Origin: Polaribacter glomeratus
GTDB lineage: Bacteria > Bacteroidota > Bacteroidia > Flavobacteriales > Flavobacteriaceae
DNA length: 64,000 bases
Direction of reading: 5' to 3'
NCBI RefSeq assembly: GCF_002954665.1
Contig: NZ_MSCM01000002.1
Coordinates: forward strand, 46,173 to 110,172
The notes beneath the pieces are model-generated. The model ran no database searches. It was not told where the DNA came from and saw only the letters and a program-made list of their open reading frames with translations. The translations under genes and the position numbers were made by a program. Of the stretch, positions 1-64,000 are shown in pieces; position 1 is the first letter of the stretch, and the number at the start of each line of letters is the position of its first letter.

Positions 1-1314
1 ATTCGATTTTACTATAACTATTCTTTCAACAGTTATTGCAGTATTAGAATTTGCATCCGTAACATTATAAGAAACAAGATAACTACCTGCAGTAGCAGTG
101 TTCACATTTGATGTATTTGTAATATTGCTTATTAAGGCTGAATCAGGGTCATAATTATCTGTTGCTGTTGCTCCTAACTCATTATATCCTTTTCCTATTT
201 CTACAATTTGAGGATTAAGTCCAACTAAAAATATTTCTGGTAGAGTTGTATCTACTACATGAACTGTTTTTGTAATTTCATCCGCAACATTCGACTCAGA
301 ATCTACCACATTATAAGTAGCAGTATAAGTGCCAACTAATGAACTATTAACATTTGAAATTACTTGAATGTTAGCTGTTAAAGCAACATTATCATCATAA
401 TTATCCGTGGCAATTGCGCCAGTTAAATCATCATATACACTAAAAACTTCTATTGTTTGTGGATTTGATCCTGCTAAAGTAATTACAGGTTTTGTAACAT
501 CTACCACATTTACTGTTCTTGTTACTATTATTGCTGCATTAGTTGCTACATCAGAAACGGTATAATCTACGGTAAAACTACCAACAACTCCTGTATCCTG
601 ATTATTTACAGTTGACACTACTAATAAAGTATTAGCAGCATCAACATTATCTGTTGCCGTGGCTCCTAATTCTGTATAATTTGTGCCTACTTCAATTATT
701 TGTGGGTTAGCACCAGATAAAGTAATTACTGGCTTTATGGTATCTGGTATAGGAACCTCCATTATAATTTTGATTGTTACACTTGAACCTGGACCAAAAT
801 AATCCATCCAACCACCGTTATCATTTCTAACAATAAAAGAGTTAAGTCCGGCAGGAATGTTATCAACCGCTCCACCTATATTATTTGTATATGGCTCACC
901 ATTAACCCATTCAAAAATCCCTTCTGAGGACTCAAACGCGCCAATTAAAAGATTATCTTGATTACCCTGCGCTTGCATCTGAGCAAATATATGATCATTT
1001 TCAGCAGTAGTAGTAATAACTGCTAAATGACCGCCAACAGCATTTGTTGCTATTATAGCATCGTCCCAAGTATATGCGATATCAGAAATATAATAACTAC
1101 TGTTATTATATTGTTCAAGAGAACTAAATCCCGAAATTATAGGTGATGTTGTAGTTACCGCAGCAAAATCAGATACGGTCTTTTGATTACTTTTAAAGTC
1201 ATTTTTAACAACTGTAAAAATGTCATTCTCAAAAAAGAAATTGTCATTATTACCAAAAGTGGTTGAAATTGCAAACAAGAAGCTTACAAAAACTAGTGTA
1301 ATTTTTTTATTCAT
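1..1314 (-). CDS. Secreted C-type-lectin-like protein with DUF5011 repeats (3' end outside window)
   Basis: Read on the minus strand, an open frame starts at the ATG at 1314 and runs off the left edge without a stop, giving 438 visible residues. A signal peptide (MNKKITLVFVSFLFAISTTFG) is followed by a C-type-lectin-like region at about residues 60-175, with the pattern LAVITTTAEND, then LIGAFESSEGIFEWVNGEPY. Three tandem Ig-like DUF5011 repeats follow, each opening with a K/LPxIxLxGxNPQxIEVG-like motif and the phrase ATDN. It is probably a cell-surface or secreted binding protein; a T9SS sorting domain would lie beyond the edge. It sits 174 bp downstream of the LuxR-type gene in the same direction. 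Ligand unknown. Confidence 0.8.
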   Translation of the reverse strand, partial: MNKKITLVFVSFLFAISTTFGNNDNFFFENDIFTVVKNDFKSNQKTVSDFAAVTTTSPIISGFSSLEQYNNSSYYISDIAYTWDDAIIATNAVGGHLAVITTTAENDHIFAQMQAQGNQDNLLIGAFESSEGIFEWVNGEPYTNNIGGAVDNIPAGLNSFIVRNDNGGWMDYFGPGSSVTIKIIMEVPIPDTIKPVITLSGANPQIIEVGTNYTELGATATDNVDAANTLLVVSTVNNQDTGVVGSFTVDYTVSDVATNAAIIVTRTVNVVDVTKPVITLAGSNPQTIEVFSVYDDLTGAIATDNYDDNVALTANIQVISNVNSSLVGTYTATYNVVDSESNVADEITKTVHVVDTTLPEIFLVGLNPQIVEIGKGYNELGATATDNYDPDSALISNITNTSNVNTATAGSYLVSYNVTDANSNTAITVERIVIVKSN

Positions 1315-1429
1315 GATAGTAGGGTTTTTATACTTTAATTCTTTTCAAAGCAAACTTTACAAAGGGCTTAACCTTAGTAGTTTACAAAATTCGCAATAAA
1401 AAATTACAAATCCCACATCATATACAATG

Positions 1430-1446
1430 TTAATGAACCTCATTAA
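1430..1446. promoter_or_regulatory. 17-bp palindrome between regulator and lectin gene
   Basis: Perfect 7-bp arms TTAATGA and TCATTAA are separated by ACC. The palindrome lies 116 bp upstream of the lectin-like gene and 43 bp past the LuxR-type gene. No T-tract follows in either direction, so a terminator is unlikely and an operator is possible. The region is AT-rich, so chance is a real alternative. Confidence 0.25.
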
Positions 1447-1488
1447 TGAGTAATCTAACGCTACATTATAACTATTTATCGAAAAAGA

Positions 1489-2049
1489 TTAAATTAATCC
1501 GCTTTTTATTGCAAAGCTTATAAGTTGCGCAGTGTTTTGACAATTAGCTTTTTCCAACATAGTTCTTCTATATGTATCTACAGTATGTTTACTAATAAAT
1601 AACTTTTCTCCAATACATTGGCTACTTAAGCCATGAGACATTTCTCTAATAATTTCTAACTCCCTACTATTTAAGTTTATCTTAAACTTTGCATTAAATC
1701 GATGTAAAGATTTTTTTAACTCGTCTATAGAAATGGGTTTTACTAAATAGTCAAATACTGCAACTTTTAATGCTTTTATAGCATAATGAGAATGTGGTGA
1801 AACCAATATTATTTTTACTTCTTTACTGTATTTATTAATTTCTTCCGCAAGTTCTAAACCCGATATACTTGGCGTTTCTATCTGCACAAAAGCCAAATCT
1901 ACATCGTTTTTTAAAAGAAAATCTAATCCTTTATTAGCGTCATCAAAAATCTCAATAATTTCTACCTCATTAAATTTTGACAGAAGGGTTTTAAGCCCTA
2001 GTAGAGAGTTTTCTTCTGAGTCAATTAAAACTGCTTTTATTATTTCCAT
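1489..2049 (-). CDS. LuxR-family response regulator with degenerate receiver
   Basis: This 186-residue DNA-binding regulator has a receiver fold at residues 4-120 and a LuxR-type helix-turn-helix at about 124-184 (SRELEIIREMSHGLSSQCIG, then SKHTVDTYRRTMLEK). The position of the phosphorylated aspartate is glutamine 56 (FVQIETP instead of FLDIEMP). The acidic pocket keeps D10 and E12 but has S11 between them. S84 and K104 are kept. It probably acts without classical phosphorylation or by binding something else. It lies 18 bp downstream of two secreted-protein genes on the same strand and is likely co-transcribed. No histidine kinase is adjacent. Confidence 0.85.
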   Translation of the reverse strand: MEIIKAVLIDSEENSLLGLKTLLSKFNEVEIIEIFDDANKGLDFLLKNDVDLAFVQIETPSISGLELAEEINKYSKEVKIILVSPHSHYAIKALKVAVFDYLVKPISIDELKKSLHRFNAKFKINLNSRELEIIREMSHGLSSQCIGEKLFISKHTVDTYRRTMLEKANCQNTAQLISFAIKSGLI

Positions 2050-2067
2050 CTGAAAAATTTAATTATT

Positions 2068-2985
2068 TTAAAAAGATCTAATTGCTCTTACATTATTTGC
2101 AAAACTTTTAAAAATAATTGATTCTTGTCCGTTAGATAAATCAAGACCCCATGCATCATTAACTGAATTTTCTGTTGAGCTCCAGTAAACATCATTTACA
2201 AAACTCTCACCTTCATTAGCTATAGCTGTAAGATTTATTATTTCTTTATTTTCATACATTAAATATAGTTCAAACTTGCTAGGCAGATACCAATCTCCAT
2301 AAGTCCTATTGTTCTCTGTAATTTCTAATTCATTGCAGAGTCTTGCAGCATAAAGCTCTCCATCATCCCCTAAAATAACGTGTGTAGAAATTATAATTGA
2401 ATTATTTGCTTTACCAGCGTAAAGTCCATTTCCTTTTGCCTGTGTGCTACCAAAAGTACCTGCAAACCATTTTATAGCGTTAATTTGATTTTTTTTTGAG
2501 CAAACTAAACCATGTTGACCAGTTTCATCAACCCAAAAAACGACACCTCCATATAAAAAATCACCTACTTGATAATTTGGCACATTATCTGCCGCTTTTG
2601 CATGCAATGCATAAGGCACGCTTAATAATTGGCTGGTTCCTGAAATGGTGTAATTTGTAGCTCCTGTTGGGTCAGTTTCTGTTTTTATAAAATACTTATC
2701 AGCGCCCCATTCTATTGTAGAGAAATCACCTGTAACTTTTCCGCCGAAACCAATTTCTATGGTTACTAAGCCATTAACATTCGTTGTTACCGAATGAGAT
2801 TCAACATAAATTGCAGCTCCTGATAGCGTACCTTTTAAAATACTTATTTGAATACCTACAGACTGATTACTAACCAAATTACCATCCGCATTTCTAACAA
2901 TTGCTTGATAGCTCATTTTTTCTGGAGTTTGAGAAAAACAAATTGCTGATATAGCTAGCATGGATATTAAAAATATTTTTTTCAT
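2068..2985 (-). CDS. Secreted protein with C-terminal DUF1566 (Lcl) domain
   Basis: The product has 305 residues with a Sec signal peptide (MKKIFLISMLAISAICFSQ). The N-terminal module, MSYQAIVRN to SVPYALHA at residues 24-130, is common in secreted Bacteroidota proteins and ends at a characteristic YALHA motif. The C-terminal part matches the DUF1566/Lcl fold (GDWYLPSKFEL, YWSSTE, VRAIRSF), a C-type-lectin-like module often found on surface proteins. No T9SS sorting domain is visible. It starts 2 bp after the stop of the small T9SS protein at 2988-3458 and is probably in one operon with it. Ligand unknown. Confidence 0.75.
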   Translation of the reverse strand: MKKIFLISMLAISAICFSQTPEKMSYQAIVRNADGNLVSNQSVGIQISILKGTLSGAAIYVESHSVTTNVNGLVTIEIGFGGKVTGDFSTIEWGADKYFIKTETDPTGATNYTISGTSQLLSVPYALHAKAADNVPNYQVGDFLYGGVVFWVDETGQHGLVCSKKNQINAIKWFAGTFGSTQAKGNGLYAGKANNSIIISTHVILGDDGELYAARLCNELEITENNRTYGDWYLPSKFELYLMYENKEIINLTAIANEGESFVNDVYWSSTENSVNDAWGLDLSNGQESIIFKSFANNVRAIRSF

Positions 2986-2987
2986 AA

Positions 2988-3458
2988 TTAATTTTTTATA
3001 ATTTTAAAAACTTTAAGCTGTTTGTTATTCTGATTCACTTTTAAAAAATACACACCAACAGAAAAATCTTTCATTGCTACCTCTGTATTCTCTTTCTCTA
3101 CATTTCCTTTTTTAATCAATCGTCCACCCACATCAAATATTTGATATGTTAATGCTGTTAAATTATGATCTGTTAAAGCCAAAACAATTTTATCTTTGGT
3201 AGGATTAGGGTATATAATAGCTTGTAAAGTGAGCGTTTTTAAATCTGGATTTACCAAGGTAAATAATTCGATACTTTGCTGAATGCCTTGCGTAACAGAG
3301 CCATTATTACCCAAACTAGTAGTAGTAATCATTTGGCCAATAGTATAACTAACTGAACCGCTAGCGGCTATATCACCACCAGCAGTAGCAATTGTTTGTT
3401 GAGCAAAGAGTAAAAAAGTTGTTGATACAAAGATAATGCTTAGTAAAATTGTTTTCAT
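2988..3458 (-). CDS. Small T9SS-sorted secreted protein
   Basis: The 156-residue product has a signal peptide (MKTILLSIIFVSTTFLLFAQ) and a short module with the pattern SGSVSYTIGQ, NGSVTQGIQQSIEL that is frequent in Flavobacteriia. A type A T9SS C-terminal sorting domain occupies about residues 82-156 (IYPNPTKDKIVLAL, VGVYFLKV, ending IIKN). The sorting domain indicates export through the type IX system. It is first in a minus-strand run with the DUF1566 protein and the LuxR-type regulator. The small size and lack of a catalytic domain suggest a structural or adhesive role. Confidence 0.8.
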   Translation of the reverse strand: MKTILLSIIFVSTTFLLFAQQTIATAGGDIAASGSVSYTIGQMITTTSLGNNGSVTQGIQQSIELFTLVNPDLKTLTLQAIIYPNPTKDKIVLALTDHNLTALTYQIFDVGGRLIKKGNVEKENTEVAMKDFSVGVYFLKVNQNNKQLKVFKIIKN

Positions 3459-3777
3459 AAGTGAGGATTACATACTAAAAACATAATTGTTTATGGTCTT
3501 TAAGAAAAGAACAGTAACTTAATTAACGAGATTAATACTTTAAGTTTGGTATACAATAATAAACAAAAAAAAGTACAAATGATAAAAGATAGGGTATGAA
3601 GTTTCTAATCCTTTCATTTTAAAAAAAACCTAAAAACATGATAAACAGATTTTTAAGTATGTTTTACAGGGTTATTAACTTTAAATAAAATCAAAAAAAA
3701 GGGGGAAAATCCCCTGAAGAAAAAGAAAAAATCTTACTTCTTAGCATTAAAAGTTTAAAACACAAAAGACTAACCGT
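3459..3777. other. 319-bp intergenic region
   Basis: No credible gene is seen. The right end carries a terminator hairpin for the gene to the right. The left end should hold the promoter of the minus-strand secreted-protein operon, but no convincing TAnnTTTG box was found. A short pseudo-palindrome, ATTAA-CGAGA-TTAAT at 3522-3536, lies about 65-78 bp upstream of the start at 3458. Confidence 0.5.
3693..3716 (-). terminator. Rho-independent terminator after 3778-4302 gene
   Basis: Read on the minus strand, an AGGGG...CCCCT hairpin with a loop of about 6 nt is followed by eight T residues. It lies about 60 bp downstream of the stop of the membrane-protein gene. Confidence 0.7.
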
Positions 3778-4302
3778 TTAATTATTAATTACTTTTATCA
3801 TAAAATGATGCAACTTTGTCATTTGATTTTTACTAGTATCTTTTCCTATTTTACCTAAAAAATAAAACAGTATCCAAATTAATGGCAAAAAGACAACCAT
3901 CATTAAAGGAAAGAAAATAGGCTCATTTAACGATACATTTGTATAGAGCAGCGCACCAAACCCCAAGAAAGAAACACCAATTATAAAATGAAAAAACATA
4001 AAAAGTGTCCAAACTTGTGGTTTGGGTCCAAATAATGCTTTTAAGAGTGATTTATTTTCTGCTTCTTCTAAGATTTCTAGATGCAATTGTGGCGACCAAA
4101 AGTGTTCATCCTTTTTAGAAACAGAAATAAAAACATGACCATCTACAATATTCCCTAAAAAAGCACAGTCTACTTTCTTAAATTCATCAGAAAATTTTTG
4201 AAGTATTTTATCGCAATTTTCATCTAAAGGTATTGTAAACCTTGGTCTTAGAAAAATTTCGCTATTTCTCGTTTCAATTAAAATATTCAATTTTTCATCC
4301 AT
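3778..4302 (-). CDS. Conserved membrane protein of unknown function
   Basis: The 174-residue product has a soluble N-terminal half of about 95 residues and two membrane segments at about 96-120 (WTLFMFFHFIIGVSFLGFGA) and 128-150 (FFPLMMVVFLPLIWILFYFL). The cytosolic tail is basic. I recognise no catalytic motif. It lies divergently next to der, with 81 bp between the start codons. Function unknown; it is not itself a GTPase, as no P-loop is present. Confidence 0.7.
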   Translation of the reverse strand: MDEKLNILIETRNSEIFLRPRFTIPLDENCDKILQKFSDEFKKVDCAFLGNIVDGHVFISVSKKDEHFWSPQLHLEILEEAENKSLLKALFGPKPQVWTLFMFFHFIIGVSFLGFGALLYTNVSLNEPIFFPLMMVVFLPLIWILFYFLGKIGKDTSKNQMTKLHHFMIKVINN

Positions 4303-4357
4303 AAAAACCCATTTTATAACTGTTTAAATTTACAATAATTTTTCGTTTAGTAAATTG

Positions 4358-4365
4358 TATCTTTG
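4358..4365 (+). promoter_or_regulatory. Bacteroidota -7 promoter box for der
   Basis: TATCTTTG is a perfect TAnnTTTG box 18 bp before the ATG at 4384. No clear TTTG -33 element is seen. The box overlaps an in-frame TTG at 4363, which argues that translation starts at 4384 and not at the TTG. Confidence 0.55.
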
Positions 4366-4383
4366 CAAAAAATTTCAATTCAA

Positions 4384-5694
4384 ATGAATAGCATAGTTGC
4401 CATTGTAGGAAGACCAAATGTAGGAAAGTCGACACTTTTTAATAGATTGGTTCAAAGAAGAGAAGCAATTGTAGATTCTGTTAGCGGAGTTACAAGGGAC
4501 AGACATTATGGAAAATCTGATTGGAATGGAAAAGATTTTTCTGTTATTGATACAGGAGGATACTCTATTGGCTCTGACGATATCTTTGAAGAAGAAATTA
4601 GAAAACAAGTAAAACTTGCCATAGAAGAAGCCGATTTAATTGTTTTTGTAGTAAATGTAGAAGACGGTATTACACCTATGGATGCTGAAGTTGCAAAACT
4701 TTTGCGTAAGGTAAAAAAACCAATTTTTACTGTAGTTAATAAAGTTGATAATGCAATGCGTGAGCCAGATGCTGTTGAATTCTACAATCTTGGTTTAGGC
4801 GAATATTTTACAATTGCCTCTATTAACGGTAGCGGAACAGGAGAATTATTAGATGCTTTAGTTGCAGAAATGCCAGAACCAGAACCTCTTGATTTAGAAG
4901 CAGAAGCGTTACCAAGATTTGCGGTGGTTGGAAGACCAAATGCAGGAAAATCATCTTTTATTAATGCTTTAATTGGCGAAGAAAGAAATATCGTAACAGA
5001 TATTGCTGGTACCACTAGAGATTCTATTGACACAAAATACAATCGTTTTGGTTTCGACTTTAATTTAGTGGATACCGCAGGAATCCGTAAAAAATCAAGA
5101 GTAAAAGAAGATTTAGAATTTTATTCTGTAATGCGTGCTGTTCGTACCATTGAATATTCGGATGTAGTTATTTTAGTGGTTGATGCTACTCGTGGATTTG
5201 AAGGTCAAGATCAAAATATTTTTTGGCTAGCAGAAAAAAACAGAAAAGGTGTTGTTATCCTAATTAATAAATGGGATTTGGTTGAGAAAGAAACAAATAC
5301 CATGCGTGATTTCGAAGCAATGGTTAGAAAGCAAATACAACCTTTTACAGATGTACCAATTATATTTACTTCTGTACTAACAAAACAAAGAATATTTAAA
5401 GCTATAGAAACTGCTGTTGAAGTTTTTGAAAATAGAAAAACTAAAATTTCTACTAGTAAATTTAATGATACAATGTTAGAGATTGTAAAAACATACCCGC
5501 CACCAGCAACAAAAGGTAAATATGTGAAAATTAAATACTGTATGCAACTGCCTACATTAACGCCACAATTTGCTTTTTTCTGTAATTTACCGCAATATGT
5601 AAGAGATCCTTACAGACGTTTTGTAGAAAATAAATTACGTGAGATTTATAATTTTTCTGGAGTGCCAATCACCATCTATTTTAGACAGAAATAG
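4384..5694 (+). CDS. der: Ribosome-assembly GTPase Der (EngA)
   Basis: Der is a double-GTPase needed for 50S ribosomal subunit maturation. The 436-residue product has two G domains: P-loops GRPNVGKS at residues 9-16 and GRPNAGKS near residue 181. Each has its DTxG and NKxD motifs ([32 protein letters not shown]). A C-terminal KH-like domain follows ([31 protein letters not shown]). Length is normal for the family. I chose the ATG at 4384, giving [11 protein letters not shown]; an upstream TTG would start inside the -7 promoter box. Confidence 0.97.
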
Positions 5695-5745
5695 GTTTTA
5701 TTTGAAAGGATTGTATCTCAATTACGTCTACAAAATTAGTTTACG

Positions 5746-5753
5746 TAAATTTG
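5746..5753 (+). promoter_or_regulatory. -7 promoter box for GAF-domain gene
   Basis: TAAATTTG matches TAnnTTTG exactly and lies 18 bp before the ATG at 5772. No TTTG lies at the expected -33 distance. Confidence 0.5.
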
Positions 5754-5771
5754 CGGTAACAATACTATAGA

Positions 5772-8159
5772 ATGAAAATCATAGCACCTAGTTCCGTTTC
5801 AAAAAAAGAATTACCCTTACAGTTAAACATTTCTTTTCAGAAAGTTTTTGTGTTGTTTCAAAAATACACAAATACCGAATATGCGCATCATCCATATCAT
5901 GGTGCAGCAAAAGAAATGGTGCGTATTTTTGAAGAACATCCAGAACTGCTTAACGGATTCTCTGATATATCATTATTTAAAAAATACGAAACTCAAATAA
6001 ATTTAGTATTAGATCCTTTGTTTCCAGAACCGCTGCTTTTGAACGAAATAAAAGCAGCAAGTATTCCTTTTTCTTTTACTTCATTTAAATTTACAGAACG
6101 GTTTGAAAACATTCTAAAAAATGCTGGTGAAGACTACGAATTAAACGTTCGTAATTTTGAGGATGATGATATGTATATTATGGCATGTACTTTTATTCTA
6201 GGCTTTGTGTATGGTTATAATGTAGATTTAAAAAGACCTTTTTATTTTGATATTCCAGACAAAACAACTGGAACAATGAAGTATTACAGAACTACTTTTA
6301 ATGCAGATTTTTCTGAAATTACAGCCACAGAAAACGCTCCAAAAATAACAGAAAAAGACTTTAAAGAGCTCTTAAATAATTTTGACAACATTGATTTATG
6401 GAAAGAAAAATTTCCGCCAAATAGCTATATTTTTAGAGGCTTCGGATTGATTAATTTATTTGATGTTACTGCAGAAGAAATGTTGTCATCTATTAAAGCA
6501 AATTTATTAGCTGGCGGCCCACATTTATTATATCATCTTCAAAATAATTTAATAGATTTTTACGGAATTAAAGATTTAAAATTAGGTTATTCTATTTTTG
6601 ATAATATCAATGCAAAAATTTGCGAAACAATTGTAAAAAAATCAAACAGTATTATTCTAAATAACCACGCAGAAATTAAATGTGATTCTAATTATTTTTG
6701 TGATGCAGTTCTACAAAAAGTATTCAAGAATCATGAAACGTTTATTATTTCTGATATCGAAGAATATGGTTTAGCAACTAACAAAAACCCGTTTTATCAA
6801 AATCTAAAATTAGTAGGCATAAAAAGCATTATCTTAATACCAATAAAAGCGACTGCAAATGGTGATTTAGCATTGCTAGAAATCGCATCACCAAGAGCTT
6901 ACGAATTAAACTCGGTAAACGTAAATAAATTAAAAGACATTATTCCTGTTTTTGAAGCAGCCGTAAAAAGAACCGCAGAAGAGCGTCAAAATGTTTTAGA
7001 AGCAACCATTCAAGCAAATTACACGTCTATTCATAGTTCTGTAAAATGGCGATTCTATCAAGCTGCAGAACAATATCATTTAGATTCTCAAAGTGATGAA
7101 AACGCAAAATTAGACGAAATTATTTTTAATGATGTGTATCCTCTATTTGGACAAAGTGATATAAAAGGCTCATCAGACGCAAGAAATATTGCGATCAAAG
7201 AAGACTTAACAACGCAACTTAGTTTGGCAATTAATGTTCTTAAAGATGCTTGCAAATATGAAACTTTACCTATTTATGATGAACTAATGTTTCGTGTTTC
7301 CGCTTATTTATCCGATGTAAAAAAAGGTTTGAATGCTGGTGATGAAATAACAATTTTAGACTTTTTAAAACGCGAAATTTATCCTATTTTCAATCATGTA
7401 AAAACAATTAATTCAGCACTTTCTGAACAGGTTTTCATTTATATGAAACGCCTAGACAGTGAGTTAGGTGTTGTTTATGAAAAAAGAAAAGAGTATGAAA
7501 ATAGTGTAAACCTTTTAAACGATAAACTTTCTAAATTTATTGATAAAAAGCAAATTCAGGCACAAGAAATGTATCCTCATTATTTTGAAAGATACAAAAC
7601 AGATGGCGTAGAGTACAACATGTATATTGGACAATCTATTACAAAAGAAGATTCTTTTGATGATATTTACTTGTACAATTTACGTTTATGGCAATTGCAA
7701 ATAATGTGCGAAATGGAAAATGTTGCTTTTTCTGAACGTAAAAATATGATTGCAGATTTACGAGTTGCCTCCTTAATTTTGGTTCACAGTAGCCCAATGG
7801 CTATTAAATTCAGGATGGATGAAAAACAATTTGACGTTGATGGCGCCTACAATATTAGATACGAAATCATTAAAAAAAGGATAGACAAAGCTAATATAAA
7901 AGGCACAAACGAACGCTTAACAGTACCTGGTAAAATTGCCATTGTATATTCTCAAGAAAAAGATGCTTTAGAGTATTTAAAATACATTTCTTATTTACAA
8001 TCTAAAAATCAATTAGGTGTAATTGAAAACCTAGAATTAGAGGATTTACAAGGCGTTACTGGCTTAAAAGCATTGAGAGTTGAAGTGATTTATCAAAAAG
8101 ATTTTGATGCAAAAAACACCATTACTTTTAATGATTTAATTAAAGAAATTGAGGCTTAG
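5772..8159 (+). CDS. Large GAF-domain protein, conserved in Flavobacteriia
   Basis: The 795-residue product has no signal peptide or membrane segment. A GAF-like region is visible at about residues 270-400 (KSNSIILNNHAEI, FIISDIEEYG, IKSIILIPIKATANGDLALLEIASP). The long flanking parts are mostly helical and lack a kinase, cyclase, phosphodiesterase or DNA-binding motif that I can recognise. The product is therefore a probable cytoplasmic ligand sensor without an obvious output domain. It has its own promoter box and converges with the HD/Pycsar-effector-type gene, with stops 2 bp apart. Function unknown; the domain call rests on pattern recognition. Confidence 0.65.
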   Translation: MKIIAPSSVSKKELPLQLNISFQKVFVLFQKYTNTEYAHHPYHGAAKEMVRIFEEHPELLNGFSDISLFKKYETQINLVLDPLFPEPLLLNEIKAASIPFSFTSFKFTERFENILKNAGEDYELNVRNFEDDDMYIMACTFILGFVYGYNVDLKRPFYFDIPDKTTGTMKYYRTTFNADFSEITATENAPKITEKDFKELLNNFDNIDLWKEKFPPNSYIFRGFGLINLFDVTAEEMLSSIKANLLAGGPHLLYHLQNNLIDFYGIKDLKLGYSIFDNINAKICETIVKKSNSIILNNHAEIKCDSNYFCDAVLQKVFKNHETFIISDIEEYGLATNKNPFYQNLKLVGIKSIILIPIKATANGDLALLEIASPRAYELNSVNVNKLKDIIPVFEAAVKRTAEERQNVLEATIQANYTSIHSSVKWRFYQAAEQYHLDSQSDENAKLDEIIFNDVYPLFGQSDIKGSSDARNIAIKEDLTTQLSLAINVLKDACKYETLPIYDELMFRVSAYLSDVKKGLNAGDEITILDFLKREIYPIFNHVKTINSALSEQVFIYMKRLDSELGVVYEKRKEYENSVNLLNDKLSKFIDKKQIQAQEMYPHYFERYKTDGVEYNMYIGQSITKEDSFDDIYLYNLRLWQLQIMCEMENVAFSERKNMIADLRVASLILVHSSPMAIKFRMDEKQFDVDGAYNIRYEIIKKRIDKANIKGTNERLTVPGKIAIVYSQEKDALEYLKYISYLQSKNQLGVIENLELEDLQGVTGLKALRVEVIYQKDFDAKNTITFNDLIKEIEA

Positions 8160-8161
8160 TT

Positions 8162-9370
8162 TTATAAAAAAGTCCCTGTTTCCTTTATTTTAAATGCAAT
8201 CGCAAACGCAAGCACACTTATAATGATCCCAATCATAAAAACGGTATAGGTAATTCTTAATATTTTGTATTTTCTATTTAACACCAATCCTAAAAAATAT
8301 AAATCTTTGGTTAAAGAACCATATAAATAGTCTCTGTCTTGCATCATTTCTGTAATTCCCCATTCAAAGTCACCTAATTTCATTTGATGGAAATTTCCAA
8401 AAAACAAAAGATTCACTTTTTTATTGGCTACATCTTCTTTTGTAAACTTGCCTCGAGTAACATTAGGTCTTGTTGCTAAAATTGATAATATAATAGAAGC
8501 CACCGTAAAAGTAACAAACACAATAGTTGGTATAATTAGGTAATTATTAGACGTATTATCTAGTTTTGGCAATAAATTAGACAACGCCAAAGAAACAATA
8601 ATTGCGTTTACCGATAGTAAAATATTAGCTTTTGTGTCTGCAATATTACTTAAAGTCATATGGTTTTTTAAGGCAACTCTAAACATGGTCTCCACCCCTC
8701 TTTCTGGCACATTACTTTTATTTTTTTTAAGATCTAGTGCTTCCTTTTTCTGATTAAATTTTCTATTTTCTTCTTTAATTTTCTTTAAATCTTTTAATAA
8801 AATTGCTATGTTTTTACTTTTAGTTATAGACCAATTTTTTAACGCAAAGTTAGTATAATAGCGATGTTTCTGTGTTAAAAACTCCAAATTAATAGTAGTC
8901 CACTCCTCATCAGAATACATTTTATTTTCAGTAATTTCCCATTCTTTTCTTAATAATGCTGTTTTGCTCTCGAAGTTCTTACTACCTAAGTGTGCACAAT
9001 CTGCATCAATAATTATTTTTTCTAGATCGTTTATAGGTTTATAACCCCTTTTTGTAGCTAAAATAATGTTAGAAATTATTTCTATTCTTTTGGTTTCAAT
9101 AGCATGCTGCGTTAAAAAATGAGTCAGAATTCGCACACTTTCTTCTTCATGATTTTGTGCTCCTTTTATAAAGCCAGTGTCATGAAACCAAACTGCTAGT
9201 TGCAAATTTTCGAAAGAAATTTCATCAACTTTTAAATTTTTTGCTAGTTCATTTGCTTTTTCTAAAACACTTTGTGTGTGCACTAAATTATGGTATACAT
9301 AAATAGTAGCTAACTGTTCATTTAATAAATCGATAACGTAATTTTCTGCATCAACTAAAAATAGGCTCAT
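8162..9370 (-). CDS. HD-domain protein fused to Pycsar-effector-type (DUF5706/PycTM) membrane domain
   Basis: The 402-residue product has an N-terminal HD phosphohydrolase domain with H31, the HD pair H63-D64 and D124 (YHNLVHTQSV, WFHDTGF, DADCAHLG). A linker rich in charged residues follows. The C-terminal half (from about residue 225) resembles DUF5706, the PycTM effector family of the Pycsar anti-phage system. It has FRVALKNHMTLSNIADTKAN, two membrane helices at about 248-305, a cytosolic stretch (LLFFGNFHQM) and a last helix at 375-397. PycTM proteins act in the inner membrane in response to cyclic pyrimidines. No pyrimidine cyclase gene is present in the window. Whether this one is a defence gene or a housekeeping relative is open. 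Confidence 0.75.
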   Translation of the reverse strand: MSLFLVDAENYVIDLLNEQLATIYVYHNLVHTQSVLEKANELAKNLKVDEISFENLQLAVWFHDTGFIKGAQNHEEESVRILTHFLTQHAIETKRIEIISNIILATKRGYKPINDLEKIIIDADCAHLGSKNFESKTALLRKEWEITENKMYSDEEWTTINLEFLTQKHRYYTNFALKNWSITKSKNIAILLKDLKKIKEENRKFNQKKEALDLKKNKSNVPERGVETMFRVALKNHMTLSNIADTKANILLSVNAIIVSLALSNLLPKLDNTSNNYLIIPTIVFVTFTVASIILSILATRPNVTRGKFTKEDVANKKVNLLFFGNFHQMKLGDFEWGITEMMQDRDYLYGSLTKDLYFLGLVLNRKYKILRITYTVFMIGIIISVLAFAIAFKIKETGTFL

Positions 9371-9659
9371 ATAAATGTATTTAAAACAAAAATAAGCAAT
9401 TAAAATTTGCTTATTTGCCTTGCTAATTTATTATGAATTTAAACTATGCTTTCTAAGAAATTGAAGTTGAATAATTTATTAAAGGTGAGAAGTTCTTTAA
9501 TTAGAAATATGGTAGAAAATTAATTTTACAGCTTTTATTAATACTCAAAATACTGATTATTAGTTTTTTTTTAAAAAAACAACTAACGAGAACTTTACGA
9601 TTAATTAAACTCTATTAATAGTATGTATTTAGTTTAAAAAGGGAGCTTTAATCATTAAT
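9371..9659. other. 289-bp intergenic region with weak hairpin
   Basis: No gene is seen. An imperfect inverted repeat at about 9559-9587 (TTAGTT with T-run, then A-run with AACTAA) could terminate the CotH operon read from the right. The rest is AT-rich and includes the upstream region of the HD-PycTM gene. Confidence 0.35.
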
Positions 9660-10373
9660 TTAATTAATTGAATAAGAATAGCTAAAGCCAAGAATATGTA
9701 AATTTTCGTTCTTAAAATATTTTATTATATTTTCTTCATAACGATAATAAATGCCAAATTTTCCAAAATTTTTAAACTTATAGTCTGTACCAAAAGTTAA
9801 TCTTATTTTATCTAAATTTAATTCTCTAACTTGTTGTACATTTTCTAATCCGCTAAAAAGTTCTACAGAAAACTCTGGATCTAATGCCCATTTACGTATG
9901 TTATATTCTAAATCTGTTTTAAATCTCACTGTTTCTTTTGGTAAATTGACTTCTGTGGTAGGTAGATTTAATTCTTTTTTATTTTGGTAACGCAACCTGT
10001 GCGATAACGTAAACCTTTCTATATCGTATTTAAAACTTGCATCTATATTAAATCTAAAATGACTCTCATAACCTTGTTTTTTACCTACGTTGTCATTCTC
10101 TTTTATAAATCGAGCTCCTCCACCAATTTCAAAATCTTTTATTATTTCGTATTGAAGGCCTACTTCTGTAAAATACTCGTCTGTTACTGCTGCATCTTCT
10201 TTTAGTCTCAAACTCTGTTCTACACTAATTTTTAATTTCTTTATTGGCGAATAATCTACACCTAAAGAACTCCATATTCCAAAATCTGAAGTATCTACTT
10301 GAGAAAATATTGAGCTATAAATTAAGAGAAAACAACATACTATTTGTAATCTGTTTATTTTAAACTTAATCAT
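9660..10373 (-). CDS. DUF2490 outer-membrane beta-barrel protein
   Basis: The 237-residue product has a signal peptide ending at FSQ and then alternating amphipathic strands with aromatic ends, typical of a small outer-membrane barrel. FGIWSSLGVDYSPIKKLKIS and IGGGARFI fit DUF2490. The last residues (LHILGFSYSYSIN) look like a terminal barrel strand. It is the last gene of the CotH/VTC/DUF4956 operon, and its start overlaps the DUF4956 stop by 4 bp (ATGA), so the two are translationally coupled. Its role in that system is unknown; it could be a channel or an anchor. Confidence 0.75.
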   Translation of the reverse strand: MIKFKINRLQIVCCFLLIYSSIFSQVDTSDFGIWSSLGVDYSPIKKLKISVEQSLRLKEDAAVTDEYFTEVGLQYEIIKDFEIGGGARFIKENDNVGKKQGYESHFRFNIDASFKYDIERFTLSHRLRYQNKKELNLPTTEVNLPKETVRFKTDLEYNIRKWALDPEFSVELFSGLENVQQVRELNLDKIRLTFGTDYKFKNFGKFGIYYRYEENIIKYFKNENLHILGFSYSYSIN

Positions 10374-10987
10374 TTTATTTTTTTAATTACTTGATTGTTG
10401 TAAAAAATAGTAATGGTTGCACTATCTTTTAAAAAATCTATATCACCAATTATTAGCTTATTAATTGCAATACCTGTTCTATTTTCTAGATCAGATTTAA
10501 GCAGCTCATAATTTTCTGGCTTAATATTTTCTATGTTTTCGTAAATAATTACTTTTGTAATTTCATGCTTTAAATGCCATACTTTTTCAATAATTACGAT
10601 CGCGAAGACGATAGCCGAATTAGCAAAAATAATTTCAAAATAACTCATCTTTTTATTCACAAATGAGTTCATGATAGAAACACCAATCACTACAAATAAA
10701 TAAGTCATTTCTTTTATCGGTATGGATTCTGTTCGGTAACGAATGATACCAAAAATGGCAAAAAGACCAAGGGCTAAACCTATGTCTAATTTAAATTTCT
10801 TTAGCGTAAAACATAGAAAGAAAACAATAATACTTATCATATAATAGGTAAACAAATAGTCTTTCCTTCCACTAGAGCTGTAATACAACCATCTAATGAT
10901 TAATGTTAAAAAAAACATATTCATTAAGAATATTATTGACAATTTAAAAAAATCATCATCAAATAAAGGGATGTTTAAAAAATCCAT
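10370..10987 (-). CDS. DUF4956 inner-membrane protein
   Basis: The 205-residue protein has about four membrane segments in its first 135 residues and a cytosolic C-terminal domain of about 70 residues. The DUF4956 signature is clear: GLALGLFAIFGIIRYRTESI, followed by EMTYLFVVIGVSIMNS. In many bacteria DUF4956 genes sit beside VTC-type polyphosphate polymerases and CotH kinases, as here. It starts 2 bp after the VTC gene and overlaps the barrel gene by 4 bp. A role in membrane placement of the polymerase or in transport of its product is an inference. Confidence 0.82.
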   Translation of the reverse strand: MDFLNIPLFDDDFFKLSIIFLMNMFFLTLIIRWLYYSSSGRKDYLFTYYMISIIVFFLCFTLKKFKLDIGLALGLFAIFGIIRYRTESIPIKEMTYLFVVIGVSIMNSFVNKKMSYFEIIFANSAIVFAIVIIEKVWHLKHEITKVIIYENIENIKPENYELLKSDLENRTGIAINKLIIGDIDFLKDSATITIFYNNQVIKKIK

Positions 10988-10989
10988 AG

Positions 10990-11754
10990 TTAAGCAATTA
11001 TTTTATTAATTTTAAGTAATTTATTTTTGAATAAATTTTGTTTTAAATTTGGATAAATATGAGTTACCCCAATACAATATTTACTTATACTGTAAGGCAG
11101 GTAATTAAATTTCTTTAATACTTTAACAATTGTGGCCGTTCTATCAAATTTACTTTGCTTTACTTCAATTACTACTAAGTTTTCGTAACTTTTCTCTGTA
11201 TTATCTGAAGAGTAGGTTAATTTTAAATCGATAGTAGCTCGTTCTTTATCCTCTAAATTTACTAATGTAATTCGATTAAAACGGTTCCATAAACTAGGCT
11301 TTAATTCAAAATTTTGACGTGTTATTTTAAAAATAAAATCTTTTGAGGATGTAGATAAATCCGCTTCAAAATCCTTTAGTTTAATTCTAGATTTCTTCGT
11401 TTCTCCTTTACCGTTTTTTTGTTTAATTTCTAAAAAAGTTAGGTTGGAATCAACGTATTTACGTTGCCTTATTTTTGTTCTATTAACAATACCATTATGA
11501 TGATCATGATAAAACTTAAATTCTGGTGTATCAAGATATAATGACATGTAATCCATTATCCTCTTATCTTTAATCTCTAAAACCCTGTAGGATTTTTGTA
11601 ATTCTTTTAAAATTGAAGTTAGGTAAGAAATATTAACAATAAATTTAGTGTCAGTTCTTTTCATTAAGGCAACACTGTTCATTTCATTTAAAGATACACT
11701 ATCAAATTGATGTATTACGCTCTTTAGATTCTCATATCTCTTACTTAAGTCCAT
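10990..11754 (-). CDS. VTC-domain polyphosphate polymerase
   Basis: The 254-residue cytosolic protein has the VTC4-type triphosphate-tunnel fold, which makes polyphosphate from ATP. Basic and acidic tunnel residues expected of an active enzyme are visible: R33 and K37 (MKRTDTKFIV), YLDTPEF at 73-79, K94/R96/R98 (KIRQRKY), E109 and K111 (FLEIKQK), K120-R123, DLKLTY, and the late glutamate in VIEVKQSK. There are no membrane segments, so membrane attachment would come from the DUF4956 partner 2 bp downstream. Polymerase activity is inferred from the family. Confidence 0.85.
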   Translation of the reverse strand: MDLSKRYENLKSVIHQFDSVSLNEMNSVALMKRTDTKFIVNISYLTSILKELQKSYRVLEIKDKRIMDYMSLYLDTPEFKFYHDHHNGIVNRTKIRQRKYVDSNLTFLEIKQKNGKGETKKSRIKLKDFEADLSTSSKDFIFKITRQNFELKPSLWNRFNRITLVNLEDKERATIDLKLTYSSDNTEKSYENLVVIEVKQSKFDRTATIVKVLKKFNYLPYSISKYCIGVTHIYPNLKQNLFKNKLLKINKIIA

Positions 11755-11807
11755 TAACTAATTATCAAGTTATTAACTATTTTAAATAGAAAGTTACTAT
11801 TTTAAAA

Positions 11808-14800
11808 CTATTTCTTTATTATTTTCTTTGTGATAGTTGCATTATTTGAAAAAACTTTTAGCACATAAACGCCACTCGAAAGGTTTTCCATACTCAACTG
11901 AATATTAGAAAATTTAGGAGAATCCTTGTACACAAGTTTACCAAATACATTATAAATTAAAACCTTGTCTATTATTTGGTTAGATTGAATTTTAACGTCA
12001 CCACTTGTTGGGTTAGGGTATACTTTAAGGTTCTGCAATTGTGTAAATGAATCCGAAGATAAAGTGGTATCTACTCCTTCAACAGCTATGTTATTAATAA
12101 AAACCTGCTTATTGTCTTCGATAGTCATATTCGTTCCGTTAAAACGAATTCTAACTTTAAAATTTGCGTTATTATCAGCAATAGTAACATTAGAAAAATC
12201 AAACTCTTTAATTGCATAAGCATCACTAATACTTAAATTGGGATTCGTAAGATTAGCATTAGACCAACTAGAGCCGTTCCAATAATCAACCAAAACAGTT
12301 TGAGCTGCACCATTTGAGAAAATTGCAAAAGATAATTTTACATCTCTAAAACCACTTGTTGGAAAGTTTAATTCTAACGTGTTTTCATTATTTCCGTTCT
12401 TAAAAGGTTGCTTTATTTGCACACCTCTCATAATAAAAGGGTCATACGCAATATTATGATTTCCGTTCGAAAAATAGTTTAATGCTGTAGGCTCATTTTT
12501 TCTTTCTAGAGACGCTTTTCTCCAACTAGCATTTGCATTATTAAAAGGATAACCAGTTAAAGATGATTTATAATTTATGACAGCACTTGAGCTCGTTCTA
12601 GAAAAAGTAGCATTGACTGATTGTAAGGGCGCGTCATTTGGAATATCAGCATTCATAAGCCAAAAATACATAAGGTGTTTAAAGTTGGTTATAGGATTAT
12701 AATTAGCCTGAATTTGAACAGAACCATTTGGAGTAAATGTTTGTATTGCATTTGTGCCACTAATATCACCAGACCAATGAGAAAAAACGTACCCAGGTAA
12801 TGTAACTGCTTCAACTGTTAATGGTATCGTTTTAAAATAAAAACCAGACCAAGGGTAAGGATTTTCATTTACACCAGGAGTATCTGAATGTATCTTAATT
12901 GTATTTATTTTAATAAAACCCGCTTCTATATCAGAAACACTTAAGCCAACGTCAATAGTTTCAGATATATTAAATTGATTTTTTATAAGTTGTATTTGAA
13001 CTGCTGGTCTATTTTTAGACCAATCTAGTAAATTTTGCTTTTCAGAAGATTCGTAAAAATTAGCTCTAGAGCTACGGTTTCTATCTTCTGTTAAAAATGG
13101 ACTAATCTCATCAAAAGTTTTATTTATAACTTTATCAAAGTTTTCTTTAGTAAATACAGTGTTCATGATATCTGCAAATCGATTTAAAAACTGGTTCTTA
13201 AAACCTTCATTTTTTAATAAATTTGCCAATAATGAGTTGTTATCAGACCTACCTAAATCTGCTAAATATTCTAACCAGTTTGTATTTGTACTTAAAGAAG
13301 CTTCAAAATCTTGCACGTTTAATCTCCATTTACCATCAGCATGAGAATTATTTTGAGGTGTTCTAGCTCTCCAATATTTTCGTTCATAACTATTATTAGA
13401 GGCATAAATGATCATCACTGCATGGTTCAAAAAAGACTCCATATCTAAGATTTCTGCAGCCTCTAAATATTTTAAATTATTTGCCATGTCATTGTTGATT
13501 ATAAAGTCTCTCATATCTATATAAGAGCTATAATCGCCAGCGACCCCTTCATCAAGTTCACATTGAGAACCGTTACAGCTAACTTGAATAAAGTTATCTG
13601 CATTGACTCCAAAATTAAGTTCATAATGATCGTCATCTAAACGATCTCTAACTGCATTAATTCCCCAATATTCACCATTTATAAAATTAATAACCGGTTT
13701 AATTCTAGTAACTCCATTAAATACAGGTTGCATCGCTCTACTAAAGGCTACATCATAAGCAATTGACCCTCCTTCTCCGTCTCCTCTTAAAAAGAATTTT
13801 TTATATTCTTTATTGTATAGATTTGCAGCATTTGGTATTGAGTTATCAAAAAAACCGTGAACAAACTCATTCTTACTATCATATTCGCTTCTTGCATATA
13901 ATCTTAAATTTTTAATTGGTAATCCTCTAGAGTTGTTTCCATGTATTCTTAATCCTGCATTAATGCTTTGAATAGAATTTAAATTAACTGCATCAAAGAG
14001 TTCTACATTTACAGGGTATTCCCAATCTCTACCACTTCTGGCATAATTACTAATATTTGGTCTCCAAGATTGCGTATTATCTGGGTTTTGTTGTCTCCAT
14101 GTATCAAAATCGACACCTGAAGTATAAATACCATCGTTATAATCAAATAATAAATTTTCTTGAATTTGCAGCGAAACTAGAGGAATGTTAAATGGATTAC
14201 CACCACTCCAAACAAAAAATGTTTTTGAAATTGATTCTGAACCTTTTCCATTTACAAATATTTTTGCTTTAATCACTGTAGCTTTTCTTACAGGATTTGG
14301 AGGTATATGAAGAGCATATTGATTTGTGTTTTTTATGGCTAGTTTATCTGCATCTCCAGATTTATCTCTAATAACAATTGCAGATGAGTATACGTTCGAC
14401 TTATAACTATCTGTTAATAAATCTCCATAAGGATCACCTGGAAGCAAAGGGTATAGGTTTTTGTACGTAAAATTTGTGCCAGATAAGTTGTCTAACCTTG
14501 GCTCTGAACCATCTAACGTATAAATAATTTGAGCATTTTGAACAGTCGTTGATAATGAAAGGTTAAACGTTGATGTGTAAAGGCCAGATTCGTGCGAGAA
14601 TATTGGTGGCTCTAACAATTCTGGTGTACCTGCATTAGTATTTAAAGCTAAAGGTGTTGCCGTTGTAAAAAATAACCAATCTCCTGTGCCATCTGGGCTT
14701 CTTGCGTATGAAACATCTGCTTGAAGCGCAATTGCGGGCACATCATTAATAGTAGTACCGCTTGAGTTTGTTAACAATATAGGTTCTCCAGAAGATTTTA

Positions 14801-15131
14801 TTTTAAAATTCGTGTGCAATGGCTGGCTAGGAACTGTCTTATTCTTATCAGAAGCCCAAACTAAAACAAATTGTTTTGGCTGAAGTGTATACGTAGGAAA
14901 AACCCATTTGTAAAGATTTGATGCATCGTCTGTTAAACCATAACCTCCTAAATTTACAGCAGTAGTGCCATAATTATAGATTTCTATCCAATCTTCAAAA
15001 CTACCATCCTCATCTGCAATCGTTTTGCTATTTGAAGTCATAACTTCATTAATAGCAACTTGTTGCGCATTAGTTTGTACACCAAAAATTACAAACAAAA
15101 ACATAATATAGAATAATCTACAATTAATCAT
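11808..15131 (-). CDS. CotH-family kinase with lamin-tail domain, T9SS-sorted
   Basis: The 1107-residue secreted protein has a signal peptide ending near NAQ22. Domains in order are: lamin-tail domain (24-140, NEVMTSNSKTIADEDGSFED), chitobiase-type C-terminal module (about 175-250, IYTLDGSEPR), CotH kinase-like domain (about 310-650, LRIHGNNSRG, FLRGDGEGG, EYWGINAVRDRLDDDHY, LNVQDFEASLS), InlB B-repeat-like part (FSHWSGDISG), a jelly-roll-like region, and a T9SS sorting domain (VYPNPTSGDVKIQS, ending KKIIKK). CotH proteins are atypical protein kinases, first known from spore coats. It leads the operon with VTC, DUF4956 and DUF2490 genes (53-bp gap). The substrate is unknown. Confidence 0.88.
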   Translation of the reverse strand: MINCRLFYIMFLFVIFGVQTNAQQVAINEVMTSNSKTIADEDGSFEDWIEIYNYGTTAVNLGGYGLTDDASNLYKWVFPTYTLQPKQFVLVWASDKNKTVPSQPLHTNFKIKSSGEPILLTNSSGTTINDVPAIALQADVSYARSPDGTGDWLFFTTATPLALNTNAGTPELLEPPIFSHESGLYTSTFNLSLSTTVQNAQIIYTLDGSEPRLDNLSGTNFTYKNLYPLLPGDPYGDLLTDSYKSNVYSSAIVIRDKSGDADKLAIKNTNQYALHIPPNPVRKATVIKAKIFVNGKGSESISKTFFVWSGGNPFNIPLVSLQIQENLLFDYNDGIYTSGVDFDTWRQQNPDNTQSWRPNISNYARSGRDWEYPVNVELFDAVNLNSIQSINAGLRIHGNNSRGLPIKNLRLYARSEYDSKNEFVHGFFDNSIPNAANLYNKEYKKFFLRGDGEGGSIAYDVAFSRAMQPVFNGVTRIKPVINFINGEYWGINAVRDRLDDDHYELNFGVNADNFIQVSCNGSQCELDEGVAGDYSSYIDMRDFIINNDMANNLKYLEAAEILDMESFLNHAVMIIYASNNSYERKYWRARTPQNNSHADGKWRLNVQDFEASLSTNTNWLEYLADLGRSDNNSLLANLLKNEGFKNQFLNRFADIMNTVFTKENFDKVINKTFDEISPFLTEDRNRSSRANFYESSEKQNLLDWSKNRPAVQIQLIKNQFNISETIDVGLSVSDIEAGFIKINTIKIHSDTPGVNENPYPWSGFYFKTIPLTVEAVTLPGYVFSHWSGDISGTNAIQTFTPNGSVQIQANYNPITNFKHLMYFWLMNADIPNDAPLQSVNATFSRTSSSAVINYKSSLTGYPFNNANASWRKASLERKNEPTALNYFSNGNHNIAYDPFIMRGVQIKQPFKNGNNENTLELNFPTSGFRDVKLSFAIFSNGAAQTVLVDYWNGSSWSNANLTNPNLSISDAYAIKEFDFSNVTIADNNANFKVRIRFNGTNMTIEDNKQVFINNIAVEGVDTTLSSDSFTQLQNLKVYPNPTSGDVKIQSNQIIDKVLIYNVFGKLVYKDSPKFSNIQLSMENLSSGVYVLKVFSNNATITKKIIKK

Positions 15132-15392
15132 GTCGTATCGTTTTAAAAGTTAAAAGAAGTTGGGGTAAACAGCAAAAATAAATTCTAAAAAAAGAAATTT
15201 TGCTCTAAACATCAAAACTAATAAAAATTTCTAATATAAGAATATTATTGAACTTTTTTTTTGTGAATGTTCTTTACTTAAACACTATAACCAAATAATA
15301 TAAGTATATTTTGTATATTTACTATAAAATTTTCGACTATAATTTAGAACCTCTTTTTATAACCACAAAACAACCAAGAAGCTACACTTTAT

Positions 15393-15839
15393 ATGATTAC
15401 ATGGAAAGAAGTTATCAACTTCACAATTAAAGGGAATTTAACTCCAAATAAAAGAGTTGAAAAATCAGAACAAGAATGGAAAGAACTATTAACTCCAGAG
15501 CAATTTAGAATTACCAGAAAAAAAGGAACAGAAAGACCAAATTCTGGTGCTTTATGTAGTATTTACGATGAAGGAAAATACAACTGTATTTGTTGTAATA
15601 CGCCTTTATTTGACTCTACAATTAAATTCGATTCTAACTCTGGATGGCCAAGTTTTACGCAACCAATTAAAGAAAATGCTATTAAATATCACAAAGATAT
15701 TTCTTTAGGCATGATTAGAGTTGAAGTGATGTGCAATACTTGCGATGCACATTTAGGACATATTTTTCCTGATGGCCCAGAACCAAGTGGTTTGCGTTAT
15801 TGCATCAATTCTGAATCGATGGTTTTAGATAAAAAATAA
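15393..15839 (+). CDS. msrB: Peptide-methionine (R)-S-oxide reductase MsrB
   Basis: MsrB reduces the R epimer of methionine sulfoxide in proteins. The 148-residue product has the zinc-binding pairs C65/C68 and C114/C117 (YNCICC, CNTCDAHLGH), the substrate-binding GWPSF at 84-88, and catalytic C137 in GLRYCINS. C55 could be the resolving cysteine. No signal peptide is seen, so it is cytoplasmic. It opens a plus-strand oxidative-repair cluster with msrA 87 bp downstream. The upstream region is shared with the divergent CotH operon. Confidence 0.96.
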   Translation: MITWKEVINFTIKGNLTPNKRVEKSEQEWKELLTPEQFRITRKKGTERPNSGALCSIYDEGKYNCICCNTPLFDSTIKFDSNSGWPSFTQPIKENAIKYHKDISLGMIRVEVMCNTCDAHLGHIFPDGPEPSGLRYCINSESMVLDKK

Positions 15840-15846
15840 AAACGTT

Positions 15847-15911
15847 ATTGCGAGTTCACGAAGCAATCTTAAACTTAAATTACAAATGTATTCGTTTTAT
15901 TTTCTCGCAAT
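15847..15911. repeat. Palindromic intergenic repeat between msrB and msrA
   Basis: ATTGCGAG at 15847-15854 is matched by CTCGCAAT at 15904-15911, enclosing about 49 nt. The left arm with CACGAAGCAATCT resembles, from memory, an intergenic repeat scattered in Flavobacteriaceae genomes. No copy elsewhere in this window was recognised. Confidence 0.4.
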
Positions 15912-15926
15912 TATAAAAATATTAGC

Positions 15927-16463
15927 ATGAGTAAAAACATACAAATTACCACTATTGGTGGTGGCTGTTTTTGGTGTACAGAAGCTGTATTTCAAAAAGT
16001 AAAAGGTGTAGAAAAAGTGGTTTCTGGTTATGCAGGCGGCAATGCTCCTGGAAGACCAACGTATAGAGAAATTTGTTCAGGATTAACCGGGCATGCCGAA
16101 GTAATTCAAATTACATTTAATGCTAATTTGATTTCTTTAGAAGATATTTTAGTCATATTTATGACCACTCACGATCCTACAACTTTAAATAGACAAGGCG
16201 CAGATAGAGGTACACAATATCGCTCTGTAATCTATTATCACAGCGAAATTCAACGAAAAATAGCAGAAGAAGTATTAACACAAATACAACCTTATTATAC
16301 TGATCAGATTACCACAGAGTTAAGTGCTATGCCTATCTTTTACGAAGCGGAAAAAGAACATCAAAATTATTATTTAGAAAACACACAACAAGGATATTGT
16401 AGTTATGTAATTGAGCCAAAATTAGCCAAATTAAGAAAACTACATGCAGATAAATTAAAGTAA
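15927..16463 (+). CDS. msrA: Peptide-methionine (S)-S-oxide reductase MsrA
   Basis: The 178-residue enzyme reduces S-methionine sulfoxide. The catalytic motif GGGCFWC places the nucleophile at C14. The substrate-pocket residues of GYAGG, the glutamate of TGHAEV and the tyrosine of QYRS are all present. A C-terminal cysteine (QQGYCSYV) could resolve the disulfide. It is followed after 1 bp by a glutaredoxin-like gene and then selO, so the genes are probably co-transcribed. Confidence 0.96.
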   Translation: MSKNIQITTIGGGCFWCTEAVFQKVKGVEKVVSGYAGGNAPGRPTYREICSGLTGHAEVIQITFNANLISLEDILVIFMTTHDPTTLNRQGADRGTQYRSVIYYHSEIQRKIAEEVLTQIQPYYTDQITTELSAMPIFYEAEKEHQNYYLENTQQGYCSYVIEPKLAKLRKLHADKLK

Positions 16464-16464
16464 T

Positions 16465-16701
16465 ATGATTAAATTATATGGCACAGAAAAATGTCATAAA
16501 ACTCGATATTATAAAATATTTTTAGAAACGCGTAATGTAGATTACGCGTTTTTAGATATTACACAAAATGAGGCAAACGCAGAAGAATTGCGTAACTTGT
16601 ATGAAAATAGAAAATTAAATTTTCCTACTATTACTATTCTTGATAAAAAATTAAGAAATCCTTCTGATAAAGAGCTCCAAAAATGGATTAATAAATTATG
16701 A
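16465..16701 (+). CDS. Glutaredoxin-family protein (monothiol CHKT motif)
   Basis: The 78-residue product has a glutaredoxin-like fold: the first strand and redox site MIKLYGTEKCHKTRYYKIFL, the cis-proline segment NFPTITI and the last helix KELQKWINKL. The usual CPYC is replaced by C10-H-K-T, a single cysteine, so it would act as a monothiol or atypical glutaredoxin. It lies between msrA (1 bp away) and selO (4-bp overlap). E. coli SelO is known to AMPylate glutaredoxin, which makes this neighbour a candidate SelO substrate. That is an inference from context. Confidence 0.8.
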   Translation: MIKLYGTEKCHKTRYYKIFLETRNVDYAFLDITQNEANAEELRNLYENRKLNFPTITILDKKLRNPSDKELQKWINKL

Positions 16702-18254
16702 AACTACACATTAAAGACACTTTTATTTCTGAAAACCCTGCTGATAAAAACACAGAAAACTCGAGAAGACAAGTAACTGAAGCCGTATTTTCTTTTGTAA
16801 ATCCTAAGAAAACTAAAAACCCTGAAGTACTGCACGTTTCGCAAGAAATGGCTTCTGCACTACATATTTCTGAAGAAGAAACAAAATCAGAATTCTTTAA
16901 AAATATAGTTACTGGTAATGAAGTGTATCCAAATACAAAACCTTATTCTATGTGTTATGGTGGTCATCAATTTGGCAATTGGGCGGGGCAATTAGGAGAC
17001 GGAAGAGCAATTAACCTATTTGAAGTTGAACACAATACTAAAAACTGGAAAGTACAATTAAAAGGCGCTGGCGAAACGCCATATTCTAGAACTGCGGATG
17101 GCTTAGCGGTTTTGCGCTCATCCGTGAGAGAATATTTATGCAGTGAAGCAATGTTTCATTTAAACGTACCAACCACCCGCGCTTTGTCTTTAAGTTTGTC
17201 TGGAGATTCGGTTTTACGGGATCTTTTATATGATGGAAATCCTGCATATGAAAAAGGAGCAATTGTTTCAAGAATTTCACCTTCGTTTTTACGTTTTGGT
17301 AATTATGAAATTTTTGCAGCCAGAAAAGATGTAAAAAATTTAAAAGCATTAGTTGATTATACCATCAAACATCATTTTTCACATTTAGGAAAACCATCCA
17401 AAGAAAATTATATTGCTTTTTTTAAGGAAGTTTCAGAGCGTACTTTAAACATGATAATTGATTGGCAACGTGTTGGTTTTGTGCATGGTGTAATGAATAC
17501 AGATAATATGTCAATCTTGGGTTTAACCATCGACTTTGGTCCTTACGGATGGTTGGAAGGTTTTGATTTTGGATGGACGCCAAATACAACCGACAGTCAA
17601 CACAAGCGCTACAGATATGGAAATCAGCCAAATATGGGTTTATGGAATTTATACCAACTAGCAAACTCTTTGTACCCAATAATTGAAGAAGTAGATCCTT
17701 TAAATGCTATTTTGGAACAATACAAGCTCGATTTTGAATTGAAATCTTTACAGATGATGAAATCGAAATTAGGGTTGTTTTCTTCGGATGAAAATGATGT
17801 TGAACTAATTCAGAATTTAGAAGATACTTTACAATTAGTAGAAACAGACATGACCATTTTCTTTAGAAACTTAAGTGATTTTTCTGACGCAAATTCTGGT
17901 TTTAATTTGATAGAAAAATCATTTTATGACCTTGAAAATATTTCTGAGGATGTGAAAAATAAGTGGAACGAATGGTTCAAAAAATATGCCGAAAGACTTG
18001 AAATTGATAGAATTTCACCCGAAGAAAGAAAAGAAAAAATGAATGCTGTAAACCCTAAATATGTGCTTAGAAATTACATGTCGCAAATGGCAATTGATGA
18101 AGCTGATAAAGGTAATTACACTTTAATTGATGAATTATTTCAACTTTTAAAAAATCCGTATGCAGCGCAACCAGAAAATGAAAAATGGTTTGCGAAAAGA
18201 CCAGAATGGGCACGAAATAAAGTAGGTTGCTCTATGTTATCTTGTAGTTCTTAA
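16698..18254 (+). CDS. selO: Protein adenylyltransferase SelO
   Basis: SelO is a pseudokinase-fold enzyme that transfers AMP to proteins and links redox stress to S-glutathionylation. The 518-residue product has the family block YGGHQFGNWAGQLGDGRA (88-103), K122 in LKGAGETPYSRT, the catalytic-base motif HGVMNTDN with D269, and a DFG-like DF at 279-280. C511 and C516 in the C-terminal GCSMLSCSS resemble the redox-sensitive C-terminal cysteine of other SelO proteins. The start overlaps the glutaredoxin stop by 4 bp (ATGA). Confidence 0.95.
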   Translation: MKLHIKDTFISENPADKNTENSRRQVTEAVFSFVNPKKTKNPEVLHVSQEMASALHISEEETKSEFFKNIVTGNEVYPNTKPYSMCYGGHQFGNWAGQLGDGRAINLFEVEHNTKNWKVQLKGAGETPYSRTADGLAVLRSSVREYLCSEAMFHLNVPTTRALSLSLSGDSVLRDLLYDGNPAYEKGAIVSRISPSFLRFGNYEIFAARKDVKNLKALVDYTIKHHFSHLGKPSKENYIAFFKEVSERTLNMIIDWQRVGFVHGVMNTDNMSILGLTIDFGPYGWLEGFDFGWTPNTTDSQHKRYRYGNQPNMGLWNLYQLANSLYPIIEEVDPLNAILEQYKLDFELKSLQMMKSKLGLFSSDENDVELIQNLEDTLQLVETDMTIFFRNLSDFSDANSGFNLIEKSFYDLENISEDVKNKWNEWFKKYAERLEIDRISPEERKEKMNAVNPKYVLRNYMSQMAIDEADKGNYTLIDELFQLLKNPYAAQPENEKWFAKRPEWARNKVGCSMLSCSS

Positions 18255-18266
18255 AAACAAAAAAAC

Positions 18267-19211
18267 ATGAAATTAGGATTAGGAACTGCAGCTTTAGGAA
18301 GACCACAATACATAAATGTTCGTCAAGAAACTTGTGATAACTCAGATTTAGCCGAATTCAGAAAACACAGTTTTTCTGTTTTAGAGGCTGCTTATAATTC
18401 AGGAATCAGATATTTTGACACCGCTCCTGGTTATGGTTTGGCAGAAGCATTAGTAGTAGAGTGGTTGCAAACAAAAGATGATAAATCCATTGAAATTGCT
18501 ACAAAATGGGGATACACATACACCGCAAATTTTGATAAAAAGGCAATAGTACATGAAGTAAAAGAGCACAGTATTTCAAAATTAAACGAACAATGGAACT
18601 TTTCTAAACAACTTCTACCTTATTTAAAAGTATATCAAATTCATTCTGCAACGTTAGAAACTGGCGTTTTAGAAAATAAGCAAGTTTTAGAGCAACTGGC
18701 TTTTTTAAAAAAGGAACACAACCTAAAAATTGGTTTAACAACCACCGGAACAAATCAAATTGAAGTCATTAAAAAAGCGTTAACTGTTTTGGTTGATGGT
18801 GAACAAATTTTTGACTTATTCCAAGTAACTTATAATTTTTTAGATCAAAGTTTATTAGCTATTTCAAAGGAATTAACCAGTCAAAATAAATCGATTGTTA
18901 TTAAAGAAGCTTTGGCCAATGGCAGAATTTTTAAAAATAAAAACTATCCTCACTACAATAAAATGCATACAATTGTAGAAAATCTAGCCAAAAAACACAA
19001 GGTTGGTGTGGATGCAATTTCTTTAAAATATTGTGAGCAAACAATCCCAGAAAGTATTGTTTTAAGCGGAGCGAGTAACGTTAAACAACTAGAAGAGAAT
19101 TTAAAAATGAATTCCTTTTCTCTTTCTTCTGATGAAATTGAGCTGTTAAATTCTTTTAAAGTTGCTCCAGAATTTTACTGGTCAGAACGCAAAAAATTAC
19201 AATGGAATTAA
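18267..19211 (+). CDS. Aldo/keto reductase
   Basis: This 314-residue NAD(P)H-dependent TIM-barrel oxidoreductase shows the catalytic set of the family: D and Y in YFDTAPGYG (about 50-58), K in IATKWGY (about 94) and H in YQIHSAT (about 127). Length is typical. It starts 12 bp after selO, and its end overlaps the second msrA-like gene by 10 bp, so it belongs to the oxidative-repair run. The closest functional guess is a reductase of reactive aldehydes or sugars; the substrate cannot be told from sequence. Confidence 0.88.
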   Translation: MKLGLGTAALGRPQYINVRQETCDNSDLAEFRKHSFSVLEAAYNSGIRYFDTAPGYGLAEALVVEWLQTKDDKSIEIATKWGYTYTANFDKKAIVHEVKEHSISKLNEQWNFSKQLLPYLKVYQIHSATLETGVLENKQVLEQLAFLKKEHNLKIGLTTTGTNQIEVIKKALTVLVDGEQIFDLFQVTYNFLDQSLLAISKELTSQNKSIVIKEALANGRIFKNKNYPHYNKMHTIVENLAKKHKVGVDAISLKYCEQTIPESIVLSGASNVKQLEENLKMNSFSLSSDEIELLNSFKVAPEFYWSERKKLQWN

Positions 19212-19732
19212 CAAAAATAGCTTTTGGTGGTGGTTGTCATTGGTGCACGGAAGCTGTTTTTCAAGCTTTAATAGGCGTTCATAAAGTTGAGCAAGGTTTT
19301 ATTTCATCCACAGACGAAAACAACACTTTTTCTGAAGCTGTAATTGTACATTTTGAAGCTAAAAAAATTGAATTAAAAATACTTATTGAAATTCATTTAC
19401 GCACCCATAAAAGTACGAGTAATCACTCTATGAGAAACAAATATCGTTCTGCAGTTTATTATTATTCTATTTCTCAAAAAGAAGAAAGTTTAAAAATAAT
19501 CGATGAATTAAAATCAAGTTTCAAGGATAAAATTATTACCAAAGTAGTATCATTTACCTCTTTTAAACCTTCTGCAGTAGCCTTTCAAAATTACTATCAA
19601 TCAAATCCTAACAAACCATTCTGTGAAACTTACATCAATCCTAAATTGAAATTTTTAGCGCAAAACTTCGCTACTCAAATCGAAAAAAGTAAAGTTTCTC
19701 ACTTTATTTCGACTATTGAAGAAACACATTAA
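19202..19732 (+). CDS. Divergent MsrA paralogue (GCHWC active site)
   Basis: The 176-residue protein has the MsrA fold with catalytic C12 in GGGCHWCTEAVF. The pocket phenylalanine of GCFW is histidine here. The GYAGG loop is GFISS, and the TGHAEV block becomes FSEAVIV, which keeps a glutamate. KYRSAVYY keeps the tyrosine. The residues around the methyl-binding pocket have therefore changed, so substrate preference may differ from the canonical enzyme at 15927-16463. It overlaps the aldo/keto reductase by 10 bp and is followed 2 bp later by a CxxC protein. Confidence 0.8.
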   Translation: MELTKIAFGGGCHWCTEAVFQALIGVHKVEQGFISSTDENNTFSEAVIVHFEAKKIELKILIEIHLRTHKSTSNHSMRNKYRSAVYYYSISQKEESLKIIDELKSSFKDKIITKVVSFTSFKPSAVAFQNYYQSNPNKPFCETYINPKLKFLAQNFATQIEKSKVSHFISTIEETH

Positions 19733-19734
19733 TT

Positions 19735-20007
19735 ATGAACATACTACAGAACATCAAAAATTATTTTAATTCTAAAGCAGAAGGAAATACATTAGAAAAA
19801 GCACCAGTTGGAATTTGCCCAAATTGCTGGGGAAAACAAGAATGGGAAGGTGAATTTTACAAATTAAATAAAGGAAATAAATTGGTTGGTAATGACCAAA
19901 CCTATACAAATTTCATCCATAAAATTGTAGAAAACAATATTGAAGGAATTACGATAAAAGAAGATTCTTATGACTGCGAAACTTGTAACGTAAACTATAA
20001 AAAATAA
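19735..20007 (+). CDS. Small CxxC zinc-ribbon-like protein
   Basis: The 90-residue product has two CxxC pairs, CPNC at about 28-31 and CETC at about 82-85, that could bind one zinc or iron ion. Other notable parts are GKQEWEGEFY and a basic N-terminus. It starts 2 bp after the divergent msrA gene and is the last gene of the repair cluster. No assigned function is known to me; a redox or metal-handling role is inferred from context only. Confidence 0.7.
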   Translation: MNILQNIKNYFNSKAEGNTLEKAPVGICPNCWGKQEWEGEFYKLNKGNKLVGNDQTYTNFIHKIVENNIEGITIKEDSYDCETCNVNYKK

Positions 20008-20194
20008 GTTTAAACCCTTTAAGTAAGATTATTATTTACTAAATAAAGCCAACAAAACATCCATCAAAAACCTGTAAAATACAGCTTTAAATTATTTTAC
20101 TTATTTTTTTATCATCATTAAAATTGAACAAAATTCGCCTTTAGAAATAATTAAAATTTAGCAAAAGAGTTAAAAGAATATTATAATAGGGTAA

Positions 20195-20222
20195 TTTGAA
20201 TAAAATTAGCTAGTTATATTTG
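20195..20222 (+). promoter_or_regulatory. Promoter of tamB-tamL operon
   Basis: TTTG at 20195-20198 is followed after 16 nt by TATATTTG at 20215-20222, a perfect TAnnTTTG box. The spacing is slightly short of the usual range. The GTG start of tamB lies 23 bp further on. Confidence 0.6.
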
Positions 20223-20245
20223 CAGCGCTAAAACCAACATATATT

Positions 20246-23200
20246 GTGTCTAAAAAAGGACAAAAGAGAAAATATCGCTTTTTGAGAAGATTTTTAAGGA
20301 TTCTTGCTGTATTTTTTGTTTTTATTAGTTTGTTTATACTTTTTATTAGAAGTGCTTGGGGACAAAATATTATTGTTACTAAAGTAGTCAACTATGTTTC
20401 AGATAAAACTAACACTAAAGTTGCTATAGATAAACTTTTTTTAACATTTAAAGGTGGCTTGCAATTAGACGGTTTATATCTAGAAGACACCAAAGGAGAC
20501 ACGCTAATTTATTCTAAATCTCTAGAAGCAAATCTACCCATTTGGGCACTAATTAAAGGCGATGCCATTGGTGTTGACGATTTAGAGTGGAACGGTTTAC
20601 GCGCAAATATTAAAAGAAAAGACACCATTTCTGGTTATAATTTTCAGTTTTTAATTGATGCTTTTGTACCTAAAAACACTACACAAATTGCAGCAGACAC
20701 CATAGCAAAACCGATAGCTATTAATATTGGAAACCTTAATTTTAAAAATATTAATATTGTTTTTAACGATGAAGTTTTAGGAATTAATAGCCATTTTAAA
20801 ATCGGAAACCTAACTACAACTTTAGAAAAAATTGATGTTCAGAAAATGATTTTTAATGCAGATGAGCTCTCGATTTCTAACGCAACAATTAAGGTGATTC
20901 AAAAGCCAGTTAACACACAAACCTCAACAGAGGAAACGAAATTGCCAATTTTATCTGCAAATAATATTACGTTAAATAATGTAAACGCCTATTATGCATC
21001 AAGCGCAGATAAATTAATTGCTGATGTTAAAATTGATAACTTTTACACAGAAATTCCGCAAATAAATTTAGCAACTAATAATTTTAAGTTACATACTATT
21101 CAGCTTAAAAACTCTGTAATAAATCTTAAAACAGCCTCAAAATCTACAAATATAACTTCGGATGAAAAGATACATCCGTCTAATTCATCAGAAATAATTT
21201 GGCCAAAATTAACCGTTCAAATTGATGAAGTCGAACTAGAAAATAACACTATTAATTATTTTGTTGACAAAGCAAAAGTTAAGAAAAACAGATTTAATCC
21301 AAATGCAATTGCATTAGAACATGTAACCATAAAAGCATCTGATATTTTTTTGAAAGATAAAAAAGCAGGCTTGCAATTGTCTGAATTTAATTTTAAAGAA
21401 AAATCAGGTTTTCGTTTAAAGAAGTTTGCATTAAATGCACAAGTAACGGATACTGAATTAGAAATTTCAGATCTTACAATCGCTTTAAATAAGAGTAAAA
21501 TTTCTGGTGCTGTTTTGGCAAAATACAAATCGCTTACTCAATTAATTTCATCACCAGAAAAAACGAGCGTTCAATTAAAAATTCCGCAATTTTCAATCTG
21601 GTTAGAGGAGCTTTTTACGTTTCAACCTCGTTTAAAACAAAATGAATACTTAAACAAAATAAGTAAAAAAGAGCTTTCTGGAAAAGCAAATGTAAACGGA
21701 ATTTTAGCTGATTTAAACATCACTAACACTCACCTAAATTGGGGAAATTCAACTAAAATTTCCTTGGATGCGAATATCAAAAACATTACAAATACAACTA
21801 AATTAACCCTTAGTTTACCCAATTTTAAGGCTAAGACAAAACGAAATGATCTTTTGCAAATTGTAGATGAAAAAGCATTCGGAATTCATATACCAGAAGA
21901 TATTTTAATTGCAATAAATGCCAATGGTACTTTAAATACAATAACCACAAATGCAAAAATAACTACAAGCCAAGGAGTTGCAACTATTAAAGGGAATTTT
22001 GAAAATAAAGATGTAATTAGTTACAACACAGAAGTAAAAATTGATAATTATAATGTTGGCTCACTTTTAAAGAACCCTAAATTTGGCGAATTAAGCATTA
22101 CTTTAAAATCCGCCGGAAAAGGTAAAAACACTAACAATTTAGACGCTACTTTACAAACCAATATTTCTAAGTTTCAAATAGAAAATTATCTACTTAAAGA
22201 CCTAAATATAACTGGAGATTTAAAAAAAGGGAAGGGAAATATAACTGCGCTGTATAAAGATGAAAACCTTAATTTAAATTTAAATGCAATTGTAAATTTA
22301 GATACTGTAAACACAAAAGCAACCATAAATTTAAACCTAATTGGTGCAGATTTAGAGGCACTTGGTTTTGTAAATCGTAAAGTAAAAACAGGAATGGAAC
22401 TTTCTTTAAATTTTGAAGGAAACTCTAAGAATTACAGGCTAAAGAGCAACGTAAAAAACGGTGTATTTGTATACGATAATAGAACGTATTTGCTGGGGCA
22501 ATTATCAGCAAACGCCTATGTTGACAAAGACACAACGGCAGTTTCTGTAAAAAACAAAATGATTGATTTAAGTTTAGAATCAAACACAGATCCGCAAACA
22601 TTTAGCACTGCAATAAAACGTCATATTTCTAATTATTTTTACAGAGATGTTGCTCTCTTAGACTCTATTGAAAACCCCGTAAATTTACTATTAAAAGCTA
22701 AAATATCTCAAACGCCACTTTTAAAAGATGTTTTTCTGGTTAACTTAAAAGACTTAGATACTATAAAAATCGCCATAGACTTTAAAGAGAAAAAACGTAA
22801 ACTAACAGCCAATATTACAGCTCCTTTTATAAACTTTAACGATAATAAAATAGAGGGGTTGGCTTTTTCTATGAATACAAATAAAGACGATTTCAATTTT
22901 AATTTAGGGTTTAAAGAGCTAATTGTAGGCTCTTTAAATGTGCCTGAAACAATAATTACGGGCACACAAAAAAACAATGAATTATCGCTTAGTTTTTTAG
23001 GTTTCCATCAAGGAAAAAAATTGATGAACATAAACACCAAGATTACTGGTAACAGAGATAAATTAAGATTCACAGTAAACCAAGACAGCTTATTATTAAA
23101 TAGTTACGCTTGGAAAATCCCTAAAACTAATGAAGTTGTTTTTGAGAAAAATAAATTATCTTTTACAGATTTTAAATTAAGTAAAGACAAGCAATCTATC

Positions 23201-25279
23201 GAAATTACAGATAACAATCAACGTATTTCAAAAGATCATATTGCGGTAAATTATAATAATTTTGATATTAATGAAATCTTTAATTATTTAAGTCCTACTA
23301 AAGAAATTGCATCAGGAATTTTAAATGGCGACTTTATTTTAGAACAACCTTTTGCAGACACGGGTATTATTGCCAACCTATCAATTAGCCAATTAAAAGT
23401 ATTAAAAACAGATTTTGGTAAATTAAATGTAGATGCCAAATCTTTAGGAAATGGAAAATATAATTTTAAGACTACTTTAAAAGGCGGTTATATTGATTTA
23501 GATATTAAAGGAGATTATTTTGTAGAAAATAATGAAACAAACTTAAACTTAGATTTACTGATAAATGAATTTAAGATGAAAGCCTTAAACACGCTTTTAT
23601 CCGACGAAATAAAAGAAACTTCAGGTAGTTTTTCTGGCGCTTTTAAAGTAACAGGAAAAACAAGTGATCCTACTTATACAGGAAGTTTAAATTTTACAAA
23701 TGCAATTTTTAATATTGCCAAACTAAATGCAAAATTCAACTTACCAAATGAAACTTTAAACATTGACAACAGTGGTCTTAGTATGTCTAATTTCACAATA
23801 TTAGATGCGCAACAGAATTCACTTATTCTTTCCGGCGCAATTAAAACGAGGAGTTTTATAAATCCTACATTTGATTTAGATATCAAAGCCAATAATTTTA
23901 GAGTATTAAATGCTACAAAAGAAGACAATGAAGCTCTTTATGGTAAAGTTTCTTTTAATGCGGATGCAAAACTAACTGGAGACTTACAAATCCCTAAACT
24001 AGACGCAAAATTAGTAGTAGGCTCAGACACAGACATTACGTATGTAATGCCTTCTAGTTATGCAAACATAGAAGAAAGACAAGGTGTTGTTGCTTTTGTG
24101 AATAGAGAAAATCCGGATGCAATCTTAACTCAGAAACAAGAACAAACTGCATCAGTTAGTGGTTTTGATATAAAAGCATTTCTAAAAATAGACAAAAAAG
24201 CCGCAGTAACTATTATTATAAATAAGGAAACTGGTGACAATTTTAAGGTTTCTGGAGAAGGTGATTTTATCTTTTTAATGAATCCAAATGGTCGTTTGTC
24301 TTTAACGGGTAGTTATGAAGTTTCCAACGGACATTATGAACTTAATTTATACAATATTGTAGATAGAAAATTTGCCTTAGCACCAGGTAGTCGTATTTCT
24401 TGGGCAGGAGATCCTTTTGATGCAAAGTTAGACGTTAGAGCAATTTACACGCTAAAAACTTCTGCTTCTGCTTTAATGGCTTCACAAGTTTCTGGCGAAG
24501 ATTCTTCTATAAAAAACAAGTACAAACAGGTGTTGCCTTTTAATGTATATTTAAATATTGGAGGCGAATTATTACAACCAAAAATATCTTTTAATTTAGA
24601 CATGCCAGAAGATGTGCAAGGAGCAATTAGCGGGCAAGTTTACGGACGTGTACAGCAAATTAATCAGCGCGAAGACGAGTTAAATAGGCAAGTTTTTTCT
24701 TTATTAGTTTTAAGTAGATTTTATCCAGATTCTGGTAGTGACGGTAGTTCGGGTGGTTTTGCATCGATTGCTAAAAATAATTTAAATGATGCTGTTTCTG
24801 GACAATTAAATACTTTTTCTGATAAAATTTTGGGAGGTTCTGGCATTCAATTAGATTTTGGCTTAAATAGTTTTACAGATTACCAAGGCAATGCGCCAAC
24901 AGATAGAACACAATTAGATATTGCAGCTCAAAAAAAATTATTTAATGATCGGCTTGTTGTAAGAATTGGTAGCGAAGTAGACATTCAAGGAAGTAGCCAA
25001 ACGGAAGAAAAATCTCCGTTAATTGGCAATGTAAGTCTAGAATATAAAATTACCGAAGATGGCAAATATCGAATTAGAGGTTTTAGAAAAAGTGAATTCG
25101 AAAATGTAATTGATGGTCAAACTATTGTAAGCGGAATCGCCTTAATTTTCACGAAGGAATTTAATGAATTTCAGCAACTTTGGAATTCAATTTTAAATTC
25201 TGAAAACGAGAAAGCAAAGAAAAAGGCAGACAAAGCAGCCAAAAAATCAACTAAGAATATAGATAAAATAGAAAACTAA
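20246..25279 (+). CDS. tamB: TamB-like translocation and assembly module protein
   Basis: The 1677-residue AsmA/TamB-family protein is anchored by one N-terminal membrane helix (about 15-36, AVFFVFISLFILFIRSAWG). A very long beta-rich periplasmic part forms the TamB groove, and the C-terminal DUF490 domain occupies about 1280-1640 (GDFIFLMNPNGRLSLTGSYE, FNLDMPEDVQGAISGQVYGR). It is thought to move lipids or barrel proteins between the inner and outer membranes. I use the GTG at 20246, giving MSKKGQKRKYRF, because it follows the promoter and precedes the helix. The outer-membrane partner gene starts 7 bp after its stop. Confidence 0.92.
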   Translation: MSKKGQKRKYRFLRRFLRILAVFFVFISLFILFIRSAWGQNIIVTKVVNYVSDKTNTKVAIDKLFLTFKGGLQLDGLYLEDTKGDTLIYSKSLEANLPIWALIKGDAIGVDDLEWNGLRANIKRKDTISGYNFQFLIDAFVPKNTTQIAADTIAKPIAINIGNLNFKNINIVFNDEVLGINSHFKIGNLTTTLEKIDVQKMIFNADELSISNATIKVIQKPVNTQTSTEETKLPILSANNITLNNVNAYYASSADKLIADVKIDNFYTEIPQINLATNNFKLHTIQLKNSVINLKTASKSTNITSDEKIHPSNSSEIIWPKLTVQIDEVELENNTINYFVDKAKVKKNRFNPNAIALEHVTIKASDIFLKDKKAGLQLSEFNFKEKSGFRLKKFALNAQVTDTELEISDLTIALNKSKISGAVLAKYKSLTQLISSPEKTSVQLKIPQFSIWLEELFTFQPRLKQNEYLNKISKKELSGKANVNGILADLNITNTHLNWGNSTKISLDANIKNITNTTKLTLSLPNFKAKTKRNDLLQIVDEKAFGIHIPEDILIAINANGTLNTITTNAKITTSQGVATIKGNFENKDVISYNTEVKIDNYNVGSLLKNPKFGELSITLKSAGKGKNTNNLDATLQTNISKFQIENYLLKDLNITGDLKKGKGNITALYKDENLNLNLNAIVNLDTVNTKATINLNLIGADLEALGFVNRKVKTGMELSLNFEGNSKNYRLKSNVKNGVFVYDNRTYLLGQLSANAYVDKDTTAVSVKNKMIDLSLESNTDPQTFSTAIKRHISNYFYRDVALLDSIENPVNLLLKAKISQTPLLKDVFLVNLKDLDTIKIAIDFKEKKRKLTANITAPFINFNDNKIEGLAFSMNTNKDDFNFNLGFKELIVGSLNVPETIITGTQKNNELSLSFLGFHQGKKLMNINTKITGNRDKLRFTVNQDSLLLNSYAWKIPKTNEVVFEKNKLSFTDFKLSKDKQSIEITDNNQRISKDHIAVNYNNFDINEIFNYLSPTKEIASGILNGDFILEQPFADTGIIANLSISQLKVLKTDFGKLNVDAKSLGNGKYNFKTTLKGGYIDLDIKGDYFVENNETNLNLDLLINEFKMKALNTLLSDEIKETSGSFSGAFKVTGKTSDPTYTGSLNFTNAIFNIAKLNAKFNLPNETLNIDNSGLSMSNFTILDAQQNSLILSGAIKTRSFINPTFDLDIKANNFRVLNATKEDNEALYGKVSFNADAKLTGDLQIPKLDAKLVVGSDTDITYVMPSSYANIEERQGVVAFVNRENPDAILTQKQEQTASVSGFDIKAFLKIDKKAAVTIIINKETGDNFKVSGEGDFIFLMNPNGRLSLTGSYEVSNGHYELNLYNIVDRKFALAPGSRISWAGDPFDAKLDVRAIYTLKTSASALMASQVSGEDSSIKNKYKQVLPFNVYLNIGGELLQPKISFNLDMPEDVQGAISGQVYGRVQQINQREDELNRQVFSLLVLSRFYPDSGSDGSSGGFASIAKNNLNDAVSGQLNTFSDKILGGSGIQLDFGLNSFTDYQGNAPTDRTQLDIAAQKKLFNDRLVVRIGSEVDIQGSSQTEEKSPLIGNVSLEYKITEDGKYRIRGFRKSEFENVIDGQTIVSGIALIFTKEFNEFQQLWNSILNSENEKAKKKADKAAKKSTKNIDKIEN

Positions 25280-25286
25280 ATAAATT

Positions 25287-27575
25287 TTGAGAACATCCCT
25301 TAAAAAATATCCTATTTTAATACTTGTATTCGTGTCTTTTTACGCGTGCAGTATCAAAAAATACATACCAAAAGGTGAGCATTTATACACAGGCGCATCC
25401 ATAGAAATTGAAGCAGATTCTACCACACAAAGAGTTGATGATTTACGAAAAGATTTAGCCAACGTATTAAGACCAAAAGAGAATACAAAATTACTTGGAA
25501 TGCATCTTGGACTTTATTATTTCTATAAAAATCAGCAAGGAAAATCTAATTTTTTAAACAAGTGGTTGTATAAAAAAATAGGGCAAAAACCTGTTTATAA
25601 ATCAGCTATAAACAAATTAGAAAATGAAGATATTTTAAGGAATAAATTAGAAAATTATGGCTTTTTCTACAGCACTATTTCTTCTAGTTTTAAAGTTAAG
25701 AAAAAAGAGGCATCCTTAATTTACCGTTTAAAAATTCCTGCACCTTATAAAATGGCGAGCTATAAAATAGACAGTATGGCGTCACCTATTTATGAGGATA
25801 TAAAAAATTTAACCCAAACTTCTCCGTTTCAAAAAAATGCGCGCTTCGATTTAGGAAATTTAAAATTAGAAAGAGAACGGTTAGATACCGAATTAAAACA
25901 AAAAGGCTATTATAATTTTAATCCAGATTTTTTACTTTTTGAAGCAGACACAAATCAGTATAAAAACAAGAGCAAACAGTTCGATTTATTTTTAACATTA
26001 AAAGCAAAGGTTCCAAAAAAAGCAATAATTCCGTATAAAATCAGAAAAATAAATATTTTTCCGAATTATAATTTAAATGATTCTACAAAAGTAAAAACCA
26101 CTCGATTTAAAGACAAAACCTATCATCAAGATACCCTCTTTTTTGAACCAAAATATTTAGATGAATTTATTACCTTAAAAGAAGGTGAATTTTTTAATCC
26201 TATTTCCTCTAAAAACACCGCGAGAAGACTTTCTACAATTGGCGTATATAAGTTTGTTAACATTCAGTATAATGAAATAAAAGACTCGTTAACAGATACT
26301 TTAGGCAACTTAGAAGCTTCAATTTTTTTATCACCATTAACAAAACGCGCCATAAGAGCAGAATTGCAAGCAGTTACAAAATCTAATAATTTTGCAGGAC
26401 CAGAACTGACTTTAACCTACAGCAATAGAAATTTATTTAATGGCGGCGAAACTTTAAATATTAGTACAAATATTGGTTATGAAACGCAAATTTCTAGTGG
26501 TAGCAATTCGGGTTTAAGTAGTTTAGAGCTGGGTTTAAAAGGCGAACTTATTATTCCTAGAGTTATTGCTCCGTTTTCTATAAGAGAAGATTTTTTTGAA
26601 TATTCTATTCCCAAAACAAAAATAAGTTTGAGTACAACGTATTTAAACAGAAGTAAATTATACACACTTTTATCTGGTAGTGCACTTTTTGGTTATTTAT
26701 GGAATGCCAATAAATATACTACCTACGAATTTAATCCTATTTCTGTAAATTACACTAGTTTATCAAATACTACCACAGAGTTTCAAGATATTTTAAATAG
26801 CAACTCCTTTTTAAAAAGCAGTTTTGACCAGCAGTTTATAAGCGGTCTTACATTTTCTTATACCTATAATGAAATGATAAATTCTGCCAAATCACATCAA
26901 TTTTACCTGCAATCCACATTAGATGTTGCTGGGAATTCAATTAGTTTATTAAGCAAAGAAAAAGAAGTTGGCAAGTCCAAACAATTTTTAGGATTGGAAT
27001 ATGCCCAATATGCAAAAGCAGATTTTGATGCAAGATATCATTATAATTTTGGCGATAAAAACGAACAAACAATTGCTGCTAGATTGTTTGCCGGTTATGG
27101 TTTGGCGTATGGTAATTCTGATGTTATTCCGTTTGTAAAACAATATTTTTCTGGCGGACCTTATAGCGTTCGTGCATTTAATATTCGGTCTTTAGGACCC
27201 GGAACTTACGATGAAAACAACGCTCAAAATGCGAGTTCTTTTTTTGATAAAACTGGTAATATTCGTTTAGAAGCAAATATCGAATATCGATTTCCTATTT
27301 ATTCTTTCTTTAAAGGTGCTGTTTTTGCGGATGCTGGAAACGTATGGAACTCTGTTGCAAACCCAGATTTTAAAGGGAAAGACACCTTTACGTCTAACTT
27401 TATAAATGAACTAGGTATGGGCGCAGGTATTGGTTTGCGAGTAGATGTGCAAGGTTTTGTAATTCGGTTTGATTTGGCTGCTCCTTTTCATGATCCTGCA
27501 TTAGCATTAGACAAAAGATGGGATTTTAGAGTTGATGAACCTGTTTTTAACTTTGCAATCGGGTATTCTTTTTAG
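25287..27575 (+). CDS. tamL: TamA/BamA-family outer-membrane lipoprotein (TamL-like)
   Basis: The 762-residue Omp85-family protein has a lipoprotein signal with lipobox FYAC (cysteine 21) instead of the usual cleaved signal; a lipid-anchored TamA is the Bacteroidota form. POTRA domains are followed by the 16-stranded barrel at about 370-762, with the late Omp85 motif GGPYSVRAF (about 626-634) and a terminal FNFAIGYSF strand. The start is a TTG at 25287. The next in-frame ATG would remove the lipoprotein signal, so the TTG is preferred. It forms an operon with tamB. Confidence 0.9.
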   Translation: MRTSLKKYPILILVFVSFYACSIKKYIPKGEHLYTGASIEIEADSTTQRVDDLRKDLANVLRPKENTKLLGMHLGLYYFYKNQQGKSNFLNKWLYKKIGQKPVYKSAINKLENEDILRNKLENYGFFYSTISSSFKVKKKEASLIYRLKIPAPYKMASYKIDSMASPIYEDIKNLTQTSPFQKNARFDLGNLKLERERLDTELKQKGYYNFNPDFLLFEADTNQYKNKSKQFDLFLTLKAKVPKKAIIPYKIRKINIFPNYNLNDSTKVKTTRFKDKTYHQDTLFFEPKYLDEFITLKEGEFFNPISSKNTARRLSTIGVYKFVNIQYNEIKDSLTDTLGNLEASIFLSPLTKRAIRAELQAVTKSNNFAGPELTLTYSNRNLFNGGETLNISTNIGYETQISSGSNSGLSSLELGLKGELIIPRVIAPFSIREDFFEYSIPKTKISLSTTYLNRSKLYTLLSGSALFGYLWNANKYTTYEFNPISVNYTSLSNTTTEFQDILNSNSFLKSSFDQQFISGLTFSYTYNEMINSAKSHQFYLQSTLDVAGNSISLLSKEKEVGKSKQFLGLEYAQYAKADFDARYHYNFGDKNEQTIAARLFAGYGLAYGNSDVIPFVKQYFSGGPYSVRAFNIRSLGPGTYDENNAQNASSFFDKTGNIRLEANIEYRFPIYSFFKGAVFADAGNVWNSVANPDFKGKDTFTSNFINELGMGAGIGLRVDVQGFVIRFDLAAPFHDPALALDKRWDFRVDEPVFNFAIGYSF

Positions 27576-27694
27576 ATTTAAGAAGATGCTTTGTGGTTAA
27601 AAAAAATCATGGAAACTTAAATTACACTTTGTAAACATTCTGAAAAGTTATAACTTTAAAATCTTTATATTTAGGCTTAATTTAGTTTTCATCC

Positions 27695-28717
27695 ATGATT
27701 CACGAACTTAAAGAAATTATCAATCAAACTAGTATCAACCAACAAAAAGGATTGAAAAATGTGTTGGCAACTGTGGTGCATTTAGAAGGTTCGTCTTATA
27801 GAAAGCCTGGCGTTAGAATGTTAATTTCTGAGGATTTAAATTCTGTAGGCGCCGTTAGTGGTGGCTGTGTTGAAAAAGAAATTATTCATAGAGCTAAAAG
27901 TGTTTTTGCTGATAATAAACCAAAAATAATAACGTATGATGGTCGATACAAATTAGGTTGCGAAGGTATTTTATACATTTTAATTGAGCCTTTTTTTATT
28001 TCTGATGAATTCATAAATACGTTTTCTAAATCAAATACAAACAGAAAATCTTTAAAAATTGAAAGTCATTTTACAAAAGAAGATGAAGCTTCTGGTAATT
28101 TTGGAACTGTTGTTACTTTTGAAAATAATGAACAATTTGTGTTTTCTGAAACTTTCATTCATCAACAAAAAGATGAGGTAGCAATTTTTACTCAGATCTT
28201 AGCACCAAGTTTTAAATTGATTATCATTGGTGGTGAACATGATGCTGTAAAATTGTGTAAAATAGCATCAAATTTAGGTTGGGAAATTGCTGTAATTACT
28301 TCTGCAAAAGACAGCAAACAACTCTTAGATTTTCCCGGAGCCCATGCTGTAATTGGTGATGCTCCAGAAACAATTCAGTTTTCTGATATTCAACAAAATA
28401 CTGCCATCGTACTTATGAATCATAGTTATGTTCAAGATTTAAAATATTTGGTAAAACTTTCTGAATATCAACCAAAATATATTGGTGTTTTAGGCGCACC
28501 AAGCAAAAGAGAACGCTTATTTAATGAGCTTTTTGAGTTTGTACCTACTATATCAGAAGATTTTTTAGAAACTATTTATTCGCCCGCAGGTTTGCATATT
28601 GGTGCACAAACTCCAGAAGAAATTGCGCTTTCTATTCTTGCCGAAATATTAGCTGTAATTAGAAATAAAGAACCTTTTTCTTTGCGCAAAATTAACGGAA
28701 AAATTCACAGTCATTAA
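27695..28717 (+). CDS. XdhC/CoxI-family protein
   Basis: The 340-residue protein has an N-terminal XdhC domain (ATVVHLEGSSYRKPGVRMLI, VGAVSGGCVEKEI) and a C-terminal Rossmann domain (KLIIIGGEHDAVKLCKIASN, YIGVLGAPSKRERLF, LHIGAQTPEEIALSILAEI). XdhC proteins bind and sulfurate the molybdenum cofactor for xanthine-dehydrogenase-type enzymes. The next gene, which abuts it exactly, is a MocA-like nucleotidyltransferase, as expected for cytosine-dinucleotide cofactor maturation. No molybdenum hydroxylase gene lies in this window. Confidence 0.9.
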   Translation: MIHELKEIINQTSINQQKGLKNVLATVVHLEGSSYRKPGVRMLISEDLNSVGAVSGGCVEKEIIHRAKSVFADNKPKIITYDGRYKLGCEGILYILIEPFFISDEFINTFSKSNTNRKSLKIESHFTKEDEASGNFGTVVTFENNEQFVFSETFIHQQKDEVAIFTQILAPSFKLIIIGGEHDAVKLCKIASNLGWEIAVITSAKDSKQLLDFPGAHAVIGDAPETIQFSDIQQNTAIVLMNHSYVQDLKYLVKLSEYQPKYIGVLGAPSKRERLFNELFEFVPTISEDFLETIYSPAGLHIGAQTPEEIALSILAEILAVIRNKEPFSLRKINGKIHSH

Positions 28718-29308
28718 ATGAAAAATATTGCAATATTAGTTTTAGCTGCCGGAAAATCGTCAAGAATGGATGGCATAAAGCAGCTTGAAAAAATTAATAA
28801 CAAAACGCTTTTAGACATCACTTTAGAGAAATTAAAAAGCATTTTTTCTGATAAAATTTATTGTGTTTTGGGCGCAAATGCGGATAAAATAAAAGCTGAA
28901 ATCACCTCAAAAAACATCCAATTTATTGAGAACCAAAACTATGAAAAAGGGCTGAGTTCTAGTATTGTTTCTGGAATTGAATACTTTAACAAAGAGGCGT
29001 TAAACTTTGACGGCATTTACATTTTATTAGCAGATCAACCAGGAATTGAAATTGTTTATTTAGAATCTTTACTTCTATTATTTCAAGAACATAAGGACAC
29101 AATTATTGCATCCAACTATGGAAATAAATTAGGAGTTCCTGCTATTTTTCCAAAAAAATATTTTCCAGAATTACTATTGATAAGGGGCGATAAAGGCGCA
29201 AAAGAATTTCTCAAAGAAAGAAAAAGTGAGGTTATTAGTCCAGAATTATCCACAAACTTCTTTGATATTGATACTAAAGAAGACCTAGAGCTATTTAAAA
29301 ATAGTTAA
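28718..29308 (+). CDS. MocA-like nucleotidyltransferase
   Basis: The 196-residue MobA-like NTP transferase begins with the nucleotide-binding motif VLAAGKSSRMDGIKQL (8-23). It has the metal-binding LLADQPG near 108 and DIDTKEDLELF at the end. It most likely attaches CMP to molybdopterin (MocA type) and works with the XdhC gene, which ends one base before its start. A sugar-nucleotide transferase is less likely given this neighbour. Confidence 0.85.
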   Translation: MKNIAILVLAAGKSSRMDGIKQLEKINNKTLLDITLEKLKSIFSDKIYCVLGANADKIKAEITSKNIQFIENQNYEKGLSSSIVSGIEYFNKEALNFDGIYILLADQPGIEIVYLESLLLLFQEHKDTIIASNYGNKLGVPAIFPKKYFPELLLIRGDKGAKEFLKERKSEVISPELSTNFFDIDTKEDLELFKNS

Positions 29309-29318
29309 TTTTACATTT

Positions 29319-32300
29319 ATGAAATTATTTAAAAAACCATTCTTTTTAGGTGTCCTTTTCTTGGTTTCTGCCTGCGCTACAATGAAACTTCAAGTTGCCG
29401 AAAATCAGGTTTTTGAAACTAAAGAAAGCACGGCCGAAATTGAACATACTTTTTATTTAATTGGTGATGCTGGTAATTCAACTTTAAAAAAAGATTCACC
29501 TGCTTTAAAATATTTAAAAAAGAAAATAAAAAATGCATCCAAAAAATCAACTTTAATTTTTTTAGGTGACAATGTCTATGAAACAGGAATTCCGAAGAAA
29601 AAAAAATCTAAAAAATATAAATTAGCAAAAAGAAGGTTAGAAGCACAAACGGATGTAGCGGAAAAATTTAATGGGAATTCCATTTTTATTCCAGGAAATC
29701 ATGATTGGTATAATGGTCTGGACGGCTTAAAAAGAGAAGAAGAACTAGTAGAAAAAGCATTAGGAAAGAGGTCATTCTTTCCGCAAAACGGCTGCCCTCT
29801 AGAGTCCGTAGATATTTCTAAAAACATTGTTCTAATTATTGTAGATACACATTGGTATTTAACAAACTGGGACAACCACCCAACTATAAATGACAATTGC
29901 GAGATAAAAACAAGAACAAAATTCTTTGATGAGTTTGAAAGTTTAATTAAAAAAGCTAGCGGAAAAACGACCATTATTGCTATGCACCATCCCATGTTTA
30001 CCAATGGTTCTCATGGAGGGAAATACTCGTTTGCTAGCCATATGAATCCCTTGCCAATTTTGGGTTCTTTAAAAAATTTAATCAGACAAACATCTGGTCT
30101 TTCCAATACAGACATTCAAAATAAAAAATACAATGCACTTAAAAAACGCATCGTAACATTGGCGCAAGAAAATGATAAAACCATTTTTGTTTCTGGTCAT
30201 GATCATAATTTGCAATATATCATTCAAGATAATATTCCTCAAATTGTGAGTGGTTCTGGTTCTAAAACAACCGCTACAAAATTATCTGGAGGCGCAAAAT
30301 TTACTTATGGTGCACAAGGCTTTGCAAAACTAGATGTGTATAAAGATGGTTCATCCGTAGTACGTTTTTATGCTGTAAAAGATGATAAAATGGTGTATCA
30401 AAGTCAAGTTTTATCAGAAGATGAAAAGAAAAATTACTCCTCATTTCCTTTACAAGATATAACAGAAAAAAAAGCATCAATTTATACGCAAGAAGAAATT
30501 ACAAAAAGTAAATTGTATCGTTATTTATGGGGAGAACGATATCGAAAGTATTTTGGCACAAAAGTAAACGCATCAACAGTTGATTTAGATACGCTTTTTG
30601 GCGGATTAAAACCAGTTCGCAAAGGTGGTGGCCATCAATCGAAATCGTTAAGATTGCGCGATAAAAAAGGCCGCGAATATGTAATGCGTGCTTTGCGTAA
30701 AAATGCGGTGCAATATTTACAAGCTGTAGCCTTTAAAGATCAATATATAGAGGGGCAATTTGATGATACTGCCGCAGAAAATTTATTGTCAGACGTTTTT
30801 ACTGGTTCGCACCCATATGCTCCTTTTACAATTGCTAAATTGTCTGATGCTATTGGCGTTTATCATACAAACCCGGTGCTGTATTACGTTCCTAAACAGA
30901 AAAGCTTAGGTCAGTTTAATGATGATTTTGGCAATGAATTGTACATGATTGAAGAACGTACAGATTCTGGTCATGGAGATAAAGCCAGCTTTGGTTTCTC
31001 TGATGAATTAGTAAGTACAGACGATTTATTAAAAAATTTAAACAAGAATGAAAACCACGTTTTAGATGAAGAAGCGTATATAAAAGCACGATTATTTGAC
31101 ATGCTAATTGGTGATTGGGACCGACATGAAGATCAATGGAGGTGGGCGGTTTTTAAAGAAAATAAACAAACTATTTACAGGCCAGTTCCTAGAGATCGAG
31201 ATCAAGCATTTTCTATTTTTGGTGATGGAGCTTTGTTAAATACTGTAACAAAATTAGTGCCTGCGTTGCGTTTAATGCAGTCTTATGAAGATGAATTAAA
31301 GAGTCCAGAATGGTTTAATTTAGAACCGTATCCTTTAGACATGGTTTTAATTTCTAGGTCTACAAAAATTGTTTGGGATACGCAAGTTAAATTGATTATC
31401 GACAATATAACCAATGCTGTAATTGATGATGCTTTTACAGAATTCCCTGATGAAGTAAAAGATGAAACGATACAAGAAATAAAACGAAAATTACAAGGAA
31501 GAAGGCGCAATCTGCAGAAAATTTCGGATGCTTATTTTTATCATATCAACAAGTTTCAAATTATTGTAGGCACTCAGAAAGATGATTGGTTTGAAATTGA
31601 AAGATTACAAAACGGCCAAACAAAAATTACAGGCTATAGGATAAAAAATGGAGACAAAGACACTGTTTTTCATCAACGTACATACAATGAGTCTGAAACT
31701 AAAGAAATTTGGATTTATGGCCTAGACGATGAAGATGTTTTTGTTGTAAAAGGGGATGGAAAAGATCTTATAAAACTTCGGATTATTGGCGGTCAAAACA
31801 ATGATAAATACAAAATAGAAAATGGTAAAAAAATAATTATTTATGATTATAAATCAAAGAAAAACAGTTTCAAAGGCAACAGTGTAAGAGTGAAATTAAC
31901 CGATGCTTATGAAACAAATGTCTATGATTATAAGAAGTTTAAAAGCAGCCAAAACATCATAAATCCAATAGTTGGTTACAATCCGGATGACGGCGTAAAA
32001 ATAGGGCTTTCAAATATGTATACCGCATATGGTTTTGAAAGGAACCCTTTTACTTCTCAGCATATATTCTCTGGAGCGTATTACTTTGCTACCAATGGTT
32101 TTGAGTTTAATTATTCTTCAGAAATTGCAAATGTTTTTGGAAGTTGGAATTTAGGAGTAAACGCAACGTTTACAAGTCCTAATTTTGCAATGAATTATTT
32201 TGGATTCGGCAACAACTCTGTAAATCTTGAAGCAGATGATTTAGAAGAAGAAGATTATAATAGAGTAAAAATCAGCAAATTTATTGCAGGTACTTTTATA

Positions 32301-33002
32301 AAATGGAAAAGTGATTTAGATGCAGAAATAAAACTAGACATTAACTATCAAACATTTAAAGTTGATAATACTCTTGGCAGATTCGTGTCCGATGAATTTG
32401 GCGCTACTAATGCTATTTTTGATACTCAGAAATTCATCAATACAGAAGCAAGTTATCATTTTAAAAACACAGACAATAGTGCTTTTTCCACAATGGGAAT
32501 GAAAACCGATTTAATTATGGGTTATACATCAAGCCTAAACAATGATGGTGATTTTGGGTATTTAATTCCGTCTATATCCTTTCAACACAAATTAATTCCA
32601 AGCGGACAATTAGTATTCGCAACTAAATTAAAATCTCATTATACTTTTGGCAATTCGTATCAATTTTACCAAGCAGCAAGCATTGGCGGAAATGATGGTT
32701 TAAGAGGTTTTAGAAATCAGCGTTTTACGGATAAAAACTCCTTTTACCACAGTTCTGATATTCGTTTAAATTTACGCCGTTTTAAAACCAGTTTAATTCC
32801 TTTAAATATTGGGTTATTTGGAGGATTTGACTACGGAACTACTTGGGGACAACAAAACTCAACTTTTAAAAATAGTAAATTTAATACTTCTGTTGGAGGC
32901 GGAGTTTTCTTTAACGCGGCAAATATGATTTCTGGAAATATTTCCACATTCAATAGCGATGACGGTTTAAGAGTTGCTTTTACTTTCGGGTTTACTTTTT
33001 AA
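29319..33002 (+). CDS. Metallophosphoesterase / kinase-like / outer-membrane barrel fusion lipoprotein
   Basis: The 1227-residue lipoprotein has lipobox VSAC (cysteine 19). A calcineurin-like phosphoesterase covers about 43-350 with complete metal ligands: D50 (GDAGN), D84/N85 (GDNVYE), N127/H128 (GNHDW), H223/H224 and H294/H296 (GHDHN). A middle region (about 400-720) resembles FAM20/HipA-type kinase catalytic segments: LIGDWDRHEDQW with D601 and H603, then PVPRDRDQAF with D626 and D628. The last 330 residues are an Omp85-like barrel (GGNDGLRGFRNQRF, ending FTFGFTF). The kinase assignment is my inference. It starts 10 bp after the MocA-like gene and may be co-transcribed. Confidence 0.8.
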   Translation: MKLFKKPFFLGVLFLVSACATMKLQVAENQVFETKESTAEIEHTFYLIGDAGNSTLKKDSPALKYLKKKIKNASKKSTLIFLGDNVYETGIPKKKKSKKYKLAKRRLEAQTDVAEKFNGNSIFIPGNHDWYNGLDGLKREEELVEKALGKRSFFPQNGCPLESVDISKNIVLIIVDTHWYLTNWDNHPTINDNCEIKTRTKFFDEFESLIKKASGKTTIIAMHHPMFTNGSHGGKYSFASHMNPLPILGSLKNLIRQTSGLSNTDIQNKKYNALKKRIVTLAQENDKTIFVSGHDHNLQYIIQDNIPQIVSGSGSKTTATKLSGGAKFTYGAQGFAKLDVYKDGSSVVRFYAVKDDKMVYQSQVLSEDEKKNYSSFPLQDITEKKASIYTQEEITKSKLYRYLWGERYRKYFGTKVNASTVDLDTLFGGLKPVRKGGGHQSKSLRLRDKKGREYVMRALRKNAVQYLQAVAFKDQYIEGQFDDTAAENLLSDVFTGSHPYAPFTIAKLSDAIGVYHTNPVLYYVPKQKSLGQFNDDFGNELYMIEERTDSGHGDKASFGFSDELVSTDDLLKNLNKNENHVLDEEAYIKARLFDMLIGDWDRHEDQWRWAVFKENKQTIYRPVPRDRDQAFSIFGDGALLNTVTKLVPALRLMQSYEDELKSPEWFNLEPYPLDMVLISRSTKIVWDTQVKLIIDNITNAVIDDAFTEFPDEVKDETIQEIKRKLQGRRRNLQKISDAYFYHINKFQIIVGTQKDDWFEIERLQNGQTKITGYRIKNGDKDTVFHQRTYNESETKEIWIYGLDDEDVFVVKGDGKDLIKLRIIGGQNNDKYKIENGKKIIIYDYKSKKNSFKGNSVRVKLTDAYETNVYDYKKFKSSQNIINPIVGYNPDDGVKIGLSNMYTAYGFERNPFTSQHIFSGAYYFATNGFEFNYSSEIANVFGSWNLGVNATFTSPNFAMNYFGFGNNSVNLEADDLEEEDYNRVKISKFIAGTFIKWKSDLDAEIKLDINYQTFKVDNTLGRFVSDEFGATNAIFDTQKFINTEASYHFKNTDNSAFSTMGMKTDLIMGYTSSLNNDGDFGYLIPSISFQHKLIPSGQLVFATKLKSHYTFGNSYQFYQAASIGGNDGLRGFRNQRFTDKNSFYHSSDIRLNLRRFKTSLIPLNIGLFGGFDYGTTWGQQNSTFKNSKFNTSVGGGVFFNAANMISGNISTFNSDDGLRVAFTFGFTF

Positions 33003-33010
33003 TAATTTAT

Positions 33011-33388
33011 ATGACACAAACAGCATTAATTTTCGGTTCCTTATTTGGATGTACAGCAGTAATATTTGGTGCTTTTGGCGCACATTTATTAAAGAAAAAA
33101 CTAACTTCAGATCAATTACAAAGTTTTGAAACTGGCGTAAAATATCAAATGTACCATGCCATTGTTTTGTTGGTTTTAGGTTTTCAACTAGATATTTCTG
33201 CTACTGTTAATGGGTATATAGTGTACGCATTTATTATTGGTACATTTCTATTTTCGTTTTCTATTTATGGTTTGGTTTTGTCATCTGCAAAAAATAAAAA
33301 ACTAAAATTTTTAGGACCAATCACACCTTTAGGAGGTTTGGTTTTGTGTGCTGGTTGGGTTTTGTTGCTTTTAAAGTTTATACAATAA
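33011..33388 (+). CDS. DUF423 membrane protein
   Basis: The 125-residue protein has four hydrophobic helices and the DUF423 pattern: ALIFGSLFGCTAVIFGAFGA, then LKKKLTSDQLQSFETGVKYQ, MYHAIVLLVLG, and the end GPITPLGGLVLCAGWVLLLL. Function of the family is unknown. It starts 8 bp after the phosphoesterase fusion, so probably shares its transcript. It converges with the T9SS gene across a bidirectional terminator. Confidence 0.9.
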   Translation: MTQTALIFGSLFGCTAVIFGAFGAHLLKKKLTSDQLQSFETGVKYQMYHAIVLLVLGFQLDISATVNGYIVYAFIIGTFLFSFSIYGLVLSSAKNKKLKFLGPITPLGGLVLCAGWVLLLLKFIQ

Positions 33389-33427
33389 AAAATCCCTAGA
33401 AATAGCATTTCTAGAGATTCTTATTTT
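33385..33427. terminator. Bidirectional terminator between DUF423 and T9SS genes
   Basis: AATCCCTAGAAAT at 33391-33403 pairs with ATTTCTAGAGATT at 33407-33419 (one mismatch, 3-nt loop). An A-run flanks it on the left and a T-rich stretch on the right, so it can act in both directions. Confidence 0.75.
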
Positions 33428-33446
33428 TACAAAATCCTTCTTAAAA

Positions 33447-35960
33447 CTAATTTTTAATAATTCTTTTAGAAATACTGCTATTTGCAGAAAATATTCTAAC
33501 TAAATACATATTTGGTTTTAAATTAGAAAGATTAATAAAACTACTATTCTCTTTTTCAATGAGCTTTTTACCTAATAGATTGTAAACTTCTATTTTTAGG
33601 ATATTTTCTTTGCTTTTAATCGTTAAGTTATTACTTACAGGATTTGGGTAAATAGTTGTTTCACTTAACAAAGAAATGTTTTCAGTGCTTAAAGGAACTG
33701 AACCAAACTCAAAAGCTCCCATATCTACAGTTGTATTAAATATTCTTTGGTTTCCAAATAAATCTGTTGTAATTCCAGTAGGAATTTTTGTATTATCTCC
33801 TGTATCTATTGCAGGAGAACTTGCTTGTAATTCAAAACTTGAAGTTAACAAAGGATCTACACTACTTGTATTTGTTAAATAAGTAAGATTTGAAAAACTA
33901 TCTTCAGATATTGAGTTATTAACTGTTGTTAGGTTTGGTAATGATACGTGACCTTTATTTATAGCTATTGTTGTAGATCCGTTTGTACCTGTATTATTAT
34001 AGAAAATACTATTATTAATTGTAGCATTATGTGTGGTAGAACCATCTACACGTCTACCCAGTGCTAAAGGGCCTCTTTCTGCAACACCAGATATTGTGCC
34101 AATATCATTGTTATTTGCAAAAGTACAATTGGTTATTGTAGTAGTTAAGTTAGCACCTGCTGTATTTGCTCTTATCCAAGCAGCACTTCCTGTATAACCA
34201 TCACTGGTAGAATAATAGTTTTTAGAGGAATTATTAATAAATAATGAATTTGTTATATTCAAATCAATGCTAACATTTGCCATAATTAACATATACAAAC
34301 CACTACCATATCTAGAAACGTTATTGTTAAAAATACAATTAACAATTGAAAGTGTTGTACTTACCTCAAAACGTACAGCTATTGCACCTCCGCTATAAGT
34401 AACATTATTATTAATTTCACAATTTTGTATTTTAGGATTCAAAGCTGTAGGATTAATTAGTATTGCTGCTCCTTGTGTGAAACCTTTTGTAGCTTGCACT
34501 GCATCACCATCTTCAATTTTAAAACCATCAATAGTTACATTATCTGCAGATATTTTTACAACCTGATGATTATTATCTATTCTTGAACTTCCAGCAGTTG
34601 TTGCAAAATCTACAACAGCATCATTACCATTAACGTCTCCTGATAAAATTGTTGGATTCCCTTTAATATCTCTTTCTGAAATAGTTGTTTCTGTCCCGTC
34701 AAAACCACCATAAATAGAAAGGTCATCAATATTAAAATCAAAAGAATCTTCTCTTTCTGAACCTGGACTGTAAGTTCCTGCAGCAACCCAAATTTCTGTT
34801 GTATTTGTATAAACATCTGCTAATGCATTATTTATATCTGTGTAAGCATTTGCCCAAGAAGAACCATCTCCAGTTCCTGAAGCATTTGCATCAACATATA
34901 TTATAGGTAAATTTAATGGTTGTTCTACAGTAAATTTCTTTACAGACATTTTACCTCCATCTTTATACAATACATACATATTACCATCTGTAGAATTCAT
35001 TTCCATTTTTACAAAAAAATCTGTTGTATTTGTAGCTACCCCTATAGATGGTAATACAGACCAAGAATCTGTTTTCTTATATTTCTGAAAAACTAAATTG
35101 TCTGAATTGTCTGAATACATTAAGTAAAATTGATTATCTGTTTTACTTTCGCTAAACTTGATAATACTATTTGTATTATTGGTAACTCCTGATGGTTGTG
35201 TCATAGAAGTATTAAATTTACCTACTTCAATTGTATTATTTGTTACATTATTTGCAGCATAATAATCTGTACCAAAAGCACTTGTAACCTCTCTATAGTC
35301 AACAGAAGAATTTGTGTGAGTAGCATTAGCAGCTGATCCAATATTATATCTTCTGACTCTTCCATTAGAATCTGCCAAAGTATAAGATTCAAAATCATTA
35401 AAATCTACTCTAGCATTTAAACCTTCTTCTCCATTAATAAATGTCCAATTAGAACCAGATTTAGAATAAAACTGCGGTCTTCTATCAGAACCTCCTGAAC
35501 TTATTACACCAACAACTCTTGGGGTTCCTGTAGTACTAAATTGTAATTGAATGCCATAGGTATAAAAACTACCTCCAACATTCGATCCTTCACTAACCCA
35601 GTTTGTACCATTAAAACTAAATACATCTATATTACTTGCAGCACCATTAGCTTGTGCTTTTAAAGCAACCCAAGGTTGGTTTGTTACAGGGTTAATTTTA
35701 ATTGCTAGGTTATTATAATTTTCGTTTGAAATTGCTCCTGAACCTACATCTAACCAATTTGTGCCATTAAAAGTCATCACAAATACTTTACTTACAGTTG
35801 GATCTTCATAAAGTACGTAAGGGACACCTGAGTTTTTAAAAGCAATTTCTCCATTTAATGCAGAATTTGTTGAAAATTGAGCTACTCCAACTTGAGTCCA
35901 GTTTTGTGAAAATACGAAGCTACTCACAAAAAGTAGCATTAAAAATAATCTTGTTTTCAT
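33447..35960 (-). CDS. T9SS-sorted surface protein with right-handed beta-helix region
   Basis: The 837-residue secreted protein has a signal peptide ending at FSQ19. A beta-propeller-like N-terminal half carries repeated phrases such as FNGTNWLDVGSG and FNGTNWVSEGSN. A choice-of-anchor/parallel beta-helix region runs from about 355 to 745 (IYVDANASGTGDGSSWANAY, IDGFKIEDGD, then INNSIFYNN and PAIDTGDN). A T9SS sorting domain forms the end (IYPNPVSNNLTIKS, ending RIIKN). It is likely an adhesin or polysaccharide-active surface protein. Its promoter region carries the same direct-repeat motif as the adjacent kinase/regulator operon, suggesting control by that system. Confidence 0.85.
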   Translation of the reverse strand: MKTRLFLMLLFVSSFVFSQNWTQVGVAQFSTNSALNGEIAFKNSGVPYVLYEDPTVSKVFVMTFNGTNWLDVGSGAISNENYNNLAIKINPVTNQPWVALKAQANGAASNIDVFSFNGTNWVSEGSNVGGSFYTYGIQLQFSTTGTPRVVGVISSGGSDRRPQFYSKSGSNWTFINGEEGLNARVDFNDFESYTLADSNGRVRRYNIGSAANATHTNSSVDYREVTSAFGTDYYAANNVTNNTIEVGKFNTSMTQPSGVTNNTNSIIKFSESKTDNQFYLMYSDNSDNLVFQKYKKTDSWSVLPSIGVATNTTDFFVKMEMNSTDGNMYVLYKDGGKMSVKKFTVEQPLNLPIIYVDANASGTGDGSSWANAYTDINNALADVYTNTTEIWVAAGTYSPGSEREDSFDFNIDDLSIYGGFDGTETTISERDIKGNPTILSGDVNGNDAVVDFATTAGSSRIDNNHQVVKISADNVTIDGFKIEDGDAVQATKGFTQGAAILINPTALNPKIQNCEINNNVTYSGGAIAVRFEVSTTLSIVNCIFNNNVSRYGSGLYMLIMANVSIDLNITNSLFINNSSKNYYSTSDGYTGSAAWIRANTAGANLTTTITNCTFANNNDIGTISGVAERGPLALGRRVDGSTTHNATINNSIFYNNTGTNGSTTIAINKGHVSLPNLTTVNNSISEDSFSNLTYLTNTSSVDPLLTSSFELQASSPAIDTGDNTKIPTGITTDLFGNQRIFNTTVDMGAFEFGSVPLSTENISLLSETTIYPNPVSNNLTIKSKENILKIEVYNLLGKKLIEKENSSFINLSNLKPNMYLVRIFSANSSISKRIIKN

Positions 35961-35985
35961 AATATTTTTTTTTATAATTATAAAA

Positions 35986-35993
35986 CAAAAATG
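35986..35993 (-). promoter_or_regulatory. Candidate -7 box of T9SS gene
   Basis: On the minus strand CATTTTTG matches TAnnTTTG at seven of eight positions and lies 25 bp before the ATG at 35960. It overlaps the T-rich tail of the preceding terminator, so the match may come from that. The spacing of 26 bp to the direct repeats at 36020-36053 equals that at the kinase promoter. Confidence 0.35.
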
Positions 35994-36020
35994 CCTCTAA
36001 ATCATAAATAATTTAGAGGC
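35986..36020 (-). terminator. Terminator of LytTR regulator gene
   Basis: GCCTCTAAAT at 35993-36002 pairs perfectly with ATTTAGAGGC at 36011-36020. On the minus strand the hairpin is followed by ATTTTTGTTTT. It lies 36 bp past the regulator stop codon. Confidence 0.75.
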
Positions 36021-36053
36021 AACTTTCTGAAATGCCGTTTTGAGTTGCTAAAG
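36020..36053. promoter_or_regulatory. LytTR-like direct-repeat operator upstream of T9SS gene
   Basis: Two half-sites in plus-strand orientation, CAACTTTCTGAAA at 36020 and TGAGTTGCTAAAG at 36041, repeat every 21 bp. The 34-bp block closely matches that at 38724-38757 upstream of the kinase gene (shared core CTGAAATGC, GTTTTGAGTT, CTAAA). LytTR regulators typically bind 9-bp direct repeats spaced two helical turns apart. The block is 60-93 bp upstream of the T9SS start. Confidence 0.55.
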
Positions 36054-36056
36054 CAC

Positions 36057-36806
36057 TTAAATATTTTGAACAATGGTTAAAAACTCGTCTTTTTTATCTT
36101 TAGAAATCGATATAGTTTTATCACTTTCCATTAAAATATAACCTCCATCTTTTTTGATGTATTCTTTTATGTACATTAAATTGATTAAAAAAGAACGATG
36201 TGGTCGATAAAAAGTTTTCATATTTTGAAGTAAATCAACAAAAAACTTTAAAGGTTTGCTAACTAAAATAGTACTATCATTTACAGTAGAAACTTTGGTG
36301 TACATACCATCTGCTTCTAAAGATATGATTTCATTAAAATTAACGAATTTAATGCCATCTGCATTTGGCAAACCAATTTTTTTGAAATTAGCATTCTGTA
36401 AACTTTCTCTTAATTCTGATAGCCTTTTGTTTATTTGAGAATTGCCTAAAAAAGCAATTGCCTTATCTACAGCTTCTTTAACTTGATTGGGTCTAACTGG
36501 TTTTAATAAATAATCTATGGCTGATAATTGGAACGCTTGTATAGCATATTCACTATAAGCTGTTGTAAAAATTATTTCGAAATTATAGACTTCTTTTTCG
36601 ATAAAATTTAAAATTTCTAAACCAGAATGTTCAGGCATTTCTATATCTAAAAAAACAATATTTGGTGATTCTTTTTTGATTAATTCTACACCAGATAATA
36701 AATTGTCAGCTTCTAAAATTTGGGTGATTTTTGGACAATTCTCTTCTACCAAAATATGTAAAACTTGTCTTGCTTTTTTTTCATCATCAATAATTAATGC
36801 TTTCAT
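36057..36806 (-). CDS. LytTR-type response regulator
   Basis: The 249-residue regulator has a receiver at 2-120 with D7, D8, phosphoacceptor D54 (VFLDIEMPEHSG), T82-like switch residue (FTTAYSEYA) and K104-like lysine (YLLKPVR), so it looks phosphorylatable. The LytTR DNA-binding domain occupies about 145-247 (NFNEIISLEADGMYTKV, FYRPHRSFLINLMYIKEYIK). Its start overlaps the stop of the TPR histidine kinase by 4 bp. It probably binds the 21-bp-period direct repeats found upstream of its own operon and of the neighbouring T9SS gene. Confidence 0.93.
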   Translation of the reverse strand: MKALIIDDEKKARQVLHILVEENCPKITQILEADNLLSGVELIKKESPNIVFLDIEMPEHSGLEILNFIEKEVYNFEIIFTTAYSEYAIQAFQLSAIDYLLKPVRPNQVKEAVDKAIAFLGNSQINKRLSELRESLQNANFKKIGLPNADGIKFVNFNEIISLEADGMYTKVSTVNDSTILVSKPLKFFVDLLQNMKTFYRPHRSFLINLMYIKEYIKKDGGYILMESDKTISISKDKKDEFLTIVQNI

Positions 36807-38671
36807 ATCTGCTTTTTAATAATGGGGATTTTTAAAACTACTTTTGTACCTAAAACAATGTCTCCTTCTTTTAAATCTAAAATTGAAACTCCTATTTTTT
36901 GTTCTTTTCCAAAGTTTAATAAGTCTAAACGCTCACTTGTTGCTTTAGATGCAAATGATTGATGTTGCACTACTTTTCTAGCTTTAATTTCTTTCGCTTT
37001 TTCTCTTCCAACACCATTATCTTCTATAATACATTCTATAATTTCATCTGAATATTTGTGCATAGAAACCATTAATTTTCTATCTTTTTTTCTATGCAGC
37101 AAACCGTGTTTTAGCGCGTTTTCTACATAAGGCTGAATCAACATTGTAGGTATTTTTATTATATCAGAATTAATAGATTCATCTACGTTAAAAGTATACT
37201 CTAATTCTTCTTCGAAACGTAATTTTTCTAGTTCTAAATACAAGTTTAAATTATGTACTTCTTCTGGAATAGAAATAAAACCAGTATCACTAAAATGAAG
37301 GTAATTACGAATTAAATCAGCAAACTTCCCTAAATAATCGCTTGCTAAATTCTTCTGATTTAAAACAATATAATCTTGAATAGAATTAAGTGCATTGAAT
37401 ATAAAATGAGGATTCATTTGTGCTTTTAATGCCTTTAGTTCAGAGTCTTTATATTGCTTTTCTAAAGCTAATCTTTTTTGGGTTTCTTTAAGTTCTATAG
37501 CTATAAATTCTGCTTTCTTTTTGGCTTTTAATCTGCTAAAATAAAATAACGATGTTATAAAAATTAAAGAACCTATAATTAAAGAACCTATAAATAAACC
37601 TTTGTTTTTCTGGCTTTCTAATTTAGATATTGCAGTTTCTTGTTCTGCTAATTCTTTTTGCTTGTAAGCTTTTTCAGTTTCGTATTTAGTTTGCATTTCT
37701 TTAACAACTGAAATTTTTTCTTTAGAAAAAATACTGTCTTTTAATTTATAATACTCTTGGAGATATTTAATAGAATTTAAGTAATCTTTTTTTTGTTTAT
37801 AATAATTGCTTAGTTCATAATAAGTTCTACTTAAATTTTTTAAATTATTCTGCTCTTTATAAATGTTTATAGCTTCATTATTAGCCACAATAGCATCATT
37901 TATTCTTCCTGTATTTGCATAAGCTACAGCAAGTTCTAAATTTGTATGAGCAATGTTAGCTTGTTGATTTTTCTCCTTAAAAAATAGTAAAGATTGATTC
38001 AAATAATTAATTGCAGATTTATAATTACCTCTTTTATTCTCAATAACTCCTAAAGATGAATTTGCAATAGCTACTCCTGTTTTAAAGTCAACATCGCTAG
38101 CAATTGCTTTTGCTGCTTTATACTGTATTTCAGCTTCATCATATTTTTCAACTTCAGAATAAGCTGTAGCTAGATAAAAATGAACCTGTGCTTGTATATT
38201 TTTATTAGGGTTTTCTTTTAAAAGCTCTAAATTTTCTAATTGTATTTCTATTGATTTATTAGATTCTTCTAAATGATTATAAATTCTTGCAATGCTGCTA
38301 TTTGTATAAATTAAACCTGAAACATCATTTATACTATCTTGAGTTTTCTTAACTTTTAACGCTAGTACTAATGCTTCATCATAATTTCCAGACTGTATAT
38401 AAAATGACGTTAAATTTGTGTAAGAATCTGTAAGACCTTGAATATAACCAATCTCTTTACTAATTTCAATTGCCTCATTTAATATAGATTCATTTTTTAA
38501 AATATTTCGAGTAGTGTAAAATTTAGTTAACTGGTTTAAAAAATTAACCCTTATTGTATCTCTTTTCTTATAGGTTTTTTCCAATTGTTTAATCCGTTCA
38601 AACTCTTTTTCTTGAGCAAAAGAAATTTGCAGAAAATTGATAATAAACAAAAGTGTAATTATTTTTCTCAT
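36803..38671 (-). CDS. TPR-containing LytS-type sensor histidine kinase
   Basis: The 622-residue kinase has a signal peptide (1-19), about six to seven tetratricopeptide repeats in the periplasm (about 60-315), a coiled coil (320-356), one membrane helix (358-378) and a cytosolic His_kinase/HATPase part. The phosphorylated histidine is H422 in QMNPHFIFNALNS. ATP-binding motifs are PYVENALKHG and EDNGVGRE. TPR sensors of this type probably detect a protein or peptide partner. The 4-bp overlap with the LytTR regulator marks them as a pair. The upstream region carries a direct-repeat operator, which suggests autoregulation. Confidence 0.93.
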   Translation of the reverse strand: MRKIITLLFIINFLQISFAQEKEFERIKQLEKTYKKRDTIRVNFLNQLTKFYTTRNILKNESILNEAIEISKEIGYIQGLTDSYTNLTSFYIQSGNYDEALVLALKVKKTQDSINDVSGLIYTNSSIARIYNHLEESNKSIEIQLENLELLKENPNKNIQAQVHFYLATAYSEVEKYDEAEIQYKAAKAIASDVDFKTGVAIANSSLGVIENKRGNYKSAINYLNQSLLFFKEKNQQANIAHTNLELAVAYANTGRINDAIVANNEAINIYKEQNNLKNLSRTYYELSNYYKQKKDYLNSIKYLQEYYKLKDSIFSKEKISVVKEMQTKYETEKAYKQKELAEQETAISKLESQKNKGLFIGSLIIGSLIFITSLFYFSRLKAKKKAEFIAIELKETQKRLALEKQYKDSELKALKAQMNPHFIFNALNSIQDYIVLNQKNLASDYLGKFADLIRNYLHFSDTGFISIPEEVHNLNLYLELEKLRFEEELEYTFNVDESINSDIIKIPTMLIQPYVENALKHGLLHRKKDRKLMVSMHKYSDEIIECIIEDNGVGREKAKEIKARKVVQHQSFASKATSERLDLLNFGKEQKIGVSILDLKEGDIVLGTKVVLKIPIIKKQI

Positions 38672-38689
38672 AGCTAGTCAGTTATATTG

Positions 38690-38697
38690 TAAAAATA
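38690..38697 (-). promoter_or_regulatory. Candidate -7 box of kinase/regulator operon
   Basis: TATTTTTA on the minus strand matches TAnnTTTG at seven of eight positions, 18 bp before the ATG at 38671. It is separated from the direct-repeat block by 26 bp, the same as at the T9SS gene. Confidence 0.45.
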
Positions 38698-38723
38698 CTT
38701 TTAAAGTTACGAATAACTGTAAA

Positions 38724-38757
38724 TGAGTTGCTGAAATGCTGTTTTGAGTTTCTAAAC
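38724..38757. promoter_or_regulatory. LytTR-like direct-repeat operator upstream of kinase gene
   Basis: Half-sites TGAGTTGCTGAAA at 38724 and TGAGTTTCTAAAC at 38745 repeat with a 21-bp period. The block nearly matches 36020-36053 in sequence and in distance to the start codon (53-86 bp upstream). It fits autoregulation by the LytTR protein. Confidence 0.6.
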
Positions 38758-39034
38758 GTAGTTTTTTGACTCAACAAATATCATTTAATTATTGATAATA
38801 CCGCAAATTGAACTTCTGAAGATTGCTTTTGAACTTATAAAGTTAAAGAATTAAATTTTTAATTCATAGAAATCACCATTTTTTTCCTTGTGTTTTCTAT
38901 CATAATTAGTAGCTTTATGATATCTAAAAACCAGATTACTTCTTTTGCCTTTTTGTTTGAAAGCTTAAATTTTAATATTTAAAATAATAATTGTCAAAAT
39001 ATTTAACTACTTATTAAGTTTAATTACAACTCTT

Positions 39035-39760
39035 TTAAACCACATCTACATTAAACATATAACCAACTGCGGCCGTTAAACCCATGGCAACTGTTCCCCA
39101 AAAAGTAATTCTCATAACGGCAATTCCTATTTTTGAACCACCCGCTTTAGCGGCTAATGCACCTAAAATTATTAAAAAGAGAATAGCAGAACCATAAATA
39201 GAATATTCCATACTTTTTAAAGGAAGAAAAACAGTCACTAAAAAAGGAAGCAACCCGCCAATCGTAAATGCAGCACCAGAAGCCAATGCTGCCTGAATTG
39301 GATTTGCCTGATTCATTTCATTTATCCCTAGTTCATCTCTAACATGCGCAGCCAACGCATCTTTTTCCGTTAATTCTTTCGCAACAATTAGAGCCGTTTC
39401 TTTTTTTAAACCTCTTGATTCATAAATATCTGCCAAACGTTGCAACTCTAATTCTGGTGTTTCTTCTAATTCTATTCTTTCTCTTTCTATATCCGCATTT
39501 TCAACATCGGTTTGTGAACTTACAGAAACGTATTCTCCTGCTGCCATTGACAATGCGCCCGCAACTAAACCTGCTAAAGTGGCTAATATAACAGGCTCTC
39601 TTAAATCGCTTGCGGCAGCAACACCAATTGCCAAACTTGCAGTTGACAAAATACCATCGTTTGCACCAAGAACCGCAGCTCTTAACCAATTACTTCTATG
39701 TATATAATGATTGTCTAAATAATCATCTAATTCCGCTTTGTTTTCTGCTTTTTCTTTCAT
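39035..39760 (-). CDS. VIT1/CCC1-family transporter
   Basis: The 241-residue membrane protein has the VIT1/CCC1 opening motif (HRSNWLRAAVLGANDGILST, then GVAAASDL), an SMAAGEYVSVSSQTD segment, a charged cytosolic metal-binding-like stretch (about 90-150, rich in E and D) and three further helices. Family members export iron or manganese from the cytosol, probably here to limit metal toxicity. It shares direction with the lipoprotein gene 15 bp upstream. Confidence 0.9.
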   Translation of the reverse strand: MKEKAENKAELDDYLDNHYIHRSNWLRAAVLGANDGILSTASLAIGVAAASDLREPVILATLAGLVAGALSMAAGEYVSVSSQTDVENADIERERIELEETPELELQRLADIYESRGLKKETALIVAKELTEKDALAAHVRDELGINEMNQANPIQAALASGAAFTIGGLLPFLVTVFLPLKSMEYSIYGSAILFLIILGALAAKAGGSKIGIAVMRITFWGTVAMGLTAAVGYMFNVDVV

Positions 39761-39775
39761 TTGTATGCTATGATT

Positions 39776-40633
39776 TTAATTGTCCACATCAATTTTTAGT
39801 TCATACAAGTTGCCGCCTTCTCCACGAGATTTTTCATCGGTAATTAGTAAAGTTGTATTGTCTTTAAAACAGATTCCTTCTTTCTGAGATGCATTCTGCA
39901 ACTCAATTCGTTTAACCTTTCCTGATAAAAAGTTATCGCCTTTAAAATCAGTAAAAACTAAAATATTTTTTTGTGATAAAAGCACTACTTTTTTTCCATC
40001 CGAAGAAATATCAGCAGATGTAATCCAACTTTCTAAATCATTCCCATTATCAAATTTACCAATTAATTTAGCAATTTGCTTTCCTTTTTTTGCAGAAAAC
40101 TTATACATTGAAGTCTTTCCAAATTCCTTGTCTACTCTGCTTTTGGTAAAAATATAAAAGTGCTTTTTAAAGTAAAAAAATGCCTCTGCATCAAAAAATA
40201 GTTCTTTCTTTTTAGGAGGAAAATCATGCTGTTCTTCATATTCAAATTCAATTTCTTCAACCTCTGCATTTTTTTTACTTAAATACTTTTTATCAATTTT
40301 TAGTATTCTTAAATTCTTTCTAGTGTTTGTATTATTACCAAAATTACCAATATAAATAGCGCCTTTTTCATCGGCAGCTAAGTCTTCCCAATCGGTGTTT
40401 TTAGCTTTTACATCAATTTCTTTTTTTATTTTTCCTTTTTTAGAGACTCCATACAATGTAGATTTATTTCCTCCATCATTAATCATCCAAATAAGGTTTG
40501 AATTCTTTAAAACTTCAGTCCCTGAAACTTCTTTTAATTCATTTGGTAAATCTGCAAGTAAATTTAATTGTCCAAAATTTTGACAGCTTATCAAAAGAAA
40601 AAAAATGCATGCGTAAATTATTTTTTTCAACAT
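39776..40633 (-). CDS. Lipoprotein with beta-propeller-like fold
   Basis: The 285-residue protein has a lipobox (LLISC, cysteine 17) and repeating WMINDGGNKSTLYGVSKKGK-like, DWEDLAADEKGAIYIGNFGN, DAEAFFYFKKHFYIFTKS and KEGICFKDNTTLLITDEKS blades, as in SdiA-regulated or six-bladed propeller proteins. No catalytic residues are assigned. It lies between the TPM genes and the VIT1-type gene on the same strand and may be transcribed with the latter. Function unknown. Confidence 0.65.
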   Translation of the reverse strand: MLKKIIYACIFFLLISCQNFGQLNLLADLPNELKEVSGTEVLKNSNLIWMINDGGNKSTLYGVSKKGKIKKEIDVKAKNTDWEDLAADEKGAIYIGNFGNNTNTRKNLRILKIDKKYLSKKNAEVEEIEFEYEEQHDFPPKKKELFFDAEAFFYFKKHFYIFTKSRVDKEFGKTSMYKFSAKKGKQIAKLIGKFDNGNDLESWITSADISSDGKKVVLLSQKNILVFTDFKGDNFLSGKVKRIELQNASQKEGICFKDNTTLLITDEKSRGEGGNLYELKIDVDN

Positions 40634-40694
40634 CTAAATTAAAATTTTAAAAGCTGTTTATTTATTTGGTTTCAAAAGGTTAGTATCGATTTTA

Positions 40695-41543
40695 TTACCA
40701 GCCACCAGATGCGCCGCCGCCGCCAAAACTTCCACCACCAAAACCACCGCCGAAGCCGCCGCCGCCAAAACCGCCACTACTTCCACCGCCAGAAGAACCA
40801 CCAAAACCACCGCCAGTTCTACCTAAACTACTTAAAAGTATAACATCAAAAATAGTACTAGATAAAGAACCTGTTCTATTGTTTCTGCCACCACCTTTAT
40901 TATTTTTATTCCCTTTAGAAATTAAAATAAAAAATACAACAATGATTAAAATAAAAATAATTGTTGAAAAATTAGATCCTTTAGATTCTTCTTTACGAGA
41001 ACCTTTAAATTCACCATTTAAAGTTTTAAAAATATAGTCAGATCCTTTGTCTAAACCGCTATAATAATCTCCCTTTTTAAATTCCGGAATAATAACTCTT
41101 TCAATAATTCTTTTTGACAGAAAATCGGTTACTAAGTATTCGACACCTTTACCAACCTGAATTGCAATTTTTCTATCATCTTTAGCCAATAAAAATAAAA
41201 TACCATTGTCTTCTTTAGCTTGACCAATTCCCCATTTTTCTCCCCAATTGGCTGCTAAATAATTAATGTTTTCACCTTCGGTGGATGCAATAATTGCAAC
41301 CACAATTTGCGTAGAAGTAGAATCTGAATACCGAACTAATTTAGTTTCTAAACTTGTTTTTTGAGAAGCTGTAAGGAGATTTACATAATCGTAAACACTC
41401 GTTTGAAATTCTGGTTTCTCTGGAATGTCAAATCCTTGAGAGAAAATATTTACAGAAAAAATAAAAGCTAAAAAAAACAATACTTTTCTATTAAAAACAA
41501 CAGACTTAATATTGCCAACTAAAAACTGTTTACTGAATATCAT
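40695..41543 (-). CDS. TPM-domain membrane protein with Gly-rich tail (YgcG-like)
   Basis: The 282-residue protein has a hydrophobic N-terminus (about 20-36), an extracytoplasmic TPM domain (about 45-180; VYDYVNLLTASQKTSLETKL, YLAANWGEKWGIGQAKEDNG, FLLAKDDRKIAIQVGKGVEY), one membrane helix (about 195-212) and a low-complexity tail of glycine and serine ending GGASGGW. Family members are linked to photosystem repair in plants and are of unclear role in bacteria. It overlaps the second TPM gene by 4 bp and shares an operon with lemA. Confidence 0.9.
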   Translation of the reverse strand: MIFSKQFLVGNIKSVVFNRKVLFFLAFIFSVNIFSQGFDIPEKPEFQTSVYDYVNLLTASQKTSLETKLVRYSDSTSTQIVVAIIASTEGENINYLAANWGEKWGIGQAKEDNGILFLLAKDDRKIAIQVGKGVEYLVTDFLSKRIIERVIIPEFKKGDYYSGLDKGSDYIFKTLNGEFKGSRKEESKGSNFSTIIFILIIVVFFILISKGNKNNKGGGRNNRTGSLSSTIFDVILLSSLGRTGGGFGGSSGGGSSGGFGGGGFGGGFGGGSFGGGGASGGW

Positions 41544-41977
41544 CCTTTAGAAATTTCATTTGAAAGTTCGTTTTCATCATCTTTTTGATACGGAAAATGA
41601 TCTTGTAATTCTTCACCAGCTTTTAAAATTCCGTCAACAATTCCTTGTTTAAAATTCCCTGTTTTAAAATGGTTCTGCATTACATCTTTTGTAGTATTCC
41701 AAAAATCTTTTGGTACCACATCATTAATTCCTGTATCACCACAAATAACAAACTTTTTATCATCTACAGCAACATAAATTAACACGGCATTTGCGTCTTT
41801 TGTGTTGTGCATTTCCAAGAGCTGAAATACTTCTAGTGCACGCTCATAAGGATCTTTTTTTGAAGAAGCTTCCATATGAATTCGTATTTCACCCGAAGTA
41901 TTTTTCTCTGCAATTCTAATAGCAGAAATAATTTCTTCTTCTTCTTCTTTAGTAAGAAACGCTTCTACTTTAGACAT
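41540..41977 (-). CDS. TPM-domain protein
   Basis: The 145-residue soluble protein has a single TPM domain: FLTKEEEEEIISAIRIAEKN, SGEIRIHME, NTKDANAVLIYVAVDDKKFV and CGDTGINDVV. It has no signal peptide or helix. It lies between lemA (5 bp upstream) and the larger TPM protein (4-bp overlap), the usual gene order in Bacteroidota. It may act with the membrane-bound TPM protein on the cytosolic side; activity unknown. Confidence 0.88.
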   Translation of the reverse strand: MSKVEAFLTKEEEEEIISAIRIAEKNTSGEIRIHMEASSKKDPYERALEVFQLLEMHNTKDANAVLIYVAVDDKKFVICGDTGINDVVPKDFWNTTKDVMQNHFKTGNFKQGIVDGILKAGEELQDHFPYQKDDENELSNEISKG

Positions 41978-41982
41978 CTTTA

Positions 41983-42591
41983 TTATTTTTTCTTATTAAA
42001 ATCGAAGCTAGCATCTGGTGCTTTCTCAGAACCTGCATCCGCCGTATAGCGATTCATTTCATCAAAATTAAACAAACCTGCTAAAAATGAATTTGGGAAT
42101 ACTTTTATATGCTTGTTATAATTATTAACCCCTTCGTTAAAACGGTCTCTAGCAACATTTATACGGTTTTCACTGCCTTCATATTGGCTTTGTAATTCTA
42201 AGAAATTTGCATTTGCTTTTAAGTCAGGATAGCGCTCTACAGAAACTAACAATTTAGACATTGCGCCAGTTAAACCACTCTGCGCTTGTTGAAATTGCGC
42301 CATATTTTCTGGAGATAAATTATTTGCGTCTATAGTTGTAGACGTTGCTTTTGCTCTTGCCTCTATTACTTCTGTTAACGTACTTCTCTCAAAGTCTGCA
42401 GCTCCTTGTACAATTTTTACCAAATTGCCAATTAAATCGTTTCTTCGTTGGTAAGAACTTTCTACATTAGACCAAGTAGTTTTTGCGTCTTCTTGCAAAA
42501 CAACTGCTGTGTTATTAAAACCTTTTCCCCAGTTATAGAATCCGAATACTACAATAACTATTATTATTACCGGAATTAACCATTTTTTCAT
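41983..42591 (-). CDS. lemA: LemA-family protein
   Basis: The 202-residue protein has one N-terminal membrane helix (WLIPVIIIVIVVFGFYNWG) and a helical bundle typical of LemA: TWSNVESSYQRRNDLIGNLV, SVERYPDLKANANFLELQ, INVARDRFNEGVNNYNKHI. LemA proteins sit in the membrane and commonly accompany TPM proteins, as here, where both TPM genes follow. Molecular function is not settled. Confidence 0.92.
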   Translation of the reverse strand: MKKWLIPVIIIVIVVFGFYNWGKGFNNTAVVLQEDAKTTWSNVESSYQRRNDLIGNLVKIVQGAADFERSTLTEVIEARAKATSTTIDANNLSPENMAQFQQAQSGLTGAMSKLLVSVERYPDLKANANFLELQSQYEGSENRINVARDRFNEGVNNYNKHIKVFPNSFLAGLFNFDEMNRYTADAGSEKAPDASFDFNKKK

Positions 42592-42648
42592 AATTTCTAA
42601 ATTTTAATTTGATTTTTGTTCTACAAATTTACGGATTATTATTCACTT

Positions 42649-43401
42649 TTAAAGCGATGTTCCGCCATCTAAAGTAATCGTTTGCCCTGTTATAAATTTT
42701 GTGCTATCCGAAGCCAACCAAACTACTGCTTCTGCAATTTCTGCTGCTTTTCCGTAGCGTTTCATCGGAATGACACTTTTTAAAATTGCGTCCATTTCTG
42801 GTTTTGCATTTAATAATTGATCTAATAATGCAGATTCTGTATACCCAGGACACACGGCGTTTACTCTAATATTTTTCGTTGCATACTCCATCGCGGCAGA
42901 CTTTGTCATGCCAACAACCGCAAATTTACTTGCGCTGTAGCTAATGTTATTTGGCGATGCTTTTAAACCCGCCAAAGAAGCAATATTTACAATATTTCCG
43001 TGACCTTGCTTTAAAAATTGTTGCAAAGCTACTTTCATACAATAAAAAACACCTGTTTGATTTACAGCAATTACTCTGTCCCAATCTTTTAAAAGCGAAT
43101 CGTGTGTTCTTAATAAATTAGGACCGATTCCTGCATTGTTTACAATTACATCTAAGCACCCAAAATTTTCGACCGTAGTATTTATTAAATTTTCTACTTC
43201 TTCAAACTTGGCTACATTTACTTTTATAGCTAGCGCTTTCCATTTATTTGCAACAATTTCATCAGCAACTTTTTGAGCACTTTCTAAATTGATATCAGAA
43301 ACAACCACAGTTGCTCCGTGTTTTGCAAAAAGAATTGCAGTTGCTTTTCCTATTCCAGAACCTGCGCCTGTAATAATGATTATTTTGTTTTTTACTTCCA
43401 T
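42649..43401 (-). CDS. Short-chain dehydrogenase/reductase (FabG-like)
   Basis: The 250-residue classical SDR has the NAD(P)-binding motif TGAGSGIG (10-17), NNAG, the catalytic S-Y-K set (NIASLAGLKASPNNISYSAS, then K) and VNAVCPGYTES. I start it at the ATG at 43401 (MEVKNKIIIITGAG). An in-frame upstream extension to 43491 would translate a palindromic repeat element and adds residues with no SDR similarity. It probably oxidises or reduces a 3-hydroxy/keto substrate; the nearby acyl-CoA genes suggest a fatty-acid-related role. Confidence 0.9.
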   Translation of the reverse strand: MEVKNKIIIITGAGSGIGKATAILFAKHGATVVVSDINLESAQKVADEIVANKWKALAIKVNVAKFEEVENLINTTVENFGCLDVIVNNAGIGPNLLRTHDSLLKDWDRVIAVNQTGVFYCMKVALQQFLKQGHGNIVNIASLAGLKASPNNISYSASKFAVVGMTKSAAMEYATKNIRVNAVCPGYTESALLDQLLNAKPEMDAILKSVIPMKRYGKAAEIAEAVVWLASDSTKFITGQTITLDGGTSL

Positions 43402-43417
43402 ATCTTTTAATTTTAAT

Positions 43418-43515
43418 TTGGGCGTTCCTTTATCCTGAAAGCATTCAGGATAAAGGCCGGGCTTTTCACTATATCTTTTTGCAAAAAGCAAAAAGGATGT
43501 TGTTTCAATCCCTAA
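43418..43515. repeat. Dispersed palindromic repeat upstream of SDR gene
   Basis: A perfect 12-bp stem (CTTTATCCTGAA at 43428-43439, loop AGCA, TTCAGGATAAAG at 43444-43455) is followed by a second hairpin (ATCTTTTTGC at 43473-43482 with GCAAAAAGGAT at 43488-43498, one bulge). It ends with CAATCCCTAACGC at 43506-43518. The GGGCGTTCC...ATATCTTTTTG...CAATCCCTAACGC layout is one I recall from many Flavobacteriaceae intergenic regions. Confidence 0.6.
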
Positions 43516-43590
43516 CGCAAATTCGTTTTTTATGAATAAATTTCGTCTTTTACACCTAAAGTGTTTTAAAAACTTTGCAGAAAAAAGTCA

Positions 43591-43971
43591 TTATTTACAA
43601 AAAATCAAACGCGAATCTGATAATCCCGATGCTCTTAATTCTGCCGGATATTCTTTCATTTCCATCAATTTAAAAAACTCGTTTTTGGTAGCATATTTTA
43701 CTATTAAAACTTCGTCCCACAATTTTTCTTCGGATGAGCCAATTATTGCTGCCATTGGTTTTCCTTTAAAAATAATTTCTGCATCAATTTTTTGAAAGAA
43801 TGGAAATGCAGCTTTTAGATATTCGTTATAGGTTTCTTTCCCCGTTTTTCCTGTGGATGAAACTCGTTTTTTATAGCTGAGATAATTCATCATAAAAACA
43901 GGCATATTTTCATCAAAAGTTGATAAAATTACCAATCCTTCTTTGTTTAATTCTTGATGATTTTCTTGCAT
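43591..43971 (-). CDS. DUF1330-like protein
   Basis: The 126-residue cytosolic protein has an alpha-beta barrel of the DUF1330/EthD-like type: MPVFMMNYLSYK, a middle helix, AEIIFKGKPMAAIIG, WDEVLIVKYATKNEFFKLM and a final YPAELRASGLSDSRLI segment that is typical of the family. No function is established. It lies between two repeat elements and is not obviously tied to the acyl-CoA genes upstream. Confidence 0.75.
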   Translation of the reverse strand: MQENHQELNKEGLVILSTFDENMPVFMMNYLSYKKRVSSTGKTGKETYNEYLKAAFPFFQKIDAEIIFKGKPMAAIIGSSEEKLWDEVLIVKYATKNEFFKLMEMKEYPAELRASGLSDSRLIFCK

Positions 43972-43977
43972 TTTCTT

Positions 43978-44085
43978 AGTTTTATCACTTCGAATAGAAT
44001 TCTTTTTTAAGAATTTTGTATCGAGAAGTTTTATGAGTTCTCAATACAATTTTTTCGTTCCTCAAAAATCACTCGAGCTAACATT
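43978..44085. repeat. Dispersed palindromic repeat between DUF1330 and kinase genes
   Basis: The main hairpin is TTGTATCGAGAA at 44016-44027 with TTCTCAATACAA at 44038-44049 (11 of 12 pairs). A smaller one, AATTCTT at 43998-44004 with AAGAATT at 44009-44015, precedes it. CACTTCGAA on the left and CACTCGAGC on the right resemble the borders of a repeat known from flavobacterial intergenic regions. It differs from the repeat at 43418-43515. Confidence 0.55.
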
Positions 44086-44100
44086 TTAACAATTATTTTA

Positions 44101-45159
44101 TCAATCTATTGATTTCGTTTTTATCGCTTTCAAAGCCAATTTACAACATAATTCTGATGCTTTATTCAGGTTTGCAAAACGAGGGTCTGTCGTCCATCCT
44201 TTTGCATATCTAAAATAAATTTGTTGGGCAATTACTGCAATTTTGAACAATCCAAAAACATAATAAAAAACTAAATTATCTGTATTTCTACCAGATTTTT
44301 GGGCATACATTTTTGCAATTTCACTTCGTATTGGATTCCCTTCAAAAATAGTTGGCGACGGAATTCCTTGTTTTACAAAATCGTGGTCTGTGGCAACGGT
44401 CCAATACCCTAAAGACGTTCCTAAATCCATTAATGGATCGCCTAAAGTAGCCATTTCCCAATCTAAAACTGCCGCAACTTCTTGCCAAGAATCATCTTTA
44501 AAAACAACATTATCGTATTTAAAATCATTATGAATTAAACAATGTTCGTATTTTTTTGGCTGATGGGCTTCCATCCAATTCATTACCATTTCTGCCTCTA
44601 GAACTTCGGCTGTTTTAGCTTTTACATATTGCTTTCCCCAGTTAGCAACTTGTCTTTCTACATAACCTTCTGGTTTCCCTAAATTCTCTAAACCAATCGC
44701 TTTGTAATCAACAGAATGTAATTCTACTAAAGTAGCTAGCCAAGAATTTGCAATGGTTTTATAATCTGAACTTGAAATCTTTCTTTTATGTGCTTCTTTA
44801 TAATTTAAAATGATGCCTTCTACTTTTTCCATGATGTAAAAATCACTTCCTAAAATAGTTTCGTCATCACAAAAAGCATACATTTTTGGAACCTTCGAAA
44901 ATGCTTTTTGCACCGCACTTTGCACTTTAAATTCGCGATGCATATCATGACCTCTTTTTATGGCTCCTTTTGGTGGTTTTCTTAAAACAAATTCTTTATT
45001 TTCTATTTTTAACAAATAGGTTAAGTTAGAAAAGCCGTGTGTAAATTGTTCTACAAACAAGTCACTTTCAACAGATTTTATAAGCTTTATCTCTTGTAAA
45101 TATTTTTTAAGTGCTACTTCTGGTAACGCTTCACCCTCTCTTACTTTTTGATTGCTCAT
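44101..45159 (-). CDS. APH-type phosphotransferase of ACAD10/11 type
   Basis: The 352-residue aminoglycoside-phosphotransferase-fold kinase has [26 protein letters not shown], the Brenner-type catalytic [11 protein letters not shown] and the metal-binding [15 protein letters not shown]. It closely resembles the kinase half of ACAD10/ACAD11, which phosphorylate 4-hydroxyacyl-CoA, rather than antibiotic kinases. Its start overlaps the acyl-CoA dehydrogenase stop by 4 bp, so both are coupled. Substrate assignment is an inference from family and neighbours. Confidence 0.85.
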
Positions 45160-46376
45160 GAGTTTTTACCATATTTTTGAATACAACTTTTACCCAATTG
45201 ATACATGTGCACTTCATCTGGTCCATCTGCCAAACGCAAGATTCTTGCAATTGCAAAATAATGTGGTAAATAGGTGTCTTGACTAACTCCTTTTCCTCCT
45301 AAAACTTGAATTGCGCTATCAATTACTTTTTGCGCCATATTGGGCGCCACAATTTTAATCATTGCAATAATATCTTTCGCCTCCTTATTGCCTTCTTTGT
45401 CCATTTTATCAGCAGCAGAAAGTGTTAACAAACGCGCTTGTTCAATTTCACAAGCCGATTTTGCAATTTCTTGTCGGATACTGCTATACTCGTAAAACTT
45501 TTTTCCAAAAGTCTCTCTTTCTAAAGTTCTTTGAGACATGAGTTCTAGCGCATATTGCGCCATACCAACCAAACGCATACAATGATGAATTCTTCCTGGA
45601 CCTAAGCGACCTTGGGCAATTTCGAAACCTCTGCCTTCACCTAAAATTAGGTTTTCTTTTGGTACTCTTACATTTTCTAAAATAATTTCTGCATGTCCTT
45701 CTGGCGAATCTACATATCCAAAAACAGAAAGTGCTCTCACTATTTTTAACCCAGGTGTATCCATAGGAACCAAAATCATACTTTGTTGCTGGTGTCTATG
45801 TTTTGTAGTATCTGTTTTCCCCATTACAATAGCAATTTTACAATGAGGATCCATGCCTCCAGAAGACCACCATTTTTTTCCGTTTATTACATATTCATCA
45901 CCTTCTAAAACAATAGAAGTTTCAATATTTGTAGCATCCGAAGAAGCAACTTGTGGTTCTGTCATTAAAAAAGCAGACCTGATTTCGCCGTTCATTAAAG
46001 GTATTAACCACTGTTTTTTCTGAGCCTCATTTCCGTATTTTGCTAATACCTCCATGTTTCCTGTATCTGGCGCAGAACAGTTAAAAATTTCTGAAACCCA
46101 GATTTTTCTTCCCATTATTTCTGCTAAAGGAGCGTATTCTAAATTGGTTAAACCCGGACTTAAAGTTCCGTAGTCTTTTGGAAGAAAAAGATTCCATAAA
46201 CCAGCTTCTTTTGCTTTTTGTTTTAGCAATTCTATCTTAGGAAAACGTGTCCATTGATTATTTGCATCACTTTGAAAAGCAATATATTCCGCTTCTATAG
46301 GCACAATATGTTCTTCAATAAAAGCAGATAATTTATGTTGTAAATCTTTTGATTTTTGTGAGTATTCGAAATTCAT
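45156..46376 (-). CDS. Acyl-CoA dehydrogenase (ACAD11-like)
   Basis: The 406-residue FAD-dependent dehydrogenase has the family motifs [46 protein letters not shown] and [20 protein letters not shown]. It is most like the ACAD10/11 group, which in animals is fused to an APH kinase; here the kinase is the next gene, overlapping by 4 bp. Together they could convert 4-hydroxyacyl-CoA to a beta-oxidation intermediate by phosphorylation and elimination. Confidence 0.9.
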
Positions 46377-46455
46377 TTATTCAATGTTCTTTTATCAATT
46401 ATCAATTATCGGAAAATGAAAAACTGACAATTTATTATTGTTAAATGTTAATTGA

Positions 46456-47232
46456 CTAACCTGCAATCATATAACCACCATCGGCAGTATAAACACCACC
46501 AGTCATATAATTTCCTGCATCCGAAGCTAATAAACACGCCAAACCAACCATTTCTTCTGGCATTCCCATTCTTCCGCTAGGAATGGTTTTTTCTAACTTG
46601 TTCAGCATTTTTTCATTTTGCCACAAAGCTGCACTAAACTTAGTTTTAATTAATCCTGGGCAAATTGCGTTTACTTTTATTCCGTGTTGTCCCCATTCTT
46701 TTGCTTGATTTTTAGTCAACATTAAAATGGCAGCTTTACTGGTGCTGTAAATTCCTAAACCAAAACCCGGAGTTAAAGCTTCTACCGAAGCAATGTTTAT
46801 AATACTGCCGTTTTTATGTTTTTGAAGATGTGGCAAAACCAAGTTGGATAAAGCCCAAGGAGCTTTTACATTGATATCCATTATTTTATCAAAAATTGAT
46901 GGATCTACATTTTCAATTGGCCCATATGTTGGATTTATTGCTGCATTGTTTACCAAAATATCAATTCGCCCAAAAGCTTCTACTGTTTGAGCAATCAAAT
47001 TTTGACGTTGCTGTTCATCGCCAATATGACAGGCAATGCCAATCGCTTTTAAACCTTCGTCTGTAAATTCTTTTACAACAGCATCGCAAGCTTCTTGGTT
47101 TCTGCTAGAAATAACAACTTGTGCTCCGTTTTGTGCTAACCCTTTTGCAATTGCTTTTCCGATTCCTTTACTAGAGCCAGTAATAATGGCTACTTTATGT
47201 TCTAAATTAAATTGTGCTGAAATATATGTCAT
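46456..47232 (-). CDS. Short-chain dehydrogenase/reductase
   Basis: The 258-residue classical SDR has TGSSKGIGKAIA, NNAA, SIINIASVEAL, the YSTSKAA catalytic Y-K pair and VNAICPGLIKTKFS. The C-terminus has MTGGVYTADGGYMIAG. It shares one base with the upstream acyl-CoA dehydrogenase gene (TAATG junction), so the two are translationally coupled, and it lies 79 bp from the ACAD11-like gene. It likely acts on a hydroxyacyl intermediate of the same pathway. Confidence 0.9.
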   Translation of the reverse strand: MTYISAQFNLEHKVAIITGSSKGIGKAIAKGLAQNGAQVVISSRNQEACDAVVKEFTDEGLKAIGIACHIGDEQQRQNLIAQTVEAFGRIDILVNNAAINPTYGPIENVDPSIFDKIMDINVKAPWALSNLVLPHLQKHKNGSIINIASVEALTPGFGLGIYSTSKAAILMLTKNQAKEWGQHGIKVNAICPGLIKTKFSAALWQNEKMLNKLEKTIPSGRMGMPEEMVGLACLLASDAGNYMTGGVYTADGGYMIAG

Positions 47233-49046
47233 TATATAATGTATTCTTTTTCGTTTTTAATCGTTAGCATTTCGTCAGATAGTAAAGATTCTGCCAATGA
47301 ATTTGTTTTCGGAACTTCATATTTAAAGTAAAATTTCATGGTATGAATTTTACTTTCATAGAAAGTTTCTGAGTATTTTCTATCCGCATGATCAAGTTCT
47401 CTTTTTGCATCAACAGCCATTTCTAACCACAACCAACCTAAAACAACAGTACTTAGATACTCCATAAATAAATTTGCATCCGCTAAATAGCGCTCGTAAT
47501 TTCCTTTCATTGCAAAAGGCATTAAATGACCCAATATTTTTTCGGAAAGTTTTAATTTCTCACCTAAAATAGTAGCGTAGGGCTTTAAATCTTCATCGTT
47601 GGATGCTGCAATTATGGTTATTAAAATTTCTGCGTACAACAATTGTAATCCTTTTCCATTTTCCATGGTTACTTTTCTACCCAATAAATCTTGAGATTGA
47701 ATTCCGGTTGTACCTTCATACAAAGCAAAAATTCGAATATCTCTATAATATTGCTGTAAGCTAAAATCTGTACAAAAACCATAACCACCAAGCACTTGCA
47801 ATCCGTTATCTACAGCTTCTGCTCCCGCTTCCGAAGGATATGTTTTTACAATAGGAATAATAGTTTCTAACAATAAATGGTACTTTTCTTTTTCTTCTTT
47901 GGATGTTGCTGTCGTTAAAATATCTTGATATTTAGAAGCCAACATCACCAAACTTAAAGAACCTTCAACAATTGCTTTTTGCAATAATAACATCCTTCTA
48001 ACATCTGGATGTTCTATAATTAAACTCTGCTTTTCTGTTGGATTTTTCTTTCCATCCGCAGATAATTTTCTTCCTTGTGGTCTTTCGTTTGCATACTGTA
48101 AAGACGTTCTATACGCCGCCATTGCAATTGCCGCCGCTCCTCTACCAACCGCAATTCTTGCGCCATTCATCATTAAAAACATTTGGTTTAAACCTTTGTG
48201 TTCTTCACCAACAAGCCAACCTCTACAATCATCAGAATCTCCAAAACCTAAATGTGTTGTACAATAACCTCTTTGTCCCATTTTCTGAAAATCGGCAATT
48301 GTCATTACATCATTATATACTAAAGTACCGTCTTCTTTTAACCTGTTTTTAGGAACTACAAAAAGAGAAATTCCTTTGGTTCCCTCTGGTGCTCCTTCAA
48401 TTCTTGCCAACACTAAATGCACAATATTTTCTGCAAACTGATGATCGCCACCAGAAATAAATATTTTCTGACCAGAGATTTTATAAAATCCTTCGTCAGT
48501 TGGTGTTGCTTTGGTTACAATATCCGATAACGAGCTTCCTGCTTGCGGTTCTGTTAAACACATGGTACCGCCCCAAACGCCAGATAACATATTTGGTACA
48601 TACGTTTCTTTTAGAGAATCAGCTCCAAATTCTACAATTAATTCAGCTGCACCTTGCGTTAAACTTGGATATCCTGGTAATTGATTATTTGCAGCATCCA
48701 TAATATATGCAGCGGCTTGCAAAGCAGAAAACGGAATTTGTAAACCACCGTCTTCATAGTTAAAACAGGCTGCAATGATGCCCATTTCGCCAGATTTATG
48801 CATTACTGTTTTTACTTGTTCGTGAACAATAACGGTTCCGTCTTTATAATATGCAGGTGTTTGATCCATTTCTTTGAAATAGGGATACAAATCTCTATCA
48901 GAAAATTCTTTTACGGAGTCTATAAATAAATCTAAAGACTCTAAATCATGTTCTTTAAATCTTTCTCTAGTTAATAAATCTTCTAATTTATGAATATCAT
49001 AAAGTATATATTTAAGTGTTTCGAGGTCTATATACTTTTTTGGCAT
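47232..49046 (-). CDS. Acyl-CoA dehydrogenase with long C-terminal domain
   Basis: The 604-residue enzyme has an N-terminal helical extension and the acyl-CoA dehydrogenase core (AAYIMDAANNQLPGYPSLTQ, CLTEPQAGSSLSD, KIFISGGDHQFAEN, VLGGYGFCTDFSLQQYYRD, EGTTGIQSQDLLGRK). A C-terminal domain of about 140 residues is seen in the 600-residue class used in beta-oxidation. It heads the operon with an SDR, the ACAD11-like enzyme and the kinase. Its promoter has a perfect TAnnTTTG box and an adjacent inverted repeat. Confidence 0.92.
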   Translation of the reverse strand: MPKKYIDLETLKYILYDIHKLEDLLTRERFKEHDLESLDLFIDSVKEFSDRDLYPYFKEMDQTPAYYKDGTVIVHEQVKTVMHKSGEMGIIAACFNYEDGGLQIPFSALQAAAYIMDAANNQLPGYPSLTQGAAELIVEFGADSLKETYVPNMLSGVWGGTMCLTEPQAGSSLSDIVTKATPTDEGFYKISGQKIFISGGDHQFAENIVHLVLARIEGAPEGTKGISLFVVPKNRLKEDGTLVYNDVMTIADFQKMGQRGYCTTHLGFGDSDDCRGWLVGEEHKGLNQMFLMMNGARIAVGRGAAAIAMAAYRTSLQYANERPQGRKLSADGKKNPTEKQSLIIEHPDVRRMLLLQKAIVEGSLSLVMLASKYQDILTTATSKEEKEKYHLLLETIIPIVKTYPSEAGAEAVDNGLQVLGGYGFCTDFSLQQYYRDIRIFALYEGTTGIQSQDLLGRKVTMENGKGLQLLYAEILITIIAASNDEDLKPYATILGEKLKLSEKILGHLMPFAMKGNYERYLADANLFMEYLSTVVLGWLWLEMAVDAKRELDHADRKYSETFYESKIHTMKFYFKYEVPKTNSLAESLLSDEMLTIKNEKEYII

Positions 49047-49110
49047 TTTTTTTAAATTTTATAGTTGTTTTTAATGAGTTTGTATACTGATTAAACAGCT
49101 TACATATATC

Positions 49111-49118
49111 CAAATATA
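49111..49118 (-). promoter_or_regulatory. -7 promoter box of acyl-CoA operon
   Basis: TATATTTG on the minus strand matches TAnnTTTG exactly, 64 bp before the ATG at 49046. An inverted repeat lies 17-45 bp further upstream, over the expected -33 region. Confidence 0.5.
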
Positions 49119-49134
49119 ACAAAAAATATTATGC

Positions 49135-49163
49135 ATGCATAGTAAATAATAAAAACTATGCAT
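49135..49163. promoter_or_regulatory. Candidate operator of acyl-CoA operon
   Basis: Perfect 8-bp arms ATGCATAG (49135-49142) and CTATGCAT (49156-49163) enclose 13 bp. The region overlaps where the -33 element should lie. It could bind a fatty-acid-responsive repressor such as a TetR-type protein; no such gene is in the window. It could also end the MerR transcript, but there is no T-tract. Confidence 0.4.
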
Positions 49164-49249
49164 ACTTAATACGTTAAAATTTACTTCTTGGCACTATTAA
49201 TATCTATACCGAAGAGTTTCTAAATCAAAAAAACTGTAAAATTTAAGTT

Positions 49250-49579
49250 TTACAGTTGATTTTTAATTTTTTGTAGTTCCGCTTTTACAGCTTCTAGTCT
49301 ACTAATAATTTCGTGTTTATTAAACATTCCTTCGGGATTTTTCTTGAGTTTTTGCTTCGCACCTTCCAAAGTAAATCCTCGCTCCTTCACTAAATTAAAG
49401 ATTAATTTAAAATTAGTAATGTCTTCTTGAGTAAATAACCTATTTCCTTTTGCATTTTTTTTGGGTTTTATAATGGCAAATTCCTTTTCCCAAAAACGTA
49501 TTAATGAAGTATTTACTTGAAAAGCCTTGGCTACTTCACCTATTTTATAGTATCTTTTTTCGGGTAATTCTACGTACAT
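49250..49579 (-). CDS. MerR-family transcriptional regulator
   Basis: The 109-residue protein has a MerR helix-turn-helix at residues 9-75 (YYKIGEVAKAFQVNTSLIRF, WEKEF, GNRLFTQEDI) and a short C-terminal helix, but no ligand-binding domain and no cysteines for metal sensing. The pattern is the common flavobacterial form. It starts 12 bp after the M23 peptidase gene and is likely in the same operon. Targets are not evident. Confidence 0.9.
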   Translation of the reverse strand: MYVELPEKRYYKIGEVAKAFQVNTSLIRFWEKEFAIIKPKKNAKGNRLFTQEDITNFKLIFNLVKERGFTLEGAKQKLKKNPEGMFNKHEIISRLEAVKAELQKIKNQL

Positions 49580-49591
49580 AAATAATAAGGA

Positions 49592-50557
49592 TTAATCAAA
49601 AGATTGACTTTCTTCGGATGCTTTCTGTAGCGCCGCAAATTCATCCAAAGATAAATCTCCATAATAAAAGTTAATCGGGTTTAAAGATATCCCGTTTTTT
49701 TGAACTTCGTAATGTAAATGTGCAGAAACTGATAAACCTGTATTACCAACAAAACCAATTAAATCTCCTCTTTTTACTATTTGCCCTCGCCTAGCTTTAA
49801 TTTTACTCATGTGCGCATAAATAGTTTTATACCCATAACCATGACTTATATATACAACATTACCATAGGTGCTACTTCTTTCTGCGATAACGACTCTACC
49901 ATCTCCAGATGCATAAATTGGTGTTCCTATTCGGGCTGTAAAATCCATTCCTTTATGAAACTTATTAATTTTAAGAATAGGATGCATTCTCATTTTATAA
50001 CCAGATGCTACAGACGTTAAATCTTCTATTTTAATGGGCAATATTGCTGGTATAGAAGACAACATACTTTCTTTCTTTTTAGCTAAAGCAACAATTTCAT
50101 CTAAAGATTTAGATTGTACAACCATTTGCTTAGACAAAATATCAACCTCTTTGGTAATGGTTTTAATTAACTTAGAGTTGTCATAACCATCTAAAATTTT
50201 ATATCTATTTATTCCGCCAAAACCTGCCTTACGTTGTTCTTCTGTAATAGGATTTGCCTCAAAATAGCTTCTGTAAATATTATTATCTCGTTCTTGTAGT
50301 TGCGATAAAATTACAGAACTTTCTTCTAATCTTTTATTTAGTAACTCAAAATTAAACTTTAAATTATCTAACTCTCTTTTTTGAGCAAGCGCTGTAGGCG
50401 AAACTATAACTTGACTAAAACCTATAAAACCAATAAAGGCTATTAAAATAAGAGCTAAAAAAATTAAAAACATTCTTCTATAATTATCCCCTTTTTTTAC
50501 AGTAATTTTTCTGTAAGAAAGGGCATTCTCATCATAATAATATTTTACTTTTGCCAT
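49592..50557 (-). CDS. M23-family metallopeptidase (murein hydrolase)
   Basis: The 321-residue inner-membrane protein has one helix at about 29-52 (IFLALILIAFIGFIGFSQVI), a coiled coil (60-170) and a LytM/M23 domain. Zinc ligands are visible as H and D in KFHKGMDFTA (about 218-227) and the HLHYEV motif near 281-286. Because the active-site set is complete it is probably a peptidoglycan endopeptidase and not merely an activator. It is divergent from alaS and upstream of the MerR gene. Confidence 0.92.
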   Translation of the reverse strand: MAKVKYYYDENALSYRKITVKKGDNYRRMFLIFLALILIAFIGFIGFSQVIVSPTALAQKRELDNLKFNFELLNKRLEESSVILSQLQERDNNIYRSYFEANPITEEQRKAGFGGINRYKILDGYDNSKLIKTITKEVDILSKQMVVQSKSLDEIVALAKKKESMLSSIPAILPIKIEDLTSVASGYKMRMHPILKINKFHKGMDFTARIGTPIYASGDGRVVIAERSSTYGNVVYISHGYGYKTIYAHMSKIKARRGQIVKRGDLIGFVGNTGLSVSAHLHYEVQKNGISLNPINFYYGDLSLDEFAALQKASEESQSFD

Positions 50558-50706
50558 ATTGCTAAATATACTATTTTTGTTCTTTTAATTGGGTTTTTAC
50601 ATTTACAACAACTCACAAATTTACAAAATGTTTTACAACTGCTTTTTTTAAGTAGTTTTTTAAAAATAAATTAACAAAAATCCAACTTGTTGGAACCTTC
50701 TTTTTT

Positions 50707-53325
50707 ATGAAATCTCAAGAAATTCGTGCTACTTTTTTAAAGTATTTTCAAGAAAAATCCCATTTAATTGTGCCTTCGTCATCTATGGTTACCAAAGATG
50801 ATCCTACTTTACTATTCGTGAATTCTGGAATGGCACCTTTTAAAGAATATTTTTTAGGAAACGGAACTCCGAAAAATAATAGAATTGCAGATTCTCAAAA
50901 ATGTTTGCGTGTTTCTGGTAAACACAACGATTTAGAAGAAGTTGGTTATGACACCTATCACCACACTTTATTTGAGATGCTAGGAAACTGGTCTTTTGGC
51001 GATTATTTTAAAAAAGAGGCAATTGCTTGGGCTTGGGAATTGTTAGTTGATGTTTACAAAATTGATAAAGACATATTATATGTTACTGTTTTTGAAGGAT
51101 CTGATGATGACGATAATTTAAAAATGGATACAGAAGCATTTGATTTGTGGAAACAATTTATTTCTGAAGACCGCATTTTAAAAGGAAATAAAAAAGATAA
51201 TTTCTGGGAAATGGGCGAACAAGGACCTTGCGGACCCTGTTCTGAAATTCATGTTGATATTCGTTCTGCAGAAGAAAAAGCAAAGGTTGATGGACGAACT
51301 TTAATAAACCAAGATCATCCACATGTGGTAGAAATTTGGAACTTGGTTTTTATGCAATTCAATAGAAAAGCAAATGGTTCTCTAGAAAACTTACCCAATA
51401 AGCATATAGATACCGGAATGGGTTTTGAACGTTTGTGTATGGTTTTACAAGGTGTTCAATCTAATTATGATACGGATGTTTTTACACCGATTATTAGCGA
51501 AATTGAAACCATTACAGACACAAAATATGGTTCAAATAAAGAACAAGATATTGCAACTCGTGTAATTTCTGATCACGTAAGAGCAGTCGCTTTTTCTATT
51601 GCAGATGGTCAATTACCGAGTAACACAGGCGCTGGTTATGTAATCCGTAGAATTTTAAGAAGAGCTGTGAGGTATGGTTTTACCTTTTTAGATAAAAAAG
51701 AACCATTTATTTATAGATTAGTAGCTGTTTTAAGTGATAAAATGGGAACTGCTTTTCCTGAATTAAAAGCTCAAAAACAATTAATAGAAAACGTAATTAA
51801 AGAAGAAGAAACCTCGTTTTTAAGAACTTTAGACCAAGGATTAGTTTTGTTAGATGGCATTATTTCATCCGCAGAAACTAAAGAAATTTCTGGCGATAAA
51901 GTTTTTGAATTGTATGATACTTTTGGGTTCCCGATAGATTTAACTGCTTTAATTTTATCAGAAAAAGGATATACTTTAGACGAAAAAGGATTTGAGGCTG
52001 AGCTTCAAAAACAAAAGAAAAGATCGCGCGCAGCTAGTGAAATGACGACCGAAGACTGGACGATTTTAAGTGATGATGCTGTTGAAGAATTTGTTGGTTA
52101 TGATACGCTAGAAACGGCTGTAAAATTAACAAGATACAGAAAAGTAACTTCTAAAAAAGATGGCGAAATGTATCAGCTTGTCTTTAATTTAACTCCTTTT
52201 TATCCAGAAGGCGGTGGTCAAGTTGGTGATAAAGGATATTTAGAAACACCTCAAGGTGATGTTGTTTATATTTTGGATACCAAGAAAGAAAACAATGTAA
52301 TTATCCATTTTACAAAAAATTTACCAAAAAATTTAAGCGAAAGTTTTAAAGCGGTTGTCGATGTAAAACAACGCCATAGAACAGAGTGTAATCATACGGC
52401 TACTCATTTATTGCATCAAGCTTTACGAGAAGTTTTAGGAACGCATGTGGAGCAAAAAGGTTCTGCTGTGCACTCAAAATATTTACGTTTCGATTTTTCT
52501 CATTTTTCTAAATTATCTGCGGATGAATTACGTGAAGTAGAAGATTTTGTAAACAGAAGAATTGAAGGTAAACTGCCTTTAATTGAAAAACGAAACATAC
52601 CAATGCAACAAGCAATTGATGATGGCGCGATGGCTTTGTTTGGCGAAAAATATGGTGATACCGTAAGAGCAATTAAATTTGGTAAATCGATAGAACTTTG
52701 TGGAGGAACGCATGTAAAAAATACGAGTGATATTTGGCATTTTAAAATAAAATCGGAAGGCGCAGTTGCGGCAGGAATTAGAAGAATTGAAGCAATTACA
52801 AATGATGCTGTAAAAGATTTTTATTTTGAAAATAACAGCACTTTGTTTGAGGTTAAAGACCTTTTAAATAATGCTAAAAATCCGGTAAAAGCGGTAAGCA
52901 CTTTACTAGAAGAAAACACGGCACTTAAAAAACAGATTGAGCAATTATTAAAAGATAAAGCACAGAATTTAATTGGCGATTTAAAAAATGAATTGCAAGA
53001 AATTAATGGGGTTCAATTTTTAGCAACAAAAGTTGATTTAGATCAAAACGGAATTAAAAACCTCGCTTTTACAATTGGGAAAGAACACACCAACTTGTTT
53101 TTGCTTTTTGCTTCTTCAGAGAATAAAGACAAAGCAATGTTAACGTGTTATATATCTAAAGAATTAGCAACCGAACGTGGTTATGATGCCGGGAAAATAG
53201 TAAGAGAATTAGGTAAATTAATACACGGTGGTGGTGGTGGACAGAATTTCTATGCAACTGCAGGTGGTAAAAATCCTGGCGGAATTCCTAAAGCTTTAGA
53301 AAGAGCGCAAGATTATTTGGTGTAA
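50707..53325 (+). CDS. alaS: Alanyl-tRNA synthetase
   Basis: The 872-residue class II synthetase attaches alanine to tRNA-Ala. It begins with the standard [20 protein letters not shown], has motif 2 ([20 protein letters not shown]), the CGPCSEIH segment, an editing domain with zinc ligands HTATH and CGGTH, and a C-terminal oligomerisation domain ending near [14 protein letters not shown]. Length and order are normal. The upstream 149 bp are shared with the divergent M23 gene. Confidence 0.98.
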
Positions 53326-53520
53326 TTTACCTCAAAAAAATATCTCGGAAAGAGGCGGAGACGGAATGAAATTGTTCTTTTAAATTTATACTTAAAGAAT
53401 AAGGTAATAATAAAAAGTTCAAATAAATTAAAACATTCAACTTACAAAAACTTGATGAATTAGCGTCTTTTCGAGAAAAAACATGCAAATTAAAATTACT
53501 AAAAATTACGCCTTTTCAAA

Positions 53521-54468
53521 ATGAAACTCCAAACTCAAATTCCGTTAAAAAAGGAAACTAGAAACCAAATAGCGTATCAATCTAAAATTTTGTTGCTAGG
53601 TTCTTGTTTTTCAGAAAACATTGGCGATAAGTTGAGTTACTTTAAATTTCAGTCTGCTCAAAATCCGTTTGGTATTTTGTTTCATCCAAAGGCGATAGAA
53701 AATTTTATTACAAATACCATCAATAAAAAGGAGTATTGTAGCGAAGATTTTATCTTCCAAAATGAAACTTGGCATTCTTTTGATGCGCATTCTAGTTTAA
53801 GTGCAATAAAAGAAAATGAACTTTTAAGTAAATTAAACGCATCGATTTCTATTACAAATAGAGCACTAAAAGAAGCATCACACATTATAATTACGCTAGG
53901 TACTTCTTGGGTTTATAGATTTATAGAAACGGATACTATTGTTGCCAATTGTCATAAAGTTCCGCAGAAAAAATTCTTAAAAGAACTTTTAACTGTTGCT
54001 GAAATCGCAGAAAGTTTAGAAGCTATCATTGTGCTTTTAAAATCTGTAAATAAAGATATTTCTGTACTATATACAGTTTCGCCAGTAAGACATTTAAAAG
54101 ACGGCTTTGTAGAAAATACGCAAAGCAAAGCGCATTTAATTGCTGGAATTCATCAGGTACTCGAGCACCAAAATGTATCTTATTTTCCTTCTTACGAAAT
54201 TATGATGGATGAATTACGCGATTATCGTTTTTACGCCGAAGACATGATTCACCCAAATAAAACGGCGATCAATTATATTTGGGAACGATTTGTTGATACT
54301 TGGTTTTCTGATGATACATCTGCAACCATGAAAGAAATTGATGTTATTCAAAAAGGAATTCTACACAGACCTTTTCAAGAAAACACTGCGCAACATCAAC
54401 AATTTCTTATAAATTTAGAAGCTAAAAAAGAAAAGATTCAGAAAGAATTTTCATTTATACACTTTTAA
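53521..54468 (+). CDS. GSCFA-domain protein
   Basis: The 315-residue protein is named for its motif, seen here as LLLGSCFSENIGDKL (about 24-38), followed by NPFGILFHP and LGTSWVYRF. The motif pattern and the later YTVSPVRHLKDGFVENTQSK and MIHPNKTAINYIWERF with a possible D-x-x-H suggest an SGNH-hydrolase-like fold. It lies 195 bp downstream of alaS. Substrate unknown. Confidence 0.88.
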   Translation: MKLQTQIPLKKETRNQIAYQSKILLLGSCFSENIGDKLSYFKFQSAQNPFGILFHPKAIENFITNTINKKEYCSEDFIFQNETWHSFDAHSSLSAIKENELLSKLNASISITNRALKEASHIIITLGTSWVYRFIETDTIVANCHKVPQKKFLKELLTVAEIAESLEAIIVLLKSVNKDISVLYTVSPVRHLKDGFVENTQSKAHLIAGIHQVLEHQNVSYFPSYEIMMDELRDYRFYAEDMIHPNKTAINYIWERFVDTWFSDDTSATMKEIDVIQKGILHRPFQENTAQHQQFLINLEAKKEKIQKEFSFIHF

Positions 54469-54524
54469 AATACGCAATTCAACCTATCTATTTCTTAGGT
54501 TAAACACTACATTTTAAACCTAGA

Positions 54525-54570
54525 AATCATTATAAACAATCAGTAAACTGAAAGCTATAATGATTGCTAA
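54525..54570. repeat. Nested inverted repeat between convergent genes
   Basis: AATCATTATA at 54525-54534 pairs perfectly with TATAATGATT at 54556-54565. Inside it TCAGT and ACTGA (54540-54551) form a second stem. It lies between GSCFA and rhodanese genes, which converge, and may end transcription in both directions, although T-tracts are weak. Confidence 0.45.
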
Positions 54571-54595
54571 AAAAATTATTTATAAAAGGTTCTAA

Positions 54596-54904
54596 CTATA
54601 AATGTTGATCCACATTTTGCCAAGGACCGCCATTGATAACATCAACACCGTTTTGTTTTAAAAACTGTGCCGCTTGACCACTTCTACCACCGCTTCTACA
54701 AACAGCAATTACAGGTTTATTCCAAGATTTTATCTGCTCAATTTCTAAAGGAACTAAATTTAAAACGATGTGTTTTGCACTTTTTATATGACCTTCATTC
54801 CATTCATCTAGTGTTCTTACATCTAAAATTACGGCGTCTTTTTCTAAATATTCTTTAATACCTGCACTCATATCTTTTCTTTTAAACATGTCAAAAAAAC
54901 CCAT
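54596..54904 (-). CDS. Rhodanese-like domain protein
   Basis: The 102-residue single rhodanese domain has DAVILDVRTLDEWNEGHIKS and the active-site loop CRSGGRSGQAA with cysteine 69 or so. It could carry a persulfide for sulfur transfer or detoxification. There is no signal peptide. It starts 11 bp after the aromatic amino acid hydroxylase gene, probably in the same operon. Confidence 0.9.
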   Translation of the reverse strand: MGFFDMFKRKDMSAGIKEYLEKDAVILDVRTLDEWNEGHIKSAKHIVLNLVPLEIEQIKSWNKPVIAVCRSGGRSGQAAQFLKQNGVDVINGGPWQNVDQHL

Positions 54905-54915
54905 GTTGTCTATTT

Positions 54916-56673
54916 TTATTGTTCGTGCAAATTTAAGCCATTTTCTATAAGTTTTGTGTAACTTTTAGTACATTTTAAATCGTTTAGACTTTTTAAAATA
55001 GCAATTTTGATAGAAAAATCATTTCTTTTCGCCAATTCATACAGCTCTAAAAGCAATAACCAATCGTTCGCAAATTTTGTTTTTAACTGATTATAAATAG
55101 CTGTTATTTTCTCTTCGGATGATGAATTCCCTTCGCGCATTTGTTTTACTTGGTCGTATAAACCATATAATTCCTTCTCAGTTTCTGAATACGTAATTTT
55201 ATGTGTTTTTACTTCGGATACTTTGCTTGTATCTGCAAAAGAATCAACATCCGCAGAACCAGAATACACAGAAATTACTTCCTTACCAATTGCCATGTCG
55301 TAAATTCCCCATTCTGGTTGAAATAAAATCTCATCTTTATAAGTTACCGTGCAATCATCCAAAGAAATAATTAAAATTTTACCTCTTAAATCTCTTGTTC
55401 CGGTAATTGCTTTTCCTTTCACTATAATTCCGCTTTCAAACTCTAAGGTCATAAATTCGCCTTCATAGATTCCGTACGCCCTTAAATCTCTCGGACTCAT
55501 GTCTTCAATTGGCAAATTAATCCCTTTTAATTTTCCAACAGGACTTCCAAAACCACCTGCGTGCGTTGTAATTCCGTGGCCAATTAATTCTTTATCTCTG
55601 TTAGACAACGCCGTTGGACCTGTTGTTTGCAAGTAGGCAACTTTGTTGTTTTTGTACTGAATTACTTTTGTGAAAACGCCAGAAATCTGAATTCCTGTTG
55701 ATAATTCTACCGTTCCTAAATTGGCTGAATTTACTAGTTTCTGAGCACCTTTTAAACCACCAGTTCGTAACGCCATTGTATTTGCAAATTCGTCTAAAAC
55801 CAAACTTAAATAAGCAAAATCTGGAGTAACAAATAATTGAGGTTGGGGTTTTGTGATATCAAAATTTATAGTTGCTGCATCTATTGAATAGCGCATTTTT
55901 TTAACTTCATCTGTCATGCACCAAGCACTTTCACCAATTGATGATAATAAACCTGCTCCATAAATTTTAGGGTTTTCTAAGGTACCTATTAAACCGTATT
56001 CTACAGACCACCAATGTAAGTTTCTAATTTGTGCCATTTCGGACAATTCGCCCATATTATTTTGCAACCATTCTACTTTTTCTTGCGCCTCGTCTACTTC
56101 TTTTTCTGTAGAACTTGGGTTTTCTTTTAAGATGGATAAAAGCCGGATTGCTTCATATATTTCATAATCTTTTGAAGATGAAATTGCTTTGCTACCAATT
56201 TCTCCAAAACGTCTTAAATATTCTGCATATTCTGGATTTGCTATGATTGGTGCATGACCTGCTGCTTCATGAATAATATCTGGCGCAGGCGTATATTCTA
56301 TATGGTTAATGGTTCTCATATCCGAAGCAATTACCAAAACATTGTAAGCTTGAAATTCCATAAAAGCGTTTGGCGGAATAAAACCATCCACAGAAACTGC
56401 AGACCAACCAATTTCTTTTAAAATTCTATTCATGCCTTCCATATGCGGAATGTTTTCAATAGAAATTCCGGTTTTTTGAAGTCCAGTCATGTACGATTTG
56501 TGCGCAACTTTGCTTAAATAAGCTACATTCATTCGCATTACATATCGCCAAACCGCTTGATTTTGAGGAGTATATTCATTGTAAGGTTGTTTTACAACAA
56601 ACTTGTGCAAATGTTTGGGTAACTTTCTTGTTACTTCATTAAGTTCAAAATGTGCTTCCATTAAAGATTTCAT
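54916..56673 (-). CDS. Aromatic amino acid hydroxylase with C-terminal extension
   Basis: The 585-residue protein has a phenylalanine-hydroxylase-type iron and pterin domain in its first 330 residues: PDIIHEAAGHAP gives iron ligands H135 and H140, and WWSVEYGLIG gives E225. The gap between these ligands is longer than in standard enzymes because of an inserted helical segment at about 165-210. The last 250 residues, rich in beta structure, are unlike the animal tetramerisation domain. It probably makes tyrosine from phenylalanine, but the substrate is inferred. Confidence 0.88.
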   Translation of the reverse strand: MKSLMEAHFELNEVTRKLPKHLHKFVVKQPYNEYTPQNQAVWRYVMRMNVAYLSKVAHKSYMTGLQKTGISIENIPHMEGMNRILKEIGWSAVSVDGFIPPNAFMEFQAYNVLVIASDMRTINHIEYTPAPDIIHEAAGHAPIIANPEYAEYLRRFGEIGSKAISSSKDYEIYEAIRLLSILKENPSSTEKEVDEAQEKVEWLQNNMGELSEMAQIRNLHWWSVEYGLIGTLENPKIYGAGLLSSIGESAWCMTDEVKKMRYSIDAATINFDITKPQPQLFVTPDFAYLSLVLDEFANTMALRTGGLKGAQKLVNSANLGTVELSTGIQISGVFTKVIQYKNNKVAYLQTTGPTALSNRDKELIGHGITTHAGGFGSPVGKLKGINLPIEDMSPRDLRAYGIYEGEFMTLEFESGIIVKGKAITGTRDLRGKILIISLDDCTVTYKDEILFQPEWGIYDMAIGKEVISVYSGSADVDSFADTSKVSEVKTHKITYSETEKELYGLYDQVKQMREGNSSSEEKITAIYNQLKTKFANDWLLLLELYELAKRNDFSIKIAILKSLNDLKCTKSYTKLIENGLNLHEQ

Positions 56674-56843
56674 AAAATTTACACTACAAAATTACGAATT
56701 TTACAATTTAATACGCTTGTTTTCTTGTTAAAAGATCTTTTATGTATCTTTAAATTCATCAGAAAGAAATATCGAAAATTAAAAAGTAGTATCTTGTAAT
56801 ATTTACTGATTTTCAACTACTTACAGAATAAAGACTTTCTACT

Positions 56844-57101
56844 ATGAGTTCAATCTCCAGAATGATTATCAGTTTAAAAAACAATAAAAGAACTCGTGTT
56901 TCAACTTTTGATAAGTTAAAAAATTTTAAGGAGGGAAAAAATATTCAAGTTGCTTTTGATAAAAAAGGATCTCCCTATAAGCTCAAAAAAATTAAGGAGA
57001 AACCTCAAGAAAAAAATAAAAAATTATTAAAAAGGAATCTTTTGATCATTATTGCCATTATTTCTATGGTGATTTACGGTATCGGTTTCGTGAAATTTTA
57101 A
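56844..57101 (+). CDS. Small conserved membrane protein
   Basis: The 85-residue product has a basic N-terminal half (SISRMIISLKNNKRTRVSTF, then FDKKGSPYKLKKIKEK) and one C-terminal membrane helix (LLIIIAIISMVIYGIGFVKF). The pattern occurs widely in Flavobacteriaceae without an assigned function. A C-terminal helix with a basic cytosolic tail suggests a membrane-attached accessory protein. It lies 46 bp before gpmI. Confidence 0.7.
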   Translation: MSSISRMIISLKNNKRTRVSTFDKLKNFKEGKNIQVAFDKKGSPYKLKKIKEKPQEKNKKLLKRNLLIIIAIISMVIYGIGFVKF

Positions 57102-57147
57102 AAAAAGCTTTAAAATATTTCTTATTTTTACAATATAATACAGAAAA

Positions 57148-58665
57148 ATGAACAAGAAAGTTATTCTAATGATTTTAGACGGATGGGGAATTACACAAGA
57201 CCCAAAAGTATCCGCAATTTACAACGCTAAAATTCCATTTATTAATAGTTTATATGACAAATATCCAAACGCTCAATTAAGGACGGATGGAGAACATGTT
57301 GGTTTGCCAGAAGGACAAATGGGGAATTCTGAAGTTGGCCACATGAATTTAGGTGCTGGTAGAATTGTGTATCAAAATTTAGCAAGAATAAACAAGGCGG
57401 TTCGAGAAAAAACATTAGGCCAAGAAAAAGTATTATTAGATACTTTTAAATACGCCAAGGAAAACAACAAAAATGTACATTTATTAGGATTGGTTTCCGA
57501 TGGAGGAATTCACGCACACATAGATCATATAAAAGGAATTTTAGATGTTGCCAAAAAAAATAATGTAAAAAACGTTTTCTTGCATGCGTTTACAGATGGT
57601 AGAGATTGCGACCCAAAATCGGGTACCTTTTTTATCAACGAAGTGCAAGAATATATGAAAGAAAGCACGGGCGAATTAGCCACAGTTACTGGTCGTTATT
57701 ACGCCATGGACAGAGATAATAGATGGGAACGCGTTAAAATTGCGTACGACGGAATTGTTAATGCCGTTGGTACAAAAACTACGGATATTTTAGCAACCAT
57801 CAACCAAAATTATGAGGCTGGTTTAACGGATGAGTTTCACAAACCAATTGTAATTACAAATGCAGATGGATCACCAAAAGCACAAATAAAAGAAGGAGAT
57901 GCTGTAATTTTCTTCAACTACAGAACTGATAGAGGACGTGAATTAACGAATGCGCTAAGTCAGAATGATTTTCCTGAATTCGACATGAAAAAGTTAGATT
58001 TGTATTACACAACAATGACTTTGTACGATGAATCTTTTACAGGCATCAATGTTATTTACAACAACGATAATATTAAAAATACGTTAGGCGAAGTTTTATC
58101 AAAAGCTGGGAAAAAGCAAATTAGAATTGCGGAAACAGAAAAATACCCACATGTAACTTTCTTCTTTTCTGGCGGTCAAGAAGCTCCTTTTAAAGGTGAA
58201 TCTCGAATTTTAAGAAACTCACCAAAAGTTGCTACCTACGATTTACAACCAGAAATGTCTGCATACGAATTAAAAGATGCCATTTGTGAAGATTTAGAAA
58301 AAGGCGAAGCAGATTTTGTTTGTTTAAATTTTGCAAACGGCGATATGGTTGGACATACAGGAATTATGGAAGCTGCTATAAAAGCCTGCGAAACTGTAGA
58401 CATTTGTGCAAAAGCAGTAATCGAAACTGGTTTAAAAAACGGTTATTCTATCTTGTTAATTGCAGATCATGGTAATTGCGAAACGATGATGAATCCTGAT
58501 GGTTCTCCAAATACAGCGCACACAACAAACCCTGTTCCTTTTATTTTAATTGATGAGGAAATAAAATCAATAAATAGTGGCGTTTTAGGCGATATTGCTC
58601 CTACAATTTTAGAATTAATGGGCGTTGATCAACCAAAAGAAATGACACAAAAATCACTTTTATAA
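57148..58665 (+). CDS. gpmI: 2,3-bisphosphoglycerate-independent phosphoglycerate mutase
   Basis: This manganese-dependent enzyme interconverts 3- and 2-phosphoglycerate in glycolysis. The 505-residue product has the N-terminal metal site VILMILDGWG, the catalytic serine in GQMGNSEVGHMNLGAG (about S62), NYRTDR, and the last metal ligands in ADHGNCETM and the preceding GDMVGHTG. Length fits. A lipoprotein gene starts 2 bp after its stop and is likely co-transcribed. Confidence 0.97.
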   Translation: MNKKVILMILDGWGITQDPKVSAIYNAKIPFINSLYDKYPNAQLRTDGEHVGLPEGQMGNSEVGHMNLGAGRIVYQNLARINKAVREKTLGQEKVLLDTFKYAKENNKNVHLLGLVSDGGIHAHIDHIKGILDVAKKNNVKNVFLHAFTDGRDCDPKSGTFFINEVQEYMKESTGELATVTGRYYAMDRDNRWERVKIAYDGIVNAVGTKTTDILATINQNYEAGLTDEFHKPIVITNADGSPKAQIKEGDAVIFFNYRTDRGRELTNALSQNDFPEFDMKKLDLYYTTMTLYDESFTGINVIYNNDNIKNTLGEVLSKAGKKQIRIAETEKYPHVTFFFSGGQEAPFKGESRILRNSPKVATYDLQPEMSAYELKDAICEDLEKGEADFVCLNFANGDMVGHTGIMEAAIKACETVDICAKAVIETGLKNGYSILLIADHGNCETMMNPDGSPNTAHTTNPVPFILIDEEIKSINSGVLGDIAPTILELMGVDQPKEMTQKSLL

Positions 58666-58667
58666 TT

Positions 58668-59282
58668 ATGAAAAAAATACTATTCTTATCTTTAGTAACA
58701 CTTTTTGCTGCTTGTAATTCAACAAAAAAAGTTACAGAAACAAACACAATTGAAACCAAAAAAGTTGAAGTTCAAAAAGCGGCACCTAAAAAAGTAAAAC
58801 AAGTTGCTAGAGAAATAAATGCTAAAAAAGACGCAGATGGATATTTAACAGGCATCGCTAACAAAGAAACTTTTCAAGATGAAGCTTTTAAAAGTTGGTT
58901 TAACAGTAGATATGAAGAATACACAACTGATAAAGAAACAATTGGCAAACTTAAAACAGCTCTTGAAGGCTATACTATAAAAGGATTTATGGGTAGTTGG
59001 TGTGGAGATAGCAGAAGAGAAACACCTCGTTTTTATAAACTTTTAGATGAAACTGGTTTTAATCAAAATGATTTTGAACTAATTACAGTGGACAGAAGTA
59101 AAAAAACGCCTGACAATCTTCAAGAAGGTTTAAATATTATAAGAGTGCCAACATTTATTTTTTATAAAGATGGCGAAGAAGTTGGCCGTTATGTAGAGTA
59201 TCCTAGAGAAACTTTAGAGAAAGATATTTTAAAAATTGTAACGGGCAAACCGTACAAACATTCTTACGACAGAAGCGAATAA
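58668..59282 (+). CDS. Thioredoxin-like lipoprotein
   Basis: The 204-residue protein has a lipobox (LFAAC, cysteine 16), a lysine-rich linker and a thioredoxin-like domain with the site MGSWCGDSRRETPRF. Only one cysteine of the usual CxxC is present (C-G-D-S), so disulfide isomerase activity of the classical type is unlikely. The cis-proline motif IRVPTFIFYK is kept. It is likely in the periplasm or facing the outer membrane. It follows gpmI by 2 bp. Confidence 0.85.
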   Translation: MKKILFLSLVTLFAACNSTKKVTETNTIETKKVEVQKAAPKKVKQVAREINAKKDADGYLTGIANKETFQDEAFKSWFNSRYEEYTTDKETIGKLKTALEGYTIKGFMGSWCGDSRRETPRFYKLLDETGFNQNDFELITVDRSKKTPDNLQEGLNIIRVPTFIFYKDGEEVGRYVEYPRETLEKDILKIVTGKPYKHSYDRSE

Positions 59283-59307
59283 TTTATTTGATTTCAAGAA
59301 TTTTTTT

Positions 59308-59370
59308 GACACGGATTTCACAGGCGAGCACAGAAAAAAATCTGTAAACCTTTGTGAAATTTGTGTCTTA
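59308..59370. repeat. Imperfect palindrome with CACAG-type arms after gpmI operon
   Basis: GACACGGATTTCACAGG at 59308-59324 is the near reverse complement of CCTTTGTGAAATTTGTGTC at 59349-59367. Inside, ACAGA and TCTGT (59330-59345) form a stem tip. A T-rich stretch follows, so it may also act as a terminator. The CACAG motifs resemble those of the repeat element at 60272-60889. Confidence 0.5.
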
Positions 59371-59434
59371 TTTTTTTAAAGCCATTTTAACCACCTTTGT
59401 TTGCTCAAGAAAATTAATTCCTAATAATTAATGG

Positions 59435-59442
59435 TAACTTTG
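59435..59442 (+). promoter_or_regulatory. -7 promoter box of map
   Basis: TAACTTTG matches TAnnTTTG exactly, 17 bp before the ATG at 59460. No TTTG at -33 was found. Confidence 0.5.
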
Positions 59443-59459
59443 CATTTCAATTTTTTATA

Positions 59460-60263
59460 ATGATAAAGATTAAAACCAGAGAAGAAATAGAACTTATGCG
59501 CGAAAGTGCGTTGGTCGTTTCTAGAACATTAGGGATGCTTGCAAAAGAGGTAAAACCGGGTGTTTCTACTTTATATTTAGACAAACTTGCAGAAGAATTT
59601 ATTAGAGAACAAGGAGCAATTCCTGGTTTTTTAGGTTTGTACGATTTTCCAAACACACTTTGCATGAGTCCTAATTCTCAAGTTGTTCACGGCATTCCGA
59701 ATAAAAAACCTTTAATTGAAGGAGATATTATCTCGATAGATTGTGGTGCTTTAAAAAACGGCTTTTATGGTGATCACGCATACACTTTTGCCATCGGAGA
59801 AATTGATTTGGAAGTTCAAAAATTATTAGACGTTACCAAAGAAAGTTTATATGTAGGTATCAGAGAATTTAAAGCGGGTAATAGAGTAGGCGATGTTGGT
59901 TTTGCAATTCAAGATTTTACAGAAAAACATGGTTACGGAGTTGTAAGAGAACTTGTTGGCCATGGTTTAGGACGCGAAATGCACGAAGATCCAGAAATGC
60001 CAAATTACGGGAAAAGAGGAAGAGGAAAGAAATTTGTAGAAGGTATGGTTGTTGCCATTGAACCGATGACAAACTTAGGAACTCACAAAATAAGACAGCA
60101 TTCTGATGGTTGGACCATTACTACTTTTGATAACAAACCTTCGGCTCATTTTGAGCATGATGTGGCTATTGTAAACGGTAAACCAGAGCTTTTATCAACT
60201 TTTAAATATGTAAACGAGTCATTAGGGATTGTAACTGATATTGAGGATGAGTTTAGACAGTAA
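59460..60263 (+). CDS. map: Type I methionine aminopeptidase
   Basis: The enzyme removes the initiator methionine from new proteins. The 267-residue product has the dinuclear metal site with aspartates in SIDCGALKNGFYGDHAYT, the histidine in GHGLGREMHEDP, and glutamates in AIEPMTN and near the HFEHDVAI end. The length and the lack of an N-terminal extension fit the bacterial type I form. The ATG at 59460 directly follows a perfect promoter box. Confidence 0.97.
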   Translation: MIKIKTREEIELMRESALVVSRTLGMLAKEVKPGVSTLYLDKLAEEFIREQGAIPGFLGLYDFPNTLCMSPNSQVVHGIPNKKPLIEGDIISIDCGALKNGFYGDHAYTFAIGEIDLEVQKLLDVTKESLYVGIREFKAGNRVGDVGFAIQDFTEKHGYGVVRELVGHGLGREMHEDPEMPNYGKRGRGKKFVEGMVVAIEPMTNLGTHKIRQHSDGWTITTFDNKPSAHFEHDVAIVNGKPELLSTFKYVNESLGIVTDIEDEFRQ

Positions 60264-60271
60264 TTATTACA

Positions 60272-60466
60272 TATTACACAGAGATTCGCAGAGTTTTATT
60301 TCATGATATTCTGAAGAGTTTCACAGAGAAAAAAAATTATTACGCAGAGATCCACGGAGGTTATTTTGTTGACTTAATAAATGAGTTTCACAGAGAAAAA
60401 AAGTTATTACACTGAGATTCGCAGAGTTTATTTTATTGAAATGCTAAAGAGTTCTACAGAGAAATT
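60272..60466 (+). repeat. Three tandem CACAGAG repeats upstream of GxxExxY gene
   Basis: Units of 66, 67 and 62 bp begin with TATTAC at 60272, 60338 and 60405. Each has the pattern TTAC-A/G-C-A/T-GAGAT, C-rich GCAGAG or CCACGGAG, an AT-rich middle, and AGAGTTTCACAGAGAAAA. The last unit ends at the ATG of the GxxExxY gene, so these repeats form its entire 5' region. Confidence 0.8.
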
Positions 60467-60844
60467 ATGGAGGATAATAAAATTACGGAAAAAATTATTG
60501 GAGCTGCAATTGAAGTACATAGAGCTTTAGGTCCTGGTTTATTAGAATCTGCGTATCAAGAATGTTTATTTTTTGAGCTAAAATCAATTGGATTAAACGT
60601 AAAAAAAGAAGTTTCACTTCCAATTATTTACAAAGAAATAAAATTAGATCATGGTTACAGAATTGATTTATTAGTTGAAGAAAAAATTGTGTTAGAATTA
60701 AAAACTGTTGAAAAATTTACAGAAGTCCATTCTGCTCAAATTTTAACTTATATGAAATTGGGAAATTATCCACTAGGATTATTAGTTAATTTCCATACGA
60801 AACTATTAAAAAACGGAATTAAAAGATTTATAAATACATATTAA
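60467..60844 (+). CDS. GxxExxY protein (PD-(D/E)XK nuclease fold)
   Basis: The 125-residue product has the family signature GLLESAY at 24-30 and a PD-(D/E)XK-like active site: D67 (YRIDLLV), E77 and K79 (LELK), followed by Q91 and Y95 (QILTYMKL). All are intact, so nuclease activity is plausible but not shown for this family. It is bounded by tandem repeats upstream and an inverted copy of their start downstream. That suggests a mobile or repeat-associated gene rather than a core one. Confidence 0.88.
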   Translation: MEDNKITEKIIGAAIEVHRALGPGLLESAYQECLFFELKSIGLNVKKEVSLPIIYKEIKLDHGYRIDLLVEEKIVLELKTVEKFTEVHSAQILTYMKLGNYPLGLLVNFHTKLLKNGIKRFINTY

Positions 60845-60867
60845 ACTCCGAGAAACTCTGTGCAAAA

Positions 60868-60888
60868 ACTCTGCGATTCTCTGTGTAA
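60868..60888 (-). repeat. Inverted copy of repeat end downstream of GxxExxY gene
   Basis: The reverse complement of these 21 bases reads TTACACAGAGAATCGCAGAGT. It matches the start of the tandem unit at 60274 with one substitution. The bases just before it (60845-60867, ACTCCGAGAAACTCTGTGC) resemble a second, decayed inverted unit. It gives the element inverted ends. Confidence 0.75.
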
Positions 60889-60893
60889 CAACC

Positions 60894-61664
60894 ATGAAAA
60901 TATTCAAATCCATCTTAAATACCATCCCAAGACCTTGGCTAATTAAAGCTAGTTATTTAGTGCGCCCAATAATTGCACTTTCTTTAAGCGGTGATAAATT
61001 TACAGACCCAATAGACGGCAAAAGTTTTCGTAAATTTTTACCATACGGATACGGAAAACAAAGAGAAAACGCACTTTCTCCCTCAACATTATCATTAGAA
61101 AGACATCGATTGATGTGGCTTTTTCTAAAGGATGAAACTGCTTTCTTTACATCAGAAAGCACACTAAAAACCCTACATATTGCACCAGAACAATGTTTTT
61201 TAGACATCTTTAGAAAGCAAAAAAACCTTGATTATGTAACATCCGATTTAGAATCGCCAATTGCCGATGTAAAAGCAGATATTTGCGATTTACCATTTGA
61301 AGACAACTCTTTTGATGTTGTTTTTTGCAATCATGTTTTAGAGCATATTTCTGATGACACAAAGGCAATGCAAGAACTTTTTCGAGTACTGAAAAAAGGC
61401 GGATTTGGTGTTTTTCAAATTCCGCAAGACCTATCAAGAGAAACTACTTTTGAAGACGATTCTATTACCGATAAAAAAGAACGTGCTAAAATTTTTGGTC
61501 AATATGATCATGTACGCATTTATGGCAAAGATTACTTTAACAAACTCCGTTCTGTAGGTTTTAAGGTAGCTGAAATTGATTATACAAAAAAAATCGCTCC
61601 AGAAAAACTAGAACGATTTTGCTTAATGAAGAACGAAATTCTTCCTGTTTGTTACAAAGAATAA
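60894..61664 (+). CDS. Class I SAM-dependent methyltransferase
   Basis: The 256-residue protein has a Methyltransf_11-type domain: LHIAPEQCFLDIF, DLESPIADVKADICDLPFED, SFDVVFCNHVLEHISDD and the post-motif KKGGFGVFQIP. The glycine-rich motif I is weak, HIAPEQ in place of the usual GxGxG, as in some relatives acting on quinone or glycan precursors. Substrate unknown. It starts 5 bp beyond the repeat element and converges with apbE (3 bp between stops). Confidence 0.85.
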   Translation: MKIFKSILNTIPRPWLIKASYLVRPIIALSLSGDKFTDPIDGKSFRKFLPYGYGKQRENALSPSTLSLERHRLMWLFLKDETAFFTSESTLKTLHIAPEQCFLDIFRKQKNLDYVTSDLESPIADVKADICDLPFEDNSFDVVFCNHVLEHISDDTKAMQELFRVLKKGGFGVFQIPQDLSRETTFEDDSITDKKERAKIFGQYDHVRIYGKDYFNKLRSVGFKVAEIDYTKKIAPEKLERFCLMKNEILPVCYKE

Positions 61665-61667
61665 AAA

Positions 61668-62663
61668 CTATTGATGAAATGTATACGTTGCATATTCTTC
61701 AATAATTCCTTCGGTATTAGAAAATAAAAGTATCACTTCTAGTTCTGGATGATTCTTTAAAAAAGCTTTTGTTCTTTCTAAACCCATCGCCATAAAAGCC
61801 GTTGCATACGCATCAACATCTGCACAATCTGCGCTAGCAATTACAGATGCGCTTAACAGATTACTTTCTGTTGCAAAACCTGTTTTAGGATTTATGGTGT
61901 GCACATATTTTTTTCCATCCGCAGTAACTCTAAACTTTCTATAATTGCCAGAAGTTGCCATTGATTTGTTAGAGAGATTTATGTTTTTAAAACCCTCGTT
62001 TTCTGCTGCATTTGTAGGGTCGACTACTCTAATTAACCAAGGTTTCTGATTATTTTTTGTCCCTTTTGCTCTTATTTCTCCTCCTATTTCAATTAAATAA
62101 TTTTCTATTTTTTTTTCATCAAAAAAACGAGCAACTACATCAATTCCGAAACCTTTTGCAATAGCATTAAAATCTAAATAAATTTTTGAATCTTGTTTAA
62201 TAATCTTTCGATCTTTTAAAGAAACCTTATCAAAACCAACAAATTGCATTTGTTCTTTAACTTCATCTTCCGTTAAATCTTTTCTTTCATTTTTTGGCCC
62301 AAATCCGTAAGCATTTACCAAATTACCAACTGTTGGATCAAAAAAACCGTCCGTTTCTTTATATATCTTTTTTGACTTTTGAAAAACTTCAGAAAAAATT
62401 GCATCCACAACAATGGTTGAATCACCAGAATTTATTTTAGAAATATCTGAAGTAGAAATATACGTTGATGTTGCTGTATTTATTAGTAAAAACAAACTAT
62501 CTATAGAGTTTTGGTAGTTAGTAGCCGCGTCTAAATAGGTTATTTTATAAGTTGTACCAAAAACAAGACCTTGAAGTGTAAAATCTTTATTTCGGATTTC
62601 TTGTTTACAAGCTATTAAAATTAATAAAATGATAAGAAAAGTGATTATTTTTTTAAGTTTCAT
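61668..62663 (-). CDS. apbE: FAD:protein FMN transferase (ApbE lipoprotein)
   Basis: ApbE attaches FMN covalently to threonine in redox proteins such as NqrB/C or RnfD/G. The 331-residue product has a lipobox (LILIAC, cysteine 19), GTTYKITYL, the STSTYISTSDISKINSGD block, YLDFNAIAKGFGIDVVARFF, EIGGEIRAKG and the magnesium site SADCADVDAYATAFMAMG. It is periplasmic. Target proteins are not in this window. Its promoter region is shared with the divergent ompA gene. Confidence 0.95.
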   Translation of the reverse strand: MKLKKIITFLIILLILIACKQEIRNKDFTLQGLVFGTTYKITYLDAATNYQNSIDSLFLLINTATSTYISTSDISKINSGDSTIVVDAIFSEVFQKSKKIYKETDGFFDPTVGNLVNAYGFGPKNERKDLTEDEVKEQMQFVGFDKVSLKDRKIIKQDSKIYLDFNAIAKGFGIDVVARFFDEKKIENYLIEIGGEIRAKGTKNNQKPWLIRVVDPTNAAENEGFKNINLSNKSMATSGNYRKFRVTADGKKYVHTINPKTGFATESNLLSASVIASADCADVDAYATAFMAMGLERTKAFLKNHPELEVILLFSNTEGIIEEYATYTFHQ

Positions 62664-62746
62664 GAATTTCTTAATTTTTGAGTAAAAATAGTCTATAAAT
62701 TTTTCATAATTTATTGTTAAACACGCTTTTTATTGGTTCATTTTGT

Positions 62747-62754
62747 TAAATTTG
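62747..62754 (+). promoter_or_regulatory. -7 promoter box of ompA-like gene
   Basis: TAAATTTG matches TAnnTTTG exactly, 24 bp before the ATG at 62779. The -33 element is not clear. Confidence 0.5.
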
Positions 62755-62778
62755 TAGACGAATTTAATCAATATAAAG

Positions 62779-63630
62779 ATGAAAAAAGTATCAATATTAT
62801 TATTAACAGCTATTTTAGTAAGTTCTTGTGTTTCTAAGAAAAAATTTGTTGATTTAGAATCAAAACACGATTTAGCTAAAACAGAATTAGTAGATTTAAA
62901 AGCTAATTTACAAAAATGTTTAATTGACAATGAAAGAGAATCTACCAAGGTTTTTACTTTATTAGAGCAAATAAAATATTTGCAAGAAGACAAGAAAACA
63001 GCTTTAAAGCAAGTTGAAAACTTAACGGTTTTAACTCAATCTTCATCTGATAATATTAAAACTGTTATTTCTCAATTAAGTGAAAAAGACAAGTACATTA
63101 ATGGTATTAGAAAAGCAATGACTCAAAAAGATTCTTTAAATCTTGCTATCAAGTTTCATTTAACTAAAAACTTAACAGCTGGTATTCAAGATGAAGATAT
63201 CGAAGTTAATGTTGAAAAAACGGTTGTTTTTATCTCAATTTCAGACAAATTATTATTTAAAAGTGGAAGCTATAACGTAACTGATAAAGCATACACTGTT
63301 TTAGAAAAAATTGCAAAAGTAATTAATGACCAACCAAACATGGAAGTTATGATTGAAGGTCATACAGATACAACTCCTATAAAAAGAGATATCATTCAAG
63401 ATAACTGGGATTTATCTGCTTTAAGAGCAACTTCTATTACAAGAATTTTACAATATAAATATGGTGTATTACCAGAAAGATTAATCGCTGCGGGTAGAAG
63501 TCAATATATTCCTTTAGGACCAAATGATACTGCTGCAAATAGATCTATAAACAGAAGAACGAAAATTATTATCATGCCTAAATTAAATCAATTCTTTGAA
63601 TTGTTAGAGCAAGATGCTACTAAAAAATAA
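62779..63630 (+). CDS. OmpA-family lipoprotein
   Basis: The 283-residue protein has a lipobox (LVSSC, cysteine 17), a long coiled coil (about 24-125) and a C-terminal OmpA peptidoglycan-binding domain (about 145-270). The domain has LLFKSGSYNVTDKAYTVLEK, MIEGHTDTTPI, the N of NWDLSALRA and NRSINRRTKI. The arrangement matches outer-membrane lipoproteins that tie the envelope to peptidoglycan. It ends in a strong terminator. Confidence 0.93.
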   Translation: MKKVSILLLTAILVSSCVSKKKFVDLESKHDLAKTELVDLKANLQKCLIDNERESTKVFTLLEQIKYLQEDKKTALKQVENLTVLTQSSSDNIKTVISQLSEKDKYINGIRKAMTQKDSLNLAIKFHLTKNLTAGIQDEDIEVNVEKTVVFISISDKLLFKSGSYNVTDKAYTVLEKIAKVINDQPNMEVMIEGHTDTTPIKRDIIQDNWDLSALRATSITRILQYKYGVLPERLIAAGRSQYIPLGPNDTAANRSINRRTKIIIMPKLNQFFELLEQDATKK

Positions 63631-63653
63631 TTTTTAAAACTTTTTATATTAGT

Positions 63654-63684
63654 AAACCAACTCTTTTTGAGTTGGTTTTTTTTT
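63654..63684 (+). terminator. Rho-independent terminator after ompA-like gene
   Basis: Perfect 10-bp stem AAACCAACTC (63654-63663) and GAGTTGGTTT (63669-63678) with loop TTTTT, followed by a T-tract. It is 24 bp after the stop codon. Confidence 0.88.
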
Positions 63685-63763
63685 GTTTTCTATTTGGTAA
63701 AAACTTGGCTTTCTGAGAAAAATCTGCTAGTTTCTCATAAATGCTGCTAAATTGAAACTCATC

Positions 63764-63962
63764 TTATAAATTACTCTTAAACAAACTTACTCTAAAATCT
63801 TCAAAAGTCACATAATATGGTTGTTCTTTAAAAGTTTCCTTCCAAACGGTATCATACTCATTTAGGTTTTGCAAATTGCTAGACACTTTTATCAATACAA
63901 AACAGTGAATTCTCTTTTTTAAACAATACAAACTTTGGATGTCTTTTTAGCTGACTATCCAT
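63764..63962 (-). pseudogene. Possible frameshifted small gene
   Basis: On the minus strand an ATG at 63962 opens a 27-codon frame (MDSQLKRHPKFVLFKK) that stops at 63879. A second frame without an ATG runs to a stop at 63764 and contains LNEYDTVWKETF and YYVTFEDFRVSLFKSNL, protein-like sequence with normal composition. Joining them by one frameshift near 63880 would give about 65 residues. I do not recognise the protein. It could also be two chance frames. The 300 bp around it hold no other feature except the terminator. Confidence 0.25.
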
Positions 63963-64000
63963 TTATTAAAACCTTATTTTTTTCTTACACTTTTCGGCAA

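Follow-up and report, generated by a model that had tools for sequence, protein, structure and literature searches.

An operon of Polaribacter glomeratus centered on a VTC-domain enzyme and a DUF4956 membrane protein as a candidate polyphosphate synthase-translocase

A four-gene operon of Polaribacter glomeratus has as its core a VTC-domain enzyme and a DUF4956 membrane protein, whose genes are adjacent in four phyla. We consider it quite possible, if slightly short of an even chance, that this operon encodes a bacterial synthase-translocase of the VTC type that delivers polyphosphate to the outside of the cytoplasm, accompanied by a barrel and a probable surface pseudokinase.

Organization of the Operon

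The window, i.e., the whole stretch of 64,000 nt that was analyzed, comes from assembly GCF_002954665.1 (NZ_MSCM01000002.1, positions 46,173-110,172, forward strand). The operon consists of the following genes:

11808..15131, minus strand: CotH-family surface protein, 1107 aa (ORF; Pfam; NCBIfam; active-site alignment)
10990..11754, minus strand: VTC-domain (triphosphate tunnel) enzyme, candidate polyphosphate polymerase, 254 aa (PF09359, E 1.5e-28; alignments; AlphaFold2; Foldseek)
10370..10987, minus strand: DUF4956 inner-membrane protein, candidate translocator, 205 aa (PF16316, E 6.5e-51; alignment; model)
9660..10373, minus strand: DUF2490 protein, 237 aa (PF10677, E 1.6e-21)

All Pfam domain matches in the operon exceed the curated cut-offs. 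The ORF coordinates place 53 bp between CotH and VTC and 2 bp between VTC and DUF4956, with a 4-bp overlap between DUF4956 and DUF2490, which matches the four minus-strand genes and gaps (53, 2 and -4 bp) given in the first-pass annotation. The spacing suggests that the four genes may form a single transcript; the suggestion comes from spacing because promoter-like sites (29 vs 35.3) and terminator-like sites (1 vs 2.1) are no commoner than in shuffled sequence. The placement of the products in the cytosol, in the inner and outer membranes and at the surface, proposed earlier, is retained on the basis of family knowledge, signal sequences recognized by eye and a T9SS tail.

Conservation of the VTC-DUF4956 Pair

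The core of the operon is the pair of VTC enzyme and DUF4956 membrane protein. Among 199 genomes of the family, 27 carry DUF4956, including all 17 that carry VTC (Fisher p 5e-18), and each of the 19 VTC copies lies within 5 kb of DUF4956. In a further set of 76 Bacteroidota-weighted loci, 68 have VTC immediately upstream of DUF4956, at gaps of -29 to +80 bp. This set was drawn from the 80 loci that best matched a query alignment weighted to the window type, some of which stop at contig ends; no DUF4956 ORF was called in four of the 80 (L115, L129, L140 and L159). Outside Bacteroidota, the same order is found in Planococcus, Pseudobutyrivibrio and two Deinococcus, and the reversed order, DUF4956-VTC, in two Aminobacter, one Shinella and one Nitratireductor (three of the 11 Aminobacter and Shinella matches were examined). 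The pair is therefore adjacent in Bacteroidota, Bacillota, Deinococcota and Pseudomonadota (Alphaproteobacteria), and CotH precedes it in the window order in Deinococcus and Pseudobutyrivibrio as well. Since many other genomes preserve the gene order, the linkage exceeds chance; the first-pass annotation had staked its reading on such conservation among genera. An apparent VTC-DUF4956 fusion ORF in Bacteroides cellulosilyticus (L131) contains a stretch of N where the two parts meet and was rejected as an artefact.

DUF4956 is not solely a VTC subunit, because 10 of its 27 genomes have it without VTC, some of them only in the company of DUF2490 or CotH, and because in two cases it adjoins a secreted-looking PPDK_N protein.

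The VTC-Domain Enzyme

The VTC protein scores 100.4 bits against PF09359 (cut-off 23). Its AlphaFold2 model has a pLDDT of 96, and eukaryotic VTC proteins fill the top 13 places among the Foldseek matches of this model in the PDB (E 4e-13 to 1.4e-10, TMq 0.53-0.64), while sequence-profile matches in the PDB identify VTC in eight out of eight cases (E up to 1). The key residues are R33, K37, R96, R98, E109, K111, K121, R161, R172, E197, K199 and K225. Among them, R96, R98 and E197 align with Vtc4 R264, R266 and E426 (positions numbered by hand) and are invariant in alignments of 18 and 34 Bacteroidota sequences, the latter comprising the window protein and every second (33 of 65) VTC protein of 225-275 aa. 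The Vtc4 R264/R266/E426 triple mutant is described as catalytically impaired in PMC9911596. Domain score, nearest fold and catalytic positions all place the protein with VTC-type (TTM) polymerases, as the first-pass annotation had it, and its sequence makes it a likely producer of polyphosphate.

The pair resembles the yeast VTC complex (Vtc4 TTM domain with Vtc1/Vtc3; 3g3q, 8i6v) in its TTM fold, in its catalytic positions and in joining an enzyme to a membrane partner. Synthesis is coupled to translocation in the yeast complex, according to PMC9911596, and a similar coupling is proposed here. Unlike in yeast, DUF4956 is the membrane partner, and the operon further contains an outer-membrane barrel and a surface protein. 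Neither SPX nor a VTC1-type membrane domain was found in the VTC or DUF4956 protein (Pfam, E up to 1), so the pair may act like the VTC complex but is not classed as one. The absence of a PPK1 match from this genome favors a polyphosphate role for the operon. Polyphosphate can also be made by other means, since this genome has three PPK2 matches and PPK1 is present in 11 of the 17 VTC genomes.

The DUF4956 Membrane Protein

The DUF4956 protein scores 172.9 bits against PF16316 (cut-off 30.6). Its model (pLDDT 88) predicts five long helices together with an alpha/beta domain at the C terminus, and the residues invariant in 63 aligned sequences (the window protein and 62 of 66 DUF4956 proteins of 185-245 aa) include F76, I78, F79, I81, R83, Y84, R85, T86, E93, Y96, N107, N123 and R170. 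A PDB profile search returned 0 matches, Foldseek returned nothing from the PDB within an E of 0.001, and the best VIA-align result, with a designed protein, reached Z 6.2 over 66 residues. No similarity to any solved channel was found, and MgtC-like and VTC1-like folds were set aside because none of the three methods gave a close solved structure. Weak or missing matches of this kind do not establish a new fold.

Outer-Membrane Barrels and Other Neighbors

The DUF2490 protein, which we take from the role of its family to be an outer-membrane beta-barrel, also has a weaker match to the outer-membrane PorP_SprF (E 1.6e-05). The linkage of barrel genes, for which the first-pass annotation had envisaged a genome survey, proved partial: barrels partner some of the loci, in diderms only, and 33 of the 76 same-strand runs lack DUF2490. 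DUF4956 has a Porin_O_P barrel (E 2.4e-47) as its neighbor in one locus and TolC in another; these two loci do not tie a barrel to polyphosphate, because no VTC is annotated within 6 kb of them. No outer-membrane gene lies beside DUF4956 in the two annotated monoderm loci, and no adjacent barrel is listed in the examined Deinococcus and alphaproteobacterial loci, which are diderm. Adjacent DUF4956 and DUF2490 genes are also known as BT3498-BT3499 of Bacteroides thetaiotaomicron, present in PMC10434189 as an expression-table row that assigns them no function; the value given there, 7.6-fold lower without iron, is not significant (P 0.175), and iron regulation was dismissed on that ground.

Among the flavobacterial loci that we call group B, a pyrophosphatase occurs in four of nine and a metallophosphoesterase in five of nine, mostly with lipoprotein-type N-termini (identities from Pfam runs on two loci). 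A phytase-like protein was found in all four examined alphaproteobacterial loci and a phosphate transporter in one (Pfam on two). Such secreted pyrophosphatase, metallophosphoesterase and phytase-like neighbors, present in a minority of loci elsewhere, fit the earlier idea of phosphate chemistry beyond the cytoplasm. Nine neighbors gave no Pfam match (L056_11, L057_13, L060_12, L084_08, L081_07, L124_10, L165:7993-10062, L167:4700-5779 and L169:2636-4603).

The neighborhood also bears on a different, rather unlikely explanation, in which the module is an exopolysaccharide accessory: VTC and DUF4956 would regulate or modify a surface glycan, for instance by phosphorylating it or adjusting the activity of its synthase, and the glycan would be bound or acted on by CotH or Cthe_2159 proteins. 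Co-occurrence of CotH, polyphosphate polymerase (PPP) and DUF4956 is already published for Gram-positive bacteria; PMC7112168 describes the same three families adjoining pelDEADAFG in streptococci and clostridia, with a variant gene set in bifidobacteria. The CotH-PPP-DUF4956 genes of Pseudobutyrivibrio sit among glycosyltransferases and pyruvyl transferases, a glycosyltransferase is found in the Planococcus run, and Cthe_2159 carbohydrate-binding proteins follow the operon in eight of the 107 loci that have a DUF4956 ORF (from clustering; Pfam agrees in 3/3 tested). In contrast to the Pel-associated loci, the operon has DUF2490, and its CotH bears a T9SS tail and lacks the catalytic Asp. No pel genes or DUF4832 were detected in the four operon proteins and 12 other Pfam-scanned window proteins, including the nearest on both sides, nor was any glycan synthase among these 16 (the window has 47 ORFs of at least 120 aa). 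Moreover, none of the recurrent clusters in the runs was recognized as a glycan synthase, with many neighbors lacking annotation, and the phosphatases among group-B and alphaproteobacterial partners also speak against a glycan role.

Our literature search, with subscription papers and preprints outside its scope, returned no paper naming CotH, VTC and DUF4956 together, and none on an operon of CotH and VTC; DUF4956 by itself is named in three papers. According to PMC2879425, NELoc-2 of Clostridium perfringens comprises VTC-domain genes, CotH, HEAT and a glycosyltransferase, in the same order as the Planococcus plasmid locus. Unlike the window operon, it belongs to a monoderm and has no barrel listed. 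From order and length, its 222-226 aa 'tubulin/FtsZ GTPase' genes may occupy the place of DUF4956.

The CotH Surface Protein

The CotH protein consists of a signal peptide (recognized by eye), lamin-tail, CHB_HEX/Fn3-associated and CotH domains, an InlB-like repeat and a T9SS type A tail. Its principal features are as follows:

14739..15074, minus strand: lamin tail domain (LTD), aa 20-131 (PF00932, E 4.2e-18)
13005..13952, minus strand: CotH domain, aa 394-709 (PF08757, E 1.9e-20; alignment to 5jd9)
13389..13391, minus strand: Ser581 codon, at the position of the CotH catalytic Asp (alignment and numbering)
11817..12023, minus strand: T9SS type A C-terminal sorting domain, aa 1037-1105 (PF18962, E 4.7e-13; TIGR04183, E 3.3e-12)

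The sorting domain, recognized by both Pfam and NCBIfam, marks the protein as T9SS surface cargo, in contrast to the spore-protein CotH. The protein shares with the spore-coat kinase (5jd9/5jda; PMC7821199) a CotH domain over the cut-off and Asp251 of the DFG-like site, retained as Asp608. Unlike in that kinase, the catalytic Asp228 is replaced by Ser581, Asp253 by Glu610 and a conserved Glu by Asp496. The D228Q variant of CotH is inactive, according to PMC7821199. The window protein is thus probably a surface pseudokinase, as judged from these substitutions, and the surface phosphorylation earlier suggested as a possibility is not supported for it.

A paralog in this genome has Ala at the Asp228 position; a further CotH of this genome (C1:1048457) retains both Asp residues. 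Asp is found there in 25 of 33 aligned CotH rows, and His in six remote group-B rows, where the alignment is uncertain. From this alignment L087 was dropped, being the L058 locus; L090 was kept, and because it is very like L059 the loci are not all independent. Asp occupies the site in all seven relatives whose match covers the CotH domain; these are the only ones outside this genome to do so in 30 fetched loci, most others matching the lamin-tail part.

CotH is present in the same-strand run of only 13 of 76 loci, and Pfam places it within 5 kb of five of the 19 VTC copies in the family survey; it is an optional partner outside the core. An iterated profile counted 12 CotH among the 30 family-survey regions, a number that includes remote group-B proteins. 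Pfam found no CotH in six proteins of this group (L075_06, L075_09, L078_06, L083_09, L084_09 and L077_01), profile comparison gave 96 percent CotH probability for two small group-B alignments, and HMMER on ten group-B proteins gave weak CotH scores in six and none over threshold in four. These proteins are possible remote CotH relatives.

At the level of whole genomes, CotH is enriched where DUF4956 is present (21/27 vs 49/172, Fisher p 1.4e-6, uncorrected for genome size or kinship). This would be expected if DUF4956 and the barrel supplied a phosphoryl donor, polyphosphate or nucleotide, to extracytoplasmic kinases; VTC, in the loci that have it, would then make the donor, for use by CotH or PPDK-like proteins. 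A CotH-DUF4956-DUF2490 locus without VTC (L062), the secreted-looking PPDK_N/GWD-like neighbors of DUF4956 (L065 and L067) and a Bacillus subtilis control genome with CotH and no DUF4956 agree with such a donor role; Bacillus subtilis CotH works inside the mother cell. We nevertheless regard it as improbable, given that the window CotH lacks the catalytic Asp, that CotH is still found in 49 of 172 genomes without DUF4956 and that the enrichment is uncorrected.

Still more improbable is that the VTC protein is another triphosphate tunnel enzyme (a tripolyphosphatase or nucleotide-acting enzyme) that serves as a regulator at the membrane and makes no polymer: the fold is also that of a tripolyphosphate-bound ygiF and of putative class IV cyclases, both ranked after the VTC proteins among the Foldseek matches, while the nearest structures, the profile matches and the retained Vtc4 catalytic positions described above favor a VTC-complex protein.

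Proposed Mechanism

Starting from direct observations (genes, order and linkage, the predicted fold and residues of VTC, the loss of the CotH catalytic Asp), we infer a polyphosphate polymer, its outward transport and the roles of DUF4956, DUF2490 and CotH as follows. In the synthase-translocase reading, the VTC protein would build polyphosphate from the gamma-phosphate of ATP on the cytoplasmic side. DUF4956, made together with it, would take the growing chain through the inner membrane or, alternatively, anchor the enzyme and thread the chain through. In diderms, an outer-membrane barrel, here DUF2490, might pass polyphosphate or short products, or retain polyphosphate at that membrane. The CotH/lamin-tail protein exported by T9SS may act as a surface partner that binds or organizes the product or a surface polymer. 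Of the trans-envelope system proposed in the first-pass annotation, the placement of the proteins, the VTC residues and the gene order stand; surface phosphorylation by this CotH is not supported, and CotH lies outside the core.

We are more doubtful about a broader version, according to which bacteria and archaea would have a widespread VTC-DUF4956 pair that exports polyphosphate (PPK making it inside), a barrel completes the path in diderms, and the polymer is used outside. DUF2490 is the barrel in this version, with TolC or an OprO/P-type porin perhaps taking its place elsewhere. The polymer would be used by secreted phosphatases and by kinases or pseudokinases of the CotH type, and might serve as a phosphoryl donor in surroundings poor in ATP.

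Concluding Remarks

A two-gene core found in four phyla, with the catalytic residues of the eukaryotic polymerase (in the aligned Bacteroidota sequences) and a membrane partner of unrecognized fold, gives direct experimental access to two questions: by which route bacterial polyphosphate reaches the cell exterior, and what drives extracytoplasmic phosphorylation. The large window protein would be called a kinase by its domain name, yet its catalytic Asp is gone, and this correction matters. DUF4956 and DUF2490, both families of 'unknown function', gain a concrete hypothesis.

The operon and its genomic setting

Four minus-strand genes with gaps of 53, 2 and -4 bp had been described in the first-pass annotation, and ORF calling bore out their positions. 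Each product exceeded the Pfam cut-off for its family.

11808-15131, minus strand: 1107-aa protein with CotH, lamin-tail, CHB_HEX, Fn3-associated, InlB-like and T9SS sorting domains
10990-11754, minus strand: 254-aa VTC protein
10370-10987, minus strand: 205-aa DUF4956 protein
9660-10373, minus strand: 237-aa DUF2490 protein

The genome (4 contigs, 4.06 Mb) contains one match each to VTC and DUF4956, three to CotH and four to DUF2490, as well as three matches to PPK2 and none to PPK1. The nearest named locus found belongs to Flavivirga jejuensis, whose DUF4956 is 73 percent identical. Elsewhere in the window, PADLOC and Pfam identified a C-terminal Pycsar 2TM effector (PycTM) domain in a 402-aa protein (8162-9370, minus strand), and a 1677-aa ORF is followed by an Omp85-superfamily protein (20246-27575, plus strand). 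Divergent from the operon (15393-19732, plus strand) are genes for MsrB, an MsrA-like ORF, a SelO adenylyltransferase, an aldo-keto reductase and a PMSR protein at 19202; the second ORF is called MsrA-like because it clusters with this PMSR protein. Msr genes beside a DUF4956 locus were seen in two cases only, this one and a Nitratireductor plasmid with MsrB-MsrA directly upstream of DUF4956-polymerase.

VTC and its association with DUF4956

The AlphaFold2 model of the VTC protein has a mean pLDDT of 96, and its 13 best PDB matches are all Vtc4, Vtc3, Vtc2 or VTC-complex chains. A single-sequence search of the PDB gave no match, and a profile search built on 18 relatives returned VTC proteins only (all eight matches with E up to 1). 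In the profile alignment, hand-counted from its printed rows, R96, R98 and E197 align with Vtc4 R264, R266 and E426. Eight further residues (K37, E109, K111, K121, R161, R172, K199 and K225) align with tunnel residues, and all eleven are invariant in both 18 and 34 sequences. According to PMC9911596, mutation of the three Vtc4 residues yields a catalytically impaired complex. The VTC-type structure and profile matches and the eleven invariant residues, the three catalytic positions among them, make it likely that the operon encodes a working polyphosphate polymerase.

Among 199 family genomes, DUF4956 is present in 27 and VTC in 17, and every VTC genome also carries DUF4956 (Fisher p 5e-18). 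The 27 genomes hold 31 copies of DUF4956 and 19 of VTC, all 19 of the latter within 5 kb of a DUF4956. DUF2490 lies within 1.5 kb of 16 of the 31 DUF4956 copies, and a Pfam CotH within 5 kb of eight. The window's CotH (E 1e-20) was not found in two genomes of its own genus, and the one of these searched with Pfam has no DUF4956, VTC or CotH; the distribution is thus patchy.

A second set of 80 loci, drawn from genome records, gave a DUF4956 ORF in 76. Because these loci were picked for their resemblance to an alignment that favours the window's type, the proportions apply to that type alone: VTC lies directly upstream in 68 of 76, DUF2490 directly downstream in 39, both together in 36, and the same-strand run includes CotH in 13. 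The VTC-to-DUF4956 gap in this set ranges from -29 to +80 bp.

The DUF4956 model (pLDDT 88, 63 sequences) consists of five long helices and a C-terminal alpha/beta domain, with invariant residues that include R83, R85, E93, Y96, N107, N123 and R170. Sequence search found no PDB relative, and fold comparison no clear one. We infer, mainly from its bond to VTC, that DUF4956 may carry polyphosphate; the literature found under these family names, as far as its accessible text goes, proposes no transport role.

Gene arrangements and partner genes

Two main arrangements occur among 30 survey regions. Group A has the order VTC-DUF4956-DUF2490, which CotH or some other gene may precede or follow, or which stands by itself; group B (nine loci) comprises DUF4956, a 500-1000 aa protein and VTC. 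The 500-1000 aa proteins have an N-terminal hydrophobic stretch and beta-helix matches, one of them over the cut-off. Group B loci also include an inorganic pyrophosphatase (4/9) and a calcineurin-like phosphoesterase (5/9, one on the opposite strand), identified by Pfam in two loci and by clustering in the others; most appear by eye to begin with a lipoprotein-type signal. As variants, DUF4956 occurs with a metallophosphoesterase (L124) or with a PPDK_N protein that looks secreted, its N-terminus resembling a signal (L065:9734-12235, L067:992-3450). Pfam matched the L065 copy to a PPDK ATP-grasp domain and, weakly, to GWD1 (phosphohistidine-like); VTC had no match in the genomes of L065 and L067.

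Cthe_2159 carbohydrate-binding proteins follow DUF4956-DUF2490 genes in L131, L152, L163 and, by clustering, five more loci; L163 has both CotH and Cthe_2159. Flavivirga encodes a YHYH-domain protein downstream of its operon CotH (L085:13502-14230), and an ORF with a similar C-terminus, without a Pfam match, likewise follows in L060. An apparent VTC-DUF4956 fusion (L131:9116-10654) was rejected, since it arises from a stretch of N in the contig sequence.

In other phyla, read from plasmid records, the order is polyphosphate polymerase-DUF4956-CotH in Planococcus and CotH-polymerase-DUF4956 in Deinococcus taeanensis and Pseudobutyrivibrio, in the latter within a polysaccharide cluster. In Deinococcus QL22, polymerase-DUF4956 has phosphonate transporter genes in its vicinity, together with an annotated acid phosphatase gene that scores below the Pfam cut-off. 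Two Aminobacter and one Shinella have DUF4956-polymerase and then a gene for a phytase-like protein; in Nitratireductor a phosphate transporter gene comes between the two. Pfam confirmed the phytase-like family in Nitratireductor and in one of the Aminobacter. In Pseudoalteromonas, a porin begins 1 bp after DUF4956 (Porin_O_P, phosphate-selective porin O and P, E 2.4e-47), and in Hymenobacter TolC is the next gene; the annotation shows no VTC within 6 kb of the former or at the latter locus. OprO prefers polyphosphate, and the Porin_O_P family is broad. In the loci examined, barrels accompany DUF4956 in diderms only, yet not beside every diderm copy.

The CotH protein

Alignment to structure 5jd9 locates Asp228 and Asp251, whose 23-residue spacing in the chain agrees with the numbering. 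In B. subtilis CotH, D228Q is inactivating, as stated in PMC7821199. The window's CotH has Ser581 at this position, and its paralog at C1:357k, 51 percent identical, has Ala; both keep Asp251 and have Glu at Asp253 and Asp at a conserved Glu. Among 33 aligned CotH or CotH-like proteins, 25 keep Asp228, six remote group B proteins have His, and only these two have Ser or Ala. All four positions are kept in seven relatives whose match spans the CotH domain, and the genome's third CotH keeps both Asp228 and Asp251. Because both paralogs share the loss of Asp228 yet stay full-length, the window's CotH probably retains a non-catalytic role. In L059 (7565-12578) and L090, two CotH genes flank VTC-DUF4956-DUF2490 in one run, one product without Asp251 and the other with both Asp residues, which may be akin to the Fam20A/Fam20C pseudokinase-kinase pair (abstracts of PMC4421793, PMC5865150).

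Proposed mechanism and relation to known systems

Co-occurrence of CotH, polyphosphate polymerase and DUF4956 in Gram-positive Pel loci, with a suggested regulation by phosphorylation, appears in PMC7112168. A similar gene set is found in NELoc-2 of C. perfringens (excerpts of PMC2879425, PMC11677781). Its 222-226 aa "tubulin/FtsZ GTPase" genes (PMC2879425) are probably misnamed, since they occupy the position that DUF4956 has in the plasmid locus of Planococcus.

The most economical reading, which we hold tentatively and at slightly under an even chance, is that a cytoplasmic polyphosphate polymerase (VTC) would be coupled to an inner-membrane partner (DUF4956), with an outer-membrane barrel added in a two-membrane organism and a surface CotH protein that would no longer act as a kinase. 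Against this mechanism count the DUF4956 copies without VTC, the ties to Pel and other polysaccharide loci, and the fact that 11 of the 17 VTC genomes also have PPK1. The polymerase step alone is rated higher than the whole. Partner enzymes encoded at some loci (pyrophosphatases, phosphoesterases, phytase-like proteins) suggest extracytoplasmic phosphate chemistry.
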